33,795 nucleotides of DNA from Solirubrobacterales bacterium (GTDB lineage Bacteria; Actinomycetota; Thermoleophilia; Solirubrobacterales; Solirubrobacteraceae), in the NCBI GenBank assembly GCA_025963965.1, contig JAOPZS010000081.1:1-33795 (forward strand). The letters are read 5' to 3'. The translations under genes and the position numbers were made by a program. Positions 1-33,795 of this stretch are shown one piece after another (the first letter of the stretch is position 1; each line of letters starts with the position of its first letter). Under the pieces are notes generated by a model. It made no database searches and was not told where the DNA came from. It saw only the letters and a program-made list of their open reading frames with translations.

Positions 1-541
1 GGTTCGCCGCCAGCTGCGCGCGCAGGTCCGCCCGGCGCTCGCGCGGCTGGCGCATCGCCGCCGTGAGCGCCGCGAGCGTCTCCTCCGTGAGCGGACGCGG
101 CGAGATCACGACGCCCTCCTCCTCGAGCGTCTCGCTGTCGGCCGGCATCGAGCCGGGGCGGCGGCCACCGACATCCGCGTGGTGCGCGCGGCTCGCGGCG
201 AAGCCGATCAGCTCGCGCTCGTGGAACACGGGCGTGATCACCGTGATGTCCGGCAGGTGCGTCCCGCCGGCGAACGGGTCGTTGAGGATCCACGAGACAT
301 CCGGCTCGTGGCGCTCGCCCAGCACGGCCCGCACGGAGGCCGGCATCGCGCCGAGGTGGACCGGGATGTGCTCGGCCTGCATCACCATCTGCCCGTCGGC
401 GTCGAACAGGCCCGTCGAGGCGTCCCGGCGCTCCTTGATGTTCGACGAGTGCGCCGAGCGGACGAGGACGACGCCCATCTCCTCGCAGCCGGCGCGCAGC
501 GCCCCGCTCAGCACCTGCAGCTCGATCGGGTCGAGGCTCAC
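1..541 (-). CDS. hyuB: Hydantoinase/oxoprolinase beta subunit, HyuB family (partial, N-terminal 180 residues)
   Basis: Reading the minus strand from a GTG at 541 gives a protein starting VSLDPIELQVLSGALRAG, with SNIKERRDAST, then LNDPFAGGTHLPDITVITPV and ASRAHHADVGGRRPGSMP. These are landmarks of the HyuB/oxoprolinase B family (ATP-dependent N-methylhydantoinase, 5-oxoprolinase or acetophenone carboxylase beta-type subunits). Together with HyuA such proteins hydrolyse or carboxylate small amides or ketones in an ATP-dependent way; the substrate cannot be read from sequence. The GTG overlaps the TGA stop of hyuA (GTGA, 538-541), so the two are translationally coupled and should form a complex. 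The reading frame is open to the window edge, so the C-terminal half or more is outside. Confidence 0.9.
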   Translation of the reverse strand, partial: MSLDPIELQVLSGALRAGCEEMGVVLVRSAHSSNIKERRDASTGLFDADGQMVMQAEHIPVHLGAMPASVRAVLGERHEPDVSWILNDPFAGGTHLPDITVITPVFHERELIGFAASRAHHADVGGRRPGSMPADSETLEEEGVVISPRPLTEETLAALTAAMRQPRERRADLRAQLAAN

Positions 542-2562
542 GGCCTAGGCCCCCGGTGCAGGGCGATCGTGCCATGCGCGTCGACCTCGCCCGACCACCC
601 CGGCGGCACGAGCAGGGTCGCCTCCGGGAGCGCGCACAGGGCCGGGCCGTCGAGCCGCTCGCCCGGCTGCGGCTCGCCGCGGATCACGCTCGCCCCGACC
701 CGCTCGCCCGCGAACACGATCTGCCCCTGCTCGCGCGTCGCGCCGCCGGCCGCACTCGCCCGCGGCTCGAGCGACGGCGTCTCGCCCCAGGCCGACGCCC
801 GCACGTTGACGAGCTCGATCGCGGCATCCTCGTCGCGGTATCCGTAGCGGGCCTCGTGAGCAGCGTCGAATGACGCTCGCAGCTGATCGGCCGACAGCGG
901 TCCGCCCGCCGTGCCCGTGTGCGCGCCGTCGCGATCTTCGTCGACGGGCAGCTCGAAGGACTGGCCTCGGTAGCGCAGCTCGTGGCGCACTCGCGAGCGC
1001 ACCGGTGTCGCGCGGAGTGCCGCGCCGGCCTCGGCGAGCAGCTGTTCGCGCTGTCGCTCAAGCGACGCTCCCGCGAGCTCCTCGCCGCTCATCATCACCG
1101 TCCGGGCGCTGTCGCGCCGCGGTGCCGAGGCGGCCAGGCCGAGCGCCGAGAGCACACCGGAAGCGCGCGGACAGAGGACCTTCGAGATGCCGAGGCTCTC
1201 GGCCAGCGCGGCCGCGTGCAGCGGCCCGGCGCCGCCGAACGGCATCAGCGCGAACGAGCGCGGGTCGATGCCGCGCTCGACCGTCATCACGCGCAGCGCC
1301 CCGAGCATCTCGGCCTCCGCGACCCGCACGATGCCCTCCGCACAGGCCAGCGTCTCGAGGCCGAGCTCGCTGGCGAGCCGTCCGACGGCACTCGCGGCCG
1401 CGCCCGTGTCCAGTCGCAGCTCGCCTGCCAGCGGCGCGTCGGCGAGCAGCCGGCCGAGCAGCAGGTTCGCGTCGGTGACCGTCGGCAGACGGCCGCCGCG
1501 CCCGTAGCACGCAGGGCCCGGGTCGGCCCCGGCGGAGGCCGGGCCGACGCGCAGCGCGCCGCCGGAGTCCCGCCAGGCGATCGAGCCGCCGCCGGCGCCG
1601 ACCGTGTGGATGTCGAGCGCAGGAAGCGCGACCGGTCGCCCCGCGATCACCCTCTCGGCCGTCTCGGGCACGCGACCGGACTCGATCAGGCACACGTCGC
1701 ACGAGGTCCCGCCCATGTCGAAGCACGCCACGTCCGGCTCGCCGGCGAGCTCGGCCAGCAGCAGCGCCCCGGCGACGCCCCCGGCGGGGCCTGAGAGCAC
1801 CGTCAGCGCTGCGTGCGAGCCTGCTCGGCTCGCCTCGGTCAGCCCGCCCGAGGACTGCATCACCTGCGGCTCGGCCAGGCCCGCGCCGGCGGCCTGCGCG
1901 AGCAGCATCCTCAGGTAGGCATCGAGCGGCGGCGAGAGCGCAGCGTCGAGCGCCGTCGTCGCAGTTCGCTCGTACTCGCGGAACGTCCCGACGAGCTCGC
2001 TGGACAGCGACAGGGCCGCCCCCGGCAAGAGCTCGGAGATCAGCTCGCCCAGCAGCCGCTCGTGCCCGGGATCGCGGTAGGAGTGCAGCAGCGCCACCGC
2101 CACGGCCTGCGGCGCCGCCGAGGCGACGTCGGCGCAGAGGCTCTCGGCCCGCTCGCGCGTGAGCTCGCGCAGCGTCCCCTCCGGCCCGATCCGCTCGGGC
2201 GCCGCGAAGCGCAGCTCCTGGGGAACCAGAGGTGGGGGAGCCGCCTCGCAGAGCCGGTAGAGGTGCGGGCGTGCCTGGCGGCCCAGCTCGATCACATCGG
2301 TGAACCCCTCCGTGGCGAGCAGCGCCGTGCGCGCCGTGCGTCCCTCGAGCAGCGCGTTCGTGGCGACCGTCATGCCGTGCGCGAAGCGCTCGACGGCCTC
2401 GGGCTCGGCGCCGGCTCGCTCCAGCACCGCAGCGACGGCGCTCATCACACCGGCGGCCTGGCCCTTCGGGGTCGACGGGACCTTCGCGGTGTGGACGGCG
2501 CCCTCGGCGCCGACGAGGACGGCGTCGGTGAACGTTCCGCCGACGTCGACCCCAAGGAGCAT
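538..2562 (-). CDS. hyuA: Hydantoinase/oxoprolinase alpha subunit, HyuA family
   Basis: 674 residues, the usual length for HyuA. The N-terminus (MLLGVDVGGTFTDAVLVG) carries the ATP-binding DVGGTFTD motif of the acetate kinase/Hsp70-type fold. Other family landmarks are HGMTVATNALLEGRTART near residue 62, SGPAGGV, CFDMGGTSCDV, HTVGAGGGSIAW and MPFGGAGPLHA. The protein should phosphorylate or activate the substrate using ATP while HyuB completes the reaction; family members act on hydantoins, 5-oxoproline, acetone or acetophenone, and I cannot choose among these. ATG at 2562 is preceded by a TAGTCT -10-like box 6 nt upstream and no Shine-Dalgarno, suggesting a leaderless start. It ends with a 4 nt overlap with hyuB. 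No transporter or regulator is adjacent to reveal the substrate. Confidence 0.93.
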   Translation of the reverse strand: MLLGVDVGGTFTDAVLVGAEGAVHTAKVPSTPKGQAAGVMSAVAAVLERAGAEPEAVERFAHGMTVATNALLEGRTARTALLATEGFTDVIELGRQARPHLYRLCEAAPPPLVPQELRFAAPERIGPEGTLRELTRERAESLCADVASAAPQAVAVALLHSYRDPGHERLLGELISELLPGAALSLSSELVGTFREYERTATTALDAALSPPLDAYLRMLLAQAAGAGLAEPQVMQSSGGLTEASRAGSHAALTVLSGPAGGVAGALLLAELAGEPDVACFDMGGTSCDVCLIESGRVPETAERVIAGRPVALPALDIHTVGAGGGSIAWRDSGGALRVGPASAGADPGPACYGRGGRLPTVTDANLLLGRLLADAPLAGELRLDTGAAASAVGRLASELGLETLACAEGIVRVAEAEMLGALRVMTVERGIDPRSFALMPFGGAGPLHAAALAESLGISKVLCPRASGVLSALGLAASAPRRDSARTVMMSGEELAGASLERQREQLLAEAGAALRATPVRSRVRHELRYRGQSFELPVDEDRDGAHTGTAGGPLSADQLRASFDAAHEARYGYRDEDAAIELVNVRASAWGETPSLEPRASAAGGATREQGQIVFAGERVGASVIRGEPQPGERLDGPALCALPEATLLVPPGWSGEVDAHGTIALHRGPRP

Positions 2563-2568
2563 TGGGCC

Positions 2569-2574
2569 AGACTA
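2569..2574 (-). promoter_or_regulatory. -10 box of hyuA (leaderless type)
   Basis: TAGTCT on the minus strand, 6 nt before the hyuA ATG. It fits the TANNNT pattern repeated before many starts in this window. No clear -35 element. Confidence 0.4.
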
Positions 2575-2605
2575 GGACAGCTCGCGCCGTCCCGTCCGGC
2601 GGGGC

Positions 2606-3037
2606 TCAGGCAGCGGCCAGCTCGCGGTCCTCGGTGTCGGCGAGGTGCTGGTGGGAGGGGCAGTAGCCGTTGCGCGCCAGTGGCGTGCGCTGGCAGGCCG
2701 AGCCCTTGCGGGTCGTCGCGCGACAGCGCGGCGGCGCGCCGCTGACCGCCGTGTAGCCCTCGTTCGGGTGAGCTGCGAGGAAGCGCTGCGCGAGGCCCAC
2801 GTAGCGCGAGACGACGAGGTGCACGCGCGCCTGGGCCGTCATCGGGAAGTAGCCCCGGATGTCGCAGAACAGCGTGCGCTCGGGCCGCGCGAAGTAATGG
2901 CGATCGATCGCCATCCGCGTCACGACCGCCTCGCAGGCTTGCAGCACAGCCGCGTGGTTCGCGGCCGGGGAGCCGAATGCCGGCTCGGAGATCTGGGGAG
3001 CGAGCTCCCGATAGATGGCGCGACTGAACTGATACAT
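2606..3037 (-). CDS. Small Cys/His-motif protein, unknown function (DUF5763-like C-terminus)
   Basis: 143 residues from the ATG at 3037, chosen because AGGAG lies 8-9 nt upstream; the frame stays open further upstream to a GTG at 3178 but that part is not protein-like. The N-terminal 80 residues are mixed helical (MYQFSRAIYRELAPQI, then LFCDIRGYFPMTAQARVHLV). The C-terminus has a compact C-x9-C-x10-C-x2-H arrangement (RCRATTRKGSAC ... GYCPSHQH), which looks like a single zinc site of the kind annotated as DUF5763; that family name is from memory. Function unknown. It lies 43 nt before hyuA in the same direction but hyuA has its own -10 box, so co-transcription is uncertain. Confidence 0.7.
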   Translation of the reverse strand: MYQFSRAIYRELAPQISEPAFGSPAANHAAVLQACEAVVTRMAIDRHYFARPERTLFCDIRGYFPMTAQARVHLVVSRYVGLAQRFLAAHPNEGYTAVSGAPPRCRATTRKGSACQRTPLARNGYCPSHQHLADTEDRELAAA

Positions 3038-3039
3038 GG

Positions 3040-3132
3040 CTACTGCTCCTGTCCCTCTTTCTCGATCGAAATATCTCCTGGGAGCACGCCCGCCGTCTCT
3101 CTCAGACTCCGCCTCGGTGAATCTCCTTTCAT
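3040..3132 (-). other. Possible 30-codon leader ORF in an A+T-richer 5' region
   Basis: ATG at 3132 to TAG at 3042-3040 reads MKGDSPRRSLRETAGVLPGD and ends 2 nt before the start codon of the Cys/His protein. No Shine-Dalgarno is visible before it. The surrounding 3038-3200 stretch is much richer in A+T than the rest of the window and holds no other gene; it most likely contains the promoter and leader of the Cys/His gene. Confidence 0.2.
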
Positions 3133-3192
3133 GTGCGCAAACACGTTCTTGATCTAAAAGGATCGAGATAAAGACCACCTGCGGAATCTTTA

Positions 3193-3222
3193 AAGAACCG
3201 CGGGGCCCGGAGGCCTGTTCTT
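3193..3222 (-). terminator. Possible terminator after nadB
   Basis: On the minus strand AAGAAC (3222-3217) pairs with GTTCTT (3198-3193), with an inner GGCC/GGCC stem, followed by TAAAG. It lies about 30 nt downstream of the nadB stop and before the promoter region of the next gene. The stem is interrupted, so confidence is limited. Confidence 0.35.
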
Positions 3223-3253
3223 CAGGTGTGTGCGACGCGAGCGGCGAGTTGGA

Positions 3254-4732
3254 TCAGTGCCACGTCTGCCACTCGAGGCCGTCCTCGCCCGTGACGACCG
3301 CGTGGCGGTGATCGAGGCTCGGCTCGCGCTCCGGGAAGTCGGCGCGCAGGTGTGCGCCCCGGCTCTCCTCCCGCGCGAGCGCGCAGCGGGCGATCAGCCG
3401 CGCCAGCGGGTGGCGGTCCTCGCTCAGCCTGTTCAGCCCTTCCGGCCGGCGCACGATCCCGGCGTCCCGCCACAGCGCTTCGCGCGTCTGCGCCGTGGCG
3501 GTGGGGGGCTCATGCGCGGCCAGCTCGGCGATGTCCGCGGCGCTCGGATCCTGCGGCGCAGCGGCCTCGGCGCCCAGGGCATGCACGACGGCGCGCCGGG
3601 CGAAGACGAAGCACTCGCTCAGTGAGTTCGAAGCGAGGCGGTTGGCGCCGTGCAGCCCGGTGCACGACGCCTCTCCGACGGCGTAGAGCCCAGGCACCGT
3701 CGAGCGGCCGTCGAGGTCCGTGACGATTCCGCCCATCATGTAGTGCGCGGCCGGGGCGACCGGGACGAGCTCCCGCGACGGGTCGACGCCGGCCTCGCGC
3801 AGCGCGCCCACGACGTTCGGGAAATGCGCCGGGTCGATTGCTCGCATGTCGAGCCCGACCGAGCGCTCGCCGGTCCCGACGAGCAGCTCCTCGATCGCCC
3901 GCGAGACCTCGTCGCGCGGCGCCAGCTCGTCGACGAACCGCTCACCCGAGGAGTCGTGCAGCGTCGCGCCCTCGCCGCGAATCGCCTCGGTGACGAGAAA
4001 GCCCTCGCGACCGGGCACGCCGATCACGGCCGTCGGGTGGAACTGCAGCAGCTCCAGATCGGCGAGCGCGGCGCCGGCGGCATGGGCGAGCACGAGGCCG
4101 ACGCCCTGCGAGCCGGGAGGGTTGGTGGTGCGCGCCCACAGCGCTGCGGCGCCGCCCGTCCCAAGCAGGACTCCGCGGCTCGCGAGAACGGTCGCGGACT
4201 CGCAGACAACGCCCCGGCAGGCACCGTCCGCGCGCCACAGCCCGCGCGCTCGCGACCCCTCCAGGACCGTGATCCGAGGCTCGGCGACGGCGAGCGCAGA
4301 GAGCTGGCGAACCACGCGCCTGCCGGTCGCGCTGCCACCGGCGTGCACGACTCGGCGGACCGAGTGCCCGCCCTCCAGCCCCAGCGCCAGGCCGCCGAAG
4401 CGATCGGCGTCGAAGCGCACCCCCAGCGACTGCAGATCCCTGACGCAGTCGGGCGCCTCGCGCACGAGGATCTCGGCGGCCGAGCGGCGCACCAGATCGC
4501 GGCCGGCCCGCTCGGTGTCCTGCAGGTGACGCTCGAAGCTGTCATCCGGGGCCAGCGTCGCCGCGAGGCCGCCCTGGGCCCAGTAGCTGGCGGTCTGAGC
4601 CAGTGGCGCCGCCGAGACGAGCACGACGCGCGCCCCCTCGCGGGCCGCGCAGATCGCCGCGTAGAGACCGGCGGCCCCCGCGCCGACGACAGCGATGTCG
4701 GCCTGATGCGTGCGCGCAGTGGGGCCAGGCAT
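3254..4732 (-). CDS. nadB: L-aspartate oxidase
   Basis: 492 residues. Oxidises L-aspartate to iminoaspartate with FAD, the first step of de novo NAD synthesis, in the cytoplasm. Visible motifs: N-terminal FAD-binding VVGAGAAGLYAAI, then SYWAQGGLAA, the HDSSGERFVDELAPRDEVSRAI segment, AAHYMMGGIVTD, and the C-terminal GEASCTGLHGANRLASNS typical of NadB and the fumarate reductase/succinate dehydrogenase flavoprotein family. The length and the missing respiratory partner subunits favour NadB. The ATG at 4732 is chosen because TACGGT lies exactly 7 nt upstream; longer in-frame extensions are low-complexity antisense of the zinc-ribbon gene. nadA and nadC are not in the window, although they are often adjacent. 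Confidence 0.95.
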   Translation of the reverse strand: MPGPTARTHQADIAVVGAGAAGLYAAICAAREGARVVLVSAAPLAQTASYWAQGGLAATLAPDDSFERHLQDTERAGRDLVRRSAAEILVREAPDCVRDLQSLGVRFDADRFGGLALGLEGGHSVRRVVHAGGSATGRRVVRQLSALAVAEPRITVLEGSRARGLWRADGACRGVVCESATVLASRGVLLGTGGAAALWARTTNPPGSQGVGLVLAHAAGAALADLELLQFHPTAVIGVPGREGFLVTEAIRGEGATLHDSSGERFVDELAPRDEVSRAIEELLVGTGERSVGLDMRAIDPAHFPNVVGALREAGVDPSRELVPVAPAAHYMMGGIVTDLDGRSTVPGLYAVGEASCTGLHGANRLASNSLSECFVFARRAVVHALGAEAAAPQDPSAADIAELAAHEPPTATAQTREALWRDAGIVRRPEGLNRLSEDRHPLARLIARCALAREESRGAHLRADFPEREPSLDHRHAVVTGEDGLEWQTWH

Positions 4733-4739
4733 CGCCGAC

Positions 4740-4745
4740 ACCGTA
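4740..4745 (-). promoter_or_regulatory. -10 box of nadB (leaderless type)
   Basis: TACGGT on the minus strand, exactly 7 nt before the nadB ATG, the distance expected if transcription starts at the A of the start codon. Confidence 0.45.
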
Positions 4746-4785
4746 TCGGCCAGCCGGGGCCCCGGCGTCTCCCCGCGCCGTGCGG

Positions 4786-5331
4786 CTACTTGATCGCGGC
4801 GCCCTGCCGGCCGCCGTTGCCTGCTTTCGTGCCGTTCCCGTTGCCGCCGCCTGTCGCCGGACTCGCCGGCGAGGTGCGAGTCTGGGCGCCGGAGGCGCCT
4901 GTTTTCGGCTGCACCGGTGCGCTCGTCGTTCCCGCTGGCGTCGTGGCCGGTGTCGTCGTCGCCGGTGCAGTCGTGGCCGGCGTGCTCGTCGCCGCCCCCG
5001 GTAGGACCGTCGTCGGGGTGGTCGCGGCGGCGGGGCTCGTCACCGTGCGCGTCAGCGGCGTCGGCGCCGGGCCCGTGTCGCCCGCGAGCTTCACGAGGGC
5101 CGCGGCGAGCACCGCAAGGGCCAGCGCTGCGACCACCGCGACAGCGACCAGCGGTCCCTTCCAGCTCGGCGCGGCTGCCAGGCGCGTGCGCGCCGCGGCG
5201 CCGCAGCGCAGGCACCACTCCTGCTCGGCCGCCAGCGGCGCGCCGCACAGCGGACAGGATTCCGCGGCGGTCTCGATTCCCGGCTCGGCCTGCGCCGGCG
5301 GCGCCTGCGTCGGCGCGGCGGGTGCGCTCAC
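4786..5331 (-). CDS. Zinc-ribbon, single-pass membrane protein with Thr/Pro-rich tail
   Basis: 181 residues. The N-terminal cytoplasmic part has a C-x2-C ... C-x2-C zinc ribbon (CPLCGAPL at about 26, CLRCG at about 40). This is followed by one transmembrane helix (about residues 59-84, rich in V, A and L). A long T/P/A-rich, then G/N-rich tail is probably outside the membrane. Function unknown; this layout resembles double-zinc-ribbon sensor or scaffold proteins of actinobacteria. Its ATG overlaps the TGA of the upstream zinc-ribbon gene (ATGA, 5328-5331), so the two are coupled and probably work together. Confidence 0.8.
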   Translation of the reverse strand: MSAPAAPTQAPPAQAEPGIETAAESCPLCGAPLAAEQEWCLRCGAAARTRLAAAPSWKGPLVAVAVVAALALAVLAAALVKLAGDTGPAPTPLTRTVTSPAAATTPTTVLPGAATSTPATTAPATTTPATTPAGTTSAPVQPKTGASGAQTRTSPASPATGGGNGNGTKAGNGGRQGAAIK

Positions 5332-6071
5332 GAACCCGGCGCCTGCGGGTGGATTATCTCGGTCGGTTCGTCGGGCCCGGCCGTCGAGCCGGCGGCCGGC
5401 AGGGCGCCCTCAGGCGTGGCCCTGACAGGCGGCACGGGGGCCCGTCCCGCGCCGGGGCCGGCGACTCGATGCTGGCCCGTGCCGGGCGGCTGAGCCGGCG
5501 TGGACGGTGCACCGGCGGCAGGCGCGACGGCGAACGGCGCTGCGCCCGCAGGCGCCGCGGTTGCAGGCGCAGGCGCCGCGCTGAAGGGCGCGGCGGGCTG
5601 CGGGGCGGGGGGCGCCGGTTCGCCGGCGGGCGCTCCGGCTACAGGCAGGTCGGCATGACGGGACATGGGCAGCCCGCAGTTGGGGCAGAAGCGGTCTTCG
5701 CTGCCGTGGATCGCGGCGCAGCGAGGGCAGGCGGTGATGCCCGCCTCGCGCAGCACCGTGACGGGGTGACGTTCGGCCAGCGCCGTCTCGATCGCACGCA
5801 GCTCGGCGTCGATGTGGCTGAGGGTGCCGAGCTTTGCGAGCACCAGCGCGTCGTTGCGCTGGCCGAAGCGATGCAGGTTGAAGACCAGTCCGCCGAGGTC
5901 GCGGTAGGCGAGCTCGCGGGCCCGCCGCAGGAAGCGCGCCCGCCGCCGGGCCTGTCCGCGCGAGCGAAAGCCGGGCTGACCGTCACTCGGCGGCGCCTCG
6001 GTTGGCTGGCTGTCTTGTGGACCCTGCGCTGCCGGTGCGTCTGGGGGATTCGTGCCGGATGTCTGATCCAC
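5328..6071 (-). CDS. Zinc-ribbon protein with basic helical segment and Ala/Pro-rich tail
   Basis: 247 residues from a GTG at 6071. Residues 1-35 are disordered. A basic helical region (RSRGQARRRARFLRRARELA) leads into a compact helical segment ending near residue 110. Then comes a zinc ribbon CPRC ... CPNCG at about 115-132, and about 110 residues of Ala/Pro-rich low complexity. No membrane helix or catalytic motif is visible, so the function is unknown. It is coupled by a 4 nt overlap to the membrane zinc-ribbon protein downstream and sits 24 nt after the glycosyltransferase. TAGTGT lies 9 nt before the GTG, with no Shine-Dalgarno. Confidence 0.75.
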   Translation of the reverse strand: MDQTSGTNPPDAPAAQGPQDSQPTEAPPSDGQPGFRSRGQARRRARFLRRARELAYRDLGGLVFNLHRFGQRNDALVLAKLGTLSHIDAELRAIETALAERHPVTVLREAGITACPRCAAIHGSEDRFCPNCGLPMSRHADLPVAGAPAGEPAPPAPQPAAPFSAAPAPATAAPAGAAPFAVAPAAGAPSTPAQPPGTGQHRVAGPGAGRAPVPPVRATPEGALPAAGSTAGPDEPTEIIHPQAPGS

Positions 6072-6080
6072 GCGCGATTA

Positions 6081-6086
6081 ACACTA
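6081..6086 (-). promoter_or_regulatory. -10-like box of the zinc-ribbon gene pair
   Basis: TAGTGT on the minus strand, 9 nt before the GTG at 6071. It suggests that the pair can be transcribed separately from the glycosyltransferase upstream. Confidence 0.3.
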
Positions 6087-6095
6087 CCCGCACGA

Positions 6096-7040
6096 TTACC
6101 GGGAGCGGTTCAGTGCCTGGCTCCACGCGTCGCGGACCTGTTCTGCCATCGCCGCGGCCGACCACCGTTCGGCGGCGGCGCGCCCGGCGACGCGAGGATC
6201 GTCGGCGTGCAGATGCGGGGCGAGGGCGGCGGCCCAGCGGGCGAGCTCGAACGGCGCGCACAGCGTCCCTTCCACCCCGGCCGTGGCGGCGGCGTGGATA
6301 CCGACCGGAGTCGCCAGCACGGGCACGTCGCACGCGAGGGCCTCGAGCACGGCCAGGCCGAAGCCCTCGCGCTCGGATGGCACGAGCACCGCATCGGCGG
6401 CGTTCACGAACAGCGGCACCCGCTCGGGTGCCACGCCCTTCAGGGCGATCAGCTCGGCGCCGGCCCGCTCGGCGACCGCGGCGGCACGGTCATAGCGCTT
6501 CTCCGGGCGCGCCGGGTCGGCGGGAAACAGCAGCAGCGGCACGTCCGCCGACAGCCCCAGCTCGCCGCGTGCCTCGCGCCGCGGCAGCGGCCGGAAGCGC
6601 GTCGTGTCGACGCCGCACGGAAGCACGGCGGCCCGGGCGCGCGCCCGGCCCGGGATGCGCTCGGCCAGCTCCGGAGAGACCGCCGCGGCGAGGTCGATCA
6701 GGGGCAGCACCGCCCGCGTGGCCAGGCGCGTTCGCGGGTCGGCGAGGTCGGTGCCGTGCATCGTGAGGGCGCGGATCCGTGCCGGTACGGCCAGCGACGG
6801 CCAAGCCGTCAGCCCGAAGTGGGCGTGCACCACGTCGAGGCGCCCGCCGGGCGGGCGGGCGAAGCGGCGGCGCAGCGCCCCGAAGGCAGCGGCGAGCGCC
6901 CGCGGGCCGGGCGGGAACTCGTACAGCTCGACCTCCACGTCCTCGAGCCGGCGCAGCGCCGACACCTGGTCGCGCACAAACCGACCGCGCGCGGGATTTG
7001 CGGGGTCTCCCAGCATGTTCGACACGACTAGCGCGCGCAC
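6096..7040 (-). CDS. GT4-type (GT-B fold) glycosyltransferase
   Basis: 314 residues, somewhat short for the family. The N-terminal acceptor domain begins [13 protein letters not shown] and contains [10 protein letters not shown] and [11 protein letters not shown]. The C-terminal nucleotide-sugar domain has [14 protein letters not shown] and the retaining GT4 signature E-x7-E (E225 and E233 in [17 protein letters not shown]). It should transfer a sugar from a nucleotide donor to a lipid or glycan at the cytoplasmic face; donor and acceptor cannot be read. GTG start at 7040, with TACGGT 9 nt upstream. It diverges from rph with only 25 bp between start codons. Confidence 0.88.
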
Positions 7041-7049
7041 GATCCCCCG

Positions 7050-7055
7050 ACCGTA
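7050..7055 (-). promoter_or_regulatory. -10-like box of the glycosyltransferase gene
   Basis: TACGGT on the minus strand, 9 nt before the GTG at 7040. The divergent rph promoter must lie in or next to the same 25 bp gap. Confidence 0.35.
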
Positions 7056-7065
7056 GCGCTCTGGA

Positions 7066-7848
7066 ATGATGCCCGGCGTGAACGACGAGCAGACCCCGGC
7101 ACGCAGCTACGACCGATCGTCCGCCGAGCTGCGGCCCTGCACGATCGAGCCGGGCTTCATGCGCACCGCCACCGGCTCGGCGCTGATCTCGATGGGCGAG
7201 ACCCGCGTGATCTGCACGGCCTCCGCGCAGGAAAGCGTGCCGCGCTGGATGGCCGGGCAGGGTCGCGGGTGGTTGACGGCCGAGTACGGGATGCTCCCGG
7301 CGTCGACCGGCGAGCGCAAGCAGCGCGACGCGACGCGAGGGCGCCAGGACGGCAGGACCGTCGAGATCCAGCGGCTGATCGGACGCTCGCTGCGCGTCGT
7401 CGTCGACTTCGAGGCGCTCGGCGAGCGAACGATCTACCTCGACTGCGACGTGCTGCAGGCGGACGGCGGCACGCGCTGCGCCTCGATCACCGGCGCCTTC
7501 GTGGCGCTGTCGCTCGCCTGCGAGAAGCTGCAACGCCTCGGCCGGCTCGCGCGCAGCCCGCTGACGGGCTCGGTCGCGGCCATCTCCTGCGGTGTGATCG
7601 GGGGCGTGCCGCTGCTCGACCTCGACTACCCGGAGGACTCCAAAGCGGAGGTCGACGCAAACGTCGTGATGACCGGGGAGGGGGGCCTCGTCGAGCTGCA
7701 GACGACGGCCGAGCGCACGCCGCTCTCACGTGCGCACCTCGACGAGCTGCTCGGCCTCGCCGAGGCCGGCATCGCCCGCCTGCGCGAGGTCCAGGAGCAG
7801 GCGATCGCGTCCGCGACGGCGGACAGTTCCGAGCACTCGCCCGCCTGA
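7066..7848 (+). CDS. rph: Ribonuclease PH
   Basis: 260 residues. Phosphate-dependent 3'-to-5' exonuclease that trims tRNA 3' ends. Motifs: [15 protein letters not shown] near the N-terminus, [47 protein letters not shown] (phosphate-binding arginines), [20 protein letters not shown] and a C-terminal [21 protein letters not shown] at 7066 is used; a second ATG at 7069 and a GTG at 7078 are also possible. It ends 5 nt before rdgB, a pairing common in actinobacteria. Confidence 0.95.
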
Positions 7849-7853
7849 GCACG

Positions 7854-8444
7854 GTGCGGCTGCTGCTCGCAACCCACAACGACCACAAGCGCCGCGAGTT
7901 CGAGCGGATGCTCGCGGGTGCCGGCGAGCCGGTCGTGCTGGACGTGCTGGAGCGCTCCTTCGAGCTGCCTCCCGAGGACGGCGAGACGTTCGCCGAGAAC
8001 GCCCTCGGGAAGGCGCGCGCAGCTGCGGCGGGCCTGGCGCGCATCGCGATCGCGGATGACTCGGGGATCGTGGCGGCGGCGCTCGGCGGCGCCCCCGGAG
8101 TGCGCTCCGCCCGCTTCGCCGGAGCGGATGCGAGCGATCGGGAGAACCTCGAGAAGCTGCTCGCCGAGGCGCCCGCCGGGAGCGCGCTCGAATACGTCTG
8201 CGTGATCGCCTACGCCGATCCGGAGAGCGGCGAGGAGCGGCTGTTCGAGGGGCGCTGCGCCGGGCGGCTGACCGACCGGCCCCGCGGCGAGCGGGGGTTC
8301 GGCTATGACCCCGCGTTCATGCCGGATGACGGCCCCGACGGCCTGACGATGGCTGAGCTCAGCGACGAGCAGAAGGACGCGATCAGCCACCGCGGCCGTG
8401 CGGCGCGGGCGCTGCTCGCCTGGCTGGCGCTCAAAGCAGGTTGA
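7854..8444 (+). CDS. rdgB: Non-canonical purine NTP pyrophosphatase (RdgB/HAM1)
   Basis: 196 residues from the GTG at 7854. Hydrolyses dITP, XTP and similar damaged nucleotides to the monophosphates, keeping them out of DNA and RNA. Motifs: VRLLLATHNDHKRREFE at the N-terminus (the substrate-binding T-x-N-x-x-K loop), ADDSGIVAAALGGAPGV (catalytic acidic residues), ERGFGYDPAFMP and HRGRAARAL at the C-terminus. The homology begins exactly at this GTG, so longer frames are rejected. Likely one transcript with rph. Its end overlaps the convergent small membrane ORF by 14 nt. Confidence 0.95.
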   Translation: MRLLLATHNDHKRREFERMLAGAGEPVVLDVLERSFELPPEDGETFAENALGKARAAAAGLARIAIADDSGIVAAALGGAPGVRSARFAGADASDRENLEKLLAEAPAGSALEYVCVIAYADPESGEERLFEGRCAGRLTDRPRGERGFGYDPAFMPDDGPDGLTMAELSDEQKDAISHRGRAARALLAWLALKAG

Positions 8445-8571
8445 TCGCAGCCGCGGCCGCGACCGCCACGCCGAGGCCGGCGTAGCCGTGGTAGCCGGAG
8501 AGGAGCAGCAACAGCGCGGTCAGGAGCGCGACCAGCACGGTCGCAATCCAGGCGATACGCTCGATGGCCAC
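8431..8571 (-). CDS. Small two-helix membrane protein, unknown
   Basis: 46 residues from a GTG at 8571 (an upstream in-frame ATG at 8613 would add 14 residues). The sequence is MAIERIAWIATVLVALLTAL followed by a short SGYHGYAG turn and a second hydrophobic stretch ending AAINLL. This predicts two transmembrane helices separated by a Gly/Tyr hairpin. The amphipathic start and clean helix-turn-helix make it look like a real protein rather than chance. No function is known to me. It is convergent with rdgB and divergent from the HU gene. No Shine-Dalgarno is visible. Confidence 0.5.
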   Translation of the reverse strand: MAIERIAWIATVLVALLTALLLLLSGYHGYAGLGVAVAAAAAINLL

Positions 8572-8620
8572 GCCGTGATTGTTGCGCACGGGCGGGCGGG
8601 ACCCCATCCGCATGTGGTGT

Positions 8621-8626
8621 TAGCTT
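8621..8626 (+). promoter_or_regulatory. -10 box of the HU gene
   Basis: TAGCTT, followed about 33 nt later by the ATG with a strong GAGGAGG ribosome site between. Unlike many genes here, HU would have a normal short leader. Confidence 0.4.
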
Positions 8627-8659
8627 CGGAAAACCGACTGAACGAACGAGGAGGGGTGA

Positions 8660-8938
8660 ATGACAAAGTCTGAGCTGGTCGATCAGGTCGCCGACCGCGC
8701 CCGGCTGCCCAAGCAGGACGCGACACGCGCCGTGGACGCGGTGATCGCCACCGTCGAGGACGCGCTGCGGCGCGGCAGCGAGGTCGCCGTGTCGGGCTTC
8801 GGCAAGTTCCACGTCAGCGAGCGCGGCGCCCGCATGGGCGTCAACCCGCGAACCGGCGAGCGCATCCAGATCGCCGCCTCGCGCGTCCCCAGGTTCACCG
8901 CCGGCAGCGGCCTGAAGAGCGCCGTCAAGGGGCGCTGA
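8660..8938 (+). CDS. hup: HU-family histone-like DNA-binding protein
   Basis: 92 residues, normal HU length. Begins MTKSELVDQVADRARL, with the helical dimerisation region (DATRAVDAVIATVEDALRRG), the VAVSGFGKFHVSERGARMG beta segment, and the arm NPRTGERIQIAASRVPRFTAG with its Pro for DNA intercalation. Bends and compacts DNA as a dimer. Strong Shine-Dalgarno GAGGAGG 8 nt upstream of ATG. It lacks the long Lys/Ala-rich tail of mycobacterial HupB. Confidence 0.95.
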   Translation: MTKSELVDQVADRARLPKQDATRAVDAVIATVEDALRRGSEVAVSGFGKFHVSERGARMGVNPRTGERIQIAASRVPRFTAGSGLKSAVKGR

Positions 8939-8944
8939 GCGAAG

Positions 8945-9856
8945 CTGGGGCTCGGCGACACGCTGGCCGCCCGGGTGGCCGAGCGCCAGTCCCAGATCGT
9001 CCTCGGCATCGACCCCGATCCAGCCGACCTCTGGCCCCAGCAGCCGCCGCACCGGCAGCAGGCGCCGGCCGATGCCGCGGCCGCTGCCGTGCTCGCCCAC
9101 TGCCGGGCCCTGATCGACGCGGCCGGCCCCGCCTGCGTGGCGGTGAAGCCGCAGCTTGCCCGCTTCGAGGCGCTCGGCGAGCCTGGCCGCGCCGTGCTCG
9201 GCGCCGTCGTGGCGCACGCGCGAGCCGCGGGGCTGCTCGTGATCGCCGACGGCAAGCGCGGCGACATCGACGTCACGGCCGGCGCCTACGCAGCGTCGCT
9301 GTTCGGGGGGATGGAGTCGCCGTTCGGGCACATCGACGGACTCGGCGCGGACATGGCGACCGTCAACCCGCTGATGGGACGCGACGCGATCGCGCCGTTC
9401 CTCCAGGCGGCCCGCGCCGCCGGGGCCGGGGTGCTGCTGCTGGTCCGGACCTCCAACCCGGGAGCCGCCGACATCGAGGATCTGGCGCTGGCCGGTGGCG
9501 GGACCGTGTGGGAGCGAACCGCCGCGCTAGTCGACGAGCTCGGTGCAGCGGGGGTCGGAGACGAGGGCATCAGCGACGTCGGGGCGGTAGTCGGCGCGAC
9601 CGCCCCGTGGCACCTGGACAGGGCTCGCGAGCTGATGCCGAGGGCGACCTTCCTGCTCCCCGGGATCGGCGCCCAGGGGGGGCGCGTGGAGGAGTTGCAG
9701 GCGGCATTCGCCCCGGGCCGCGCCGGCGGCCTGGTGTCGGCGTCGCGCAGCATCGCCCGCGCTCACCTGGCAAATGGAGGCTCCCCGGCCGACGCAGCGC
9801 GGCTGGAGTCCGAGCGTCTGCGGAGGGCTGCTTGGGAGCTGTCGGCGGTCCGCTAG
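8945..9856 (+). CDS. pyrF: Orotidine 5'-phosphate decarboxylase (type 2)
   Basis: Decarboxylates OMP to UMP, the last step of de novo pyrimidine synthesis. The core begins VAERQSQIVLGIDPDPADLW and includes VAVKPQLARFEALG, the catalytic IADGKRGDIDVTAGAYA (D and K of the D-x-K-x-x-D charge network), DMATVNPLMGRDA and LLPGIGAQGGRV. This is the longer actinobacterial/myxobacterial type 2 subfamily. The first standard start is GTG at 8975, giving 293 residues. However, an in-frame stretch from a CTG at 8945 (LGLGDTLAARV) matches the usual F-G-D-x-L N-terminus of the family, so a CTG start is possible and is used here. No Shine-Dalgarno for either. The HU stop is 6 nt upstream of 8945. Confidence 0.9.
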   Translation: MGLGDTLAARVAERQSQIVLGIDPDPADLWPQQPPHRQQAPADAAAAAVLAHCRALIDAAGPACVAVKPQLARFEALGEPGRAVLGAVVAHARAAGLLVIADGKRGDIDVTAGAYAASLFGGMESPFGHIDGLGADMATVNPLMGRDAIAPFLQAARAAGAGVLLLVRTSNPGAADIEDLALAGGGTVWERTAALVDELGAAGVGDEGISDVGAVVGATAPWHLDRARELMPRATFLLPGIGAQGGRVEELQAAFAPGRAGGLVSASRSIARAHLANGGSPADAARLESERLRRAAWELSAVR

Positions 9857-9859
9857 CCT
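9832..9859 (+). promoter_or_regulatory. Possible promoter for the PfkB-family kinase
   Basis: TTGGGA (9832-9837), a 16 nt spacer and TAGCCT (9854-9859), overlapping the pyrF stop. The leader to the kinase ATG at 9921 would be about 55 nt and contains GCGCTC/GAGCGC (9867-9897), which could pair. Confidence 0.3.
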
Positions 9860-9920
9860 GTGTCGTGCGCTCTCCGGCGACGGACGTTTGGGAGCGCCTG
9901 GTGAAGGGGATCGACCCACG

Positions 9921-10880
9921 ATGATCATCACGGTCACGCTCAACGCCGCGATCGACAAGTCGCTCGCGGTGCCGAACTTCCGTCTGGGGAGACGCCACCG
10001 TACGGTGGAACAGCGCACGATGGCCGGCGGCAAGGGCGTCAACATCGCGCGCACGCTCAAGGCGCTCGGGCAGCCGGTGATCGCGACCGGCTTCGCCGGC
10101 GGCGCAACCGGCACGCACATCGTCGAGCAGCTAACCGAGGAGTCGATCCTCAACGACTTCGTGCGAATCCGCGAGGAGTCGCGCACCAACACCTCCGTGC
10201 TCGACCCGACGACGGGGGCCCAGACCGAGATCAACGAACGCGGCCCGTCCGTCACGGCCCGCGAGGTCGAGCTGTTCCGCGACAAGCTCCTGTACCTCGC
10301 CCGTGGCGCGGCGATCGTGGTGTTCGCCGGGTCGCTGCCGCGCGGCGTCGAGCCCGACCTGTACGCGTCGCTCGTGCACGACCTCGAGCGCTCGGACGTG
10401 ACGAGCGTCGTGGACACCGACGGCGAGCCGATGCGTCATGCCGTGCGCGCCGAACCCGACCTCGTCTCGCCGAACGTGCTCGAGGCCGAGGAGCTCGTCG
10501 GTCACGAGTTCGCGACCGACGAGGAGCGGACGCTCGCGATGAGCGAAATCGGCGAGCTGGGACCGCGCGAAGTGATCATGACGCTGCCCGACGGCGCGCT
10601 CGCCCAGGTGCTCGTCGACGGACAGCGGCGGCTCAAACGAGCCAGCATCGAGCCACGCGAGCCGATCGCCAAACGGGGCTCCGGGGACGCCTTCCTGGCG
10701 GGTTATCTGGCAGCGCGCTACGAAGGGCGCCCGCCCGACCAGTGCGTGCGCTTCGGCGTCGCCTGCGGCGCAGAGTCGACCGGTCGCTTCGGTGCCGGGC
10801 TGATCGACGCGCGCGAGGCGCGGCGGCTGATGGGCGATGTCGATCTCGTCGACGTCGAGCAGACCGCCGAGGTTTCCTAG
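9921..10880 (+). CDS. PfkB-family sugar-phosphate kinase (1-phosphofructokinase type)
   Basis: 319 residues. Starts MIITVTLNAAIDKSLAVPNF, as in LacC/FruK enzymes, then TMAGGKGVNIARTLKALGQ (PfkB signature 1). The C-terminal signature is AKRGSGDAFLAGYLAA, with the catalytic base Asp in GSGDAF. Expected reaction: ATP-dependent phosphorylation of fructose 1-phosphate, tagatose 6-phosphate or fructose 6-phosphate; the exact substrate cannot be assigned. No PTS or sugar transporter is adjacent, so a housekeeping hexose-phosphate kinase is as likely as fructose catabolism. An in-frame upstream extension to 9774 overlaps pyrF and lacks homology. The stop is followed 1 nt later by a long hairpin. Confidence 0.9.
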   Translation: MIITVTLNAAIDKSLAVPNFRLGRRHRTVEQRTMAGGKGVNIARTLKALGQPVIATGFAGGATGTHIVEQLTEESILNDFVRIREESRTNTSVLDPTTGAQTEINERGPSVTAREVELFRDKLLYLARGAAIVVFAGSLPRGVEPDLYASLVHDLERSDVTSVVDTDGEPMRHAVRAEPDLVSPNVLEAEELVGHEFATDEERTLAMSEIGELGPREVIMTLPDGALAQVLVDGQRRLKRASIEPREPIAKRGSGDAFLAGYLAARYEGRPPDQCVRFGVACGAESTGRFGAGLIDAREARRLMGDVDLVDVEQTAEVS

Positions 10881-10881
10881 G

Positions 10882-10947
10882 GGCGGAGCTGCTCCTCGAA
10901 ATGCTCTGGTGCTTGGGCAGGCGAGCATTTCGAGGAGCACCTCCGCC
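10882..10947 (+). terminator. Long hairpin, probable terminator of the PfkB-family gene
   Basis: 25 nt arms (10882-10906 and 10923-10947) are complementary at 24 of 25 positions, with a 16 nt loop; the inner 16 nt (GCTCCTCGAAATGCTC) pair perfectly. It starts 1 nt after the stop codon. No T-tract follows, as is common in very G+C-rich bacteria. Confidence 0.6.
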
Positions 10948-10962
10948 TGCGCAGCGAGCCGA

Positions 10963-11009
10963 GCGGCCCTGGCTTCGGCCGCGTGCCATCGCGAGGCGGC
11001 ATGGCATGC
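10963..11009. repeat. Two further small inverted repeats
   Basis: GCGGCC (10963-10968) pairs with GGCCGC (10977-10982). GCGTGCCAT (10981-10989) pairs with ATGGCATGC (11001-11009) with one mismatch. They fill the space between the two larger hairpins; role unknown. Confidence 0.4.
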
Positions 11010-11069
11010 TGAGGCACTTCCCGGGATGCTCGCCCGCGAGAGCACGAGAGCGTCACGGGAAGTGCCTCA
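11010..11069 (-). terminator. Hairpin overlapping the ABC permease stop codon, probable terminator
   Basis: TGAGGCACTTCCCG (11010-11023) is perfectly complementary to CGGGAAGTGCCTCA (11056-11069). The 32 nt loop contains a nested TGCTC/GAGCA stem. The stop codon of the permease gene (11067-11069) is inside the outer stem. Confidence 0.5.
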
Positions 11070-11942
11070 ACCCCCAGCGACGTCGCGGCGCAGGAACACC
11101 AGGTAGCCGCCGATCAGGCTCGGCACGGCGTACAGGGCGCACACCCAGGCGGAGTGGGCGATCGGAGCCCAGTCGGTCGGTGTCCGCAGGAGGCCGTGCC
11201 AGTTCGAGAACTGTTCGTTGAGCAGGTACGGGCGCAGGCCTTCGAGGCCGGGGATCTGCCCGACGATCAGCAGCAGGATCACGACGCCGATCGTGCCCAC
11301 GACCGCGGCGGCGCTGTTTCGCGTGACGGTCGAGAGCAGCACGGCGATGCTCGCCACGGTCAGCAGCGGGATCAGGTAGCAGAGGTTCGCGGCGAACACG
11401 AGCAGCAGGCCCTTGGGCGCCGCGACGACCGTCCCGGAGAACGTCGTGATGCTGTTGAACCCCCATGAGATGACCCCGGCGACCGTCGCGACGGCGGCCG
11501 AGAGGAAGACTGCGGCGATCGCGTAGCTCATCGCCGCGAGCACCTTCGCAGCGAACACCTGCCCACGGTCGACCGAACGGGTCAGGATCGTCTTGAGCGT
11601 GCCGTTTCCGTCCTCGTTGGCGACGATGTCGCCGGCCACGAGCGAGGCTACGACGGGCAGCATGAAGACCGACAGGAAGAGCAGCATCAGGACCGGCGTC
11701 GCCAGTCCCGACTGGGAGATCTGGGTGGCGAAGATGTTGTCGCGGTGGCCGCTCTGCTGGTGGATGTTTTCGACGACCACGAAGATCAGCGGCAGCGCGC
11801 AGACGAGAGCGAAGCCGAGATACGTGCGCTTCTGCGCGACGAGCTTGCGCAGCTCCCAGCGGTAAACCGCCAGGGTGCTCGGACGGCGCGTGCGGGGCGC
11901 CTGGCCTGCCAGCAGGGGAGGCGCGGCGGCGGCGCTGCTCAT
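11067..11942 (-). CDS. ABC transporter permease (ABC-2 type)
   Basis: 291 residues. After an N-terminal cytoplasmic segment (WELRKLVAQKRTYLGFA, typical of ABC-2 permeases) there are about six transmembrane segments: near ALVCALPLIFVVVE, LMLLFLSVFMLPVVASLVAG, AAVFLSAAVATVAGVI, GLLLVFAANLCYLIPLLTV, VVGTIGVVILLLIVG and a C-terminal helix. Pairs with the ATPase upstream; ABC-2 exporters move lipids, peptides, drugs or polymers outward, and the cargo is not known. The ATG at 11942 overlaps the ATPase stop (ATGA), so the two are coupled. Third gene of a three-gene operon. Confidence 0.9.
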   Translation of the reverse strand: MSSAAAAPPLLAGQAPRTRRPSTLAVYRWELRKLVAQKRTYLGFALVCALPLIFVVVENIHQQSGHRDNIFATQISQSGLATPVLMLLFLSVFMLPVVASLVAGDIVANEDGNGTLKTILTRSVDRGQVFAAKVLAAMSYAIAAVFLSAAVATVAGVISWGFNSITTFSGTVVAAPKGLLLVFAANLCYLIPLLTVASIAVLLSTVTRNSAAAVVGTIGVVILLLIVGQIPGLEGLRPYLLNEQFSNWHGLLRTPTDWAPIAHSAWVCALYAVPSLIGGYLVFLRRDVAGG

Positions 11943-12916
11943 TGGGCGCTCACCAGCTCGGCCTCCGCGCGTCCGTCGCCCCCGGCAGGCTCGCTGCCGG
12001 CGCCGGCCGTCTCGGTCAGGCGGAAGAACAGGTCCTCGAGCGTCGCCAGCTCGGGTGCCAGCGCGAGGATCCCGATGCCGGCCCGGCCGAGCGCGAGCGT
12101 CAGCTCGCCCACGTGGCGCTCGTCGGCCTGAAAGTCGATGCCGTCCTCCGCAGCGCGGGCGTTCTCCAGGCCCGGCTGCTCGCGCGCGATCTGCAGGGCC
12201 CGCTGATCGTCGGTGCTGCGCAGCCGGTACCCGGCGCCGCCCTGGCGGCGCAGGTCCGCGAGCGCGCCCTCGTAGACGACGCGGCCGGAGTCGACGATCG
12301 CTACGCGGTCGCACAGCTCCTGCACCTCGGGCAGCTGGTGGCTGGACAGCAGCACTGTGATGCCGTCGTCGGCGAGTCGCCTGATCAGCAGCCGCATGTC
12401 ACGCATCCCGGCCGGGTCGAGCCCGGTCGCAGGCTCGTCGAGGATCAGCAGGCGCGGGCGGCGCAGCAGCGCCGCGGCGATGCCCAGACGCTGGCGCATG
12501 CCGTGGGAGAACCCGCCGACCCGGTGCCCGGCTCGAGGGGTCAGCTCGACCACGTCGAGCACCTCCCCGATCCGGTCCTTCGCTCCGTCGCCGTCGAGCG
12601 CCGCCAGCATCTGCAGGTTCTTGCGGGCCGTCAGATAGGGATAGAAGCGCGGCGCCTCGACGAACCCGGCGACGCCGGCCAGCGCCCGGGCCCCCTCGCG
12701 CATCGGGTCGCGGCCGAACAGCTCGACCTTGCCCTCACTGGGCACGATCAGCCCCAGCGCCATTCTCAGCGTCGTCGTCTTGCCGGCGCCGTTCGGCCCG
12801 AGGAAGCCGTACACGTCGCCCTGATCGACGTTGAGGTCGATGTGGTCGACCGCAAGGACCTCCTTGTAGCGCTTGACCAGCCCGCGCGCCCGCACGGGCG
12901 GCGCGTCGGCGCCCAC
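11939..12916 (-). CDS. ABC transporter ATP-binding protein
   Basis: 325 residues. Walker A GPNGAGKT at 40-47, signature FSHGMRQRL at 136-144, Walker B LLILDEP at 156-162, then SSHQLPEVQELCD with the switch His. The C-terminal 80 residues form the extra domain usual in ABC-2 export ATPases. The GTG start at 12916 abuts the TAG stop of the LolA-like gene with no gap, and the end overlaps the permease start by 4 nt. Drives export by the adjacent permease. Confidence 0.93.
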   Translation of the reverse strand: MGADAPPVRARGLVKRYKEVLAVDHIDLNVDQGDVYGFLGPNGAGKTTTLRMALGLIVPSEGKVELFGRDPMREGARALAGVAGFVEAPRFYPYLTARKNLQMLAALDGDGAKDRIGEVLDVVELTPRAGHRVGGFSHGMRQRLGIAAALLRRPRLLILDEPATGLDPAGMRDMRLLIRRLADDGITVLLSSHQLPEVQELCDRVAIVDSGRVVYEGALADLRRQGGAGYRLRSTDDQRALQIAREQPGLENARAAEDGIDFQADERHVGELTLALGRAGIGILALAPELATLEDLFFRLTETAGAGSEPAGGDGRAEAELVSAQ

Positions 12917-14041
12917 CTACAACCCTCGCGCCAGCGCCTCGACGGCCGCCGGCTGCACAGCGCCGGCGAGCACGTAGCGCACGCCGCCTCGCTCGAACGT
13001 GAGGATCGTGCCGAGCTCGGTGCGCAGCTCGCTCGCCGTCGCCGAGCCGATTTTGACCTTCGGCAGGTTTTCGGTGCTCGACGAGGAGCTCTTGCCGGAG
13101 CTCTTGGCCTTCAGCACGCCGATCGAGGTGATCCCGTGACCCGACGTCGTGACGTCGGGCTTCGAGGCGCTGTCAGGCTTGGCGGAGTTGGCACCTGCGC
13201 TCTTGGAGGGCAGCGTCAGGTCTTCGACCTTCGCACCGGCCGGGGGCGTGATCGTGAACACGGAGGAGCTGACCGGCCCGTAGGAGACTTCGCTGGCGGC
13301 CAGTTCGATCACCGGCGCCGAGCTCGTCGAGGAGTAGACGGCGGTGCGCAGCGGCAGGCCGTTGGCGGCGTCGAAGGACAGCTCGGCGCCGCCGATCAGG
13401 CTGCCGGATTCGTTGGGCGAGACGCGCACCGTGTACGCGGGCTGCCCGGCGACGTTCGCGGGAGTCGCTTCTGAGAGCTTCGCGTGCTTGCGCGCTTCGG
13501 CCAGCGTTTCTTCGATCTTCGCGACCGACGGAACTTCGTGGCCGGTGCCGGTCGGCTCGGCCGCTTTCGCCTTGTCGCCCGAGCCTTCGTTCTTGGGCGT
13601 GTAGCGATACAGGGTGTTGCTGGACGCGTCGTACATCGTCACCGTTTGGCCGTCATAGACGATCTGCGTGTCGCCCTTTTCAGCCTGCAGCTCGAGGCGC
13701 ATGCGCCCGTCCGCGCTGACCCAGAGTCGCCCGCTCGCGCCGTTCAGCAGCGGGCTGGAGGTGAGGGCGCCCGCCCCGGTCTGCCCATCCCCGCCGGTCG
13801 CCAGCTGAGCGCCTTCGACGAGGTGGTTCGTGAGCTTCACCGACGCGCTGTAGCCCTGAACCGAGTTGCCGCTCTTGGCGCCGGCGAGGGCGTCGTGGAC
13901 GGCCTGCGCGAGCGGCTTCGCAGGGGGCTTCGCTCCCGAGCCGAGCGCCAGCGCGATCGCGGTGGCGGACACGCCGATCGCGATCGTGGCAACTGACAAG
14001 AGCAGCAGTCGAGCGACTGAGATTCGACGCAGCAGGTACAC
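12917..14041 (-). CDS. Exported LolA/RseB-like protein
   Basis: 374 residues. The N-terminus has a signal anchor (RLLLLSVATIAIGVSATAIA, about residues 10-34) with no lipobox. The body is a beta-rich domain with SGRLWVSADGRMRLELQAEK, QIVYDGQTVTMYDASSNTLY and AGQPAYTVRVSPN, typical of the LolA/outer-membrane-lipoprotein-sorting-like and RseB-like fold, which binds lipid or acylated ligands. A Ser/Lys-rich linker (about 280-320) precedes a C-terminal stretch. GTG at 14041 with GAAAGGTGA about 10 nt upstream. The gene is immediately followed by an ABC exporter, so it probably hands over or senses the exporter's substrate outside the membrane. A TACCCT (14083-14088) may be its -10 box. Confidence 0.8.
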   Translation of the reverse strand: MYLLRRISVARLLLLSVATIAIGVSATAIALALGSGAKPPAKPLAQAVHDALAGAKSGNSVQGYSASVKLTNHLVEGAQLATGGDGQTGAGALTSSPLLNGASGRLWVSADGRMRLELQAEKGDTQIVYDGQTVTMYDASSNTLYRYTPKNEGSGDKAKAAEPTGTGHEVPSVAKIEETLAEARKHAKLSEATPANVAGQPAYTVRVSPNESGSLIGGAELSFDAANGLPLRTAVYSSTSSAPVIELAASEVSYGPVSSSVFTITPPAGAKVEDLTLPSKSAGANSAKPDSASKPDVTTSGHGITSIGVLKAKSSGKSSSSSTENLPKVKIGSATASELRTELGTILTFERGGVRYVLAGAVQPAAVEALARGL

Positions 14042-14146
14042 GGACTCGAGTCACCTTTCGACGTTGACGGACTCCTGATTTGAGGGTAGCGCGGCAGCTT
14101 CGCCCCCGCTAAAGGTCCGATGAGAACGGACGTATGGCGGCTGCGA

Positions 14147-14152
14147 TAGATT
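14147..14152 (+). promoter_or_regulatory. -10-like box of the cytochrome c gene
   Basis: TAGATT, 10 nt before the ATG at 14163. No Shine-Dalgarno is present. Confidence 0.35.
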
Positions 14153-14162
14153 CCCGACCCGC

Positions 14163-14672
14163 ATGGTCATCGCATTCGTGCTCTTCTGGGTGCTCGTCGG
14201 GTTCGCCGTGTTCTTCACGGCGATCCGCGGCGGGCCGCGCGGCGCGCGCGCGTCGCTGCACACCGAATCGACGCCCAGCCGCCGGCTGGTCGCGATCGGG
14301 GTGATCCTGCTGTTCGCTCTCGGCCTGTCGATCCCGACGCTCGTGATCGCAGCCAACAAAGACCACAAGGCAAGCGTCGGCGTCGGCGGCGTGCACCTCA
14401 ACGCGCAGCAGCAGAAAGGCCGTGAACTGTTCGCGCGCTCGTGTGCGGTCTGCCACACGCTCGCCGCCGTCAAGTCCGTCGCCCGCACAGGGCCCAATCT
14501 CGACGTGCGCGTCGGCGAGCAGATCGCCACGCCGGCCGGCCGCAAGGCGCTGGTGCTCAGCGCGATCACCGAAGGCCGCGCGCGGGGCCTCGGCCAGATG
14601 CCGGCCCTGCTCTATCAGGGCAAGGAAGCCGAACAGGTCGCCGACTTCGTGGCCGCGGTAGCCGGGCACTGA
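14163..14672 (+). CDS. Membrane-anchored cytochrome c, class I
   Basis: 169 residues. Two hydrophobic helices (about 2-22 and 42-64) precede a soluble domain with one haem c site, C94-A-V-C97-H98. The likely axial Met is M146 in GLGQMPALLYQGKE, followed by the usual C-terminal helix (AEQVADFVAAVAG). The haem domain should lie outside the membrane and carry electrons between quinol-oxidising and terminal oxidase complexes or another respiratory enzyme. No oxidase genes are adjacent, so the partner is unknown. Divergent from the LolA-like gene with 121 bp between starts. Confidence 0.88.
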   Translation: MVIAFVLFWVLVGFAVFFTAIRGGPRGARASLHTESTPSRRLVAIGVILLFALGLSIPTLVIAANKDHKASVGVGGVHLNAQQQKGRELFARSCAVCHTLAAVKSVARTGPNLDVRVGEQIATPAGRKALVLSAITEGRARGLGQMPALLYQGKEAEQVADFVAAVAGH

Positions 14673-14801
14673 GGGCGCTGCGGCCCTGTCGGCGTGACCG
14701 CAGCTCGGCGGCGATCGCGCCCGCGGAGCCCAAGAGCGAAGCGGAGCACCCGGCCCGCCCGTTTGGCCAACGGTCGATACCGACGGTCCGCCGCCATCGG
14801 C

Positions 14802-14807
14802 TAGGGT
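14802..14807 (+). promoter_or_regulatory. -10 box of glnA (leaderless type)
   Basis: TAGGGT exactly 7 nt before the glnA ATG, identical in sequence and spacing to the box before ridA. The rest of 14673-14814 shows nothing clear. Confidence 0.5.
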
Positions 14808-14814
14808 CCCGCTG

Positions 14815-16152
14815 ATGGCTGACCGGCCGACGACAGCGGAGGACGTCAAGGCGCTCGTCGAGGAGCGCGAGATCCGCTTCATCCGCTTCTGGTTCACGGA
14901 CATCCTCGGCCAGCTCAAGTCGTTCTCGATCAACGCCGCCGAGCTCGACGACGCATTCGAGGCGGGGATGGGCTTCGACGGCTCGTCGATCACCGGGTTC
15001 AACGCGATCGAGGAGTCCGACATGATCGCGATGCCCGATCCGAGCACGTTCGCGGTGCTGCCGTGGCGGCCGGGCGAGCAGGGCGTCGGGCGGATGTTCT
15101 GCGACGTCATCACCCCGGAGCGCACCCCGTACGAGGGCGATCCGCGCCACGTGCTGCGACGTGCCCTGGAGCGCGCTCGCGGGATGGGCTTCGAGACCTT
15201 CAACGTCGGGCCGGAGCTCGAGTACTTCCTGTTCCGCGACTCGAAGTCCACCGAGGTGCTCGACGAGGGGGGCTACTTCGACCTGACGACGCTCGACGCG
15301 GGCTCCGACGTCCGCCGTGAGACCGTGCTCGCGCTCGAGCAGCTCGGCATCCACGTCGAGTACACCCATCACGAGGTCGGGCCCTCCCAGCACGAGATCG
15401 ACATGCGCTACGCCGACGCGTTGAAGATGGCCGACGACTGCATGACCTACCGCATCACGGTCAAGGAGTTCGCGATGAAGTACGGCTGGCACGCGACGTT
15501 CATGCCAAAGCCGCTGTTCGGCGAGAACGGCTCGGGGATGCACACCCACCAGTCGCTGTTCGCCGACGGCAAGAACGCCTTCTACGACCCGGACGACCAG
15601 TACTTCCTCTCCGATGTCGGCAAGGCGTTCATCGCCGGGCAGCTCAAGCATGCGCGCGAGATGAGCTCGATCTTCGCCCAGTGGGTCAACTCCTACAAGC
15701 GCCTGGTCCCCGGCTTCGAGGCGCCCGTCTACGTCGCCTGGTCGCGGCGCAACCGCTCGGCGCTCGTCCGCGTTCCGCTTTATCACCCGGGCCGCGAGAA
15801 GGCGACGCGGATGGAGCTGCGCTGCCCGGACCCCGCCTGCAACCCGTATCTGACCTTCGCGGTGCTGCTGCAGGCCGGGCTGGAAGGAATCGAGAAGGGC
15901 TACGAGCTGCCAGAGCCGATGGAGAAGAACCTCTACCACCTCTCCAGCGAGGAGCGCCGCCGGCTCGGCATCGAGCAGCTCCCGGAGAGCCTCGGGGAGG
16001 CGATCGAGCTGACCGCCCAGTCCGAGCTCGTGCTGCGCACGCTCGGCGAGCACATGTTCAACCGCTACGTCGAGATCAAGCGCCAGGAGTGGGATGACTA
16101 CCGCGTCCAGGTCTCCCAGTGGGAGCTGGACCGCTACCTCGCGATCCTCTAG
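14815..16152 (+). CDS. glnA: Glutamine synthetase, type I
   Basis: 445 residues, the length of GS type I-alpha. Makes glutamine from glutamate, ammonia and ATP as a dodecamer in the cytoplasm. Motifs: GFDGSSITGFNAIEESDM near residue 53, VGPELEYFLF, HHEVGPSQHEID, the ATP site MPKPLFGENGSGMHTHQS, NSYKRLVPGFEAPVYVAWS and RNRSALVRVP. The C-terminal MEKNLYHLSSEERRRLGIEQ keeps a Tyr at the adenylylation position but not the NLYDLPPEE context of GSI-beta, and lacks the 25-residue GSI-beta insertion. I therefore favour the alpha type controlled by feedback rather than adenylylation. Leaderless-type promoter; terminator hairpin follows. Confidence 0.96.
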   Translation: MADRPTTAEDVKALVEEREIRFIRFWFTDILGQLKSFSINAAELDDAFEAGMGFDGSSITGFNAIEESDMIAMPDPSTFAVLPWRPGEQGVGRMFCDVITPERTPYEGDPRHVLRRALERARGMGFETFNVGPELEYFLFRDSKSTEVLDEGGYFDLTTLDAGSDVRRETVLALEQLGIHVEYTHHEVGPSQHEIDMRYADALKMADDCMTYRITVKEFAMKYGWHATFMPKPLFGENGSGMHTHQSLFADGKNAFYDPDDQYFLSDVGKAFIAGQLKHAREMSSIFAQWVNSYKRLVPGFEAPVYVAWSRRNRSALVRVPLYHPGREKATRMELRCPDPACNPYLTFAVLLQAGLEGIEKGYELPEPMEKNLYHLSSEERRRLGIEQLPESLGEAIELTAQSELVLRTLGEHMFNRYVEIKRQEWDDYRVQVSQWELDRYLAIL

Positions 16153-16164
16153 ATCTGATCTTCA

Positions 16165-16188
16165 GGAGCCTCCGCCCTGGAGGGCTCC
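16165..16188. terminator. Terminator hairpin after glnA (shared convergent gap)
   Basis: GGAGCCTCC and GGAGGGCTCC pair with one bulged base around a short CGCCCT-type loop, 12 nt after the glnA stop. It lies between convergent glnA and the DUF1003 gene and could serve both. Confidence 0.5.
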
Positions 16189-16226
16189 GGCTGCCAGCGG
16201 GTCGCGCGAGGCGCCCGCCGCGGCGA

Positions 16227-16757
16227 TCAGGGGGCGTTGCCCTCCTTGCAGATCGTGGAGTGCAGCTCCCTCGTGAGCTTCGCGACCTGCTCCGTCAGCT
16301 GGGTGTTCTGGGCGAGCATCCGCGAGTGCTGCTCGGCCATCGACTTGTCCTCGTCGAGCACCTCGGCCTGCCGGGCCTCGTAGGCCTGCTCCCGTTTGAT
16401 CTCCGCCTCGCGGTGCTCCCGGACGGCTTCGTCACGGATCTTGTCGCGGTCGGCCTGGCGCGTCTGCGCGAGCAGGATCAGCGGCGCCGCGTATGCCGCC
16501 TGCAATGAGAAGGCGAGGTTCAGCGCGATGAACGGATAGCGGTCCCAGGCGATCGTGTCCGTGATCGCGAGCGCGTTGAGGACGATCCAGAGGAGGACGA
16601 GCCCGGTTTGGCCGAGGATGAACTTCGGCGTGCCGAAGAACCGTGCGAAGCGCTCGGCCTGCACGCCGAACGTGTCCCCGCCGAACGGCCTGTGGCGGTC
16701 GACGGGAGGCTCGCCGGGGCCGGGTGCGGGGGTCGCGCCGGGGGCTTCCGTTGCCAC
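16227..16757 (-). CDS. DUF1003 membrane protein
   Basis: 176 residues. A disordered N-terminus is followed by FGTPKFILGQTGLVLLWIVL (first membrane helix), WDRYPFIALNLAFSLQAAYA (second helix) and APLILLAQTRQADRDK. This is the hallmark two-helix DUF1003 pattern. The C-terminal 75 residues are charged and heptad-like (REAEIKREQAYEARQAEV, QLTEQVAKLTREL), predicted as a coiled coil in the cytoplasm. Molecular function of the family is not known to me. GTG start at 16757 with no clear Shine-Dalgarno or -10 box. Confidence 0.88.
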   Translation of the reverse strand: MATEAPGATPAPGPGEPPVDRHRPFGGDTFGVQAERFARFFGTPKFILGQTGLVLLWIVLNALAITDTIAWDRYPFIALNLAFSLQAAYAAPLILLAQTRQADRDKIRDEAVREHREAEIKREQAYEARQAEVLDEDKSMAEQHSRMLAQNTQLTEQVAKLTRELHSTICKEGNAP

Positions 16758-16832
16758 GGCACCATGTTTCGGGCGCCGCCGAGGATGTCCTGCCGCGACG
16801 GGAGCCCGAGCCGGCGGGCGGAGCGGATGCGC

Positions 16833-18662
16833 TCAGTTCGTGCGCAGCGGCGGAACGGGGCAGGCGATCGGCCGGGCAGGCGCGATGCGCCAGTGCATCG
16901 CCGCCAGCAGGTGCCCGAACGCGGCCGGGTGGCGCGGCGCGATCTCCCCGAGCAGCGCGATCACCGAGTCGCCGTGGCGCTCGTAGCGCTCCTCGCCCGT
17001 CAGCTGTGCAAGCCGCAGCAGGCCTGCGGCGGCGCTCGACGCGCCGGCCGGGATCGGGCTGTCCTCGAGGTCCTTGCGCCTGACGATCAGCGACTGGTCG
17101 GCGGCGGTCGAGAAGAAGCCGCCCTGCTCCGGGTCGGCGAAGCGCTCGATCGTCTCGTCGGCCAGCTCCACGGCCAGCTCGAACCAGCGCTCCTGGCACG
17201 TCGCTTCGAACAGCACGATCGCCGCCTCCAGCAGGTAGGCGTAGTCCTCCAGGAAGCCATCGATCTTGGCCTGTCCGCCGTTGTAGGTGCGCAGCAGCCG
17301 TCCGCGCTCGTCGCGCAGGTCGCGCAGGATGAACTCGGCGCAGCCGAGCGCCGCCGCCGTCAGCTCCTCGCCGGTCCCGGGCGCCACGTCCGCCGGCGGA
17401 TCGGCGCTCAGGGCCGCCCCGGCCTCGGCCAGCACGGGGATCATCAGGGCGTTCCACGACGTCAGGCGCTTCTCGTCGAGCGCCGGCGGGACACGCTCGG
17501 CACGTGCGGCCAGGAGCCGCGAGCGGATCCTCTCGCGCTGCTCGGGCGGCGGCTCGGCACCGCGGGCCGTGAGCACGTTGAGGCCCGGCTCGGGGTGGTG
17601 CGGGTCGGAGAAGTTCCCCGCCTCGCTGACCCCCAGCCACTCCAGCGCGGCCGCTGCGTCCTCGCCGAGCAGCTCGCGCAGCTCGTCCGCGCGCCATACG
17701 TAGTAACGGCCCTCGATGCCCTCCGAGTCGGCGTCGAGGGCCGAGAAGAAGCCACCCTCGGCACCGCGCATCTCGCGCAGCGCCCAGCCGAGCGTGTCGA
17801 GGCACACCTGCAAGAAGCGCGGCTCTCCGCCGGCCTGCCAGGCATGCAGGTACACGCGGGCCAGGAGCGCGTTGTCGTAGAGCATCTTCTCGAAGTGGGG
17901 CACCGTCCAGCCGGCGTCGACGCTGTAGCGCGCGAAGCCGCCGCCGAGCTGGTCGTGGATGCCGCCGGCCGCCATCGCGCGCAGCGTCGTGCCGGCCAAC
18001 TCGCTCTCCCCGCGCGCCAGCAGGAACTCGAGCACCGACGCCTGAGGGAACTTCGGCGCACCGCCAAATCCGCCGTGCACGGCATCGAACGTCTGGCGAA
18101 GGTTCTCGACGGCCCGCTCGAGCGCCTCCTCGGTCACGGCCCCGGCGGTCGGCGACAGGCGCGCCGCGCCGGAAAGCTGCACGCGCAGCTTCTCTCCGCC
18201 CGCGCGGATCTGATCGCCGTTCTCGCGCCATGACTCGGCGATCGCCTGTAGCACCTGCGTCCACGCCGGCATGCCGTGGCGCGGCTCCGGCGGGAAGTAC
18301 GTGCCGCCGTAGAACGGGATCTGCTCAGGCGTCAGAAACACGTTCAGCGGCCACCCGCCGCGGCCGGTCATGCCCTGCACGGCCTCCATGTAGAGCGAGT
18401 CGACATCGGGGCGCTCCTCGCGGTCGACCTTCACGCACACGAACTCCTCGTTCATCACCGCCGCGGTCGCAGGGTCCTCGAAGGACTCACGCTCCATCAC
18501 GTGGCACCAGTGGCACGAGGAATAGCCGATCGACACGAGCACTGGGACGCCGCGCTCGGCTGCCGTGGCGAAGGCCTCGGCGCCCCATGGCACCCACTCC
18601 ACCGGGTTCTCGGCGTGCTGAAGGAGGTAGGGGGAGGTCTCGCGCGCGAGGGCGTTGGCCAC
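16833..18662 (-). CDS. Thioredoxin-fold DUF255 protein (YyaL/SSP411 family)
   Basis: 609 residues. The N-terminal thioredoxin-like DUF255 domain starts [20 protein letters not shown] and has the C-x-x-C in [18 protein letters not shown] (C50, C53), then [18 protein letters not shown] and [14 protein letters not shown]. The remaining 400 residues are an alpha/alpha-toroid resembling N-acylglucosamine 2-epimerase-like domains ([32 protein letters not shown]). Biochemical role not established. GTG at 18662 is chosen because family homology begins there and a TACCCT box lies 6 nt upstream. It starts 4 nt after the stop of the S33-type hydrolase upstream, so both separate and joint transcription are possible. 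Confidence 0.9.
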
Positions 18663-18666
18663 GCGC

Positions 18667-20673
18667 TCAGGGTAGCTGCGTGAGCGCCGGCGGGAGCGCT
18701 GCGCCAAGGCGCTCGCGGCCGAGCCGCGAGAGCACGAGCGGCGCGGCCGGCCATTCGCCGTCGCTGCCCGCCCGCGAGAGCCGGACCTTCGCCAGGCTGA
18801 GGTCGAAGCTGCGCCCGCCCAGCGCGCCGGTCACGCGGCGCGAGGAGGAGCCGAGATGGATCTGACCGGCGGCGGCCTGGGCCCCGCTCACGCGGATCGT
18901 GCTGGCGAGCAGGCGGCCTTTCTTGACCGGGAAGACGCCGGTGAGGCGCACGCCGGGGACGAACGACAGGTCGTGCAGCGCCGCCGTGTGCGCCGTGAGC
19001 CGTGCGAAGCCGCCGTGCAGGCCGCCGAAGCTCGCCCCGCTGGGCAGGCTGGCGTCAGCCTGCAACGTCGCGGCGATCACCTGCCGGTTGAGGTCGAGCA
19101 GCGTGTCGAGCGCCGCCACCAGCGTGCGCCCCGGCCGGCCCGCGAGCGCGGCAGGGGGACGAATCCGCGTGAGGCGCCGTGGCGTCACGGGGGTCGGCGC
19201 CAGCACGTCGCGCGTCGAGGTGCACGGCGCGACCGGCTGGCCCGAGAAGAACGCCGCGAGCGCCTTCGCCGCGCAGCCGGTGAGGTCGCTGCCGATCACC
19301 GAGTGGCCCGTGAACGGAACGACCTCGACCTGAGCCCCTGCGATCAGCGCGGCGACGCGGCGGGCGCCGGAGGTCGGCGTGCGCAGGTCCTGGGCTCCGG
19401 AGAGGATCAGCGTCGGCACGCTCGGCAGCGACGCCGCCGGCGGCGGTGGGGGCGAGGCGTACGGCCACGCGTGGCACGCTTCGACCAGGCTCGCCCGGAG
19501 CGCCGTCGGCGCATCGAACGGCGCGAACGCCGCGGCGGGCTGCGCGCGCAGGTAGCCGAGCGCTTCGGCCAGTCGCGTCGCCGCCGGCGCGGCGCGCTGC
19601 CAGGGGAACGGCGCCTCCTCGCAGGTCGTCGCCACGAACAGCGCTTCGTCGGTTGCTTCTTCGCTGCTCGCCTTGACCTCGCCGGCCGGGATGTTCGGGA
19701 TCAGCCCCTCTGAGAGCGCCTGCAGGCGCAGCAGCGGATCGGGGTCGCCGCGCAGCGACGAGCGGATCGCCGCCGGCAGCAGCGCCCGCACGGCCGGGTT
19801 GAGGTCGCCGGCCTCGAGGATGCCGAGCAGGCCGCGCTCGCTCAGCTCGGTTTCGTGGCGCTTGCCGAGCCCGTCGTAGACCGAGCCGCGGAGCGGGTGC
19901 TTGCGCAGTCGCCCGACCAGCTGCGTCAGGTCCGCGAGCGGTTCCGGCGTGATCCCCGAGCAGCGGCCTTCGGCGCACAGCCCGCGGAGGACTTCGCCGA
20001 TCGCCTTGAAGGTCGGTATCGCGAACGGTTCCGGGCCGTCGGTCGGGACGACCGAGTCGAGCACCAGCGCTTCGACGTGCTGAGGGAAGCGTTCGGCGTA
20101 CTCGAGCGCGACCTTCGTGCCGTAGGAGGTCCCGTACAGGACGAGCTTTTCATAGCCGGTCGCCAGGCGCAGCGCCTCGATGTCGCGAACGGATTCCTGC
20201 GTGGTGAACGCGCCGCGGGCGGGCCCGATCTGTTCGGCGCAGTCGGCGAACAGACGGCTCAGCGACGTCGCGCTGAAGCGTTCCAGAGCCGTGCAGCTGA
20301 GCGGGTCCGAAGAGCCCGTGCCGCGCTGGTCGAACACGAGCAGGTCGCGCGAGTGCAGCGCCGCCGCCATCGACTTGGCGTTGAATTCCGCGAACGGCAG
20401 CGCCGGCTGTCCCGGGCCGCCGGCAAGCGCCACGAGCGCGGACGAGGCGCGCTGCGTGCCGGCGAGCTTGCGCGCGACGCTCAGCGTGATCGTGCCGGGG
20501 ACCGCCCCGGAGCGGTCCAGCGGCACCGGCACGTTCGTGCAGGACAGCGCCGGCTGCCCGCTGCACGGCAGGAAGTTAAGCGCCGAGGAAGCGTTCGAGG
20601 CGGCCGGCCAAAAGGCGGCTGCGAGCAGCGGCAGCAGAGCCGTCAGGACCGAGAGCGTGACGCGCCGCGGCAT
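18667..20673 (-). CDS. Secreted S33-type alpha/beta-hydrolase (tripeptidyl aminopeptidase-like), copy 2
   Basis: 668 residues from the ATG at 20673. A signal peptide ([20 protein letters not shown], cleavage near NAS-S) precedes a TAP-type alpha/beta-hydrolase. Oxyanion/HGGPG-equivalent is [15 protein letters not shown], followed by [17 protein letters not shown]. The nucleophile is S183 in [10 protein letters not shown], the acid is the Asp in [14 protein letters not shown], and the base is the His in [14 protein letters not shown]-like C-terminal segment is followed by about 150 residues of a beta-rich extension also found in the neighbour. Expected to act outside the cell on peptides or esters. 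Its first 98 nt overlap the end of the paralogous gene upstream; a TATTGT box 8 nt before the ATG supports this start. Confidence 0.85.
18669..18674 (-). promoter_or_regulatory. -10-like box of the DUF255 gene
   Basis: TACCCT on the minus strand, 6 nt before the GTG at 18662 and overlapping the stop of the upstream gene. Confidence 0.3.
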
Positions 20674-22552
20674 CGCTTCCGACAATAGCCGTCGCGCGTT
20701 CTCCGCTCGCCGACAGGCGGACATGAAGTCCGCCGAGCGTGCCGACGAGCATGTGGTGGGAGCCGAGTCGCAGGATCCCTGCCGAGGCGCCTCGGCCGCC
20801 GATTCGCAGATGCGCGGATTCCGCGCGCAGCGCGCCGCTCACGGTCATGCCGGGGACGAACGAGTAGCCGTGAAAGCTCACGCCGCCGCCGGTCAGCTTC
20901 GCCCAGCCCGCGCGCAGGCCGCCGACCCGCAGCGACGGCTGGCTGAGGAGGGCTTCGGCGTTGGCCGTCGTTTCGATCGCCAAGGCGAGCTGCCTCCCGA
21001 GGTCGCCGATCGTCAGCTGCACGGCGCGGGCGGTGCGGCCGGGCAGACCGCTGTAGCCGTGCAGGGGAGCGATCGCCGCGACCCGCGGCGGTGCGAGCGG
21101 CGGCGGGCGCAGCCTGCTCGGCACGGGTGTCGCGTGGCATGGGGAGATCCGGCGCGAGGCGAACAGTGCCTGCAGCGCCTTCGCGGCGCAGCCGCTGAAG
21201 TCGGCGCCGAGCACGGAGTGCCCGACCCTGGGCACGACGAGCACGTGCGAGCCGGGGATCGCTCGAGCCACTTCACGCGCATTGGAGGTAGGCGTGCGCA
21301 TGTCGTAGGCGCCGCTCAGGATCACCGTCGGGACTGCCGGGAGCGGGCCGTCCGAGGCCGGCGGGAACGGCGTCGCGAACGGCCAGTACGCGCACGCCGG
21401 GATGTCGCTCAGCCTGAGCGCGTCGGTGGCGTCGAACGGGGCGAAGGCCGCCGCGCCGAGCGAGCGGGCTGCACTGCGCGCCTGCGCGAGACGCGCCGCC
21501 GGGCTCGCCGCGCGGCTCCACGGGAACGCCTCGTCCTCGCAGCTGGTCGCGTAGTACAGGGGGACGTCGATGCCCTCCGCTTCGACTTCTTCTTCGCTCG
21601 GGATCATCGCGACGAGCCGCGCCAGGGGTGCGTCGTCGCCCAGCGCGGCCGAGCGAGCGCTGCTCACGAGGCTCGCGCGAAGCGCCCCCGAGAAATCGCC
21701 GGTCAGCAGTGCGCTCAGCACCCCCTGGGCCTTGACGGCGATCCGCCGGGACTTGCCGGCCGGGCTCACGACGCGGCCGTGAAGGCCTCCGCCGTGGATG
21801 CGCGACAGCACACGCGCGAGGTCACCGGCCGGGTCGCTCGTGACGTGCCGGCAGGCCCCCTGGGTGCAGACTTCGCGCAGCACGCGTGAGACGGCGGCGA
21901 AGCTCGAGCGGTCGAAGGCTTCCGGGCCGCCGGGCGGCACGACCGAGTCGAGGATCAGCGCTTCGACGCGGTCCGGGTGCGCCTGCGCGTACTCCTCGGC
22001 GACCTTGGTCCCGTAGCTGGTCCCGTACAGGACGAGCTTCTCGTAGCCGGCGGCCTGGCGGATCGCCTCGATGTCGGCGACGCTTGCGCCGGTCCCGTAG
22101 TAGGCCCGCGCCGATCCGAGCTGGGCCGCGCAGGCTGTGACCGCGGCCGGGGGCGGCGTGGCGGCGCGGACGTGCCTGAAGGCGCGGCAGGACAGCGCGC
22201 CCGATTCGCCGGTCCCGCGCTGGTCGAACACGATCAGGTCGCGCGTCGCCGCGATCGGGCCGAGCTGTTCGGCGAAGTCTTCGGCGAAGGGGAGCGCCGG
22301 CTGACCCGGACCGCCGGCCAGCGCGACGATCGCGGTGCGCGCTTCGCCGATCGCCGCTCGGTGGCGCCTGAGCGCGAGCTTCAGCGTGCCGCCCGTCGCG
22401 CCGCTCGGGTCAAGCGCGACGCGCAGGCTCGCGCACGCGAAGTTGTTGGTGCCGGCGCACGGCTTGTAGAGAACCGACGCGCCGGCCGGTGCCGGAAGGC
22501 ACATCGCGATTGTCGCTGCCAGCGCGGCCGAGCATCCCGTGAACCGTTGCAC
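20576..22552 (-). CDS. Secreted S33-type alpha/beta-hydrolase, copy 1
   Basis: 658 residues from the GTG at 22552. Signal peptide with CSAALAATIAMCLPAPAGA, cleaved near residue 25. Catalytic elements: [35 protein letters not shown], nucleophile S179 in [10 protein letters not shown], acid D417 in ILSGAYDMRTPTS, base H445 in RVGHSVLGAD. After the TAP-like segment a roughly 190-residue extension (from about 470) matches that of copy 2, so the two arose by duplication. The GTG is supported by a TAGATT box exactly 7 nt upstream; the frame is open further upstream but unlike protein. The last 98 nt overlap copy 2. Divergent from ridA. Confidence 0.85.
   Translation of the reverse strand: MQRFTGCSAALAATIAMCLPAPAGASVLYKPCAGTNNFACASLRVALDPSGATGGTLKLALRRHRAAIGEARTAIVALAGGPGQPALPFAEDFAEQLGPIAATRDLIVFDQRGTGESGALSCRAFRHVRAATPPPAAVTACAAQLGSARAYYGTGASVADIEAIRQAAGYEKLVLYGTSYGTKVAEEYAQAHPDRVEALILDSVVPPGGPEAFDRSSFAAVSRVLREVCTQGACRHVTSDPAGDLARVLSRIHGGGLHGRVVSPAGKSRRIAVKAQGVLSALLTGDFSGALRASLVSSARSAALGDDAPLARLVAMIPSEEEVEAEGIDVPLYYATSCEDEAFPWSRAASPAARLAQARSAARSLGAAAFAPFDATDALRLSDIPACAYWPFATPFPPASDGPLPAVPTVILSGAYDMRTPTSNAREVARAIPGSHVLVVPRVGHSVLGADFSGCAAKALQALFASRRISPCHATPVPSRLRPPPLAPPRVAAIAPLHGYSGLPGRTARAVQLTIGDLGRQLALAIETTANAEALLSQPSLRVGGLRAGWAKLTGGGVSFHGYSFVPGMTVSGALRAESAHLRIGGRGASAGILRLGSHHMLVGTLGGLHVRLSASGERATAIVGSDAAARHALGPDGSAAAARSRLLAGRLERFLGA
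20682..20687 (-). promoter_or_regulatory. -10-like box of hydrolase copy 2
   Basis: TATTGT on the minus strand, 8 nt before the ATG at 20673, lying inside the coding region of copy 1. Confidence 0.3.
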
Positions 22553-22559
22553 TCCTCGG

Positions 22560-22565
22560 AATCTA
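22560..22565 (-). promoter_or_regulatory. -10 box of hydrolase copy 1 (leaderless type)
   Basis: TAGATT on the minus strand, exactly 7 nt before the GTG at 22552. GAGGA also abuts the GTG but is too close to act as a ribosome site for it. Confidence 0.45.
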
Positions 22566-22628
22566 TTCGACGGTCGGTCCGGCGGGTCCGACAGCCGGGC
22601 TGGGGTGCTCAGGGCGACACGGTCGCGG

Positions 22629-22634
22629 TAGGGT
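22629..22634 (+). promoter_or_regulatory. -10 box of ridA (leaderless type)
   Basis: TAGGGT exactly 7 nt before the ATG at 22642, matching the glnA arrangement base for base in the hexamer. Confidence 0.45.
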
Positions 22635-22641
22635 GCTGGCG

Positions 22642-23031
22642 ATGTCCGCCGAGCGAGAAGCCGTCCGGGCCGCCGGCGCGCCGGCCGCGATCGGGCCCTA
22701 CAGTCACGCGATCCGCGCCGGAGGGCTGCTGTTCTGCTCGGGTCAGATACCGCTCGACGCGAGCAGCGGCGAGCTCGTGGGGGAGACCCCGGCCGAGCAG
22801 GCGCGCCGCTGCCTGGAGAACCTCGCCAGCGTGTGCGCGGCGGCCGGCACATCGCTGAGCGCCGCGGTCAAGCTGACCGTCTACATGACCGACCTCGGCG
22901 CGTTCGCCGAGGTCAACGACGTGTACGGCTCCTTCTTCGAGGGGGAGGATCCGCCGGCGCGGGTGGCCGTCGGAGTCGCCGCCCTGCCGAAGGGGGCGCA
23001 GGTCGAGATCGACGCGGTGGTCGCGCTCTAG
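22642..23031 (+). CDS. ridA: RidA/YjgF family enamine/imine deaminase
   Basis: 129 residues from the ATG at 22642. Hydrolyses reactive 2-aminoacrylate and related enamines produced by PLP enzymes; trimeric and cytoplasmic. Motifs: AIGPYSHAIRAGGLLFCSGQ, TPAEQARRCLENLASVCAAAG, VKLTVYMTDLGAFAEVNDVY and ARVAVGVAALPKGAQVEIDA with the conserved Arg and Glu of the active pocket. The four-nucleotide end overlap with the convergent marR gene (23028-23031) leaves no room for a separate terminator. Confidence 0.93.
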   Translation: MSAEREAVRAAGAPAAIGPYSHAIRAGGLLFCSGQIPLDASSGELVGETPAEQARRCLENLASVCAAAGTSLSAAVKLTVYMTDLGAFAEVNDVYGSFFEGEDPPARVAVGVAALPKGAQVEIDAVVAL

Positions 23032-23495
23032 GCTGCGGTGCCGGCGCCGACCGGCACGGCCGGTCCGTCAGCGGGCTCGACGCCGCGCAGAGCGCGTGTC
23101 AACAGCTGCCACAGGACCCTGCGCTCGTCGTCGTCGAGCGCTCGCAGCACGTCGTCCTCGACGGTCTCCTGGGCGCGCTCGGCGCGCTCGAGCGCGCCCG
23201 CCCCCGCCGGCGTCAGTTGCACGACGTGGCGGCGACGGTCGAGCAGGTCGCGCTGCCTGGTCGCGTAACCGATCTCCTCGAGCTCGTTGAGCAGCAGCAC
23301 CACGTTGTTCGCGTCCATGCAGAACGCGTCGCCCAGCTCCTGCTGAGGACATGCCTCGTGGTCGCGCAGGAACGTCAGCGCGACGAGGTGGCGCAGCTGC
23401 ATTCCCAGCTGCTCCTCGTTCGTGCGCCGGTAGACCTGCTTGGCCAGCCGGGTGAGCAGCACCATCGAACCTGGTGCACAACGACTCTCCGCCAT
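23028..23495 (-). CDS. MarR-family transcriptional regulator
   Basis: 155 residues from the ATG at 23495, chosen for the AAGGTGA ribosome site 6 nt upstream; in-frame ATGs at 23516 and 23531 are alternatives. The winged-helix pattern is clear: QLRHLVALTFLRDHEACPQQ, ELGDAFCMDANNVVLLLNEL (recognition helix), EEIGYATRQRDLLDRRRHVV (wing, D-x-R-R motif) and LTPAGAGALERAE. It diverges from a DHA2-family efflux pump and very likely represses it and itself until a ligand binds; the 15 bp palindrome at 23576-23590 is the operator candidate. Confidence 0.9.
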   Translation of the reverse strand: MAESRCAPGSMVLLTRLAKQVYRRTNEEQLGMQLRHLVALTFLRDHEACPQQELGDAFCMDANNVVLLLNELEEIGYATRQRDLLDRRRHVVQLTPAGAGALERAERAQETVEDDVLRALDDDERRVLWQLLTRALRGVEPADGPAVPVGAGTAA

Positions 23496-23575
23496 CTCAA
23501 TCACCTTACCCGTCATCGTCAAATCTGTCATCACTCTAGCACCGATTGTAATTTTTATGTTGATTATCCCTGAAC

Positions 23576-23590
23576 CAAGGATCATCCTTG
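23576..23590. promoter_or_regulatory. Palindromic operator candidate for the MarR regulator
   Basis: CAAGGATCATCCTTG is a perfect 7+1+7 inverted repeat, centred 44 bp before the transporter ATG and about 88 bp before the marR start. A further AAGGAT half-site lies at 23617-23622 over the transporter's ribosome site. The 23496-23626 gap is distinctly A+T-richer than its surroundings, as expected for a divergent promoter region. Confidence 0.55.
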
Positions 23591-23626
23591 ATATGGTGCA
23601 TCTCACCGCAACAAGGAAGGATCTGC

Positions 23627-25153
23627 ATGTCAGCCGTGACCAACCTCTTTCGCACCACAACCGCCGGCGCCGGCGCGCAATCGGAGCGCCGCCGCTGGAT
23701 AGCCCTCGGCGTGCTCTGCCTCGGACAGCTGATGATGGTTCTCGACTCGACGATCGTGAACGTCGCGCTGCCCTCGATCCAGCACGACCTGCACTTCACG
23801 CAGAGCAGCCTGACGTGGGTGATCGATGGCTACCTGATCACCTTCGGAGGCCTGCTGCTGCTGGCCGGCCGCCTCGGCGACCTGGTCGGGCGAAAGCGCG
23901 TCTTCCTGACCGGCCTCGTGCTGTTCACGGCCGCGTCGGTGCTGTGCGGGCTGGCCACCAGCCAGGGCATGCTGATCGCCTTCCGGCTGTTGCAGGGAGC
24001 CGGTGGCGCCGTGGCGTCGAGCGTGATCCTCGCGATCATCGTGACCGAGTTCCCCGAGCGCGCCGACCAGGCGAAGGCGATGGGGCTCTACGCGTTCGTA
24101 TCGGCCGGGGGCGGCTCGATCGGCCTGCTGGCGGGAGGCGCTCTGACGCAGTCCCTGGACTGGCACTGGATCTTCTTCGTCAACGTCCCGGTCGGGATCG
24201 CGGCCTTCGTGCTCGGCTCCGCCCTGATCGAGGAGAACGAGGGGATCGGCCTGTCCGGCGGCGTCGACGTGCTCGGCTCGATCCTGATCACCGCCGCGAC
24301 GATGCTCGGCGCCTTCGCGATCGTGAAGTCCAGCGAATACGGGATCGGCTCGGTGCGCACGCTCGGTATCGGCGGCGCCTCGCTGGCCCTGCTGGCCGGC
24401 TTCCTGGCGCTCGAGTCCCGAATCGAGAACCCGATCATGCCGCTGCGGATCCTGCGGCTGCGGATGCTGATGGGCTCCAGCCTCGTGCGCGGGATGCTCA
24501 TCACGGGCATGTTCTCGGCCTTCTTCCTCGGCTCGCTGTTCCTCGAGCGCGTGCTCGGCTACAACGCGATCCAGACCGGACTCGCGTTCATGCCGCTGAC
24601 GCTTTCGATCGCGGCGATGTCGATGGGCGGCTCCTCGCGCCTGGTCACCCGCTTCGGGCAGGTGCCGACGCTGGCCGGGGGCCTGGTCGGGATCATCGCC
24701 GGGCTCTCGCTGCTCGCGACGCAGGGCGTCGGAGCGAGCTACTTCCCGGGGCTGTTCGTGGCCTTCACGCTGATGGGCCTCGGCGCCGGCGCCTCGTTCC
24801 TGCCCCTGCTGACGATCGGCATGTCGGACGCGCCGCGCCGCGACGCCGGGCTCGCATCGGGCATCGTCAATGTCTCGGTGCAGCTGTTCGGAGCGATCGG
24901 CCTGGCCACGCTCGGGACGATCGCCACCGACCACAGCAAGACGCTGACCGCGCAGGGCGAAGGTGCTCTGGCGGCGCTGACGGGCGGGTACCACCTGTCC
25001 TACGTCGTCGCCGCGGTATTCGTGGCGGTCGGGATCCTCGCCGCCCTGCTCGTGCTGCGGGCGCCGTCCCAGCCCGTCACGCAGGAGGCCGATGAGGAGC
25101 TGGAGCGCATCGAGGCGATCCAGGCCGCCGAGCCGGTGGCGCAGGCGGCATGA
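23627..25153 (+). CDS. DHA2-family (EmrB/QacA-type) drug efflux transporter
   Basis: 508 residues with about 14 hydrophobic helices, the size of DHA2-family proton-driven multidrug exporters. Motifs: LDSTIVNVALPSIQHDL in helix 1 (motif D1), GGLLLLAGRLGDLVGRKRVF (motif A), RLLQGAGGAVASSVILAI (motif B) and WHWIFFVNVPVGIAAFVLG after helix 5. ATG at 23627 follows AAGGAAGG, a good ribosome site. Adjacent divergent MarR regulator suggests induction by its toxic substrate, which cannot be identified from sequence. A 77-codon ORF overlaps its stop. Confidence 0.94.
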   Translation: MSAVTNLFRTTTAGAGAQSERRRWIALGVLCLGQLMMVLDSTIVNVALPSIQHDLHFTQSSLTWVIDGYLITFGGLLLLAGRLGDLVGRKRVFLTGLVLFTAASVLCGLATSQGMLIAFRLLQGAGGAVASSVILAIIVTEFPERADQAKAMGLYAFVSAGGGSIGLLAGGALTQSLDWHWIFFVNVPVGIAAFVLGSALIEENEGIGLSGGVDVLGSILITAATMLGAFAIVKSSEYGIGSVRTLGIGGASLALLAGFLALESRIENPIMPLRILRLRMLMGSSLVRGMLITGMFSAFFLGSLFLERVLGYNAIQTGLAFMPLTLSIAAMSMGGSSRLVTRFGQVPTLAGGLVGIIAGLSLLATQGVGASYFPGLFVAFTLMGLGAGASFLPLLTIGMSDAPRRDAGLASGIVNVSVQLFGAIGLATLGTIATDHSKTLTAQGEGALAALTGGYHLSYVVAAVFVAVGILAALLVLRAPSQPVTQEADEELERIEAIQAAEPVAQAA

Positions 25154-25383
25154 GCGCCCTGGCACGCCACACCGAGAACGCGACGCCCCGCCTGGGAGCA
25201 CACGGCGTGCCGGCCGTCGCCGGGCGCGCGCGGCGCGCCGAGGCGGGCACCGTCACGGAGATGGCGCGCTCGCTGCTGCGCGAAGCCGGCAGCGGCCTGG
25301 GCACCGAACGTCGCCATGGCTCCGCCCGGGTGGGGCGGATCGAGCCGGCCCGGGCGCAGGCGCCGGTCTCGGAGGCGGCCTGA
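25150..25383 (+). CDS. Possible 77-residue protein coupled to the efflux gene
   Basis: The ATG overlaps the TGA of the transporter (ATGA). The product (MSALARHTENATPRLGAHGV ...) is Ala/Arg/Gly-rich with no recognisable motif, and such composition arises easily by chance in this DNA. The coupling arrangement is the main argument for it. Confidence 0.25.
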   Translation: MSALARHTENATPRLGAHGVPAVAGRARRAEAGTVTEMARSLLREAGSGLGTERRHGSARVGRIEPARAQAPVSEAA

Positions 25384-25426
25384 GCGGGCGCCGGGCCGGG
25401 AGCCGAGGTGCGCGTGGCGCGCGCGC

Positions 25427-26899
25427 CTAGGACCCGGCCCGGCGCAGCTCGGCTCGCTTGACCTTGCCGGAGGACGTCTTCGGCAGCTCGGCTGCGAAGT
25501 CGACGATCCGCGGGTACTTGTACGGCGCCGTCACGCTCTTGACGTGGTCCTGAAGCTCGCCGGCGAGCTGCGGTCCGGGAGCGAACCCGTCGCGCAGCAC
25601 GACCACCGCCCGCACCACGCTCCCCCGCTCCTCGTCCGGGGAGGCGACGGCCGCCGCCTCGGCGACGGCCGGGTGCGCGACGAGCGCCGACTCGACCTCG
25701 AACGGCCCGATCCGGTACCCGGCTGAGACGATCACGTCGTCGCCGCGTCCCTGGAAGTACAGCCAGCCGTCCTCGTCGCGGCTGACCTGGTCTCCGGTCG
25801 CCCACGCCGCGCCGGCGCGGCGGTCATCGCTGAGCCACGCGCCGTCCTCACCCCGGCTCACCTGCTCGCCCAGGTAGCCCAGGAAGAACGTCGGCACGCT
25901 CGCCGGAGCCACGAGCAGCTCGCCGTGCTCGATCGACAGCTCGACGCCGGGCAGCGCGGGACCCATCGAGCCCGGCCGCGGCTCGCCGTCACCGGGCGCA
26001 CCGGTCAGCTGCCCCGTCTCCGTCTGTCCGTAGCCGTCGCGGATCCGCAGCCCGGTCGCCTCCTCCCAGGCACGCAGCACCTCGGGGTTGAGCGCCTCGC
26101 CGGCCGCGACCATCCCGCGCAGGTGGGGCAGCGGCCCGAGCGTCGCACGCTTGGCGATCACGCGGTACTCGGTCGGCGCCATGCACAGCACGCCGACGCG
26201 CTCGCGCACGAGCACCTCCAGGCGCTCGTGCGGGTCGAAGCGGGCGTCGTGAAGCAGCGCGGCGGCGCCCTGCAGCCACGGCGCGATGAACACGTTGCGC
26301 GCGGACTTCGACCAGCCGCTGGCGGCGGTGCACCAGACGAGCTCGCCCGGGCGCGGCGCCAGCCAGTGCTCGGCCTGCAGTCGCTGGCCGTACAGGTAGC
26401 GCTGCGCGTGGAGCACGCCCTTCGGCTCCCCGGCGGTCCCGCTTGTGAACGTGATCAGGCACGCGTCGCGCTCGGAGAGCTCGGCCGCCGCTGCCGGCTC
26501 GGCGTCGTACAGCGCCTCGTCGGGAACGCTCAGCACCGGGACGTCGAGGCCGCGCAGCTCACCGAGGTCGCGCTCGTCCGCCACGATCACGCTGGGCCGT
26601 GCCGCCTCGATGCGCAGCCGGAGATCCTTCGTGCGCAGCTGCTCGGTGCAGGGCAGGACGACCGCGCCGAGCCGAAAGCAGGCGATCATCACGAGCACCC
26701 ACTCGGGGCGGTTGCCGATCACGGTCATCACGACGTCGCCGCGGGCCACGCCGTTCGCGGCGAGCGTGCCGGCCAGGCGGGCAGAGCGCTCGGCGACCTC
26801 GCCGAAGCTCCACTCCCGCCGCGCGCCGTCGCGCGCAAGCTCGACCAGCGCGAGGCGCTCGGCCGGCGCGGCGTCGACGACCTCGGCGGCGAAGTTCAT
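25427..26899 (-). CDS. Acyl-CoA synthetase (AMP-forming)
   Basis: 490 residues from the ATG at 26899. Activates a carboxylic acid to acyl-CoA through acyl-AMP. Motifs: ACLITFTSGTAGEPKGVLHA (AMP/phosphate loop), RIRDGYGQTETGQLTG, AWATGDQVSRDEDGWLYFQG, GDDVIVSAGYRIGPFEVE (hinge) and the catalytic C-terminal Lys in LPKTSSGKVKRAELRR. The overall pattern (WCTAASGWSKSARNVFIAPW) resembles medium-chain/ACSM-type ligases more than acetyl-CoA synthetase. TACGAT lies 9 nt before the ATG. Divergent from an acyl-CoA dehydrogenase, suggesting a shared fatty- or branched-acid catabolic role; the chain length is unknown. Confidence 0.9.
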   Translation of the reverse strand: MNFAAEVVDAAPAERLALVELARDGARREWSFGEVAERSARLAGTLAANGVARGDVVMTVIGNRPEWVLVMIACFRLGAVVLPCTEQLRTKDLRLRIEAARPSVIVADERDLGELRGLDVPVLSVPDEALYDAEPAAAAELSERDACLITFTSGTAGEPKGVLHAQRYLYGQRLQAEHWLAPRPGELVWCTAASGWSKSARNVFIAPWLQGAAALLHDARFDPHERLEVLVRERVGVLCMAPTEYRVIAKRATLGPLPHLRGMVAAGEALNPEVLRAWEEATGLRIRDGYGQTETGQLTGAPGDGEPRPGSMGPALPGVELSIEHGELLVAPASVPTFFLGYLGEQVSRGEDGAWLSDDRRAGAAWATGDQVSRDEDGWLYFQGRGDDVIVSAGYRIGPFEVESALVAHPAVAEAAAVASPDEERGSVVRAVVVLRDGFAPGPQLAGELQDHVKSVTAPYKYPRIVDFAAELPKTSSGKVKRAELRRAGS

Positions 26900-26908
26900 G
26901 CGCGCGTG

Positions 26909-26914
26909 ATCGTA
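26909..26914 (-). promoter_or_regulatory. -10-like box of the acyl-CoA synthetase gene
   Basis: TACGAT on the minus strand, 9 nt before the ATG at 26899. No Shine-Dalgarno. Confidence 0.35.
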
Positions 26915-26999
26915 TTGGCGGCGGGGGCACCCGGCGCCGCGCCGCATCGTGGTCGGGATCGCCGCCGCACACACGGATCGGCGCTCAGACGCACGCCGG

Positions 27000-27062
27000 T
27001 ATGCTCCTTTCAGCGCCCTGCCGGACAGCGGGGCGCGCAGGCGTGCGCCACCCCTGTGGCGC
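27000..27062 (+). promoter_or_regulatory. Possible promoter and 5'-UTR hairpin of the acyl-CoA dehydrogenase gene
   Basis: TATGCT (27000-27005) may be the -10 box. The following leader holds a perfect short stem, GCGCCAC (27045-27051) and GTGGCGC (27056-27062) with a CCCT loop, 28 nt before the ATG. It could be an operator or an mRNA structure. Confidence 0.3.
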
Positions 27063-27090
27063 GAGAAATCGACCTTGGAGCCCGATCAGC

Positions 27091-28302
27091 ATGGCCGTAG
27101 CGACCCCGTACACGGACAAGACCGACGAGCAGCGCGCGATCACGGAGATGGTCCACCAGTTCGTCGACGAGCAGATCCTGCCGAACGCCGAGCACTACGA
27201 CCACGAGGACTCCTTCCCCGAGCCGATCGTCGAGCAGATGAAGGAGCTGGGGCTGTTCGGAGTGACGATCCCCGAGGAGTACGGCGGCATGGGGCTCGAC
27301 CTGACGACCTACGCGATGATCGTCGAAGAGCTCTCGCGCGGCTGGATCTCGATCTCCGGGGTGATCAACACCCACTTCATCGGCTCCTACCTGCTGATGA
27401 AGTTCGGGACCGACGAGCAGAAGCACAGGTACCTGCCGCGGATGGCCACCGGTGAGATCCGCGCCGCCTTCTCGCTGTCGGAGCCCGAGCTCGGCTCGGA
27501 CGTGCAGGCGATCAAGACGTCCGCCAAGAAGCAGGACGACGGCGCCTACGAGATCAACGGCCAGAAGATGTGGGTCACCAACGGGCTGCTCTCCTCGCTC
27601 GTCTTCACGCTCGTGAAGACCGACCCGGATGCCGAGCCGCGCCACCGCGGGATGACCTGCTTCATCTGCGAGAAAGAGCCCGGCGTCGGCGAGAACACCG
27701 GCGATCTGGCCGGTCTCAACGTCCCGCCGAAGATCAAGAAGATGGGCTACAAGGGGGTCGAGTCCACCGAGCTCGTCTTCGACGGTTACCGCTGCCCGGC
27801 CGAGAACATCCTCGGCGGCGAGGACGACGGCCTGAACAAGGGTTTCGTGCAGATGATGGACGCGCTCGACCTCGGCCGCGTCAACGTCGCCGCACGCGGT
27901 GTCGGGCTCGCGCAACGCGCGCTGGAGCTGGCCCTGCGCTACTCGCAGGAGCGCAAGACGTTCGGCAAGCCGATCGCCGAGCACCAGGCGATCCAGTTCA
28001 AGCTCGCCGACATGGCCACGCAGGTCGACGCCGCGCGCCTGCTGGTTCGCCGCGCCGCGCTGATGAAGGACGCGGGCGAGCGCTCGGACCTCGAGGCCGG
28101 GATGGCGAAGCTGTTCGCCTCCGAGGCCGGCCGCTTCTGCGCGGAGGAGTGCCTGCGCATCCACGGTGGCTACGGCTACTCCAAGGAGTACGAGATCGAG
28201 CGCATCTATCGCGACGCCCCTCTGCTGCTGATCGGGGAGGGAACCTCCGAGATCCAACGCATGGTGATCGGACGCAAGCTCCTGCAGCGTCATAAGATCT
28301 GA
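27091..28302 (+). CDS. Acyl-CoA dehydrogenase
   Basis: 403 residues. FAD-dependent alpha,beta-dehydrogenation of an acyl-CoA, passing electrons to ETF. Domains: N-terminal helical (TDEQRAITEMVHQFVDEQIL), middle beta domain with AAFSLSEPELGSDVQAIKTS and KMWVTNG, C-terminal helical with RVNVAARGVGLAQRALELAL and QERKTFGKPIAEHQAIQFKL. The catalytic Glu is in LLIGEGTSEIQRMVIGRKLL, the position used by short-chain enzymes. Substrate not determined. Followed 52 nt later by an SCP2-like gene in the same direction. Confidence 0.95.
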   Translation: MAVATPYTDKTDEQRAITEMVHQFVDEQILPNAEHYDHEDSFPEPIVEQMKELGLFGVTIPEEYGGMGLDLTTYAMIVEELSRGWISISGVINTHFIGSYLLMKFGTDEQKHRYLPRMATGEIRAAFSLSEPELGSDVQAIKTSAKKQDDGAYEINGQKMWVTNGLLSSLVFTLVKTDPDAEPRHRGMTCFICEKEPGVGENTGDLAGLNVPPKIKKMGYKGVESTELVFDGYRCPAENILGGEDDGLNKGFVQMMDALDLGRVNVAARGVGLAQRALELALRYSQERKTFGKPIAEHQAIQFKLADMATQVDAARLLVRRAALMKDAGERSDLEAGMAKLFASEAGRFCAEECLRIHGGYGYSKEYEIERIYRDAPLLLIGEGTSEIQRMVIGRKLLQRHKI

Positions 28303-28354
28303 GCCGAGCGGCTGCCACGGGCGTGCGGCACACGAGAGAGGGAGGTTCAGCGGG

Positions 28355-28732
28355 ATGGCCGATGACGCCAAGGCTCTGATCGAACTCGCAGTGCGCAGGT
28401 TCATCGAGGAGGTGCCTGCCCTCGCGCCCATCAAGCTGGTGGTCGGCATCGAGATGCGCGGCCGCGGCGACGTCCAGCAGTTCCGGCTCGAGATGCCCGA
28501 CGTGAAGGTCACCCGCGGCCCGGCCGCCGACGCACGGGTGCGCGTCGACATGCGGCGCGAGTTCTTCAACGTGATGGCACGCGAAGGCAAGATCGCCGAC
28601 TGGGTCGAGGCGTTCAGCTACGGCCAGGCCAAGGCATCCGGCCCCGATCAGATCGTCAAGCTGATCGTCAACGTCGTCGAGCGCCAGATCGAGCGCGACC
28701 GCACGCCGAAGGCCCGCCGCCAGGCATCCTGA
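28355..28732 (+). CDS. SCP2-like (sterol-carrier-type) lipid-binding protein
   Basis: 125 residues. The alpha/beta pattern with KLVVGIEMRGRGDVQQFRLE, VTRGPAADARVRVDMRREFF and a hydrophobic C-terminal helix (SGPDQIVKLIVNVVERQ) fits the SCP2 fold, which binds acyl-CoAs or other lipids in a hydrophobic tunnel. GAGGGAGG ribosome site before the ATG. Likely co-transcribed with the acyl-CoA dehydrogenase and may carry its substrate. The assignment is by pattern, without catalytic residues to confirm it. Confidence 0.65.
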   Translation: MADDAKALIELAVRRFIEEVPALAPIKLVVGIEMRGRGDVQQFRLEMPDVKVTRGPAADARVRVDMRREFFNVMAREGKIADWVEAFSYGQAKASGPDQIVKLIVNVVERQIERDRTPKARRQAS

Positions 28733-28733
28733 C

Positions 28734-28752
28734 CGAGCCCGCGAGGGGCTCG
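28734..28752. terminator. Terminator hairpin between convergent genes
   Basis: CGAGCCC, a GCGAG loop and GGGCTCG form a perfect 7 bp G+C stem, 2 nt after the SCP2-like stop and 16 nt from the HD-GYP gene's end. No T-tract. Confidence 0.55.
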
Positions 28753-28768
28753 CCGGGTGCCGGGGCGT

Positions 28769-29986
28769 TCAGCGGGCCCCGAGCGCCGGGCGCCGGGCCG
28801 TTCGCGGCGGCGATGTGGATTCCGGTTGCGGCCCCTCCGAGGGGCCCGTCCCGTCGCAGTCGCGCAGGCGGACCGCCGGAGCGGAGGCTGCCGCCGTCTC
28901 GCCGGGGCCGCGCTCGGAGACGATCGTCAGGAACGCCTCGACGACACGCGGATCGAACTGGCTGGCGGCCGAGGAGCGGATCAGCGCGATCGCCTGGTCG
29001 GCAGGCCATGCCGGCTTGTACGGACGGTCGTGGGTGAGCGCGTCGAACACGTCGGCGACGGCCACGATCCGTCCCACCAGCGGGATGTCGCCGCCGATCA
29101 GCCCGAGCGGATAGCCGCCGCCGTCCCACCACTCGTGATGGGCTTCGGCGACGATGCCGGCCAGCTGCAGGGCCGGTGAGCGGCTGCCGAACAGCAGCCG
29201 CGCGCCGAGCGCGGTGTGGGTCTGCATCAGCTCCTGCTCCTGCTCGGTGAGGCGGCCGGGCTTCAGCAGCACGCTGTCGGGGATCGCGAGCTTGCCGATG
29301 TCGTGCAGCGGCGCCGCTTCGCGCAGCAGCGCCACGCTCTCATCGCTGAGCCCCATCCGCTGGCCGATCTCCGCCGACATGGTGCCGACCCGTTCGGTGT
29401 GCTGAGAGGTCTCGTCGTCGCGGTACTCGCCGGCGACCGCCAGCAGCTGCAGCGTCTCCGAGCGCGCCTCGTTGAGGTCCCTGGTGCGATCGTCGACCAT
29501 CCCTTCGAGCCGTTTCGCCTCGCTGTTGCGCTCCTGTTCGGCGCGCCGCTGGGGAGATATGTCGTGGGCGAAACCATGGATCATCCCGTCGGCCGGAGAG
29601 GAGCGTGCGCTCCATTCCAGCCACACGTGGCTGCCCTCGAGCGTCCCGTAGCGGCTGCTGACGGTGATGCTGGCGCGAGAGCCGTCCGCCAGCGAGAGCA
29701 TCTCCGCGGCGGCGGAGTCGCGGTCACGGGGGTCGATGAACTCCGTCAACGGGCGCCCGCACATCGCCTCCGGCGGGTGTCCGAGGCAGCGCTTCCAGGC
29801 GGGGTTCACGCGCAACAGCCGTCCCGTCAGGTCGGCTGTCCAGAGCAGCTCCAGGGATTCCTCGAAATAGCGCTCGAGCTCGGCCTCGGCGGCGACGAGC
29901 GCGGCACGGCGCCAGCGTCCGGGACGCGCGTGCGGCGATCCGAACGCTCGAGTCGAAGCTCCCACGAATATAGAGTCGCCGTCCAC
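28769..29986 (-). CDS. PAS-HD-GYP protein, probable cyclic-di-GMP phosphodiesterase
   Basis: 405 residues from the GTG at 29986. A PAS domain (about 37-147; ELLWTADLTGRLLRVNPAWK ... WLEWSARSS ... IHGFAHDISPQRRAEQE) is joined by a coiled linker (148-185) to an HD-GYP domain. Metal-binding and signature residues are present: H228-D229 in HDIGKLAIPD, H283-H284-E285 and D288-G-x-G-Y-P in HHEWWDGGGYP. It should therefore be able to hydrolyse cyclic-di-GMP in response to a PAS-sensed signal. No membrane helix. The start is uncertain; a GTG 7 codons later (29965) and a start near residue 30 are possible. The C-terminal 40 residues are disordered. Confidence 0.88.
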   Translation of the reverse strand: MDGDSIFVGASTRAFGSPHARPGRWRRAALVAAEAELERYFEESLELLWTADLTGRLLRVNPAWKRCLGHPPEAMCGRPLTEFIDPRDRDSAAAEMLSLADGSRASITVSSRYGTLEGSHVWLEWSARSSPADGMIHGFAHDISPQRRAEQERNSEAKRLEGMVDDRTRDLNEARSETLQLLAVAGEYRDDETSQHTERVGTMSAEIGQRMGLSDESVALLREAAPLHDIGKLAIPDSVLLKPGRLTEQEQELMQTHTALGARLLFGSRSPALQLAGIVAEAHHEWWDGGGYPLGLIGGDIPLVGRIVAVADVFDALTHDRPYKPAWPADQAIALIRSSAASQFDPRVVEAFLTIVSERGPGETAAASAPAVRLRDCDGTGPSEGPQPESTSPPRTARRPALGAR

Positions 29987-29991
29987 GAGTT

Positions 29992-30054
29992 CGAATATTC
30001 GGTACGGGCCGCCCTGTGGACGGATCTACTAGGGGCGAAGCGCGGTTCGCCCCT
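29992..30054. promoter_or_regulatory. Palindrome and stem upstream of the HD-GYP gene
   Basis: CGAATATTCG (29992-30001) is a perfect palindrome, 5 bp from the GTG, in the only A+T-rich patch here. AGGGGCGAA (30031-30039) and TTCGCCCCT (30046-30054) form a perfect 9 bp stem. These may be an operator and a terminator or leader structure. The remaining 30055-30139 shows nothing clear. Confidence 0.3.
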
Positions 30055-30139
30055 CCGCCTACACCAAACGGGGGACGGGCCTGGTGCAACCGGCGAGGCC
30101 GGCCGGCCCGAGCGCATCTCTGGCAGGCGGAGCCCCGCG

Positions 30140-30229
30140 CTAGTGGTAGGACGTGAGCTGCTCGGCCAGGAACGCCAACGAGCCGAGCAGGAACAGGCAC
30201 ATCACGATCAATGAGAAGTTTTCGTTCAC
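30140..30229 (-). CDS. Possible 29-residue single-helix membrane protein
   Basis: GTG at 30229 to TAG at 30142-30140. The product is MNENFSLIVMCLFLLGSLAF followed by LAEQLTSYH: one transmembrane helix with a short polar tail, a shape typical of real small membrane proteins. GGAG lies 9 nt before the GTG. The frame remains open and protein-like further upstream (HYAWWPELER) but has no start codon there. It lies 70 nt after the ferredoxin gene in the same direction. Function unknown. Confidence 0.4.
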   Translation of the reverse strand: MNENFSLIVMCLFLLGSLAFLAEQLTSYH

Positions 30230-30237
30230 GCGCTCGA

Positions 30238-30272
30238 GCTCCGGCCACCAAGCATAATGCCCCGGCCGGAGC
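30238..30272 (-). terminator. Hairpin after the malyl-CoA lyase/ligase/ferredoxin operon
   Basis: GCTCCGGCC (30238-30246) and GGCCGGAGC (30264-30272) are perfectly complementary with a 17 nt loop. On the minus strand it follows the ferredoxin stop by 27 nt. The GGAG of the small membrane ORF lies inside the stem, so it may act as terminator or as a translational switch. Confidence 0.45.
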
Positions 30273-30299
30273 CGCGGAATCCGAACCGTCGTCGAGCGC

Positions 30300-30545
30300 T
30301 CAGGCCAGGACGGCGCCGCCGTCGTAGAGCTTGATGACCTTCACCGCTCCGGACGGGGTCGCATCGAGGCACAGCCTGCAGAGCACGCACTCGTCGAGGT
30401 TGGACTCGACGAGTTCCAGGCGCCCATCGCCGTCCTGGGCGTAGATGTCGACCGGGCAGGCCTCGGTGAGCCTGCGGGCGGTCTCCGGGTCGGCGGCGAT
30501 CGCGTCGTCGACCTCGACCGCGATGAACGTGGCTTCGGCTCTCAT
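30300..30545 (-). CDS. FixX-like single [4Fe-4S] ferredoxin
   Basis: 81 residues. Four cysteines: C30 in EACPVDIY, then C53-x2-C56-x2-C59 in DECVLCRLC. The order (C-P first, then C-x2-C-x2-C) is that of FixX-type ferredoxins, holding one cluster; the second cluster of ordinary bacterial ferredoxins is missing. The ATG at 30545 overlaps the sucD-like stop (ATGA), so it is translated together with the ligase. A redox protein coupled to a CoA ligase is unusual; it may deliver electrons to or from an enzyme of the same pathway encoded elsewhere. Confidence 0.85.
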   Translation of the reverse strand: MRAEATFIAVEVDDAIAADPETARRLTEACPVDIYAQDGDGRLELVESNLDECVLCRLCLDATPSGAVKVIKLYDGGAVLA

Positions 30546-31480
30546 GCCGAGACCCCGCCGGCGCGGCTTCGCTCTGAGATCTTCGAGCGGATCATCTCGG
30601 GGATGTCCTCGATGCGCTCGGCGACGCTGATGCCCGCCTGGGCGAGGCGCGCGATCTTCTCGGAGGCGGTGTCCTCCTTGCCTTCGACGATCGTGCCGGC
30701 GTGCCCGAAGCTCATGCCGGGCATCTCGTCCATGAAGCGGCCGGCCATGAAGGCGACGACCGGCAGCCGCGAGGAGTGCTCGGTCACCCAGCCGGCCAGC
30801 TCGGCCTCCATGCGCCCGCCCGGCTCGGTGTAGATGACGATCCCCTCGGTTTGCGCGTCGGCCTCGAACAGCGGCATCAGCTCGGCGTAGCTCGAGCCGA
30901 TGATCGCGTCGCCGCCGATCGAGACGGCTGTCGACTGGCCGAGCCCGGCCGCGCTGAGCGTCGAGGACATCTCGGTCGTCATGCCGCCGGAGCGCGAGAT
31001 CACGCCGATCGGTCCGGGGGTGTAGGCCTGGGCGGCGTTTTTGGCCGGGCCGCCGATGCCGCCCATCTTGATCACGTCGGGGACGATGATCCCGAGGCAG
31101 TTGGGGCCGATGATCCGCGCGCCACGCAGCGCCGCCAGCTCGACCATCTCCGCGACGTCGCGGCGCGGGATCCGCTCGGTCACGATCACGATCAGCTTGA
31201 CGCCGTTCTCGATCGCCTCGAACACCGCGTCCTTGGTGAAGGCGGGAGGCACGGTGACGACCGAACCGTCGATCGGCGCTCCGTGGTGCTCGACGGCCTG
31301 GGCGACGGTGTCGAACACCGGCACGCCGTGGACGTCGCGGCCGAGGCGTCCGGGCGTGACCCCGCCGACGACCTTCGCGCCGCTCCCGTAGTCGAGGCAC
31401 TCACGCGTCAGGTTCACGGCCTCGCGACCGGTGATGCCCTGCACGATGAACGTCGTCTCGGCGTCGATCAGGATCGACAT
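30542..31480 (-). CDS. Succinyl-CoA synthetase-like alpha subunit (probable malate- or other dicarboxylate-CoA ligase)
   Basis: 312 residues. N-terminal CoA-binding domain with IVQGITGREAVNL (canonical enzymes have a G-F-T-G-x-x-G loop here) and VGGVTPGRLGRDVHGVPVFD. The ligase domain has IIGPNCLGIIVPD, GVISRSGGMTTEM and the phosphorylated His H260 in SFGHAGTIVEG. Together with the beta subunit it should make an acyl-CoA through a phosphohistidine intermediate. The ATG overlaps the beta stop by one base (TGATG). Because the first gene of the operon is a malyl-CoA lyase, I infer malate rather than succinate as substrate; the TCA-cycle role remains possible. Confidence 0.85.
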   Translation of the reverse strand: MSILIDAETTFIVQGITGREAVNLTRECLDYGSGAKVVGGVTPGRLGRDVHGVPVFDTVAQAVEHHGAPIDGSVVTVPPAFTKDAVFEAIENGVKLIVIVTERIPRRDVAEMVELAALRGARIIGPNCLGIIVPDVIKMGGIGGPAKNAAQAYTPGPIGVISRSGGMTTEMSSTLSAAGLGQSTAVSIGGDAIIGSSYAELMPLFEADAQTEGIVIYTEPGGRMEAELAGWVTEHSSRLPVVAFMAGRFMDEMPGMSFGHAGTIVEGKEDTASEKIARLAQAGISVAERIEDIPEMIRSKISERSRAGGVSA

Positions 31481-32691
31481 CAGGCGGCAACTCCCTGGAT
31501 CTTCTCGACGGCCCGGCGGGCCGCCTCGTTGAGCGACACCGAACGGTCCGCGTAGTCGACGCCGTACTTCTCGAGGATCTTGAAGCCCTCCTCCTCCCAG
31601 GCGCCGGGGATGCGGAAGATCGCGATCTTCTCCGACGGGTCGAAGCCCAGCTCCAGACACGCTTTGATCACGCCCCGGGCGACGATGTCCACGCGCGTGT
31701 TCGAGACGATCGACATCATCACGGCGATCTGCTCGACGCCCGGCTTGCCGAGCACGAGCTTGGCCAGGCCACACGTCTTGGCGACCGACGGGTTGCCGCC
31801 GATCTCGCAGTAGTTGGCAGGTTTGCCGCCGTGTGCGCGGACCGCGTCGAACAGCGTCAGCGAGCCGCCGCCCGCCCCGATCACCAGGCCGAGGTTGCCG
31901 TCGAACTCGGTCACGTTCCCGGCCACGCCGCGGTGGTCGGTCGCGTCGACCTCCTCGCCGGCCAGCTCGAACGGTGTCGCCTCGCGCGCCTGGCGCGTCT
32001 CCTCCGGGCCGACGCCGAGGTCGGCGAGCAGCTTGGCGTGGCGGCCGCGCGCCTCGTTCTCGATGTCCATGTGCGCGTCGAGCGCGACGAAGGAGCCGTC
32101 CTTCAGGCGCCCGAGCGGGTTGATCTCCGCCAGCGTCAGGTCGTGCTCGAGGAACAGGCGCGCGAGGCGGGTGAGGATCGGGGTGATGCGGTTCAGCGGC
32201 GACCCGGAGACGCCGGTCTGGGCGATCACCTGCTTGGCCTGGAAGTCCGAGACGGGCAGCAGCGTCGAGAAGTGCCCGCGACCGACGTGGTCGGGATGCT
32301 CCTCGGCGACCTGCTCGATGTCGATGCCGCCCATGTCGGAGAAGAGCATCACGGGCTGCTTGCGAAGGCCGTCCCACACGACTCCCGCGTAGTACTCCTG
32401 CTCGACCTCGGCCTTGGGGTCGACGAGCACGCCGCGCGGCATGTGGCCGCCGATCTCCAGCGCGAGGATGTCCTCGGCGTGGGCGGCCGCCTCCTCCGGC
32501 GTGTCGGCGAACTTGACGCCGCCGGCCTTCATCCGGCCGCCGGTCAGCACCTGGGACTTGATCACGACCGACCCGCCGATGCGCTCGGCGGCCTCCTTCG
32601 CCGCCTCGCGCGAGGTGGCGAAGCCGAAGTCGGTGACCGGGATGCCGGCCCGCTTGACGATCTCGCGGGCCTCGAACTCGAAGAACCTCAT
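31480..32691 (-). CDS. Succinyl-CoA synthetase-like beta subunit, divergent ATP-grasp type
   Basis: 403 residues. ATP-grasp domain: MRFFEFEAREIVKRAGIPV, KSQVLTGGRMKAGGVKFADT (residues 45-64; usual enzymes have GGRGKAGGVK), MGGIDIEQVAEEHP, LAEINPLGRLKDGSFVALDA. The C-terminal ligase domain has AHGGKPANYCEIGGNPS (293-302 region; usual is D-V-G-G-G-A) and MMSIVSNTRVDIVARGVI where TCA-cycle enzymes have the N-I-F-G-G-I motif. It is therefore a distinct branch of the family. Position 29 nt after the malyl-CoA lyase suggests malate-CoA ligase. TAGGGT lies 10 nt before the ATG, so an internal promoter is possible. Confidence 0.85.
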   Translation of the reverse strand: MRFFEFEAREIVKRAGIPVTDFGFATSREAAKEAAERIGGSVVIKSQVLTGGRMKAGGVKFADTPEEAAAHAEDILALEIGGHMPRGVLVDPKAEVEQEYYAGVVWDGLRKQPVMLFSDMGGIDIEQVAEEHPDHVGRGHFSTLLPVSDFQAKQVIAQTGVSGSPLNRITPILTRLARLFLEHDLTLAEINPLGRLKDGSFVALDAHMDIENEARGRHAKLLADLGVGPEETRQAREATPFELAGEEVDATDHRGVAGNVTEFDGNLGLVIGAGGGSLTLFDAVRAHGGKPANYCEIGGNPSVAKTCGLAKLVLGKPGVEQIAVMMSIVSNTRVDIVARGVIKACLELGFDPSEKIAIFRIPGAWEEEGFKILEKYGVDYADRSVSLNEAARRAVEKIQGVAA

Positions 32692-32701
32692 GGGGCGCGG
32701 A

Positions 32702-32707
32702 ACCCTA
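32702..32707 (-). promoter_or_regulatory. -10-like box before the SucC-like gene
   Basis: TAGGGT on the minus strand, 10 nt before the ATG at 32691, within the 29 nt gap after the malyl-CoA lyase gene. Confidence 0.25.
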
Positions 32708-32720
32708 TACCGAGCCGCGC

Positions 32721-33791
32721 TCAGGCCGCGGAGCCGGCGGGCGCGAAGCCGTAGGCCTCGGCGAGCTCCGGGTCCTTGCGCGCCAGCATCTCCGCGAGGT
32801 CGACCATGACCTTGCACTGCTTCCAGGTCGCGTCGTCCTGCATCTTGCCGTCGATCATGTGGACGCCCCGGCCGTCAGGGATTGCCTCGATCACCTTCTT
32901 GGCGAACGCGACCTCATCGGGGTCGGGCGAGAAGACCTTCTTGGCGATGTCGATCTGCACCGGGTGCAGCGACCAGGCGCCGACGCAGCCGAGCAGGAAC
33001 GCGGCGCGGAACTGCGTCTCGCAGCCCTCGACGTCGCGGATGTCCCCATAGGGGCCGTAGAACGGCAGGATCTCGGCGGCCGCGCAGGCGTCGACCATGC
33101 GAGCGATCGAGTAGTGCCACGGGTCCTGCTGGGCGCTCGCGCGGGGAGCGTCGGGGTTCTCGGGATCCGGGTCCTCGATCACGCGGTAGCCGGGGTGGCC
33201 GCCGCCGACCCGCGTCGTCTTCATCCGCCGGTTGGCGGCGAGGTCGGCGGGGCCGAAGCTCATGCCCTGCATGCGCGGCGAGGCGGTGGCGATCTCCTCC
33301 AGGTTGACGACGCCCTGGGCCGTCTCGAGGATCGCGTGGACGAGGATCGGCCGGTCGATCCCCGCCTTCGCCTCGAGCTGGGCGAGCAGGCGGTCGACGA
33401 AGTGGATGTCCCAGGGGCCTTCGACCTTGGGCACCATGATGACCTCGAGCTTGTCGCCGATCTCCAGGACCAGCCGCGTCAGGTCGTCGAGCACCCATGG
33501 CGAGTCGAGGGCGTTGACGCGGGTCCACAGCGCGGTGTCGCCGAGGTCGATCTCCCTGCCCACGGTGACGAGCCCCTCCCGCGCCGCCTCCTTGTTGTCG
33601 ACCGGGACGGCGTCCTCCAGGTTGCCGAGGAGGATGTCCGTCTTCGCCGCGATGTCGGGCAGCTTCGCCCGCATCTTCTCGTTGGAGGCGTCGAAGAAGT
33701 GGATCATGCGCGAGGGCTTGACGGGAATCTCGCGCACGGGGTCGGGAGCGCCGACGGCCAGGGGCTTGAAGAAGTCTCGGGGGTTTCTCAT
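32721..33791 (-). CDS. mcl: L-malyl-CoA/beta-methylmalyl-CoA lyase (CitE-like superfamily)
   Basis: 356 residues from the ATG at 33791. Reversibly cleaves L-malyl-CoA to acetyl-CoA and glyoxylate (and often beta-methylmalyl-CoA to propionyl-CoA and glyoxylate). From memory it matches the Chloroflexus aurantiacus enzyme along its whole length: [92 protein letters not shown]. Mg-binding Glu and Asp correspond to E156 in ILETAQG and D183 in GPADLAANR. The N-terminus aligns with that enzyme, so the gene is complete, although only 4 nt upstream are visible and a GTG at 33794 is an alternative. First visible gene of the operon. Confidence 0.92.
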
Positions 33792-33795
33792 CACC

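Follow-up and report, generated by a model that had tools for sequence, protein, structure and literature searches.

Gene content of the locus

The window, a stretch of 33,795 nucleotides from a Solirubrobacterales bacterium, carries four consecutive open reading frames on the minus strand in the order malyl-CoA lyase (Mcl), ligase beta, ligase alpha and ferredoxin (Table 1). The genes of Mcl and ligase beta are separated by 29 nt (32692 to 32720), while beta and alpha overlap by 1 nt (TGATG) and alpha and ferredoxin by 4 nt (ATGA), exactly as the sequence-only reading had described. Besides the ATG at 33791, an in-frame GTG at 33794 is an alternative start of Mcl. The window is the entire contig (G000:C12) and therefore, the assembly holds no sequence to the right of the Mcl start.

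Table 1. Features of the four-gene set and its conserved neighbourhood in the window.
Feature	Position	Strand	Description
Mcl	32721..33791	-	Chloroflexus-type (S)-malyl-CoA/beta-methylmalyl-CoA lyase by sequence, 356 aa from ATG
Ligase beta	31480..32691	-	SucC-like, ATP-grasp, 403 aa, predicted malate-CoA ligase beta
Ligase alpha	30542..31480	-	SucD-like, 312 aa, predicted malate-CoA ligase alpha
Ferredoxin	30300..30545	-	small single-cluster [4Fe-4S]-type ferredoxin-like (predicted), 81 aa
Acyl-CoA dehydrogenase (ACAD)	27091..28302	+	conserved neighbourhood; candidate methylsuccinyl-CoA dehydrogenase
SCP2-like small protein	28355..28732	+	conserved neighbourhood; members of its gene cluster in 21/81 loci
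AMP-forming acyl-CoA synthetase	25427..26899	-	conserved neighbourhood; relatives in 20/81 loci (likeness by eye)

The ACAD of the window is 84% identical to an ACAD that was encountered in the vicinity of the ligase at 25 of the 81 loci. Its best PDB match was FadE3 with 409 bits followed by 6es9 with 296 bits, which we take to be a methylsuccinyl-CoA dehydrogenase; these scores do not tell the kinds of ACAD apart. The small protein, presumably SCP2-like, had no NCBIfam match at E 1e-20. The acyl-CoA synthetase reached 387 bits with the NCBIfam profile AcylCoAsynMbcS, below the cutoff of 850.

Malyl-CoA lyase

Mcl was compared with PDB sequences and scored 527 bits against 4l7z/4l80 and 525 bits against 6kin, but only 198 and 195 bits against 5ugr and 4l9y, respectively. 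The entries 4l7z/4l80 are presumably the Chloroflexus aurantiacus MCL, with which the residue numbering fits. By sequence, Mcl is thus of the Chloroflexus type and not of the Rhodobacter/Methylobacterium type (527 versus 195–198 bits), which agrees with its earlier assignment. Six MCL residues are named in the part of PMC3832036 available to us (E60, D61, R92, E157, D184 and D318), and all six, with an equivalent of D318, were kept in the alignment of both Mcl copies of the genome.

The lyases adjoining the ligase belong to at least three CitE-like types across the loci, namely the Chloroflexus type, a type with 29% identity (L086) and one with 31–36% (L110 and L111). A malyl-CoA-lyase-like gene was present in all twelve ligase-bearing genomes reached through the loci, among them G120, which is apparently identical to the panel genome G005, and eleven of the twelve have an Mcl of the Chloroflexus type (68–85%). 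Where Mcl was missing at the ligase locus, such a gene was found elsewhere in six out of six tested genomes.

Ligase

The best curated names for the ligase subunits are SucC and SucD, although the NCBIfam equivalog cutoffs were not reached. Ligase beta scored 253.6 bits with SucC (cutoff 370) and 183.9 bits with the malate-CoA ligase beta equivalog (cutoff 604), and ligase alpha 283.6 bits with SucD (cutoff 336). A GHAG stretch of ligase alpha aligns to the GHAG of Thermus succinyl-CoA synthetase (SCS) alpha, which presumably holds the phospho-histidine. In the tree, the ligase family formed a separate clade (support 100/99). Two rows of malate thiokinase (Mtk) grouped apart from it with E. 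coli SCS (100/99), and the link between the ligase family and citryl-CoA synthetase (CCS) had a support of 91/84 with a long-branch warning.

The substrate loop of ligase beta, MMSIVSNTRVD, is CCS-like. Its core VSNTR was found in 86 of 87 family rows, the remaining one being gapped there, and replaces the loop NIFGGIxRxD of SCS; the loop of Mtk (NIFAGINRCD) is SCS-like. In the rows printed, the ligase and CCS (6hxq) have NTR[IV]D, GGNP and an HRG segment in common, all of which are absent from SCS and Mtk. GGNP and HRG occurred in all seven family rows printed and DHRG in six of them, while the second arginine of the CCS motif VVRRNG was isoleucine (IFRIPG) in all seven. Judged by these sequence features, the ligase is neither an SCS nor a methylotroph MtkAB.

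The genome holds a separate canonical sucCD on another contig (C96), with sucC 32–34% and sucD 41% identical to the operon ligase. The operon ligase is hence not the sole SucCD, a point on which the malate-CoA ligase reading had been made to depend. Likewise, 16 of the 17 order genomes with the ligase contain an additional SucC with 31–35% identity. JGI or NCBI list some relatives of the ligase under the name 'citryl-CoA synthetase large subunit'. Among the best 120 of at least 7971 proteins with E 1e-30 or less, relatives are labelled succinyl-CoA or citryl-CoA synthetase; the proteins beyond these 120 may include ordinary SCS.

Ferredoxin

The ferredoxin has four conserved cysteines (C30, C53, C56 and C59) that were invariant in 56 aligned sequences and kept in 84–85 of 85 in a wider set with one gapped row. 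They would bind a single [4Fe-4S] cluster. Its AlphaFold model had a pLDDT of 97.7, and ferredoxin-like folds were among the weak Foldseek matches, none of which had an E of 0.001 or less. It takes no part in the proposed chemistry of lyase and ligase. Our guess is that this constant companion of the ligase is a redox-sensing or structural ligase subunit.

Recurrence of the gene set

Relatives were found by ligase beta, and the best 80 of 141 together with the window copy gave 81 loci. Alpha lay beside beta in 79 and the ferredoxin was present in 74 of the 81. All loci missing alpha or ferredoxin end at most 97 bases away from the match before, and the ferredoxin was present in each of the 74 loci with room for it, so that the dedicated ferredoxin proposed before proved inseparable from the ligase. 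The order beta–alpha–ferredoxin recurs in records of Solirubrobacterales, Binatota, Myxococcota and Chloroflexota, an association conserved far more than by chance. A literature search yielded no description of this lyase–ligase–ferredoxin set.

Second copy and ethylmalonyl-CoA pathway genes

On contig C118, the four genes recur as an intact second copy with unchanged gene order. Identity to the window copy was 84% for Mcl, 86% for beta, 87% for alpha and 57% for the ferredoxin. It lies approx. 20 kb from a crotonyl-CoA carboxylase/reductase (Ccr; 492 bits, cutoff 378.55). The mutase adjoining Ccr is of the methylmalonyl-CoA mutase type (465 bits, TIGR00641 cutoff 303.8), a score that does not distinguish ethylmalonyl-CoA from methylmalonyl-CoA mutase, and a MeaB-like GTPase scored 201 bits, below its cutoff of 240.75. 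A MaoC protein adjoins Mcl; its best PDB match was the beta-methylmalyl-CoA dehydratase 8hgn with 95 bits, the best stretch being the first half, and it reached 58 bits with the NCBIfam 2-methylfumaryl-CoA hydratase (cutoff 560). PEPCK is encoded on the same contig.

Ccr was over the cutoff in 21 of 24 panel genomes versus one of 14 control genomes, and in 16 of the 17 ligase-bearing genomes of the order with G099 as the exception. In eight of these 16, Ccr, Mcl and ligase lie on one contig within 34 kb; the remaining eight are drafts in which these genes are distributed over two or three contigs. Isocitrate lyase and malate synthase gave no match in the 90% complete assembly. Among the 17 ligase-bearing order genomes, isocitrate lyase was found in none and malate synthase in three, compared to eight and six of 14 named controls, respectively. 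PEP carboxylase, which the sequence-only reading had suggested to look for, was likewise not matched in the 90% complete assembly and was over the cutoff in only five of the 17.

No Ccr over the cutoff was found in five of the twelve ligase-bearing genomes reached through the loci (four Binatota/Myxococcota and the Solirubrobacteraceae genome G114). Mcl directly follows the ferredoxin in three of the four Ccr-less Binatota/Myxococcota records. Two genomes (G004 and G016) have the four-gene set with another CitE after a DctPQM TRAP transporter and no Ccr over the cutoff, a setting that suits dicarboxylate breakdown. Four genomes of the order (G053, G082, G095 and G106) contain Ccr and Mcl without the ligase, and the ligase is therefore not obligatory.

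Discussion

The genes with their order and conservation, the separate canonical SucCD and the assignment of Ccr are observations, and the substrate, direction and pathway role of the ligase are inferred. We hold it about evenly balanced that lyase and ligase together serve as an ATP-yielding malate synthase closing the ethylmalonyl-CoA pathway. During growth on acetate-like carbon, Ccr, mutase, acyl-CoA dehydrogenase and MaoC hydratase would lead to beta-methylmalyl-CoA, which Mcl would split into propionyl-CoA and glyoxylate. Mcl would also form (S)-malyl-CoA from glyoxylate and acetyl-CoA. In the energy-saving last step, predicted to be catalysed by the ligase, malyl-CoA, ADP and Pi would give malate, CoA and ATP. 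Malate could then feed oxaloacetate and PEPCK.

Such CoA-ligase reactions are reversible, so the direction is not fixed by gene content. The sequence-only reading had left open ATP-dependent malate activation or glyoxylate assimilation. The latter fits better, because the second copy lies among ethylmalonyl-CoA pathway genes, malate synthase and isocitrate lyase were not found and PEPCK is present rather than PEP carboxylase; the former is less favoured. In that reverse direction, the ligase would spend ATP on turning malate into malyl-CoA for cleavage to acetyl-CoA and glyoxylate, either in a serine cycle or in the catabolism of imported dicarboxylates. Mtk is a precedent and the transporter in G004 and G016 points the same way. 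We nevertheless consider it unlikely given the rarity of PEP carboxylase, the fact that no aminotransferase, serine-glyoxylate aminotransferase included, and no glycerate dehydrogenase or hydroxypyruvate reductase was recognised by eye in the two neighbourhoods of this genome, and an ethylmalonyl-CoA pathway that itself makes glyoxylate needing consumption.

It is quite unlikely that the ligase makes or uses the CoA ester of another hydroxydicarboxylate handled by Mcl, such as citramalate or beta-methylmalate. The available part of PMC3832036 terms C. aurantiacus MCL tri-functional and reports electron density in its crystals suggesting (S)-citramalyl-CoA; the CCS-like loop and the lineage-dependent partner lyases are also compatible. 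However, no pointer to citramalate was seen by eye in the two neighbourhoods, and malyl-CoA is what the ethylmalonyl-CoA setting calls for.

The ethylmalonyl-CoA pathway yields propionyl-CoA and then succinyl-CoA. A second SCS acting on this supply, with Mcl adjacent merely by pathway grouping, would suit the best curated names, but is improbable in view of the missed equivalog cutoffs, the replaced loop, the additional SucC in nearly all ligase-bearing order genomes and the three CitE-like types next to the ligase. A true citryl-CoA synthetase with a citryl-CoA-cleaving lyase is very improbable: the names of some relatives and the common loop, GGNP and HRG features speak for it, whereas the arginine is replaced, both sequence and residues mark the partner as a malyl-CoA lyase, and canonical SucCD is kept. 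A partnership of ligase and ferredoxin with a TCA-cycle 2-oxoglutarate:ferredoxin oxidoreductase, at which the constant ferredoxin and weak multi-piece matches of up to 72 bits in G029, G035 and G041 might hint, is contradicted by the distribution of TIGR03710 and extremely improbable, as this profile was over the cutoff in only two of 17 ligase-bearing order genomes (G065 and G099) versus three of five ligase-lacking ones and gave a single 24-bit match in the genome studied here.

A wider version of the malate synthase proposal is tentative and, taken as a whole, doubtful. The ATP-conserving malyl-CoA system of two enzymes would be a new kind of malate synthase and correspond, at the C4 level, to the pair of citryl-CoA synthetase and citryl-CoA lyase, with an obligatory [4Fe-4S] ferredoxin-like protein as integral redox-sensing ligase subunit and lyases recruited from different CitE subfamilies. 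It would take the place of malate synthase as well as of malyl-CoA thioesterase in a widespread order of actinobacteria and in further lineages.

Solirubrobacterales are known largely from metagenome-assembled genomes. If the ATP-yielding malate synthase exists, one version of the ethylmalonyl-CoA pathway recovers an ATP at the point at which the thioester is wasted in the textbook pathway, and the ligase family now labelled succinyl-CoA or citryl-CoA synthetase could be given a name. A Chloroflexus-type Mcl gene alone would then not indicate the 3-hydroxypropionate bi-cycle. The constant presence of the ferredoxin next to the ligase, at all loci long enough to include it, is puzzling.

Comparison with known systems

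MtkAB with malyl-CoA lyase in serine-cycle methylotrophs resembles the present set in that the genes of a SucCD-type ligase lie close to that of a CoA ester lyase, and the predicted chemistry is identical. In contrast to the operon ligase, Mtk groups with E. coli SCS and keeps the NIFAGINRCD loop, and both mtkAB operons inspected encode an aminotransferase and a D-glycerate dehydrogenase but no ferredoxin. A serine-cycle setting, as considered earlier, is thus not borne out.

The ethylmalonyl-CoA pathway of Rhodobacter is closed by Mcl1 and Mcl2. It likewise has Ccr, mutase, MaoC and Mcl, lacks isocitrate lyase and obtains malate from malyl-CoA; here, an ATP-forming ligase is predicted to replace the thioesterase step, and Mcl is of the Chloroflexus instead of the Rhodobacter type. 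Mcl1 and the (3S)-malyl-CoA thioesterase Mcl2 are named in the available part of PMC3832036. The 3-hydroxypropionate bi-cycle of C. aurantiacus uses the same lyase type with the same six residues, whereas the lyase described here is accompanied by a SucCD-like ligase and, in the C118 copy, by Ccr.

The malyl-CoA route of Syntrophobotulus glycolicus conserves energy as ATP. The use of glyoxylate via malyl-CoA in Syntrophobotulus and Moorella is described in the part of PMC8092247 available to us, and the ATP detail for Moorella comes from a title cited there. Both are anaerobes and the likeness is one of routes, not of compared genes. Finally, the system of citryl-CoA synthetase and citryl-CoA lyase, which we take to be that of Hydrogenobacter, differs in its C6 substrate, in the arginine replaced here and in its lyase, but shares the loop features and the two-step logic of ligase plus lyase.

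Operon and second copy

The four minus-strand ORFs that the sequence-only reading had described, encoding a malyl-CoA lyase (Mcl), the two subunits of a SucCD-like ligase and a ferredoxin, were borne out with their coordinates and spacings when the window was read again (see the table). The window is the entire contig C12 of an assembly of 3.03 Mb in 147 contigs with 89.7% completeness. Only 4 bases separate the Mcl start codon from the end of the contig, and the right flank that the sequence-only reading proposed to inspect is therefore absent from this assembly. A second copy was found on contig C118 in the same order Mcl-beta-alpha-ferredoxin, with identities of 84% (Mcl), 86% (beta), 87% (alpha) and 57% (ferredoxin), while each of the other 16 ligase-bearing genomes of the order Solirubrobacterales has one copy. 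With regard to contamination as the origin of the second copy, C12 and C118 showed a tetranucleotide correlation of 0.942 (halves of one contig: 0.87–0.89). This likeness is no proof because L026, a locus of another genome, also reaches 0.943. The two contigs are thus alike in base composition, but not uniquely, which does not prove an origin from one genome. Far from the operon, the window contains two adjoining ORFs that resemble hydantoinase/oxoprolinase subunits.

The operon type is real and conserved and, as far as literature searches reach, undescribed. Within the open-licence literature, no title or abstract start that was found describes the gene set, and no paper was found that joins the ethylmalonyl-CoA pathway with Thermoleophilia.

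Coordinates of the features discussed
Feature	Location	Remarks
Mcl	window 33791-32721	minus strand
Ligase beta	window 32691-31480	minus strand
Ligase alpha	window 31480-30542	minus strand
Ferredoxin	window 30545-30300	minus strand
Acyl-CoA dehydrogenase	window 27091-28302	
Two hydantoinase/oxoprolinase-subunit-like ORFs	window 2-2562	minus strand
Further SucCD pair with CitE-like lyase	L112 (G004:C8:70000-84000), 2098-14001	
Distant Ccr-like protein	L080:6538-7743	Myxococcota/Deltaproteobacteria
Distant Ccr-like protein	L083:5396-6559	Myxococcota/Deltaproteobacteria
CitE paralog	L097:15652-16572	order genome with Ccr and Mcl, without ligase
CitE paralog	L095:5971-6909	order genome with Ccr and Mcl, without ligase
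CitE paralog	L098 about 11500-12400	order genome with Ccr and Mcl, without ligase
CitE paralog	L100 about 457-1326	order genome with Ccr and Mcl, without ligase

Malyl-CoA lyase

The earlier assignment of Mcl to the Chloroflexus type held, as it scored 527 bits to 4l7z, the MCL of C. aurantiacus, and 525 bits to 6kin compared to 195–198 bits to the 4l9y/5ugr enzymes. All six residues named for the Chloroflexus enzyme (E60, D61, R92, E157, D184 and D318) are present in both Mcl copies of the genome; the malyl-CoA thioesterase group has a glutamate in place of D318, according to PMC3832036. Since all six are kept, including the D318 equivalent, the protein is predicted to be a lyase and not a member of the Rhodobacter-type malyl-CoA thioesterase group.

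Ligase

Both ligase subunits are nearest to SucC/SucD in NCBIfam, yet below those cutoffs, and beta scored far below the cutoff for malate-CoA ligase. In a tree of 23 rows, from which locus L080 was left out by the length and stop filter, the ligase rows formed one clade (support 100/99) and two Mtk rows grouped with E. coli SCS; the link of the ligase to citryl-CoA synthetase was weak and long-branched. Orthology to MtkAB was rejected on the basis of the NCBIfam score and the position of Mtk beside E. coli SCS. The search for a second, canonical sucCD in the genome was successful: contig C96 encodes a separate SucC with 34% identity, and a SucD-like stretch with 41% identity comes next.

In a class-wide sample of 110 genomes, 22 of them belonging to the order, the ligase was detected with at least 69% identity in 17 of these 22. 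Two genomes of another family, G004 and G016, have relatives at 51–52%, and the other 86 genomes gave full-length matches of at most 38% or none, with short partial matches up to 43%. A second SucC of 31–35% was present in 16 of the 17 ligase-bearing order genomes.

The substrate loop was compared in 87 of 91 rows that passed the filter, some loci repeating one genome. A VSNTR core was observed in 86 ligase-family rows where SCS has NIFGGIxRxD, and the remaining row has a gap there. The loop is close to that of citryl-CoA synthetase 6hxq (GGTANNTRID), which also has the GGNP and HRG segment in common with the seven printed ligase-family rows; still, these carry an isoleucine where 6hxq has a second arginine. 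This loop maps to citrate binding in ATP-citrate lyase (ACLY), and N346, T348 and R379 are the citrate residues of ACLY. From the loop, we infer a pocket that would fit a 2-hydroxy dicarboxylate.

One beta-subunit relative, P0002, comprises 559 aa instead of the usual 400–430 aa and may be a fusion or a misjoined frame. Ligases with 76–86% identity and Solirubrobacterales-like neighbours occur in L035, L041, L062 and L017, records whose titles (three times Bifidobacterium breve, once Chlamydiae) are probably wrong. The named strains Svornostia abyssi J379 (L060) and Paraconexibacter antarcticus 02-257 (L074) also have the ligase and its ferredoxin, and their genomes encode both Mcl and Ccr (crotonyl-CoA carboxylase/reductase).

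Ferredoxin and partner lyases

Gene neighbourhoods were compared in 81 loci, namely, the own copy and the best 80 of 141 relatives found by beta. The ferredoxin follows alpha in 74 of them; in the other seven, the sequence stops no more than 97 bases after the match before it. Its four conserved cysteines, C30 in a CPVDI-like motif, C53, C56 and C59, were invariant in 56 aligned sequences and occurred in 85, 84, 84 and 84 rows of a larger alignment of 85, one row having a gap. The structure model (pLDDT 97.7) gave no Foldseek match at E ≤0.001, the weak matches indicating a generic ferredoxin-like fold only, and there was no Pfam match at E 1e-3 or NCBIfam match at E 1e-5. A role as partner of 2-oxoglutarate:ferredoxin oxidoreductase is contradicted by the distribution of TIGR03710, which was over the cutoff in five of 24 genomes, two of them among the 17 ligase-bearing ones; three other ligase-bearing genomes gave weak, fragmentary matches that reached 72 bits at most. 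The ferredoxin accompanies the ligase, not a keto-acid oxidoreductase.

The ligase-ferredoxin unit is constant across the loci and the partner lyase is variable. In 41 of the 81 loci, the gene for a Chloroflexus-type Mcl lies upstream of beta and ends no further than 1.2 kb from it, a count that may include the Chloroflexota locus L086 with its directly upstream lyase of a 29% CitE type. An Mcl-like match anywhere within the fetched stretch was found in 58 loci; of the 23 others, six genomes were searched whole and all six have Mcl elsewhere. Mcl follows the ferredoxin instead in L078, L080 and L083 (Binatota/Myxococcota). The search of the L086 genome revealed no Chloroflexus-type Mcl. In L110/L111, where the genes come after those of a DctPQM TRAP transporter, the ferredoxin is directly followed by a third type of lyase, which has 285 aa in L110. 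L040 was dropped as a case of partner exchange as its Rhodobacter-like lyase lies 2.9 kb upstream of the ligase and the genome also has a Chloroflexus-type Mcl.

In L112, another SucCD pair (33% and 39% identical to that of the window) precedes a CitE-like lyase. Malic-enzyme-like and GlcD-like proteins, both below cutoffs, are also encoded there, divergent from POR/KOR-like genes (names partly by eye). This cluster looks like a glycolate-to-acetyl-CoA cycle via malyl-CoA.

Pathway setting and proposed role

On C118, Ccr scored above its curated cutoff. Its gene is located ~20 kb upstream of the operon, together with those of a mutase and a MeaB-like GTPase, and the operon is adjoined by genes for a MaoC hydratase and PEPCK (named by eye); the best PDB match of this MaoC is β-methylmalyl-CoA dehydratase 8hgn. 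In L086, Ccr scored 573 bits and lies at most 6 kb from beta-alpha-ferredoxin, as do genes for an acyl-CoA dehydrogenase, a mutase and two MaoC proteins. The acyl-CoA dehydrogenase of the window, part of the conserved ligase neighbourhood, has FadE3 as best PDB match. The Ccr cutoff was exceeded in 21 of the 24 panel genomes. Among the 17 ligase-bearing order genomes this held for 16, and eight of these 16 have Ccr, Mcl and ligase on one contig within 34 kb. Isocitrate lyase gave no match in 21 of the 24 panel genomes and three partial matches of 38–53 bits, all in genomes without ligase. Malate synthase was detected in four panel genomes, three of them ligase-bearing (G047, G091 and G099), and PEP carboxylase over the cutoff in nine, including five of the 17 ligase-bearing; neither enzyme was found in the own, 89.7% complete assembly. 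The distribution of PEP carboxylase and the gene neighbourhoods disfavour a serine cycle. PMC9947541, consulted with regard to a 3-hydroxypropionate pathway in Solirubrobacterales, ties this pathway to Chloroflexia.

A glyoxylate-making pathway without malate synthase needs a route from malyl-CoA to malate and the ligase is the obvious candidate for this step here. With the substrate and direction predicted for the ligase, Mcl and ligase would lead from glyoxylate and acetyl-CoA via malyl-CoA to malate and ATP would be regained in the ligase step. We give this ATP-yielding malate reading, as stated, a roughly even chance of being right. The ligase module is not tied everywhere to the ethylmalonyl-CoA pathway because there are ligase-bearing genomes without Ccr over the cutoff, namely, five of the 12 reached through loci as well as G099, G004 and G016. 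The TRAP-linked version suggests that the module can also serve dicarboxylate breakdown. Distant Ccr-like proteins near the ligase were noticed in L080 (60 bits) and L083 (64-bit match in its genome), neither genome having a Ccr over the cutoff.

The ligase is missing from four order genomes that do possess Ccr and Mcl (G053, G082, G095 and G106), and G023 has Ccr but neither Mcl nor ligase. Common to the first four is a CitE paralog (34–35% by tblastn, 37–39% in another search) that lies 2–6 kb from Mcl in three of them. Ligase-bearing G011, G087 and G035 have paralogs of other types, and weaker matches occur in ligase-bearing G005, G071, G077 and G103. The paralog keeps an aspartate at the position that is a glutamate in the Rhodobacter thioesterase group (PMC3832036). 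Considered as a malyl-CoA thioesterase in place of the ligase, it may offer an alternative route from malyl-CoA to malate in these four genomes, but is given as a lead only.

Comparison with known systems

According to PMC8092247, a route of glyoxylate metabolism via malyl-CoA has been proposed for Syntrophobotulus glycolicus; a Moorella paper cited there has ‘with ATP synthesis’ in its title. We regard the operon as a novel version of a pathway step whose kind is already known. In Rhodobacter, malyl-CoA is converted to malate by a thioesterase, whereas the Solirubrobacterales genome has a predicted ligase at this step, by which ATP would be regained.
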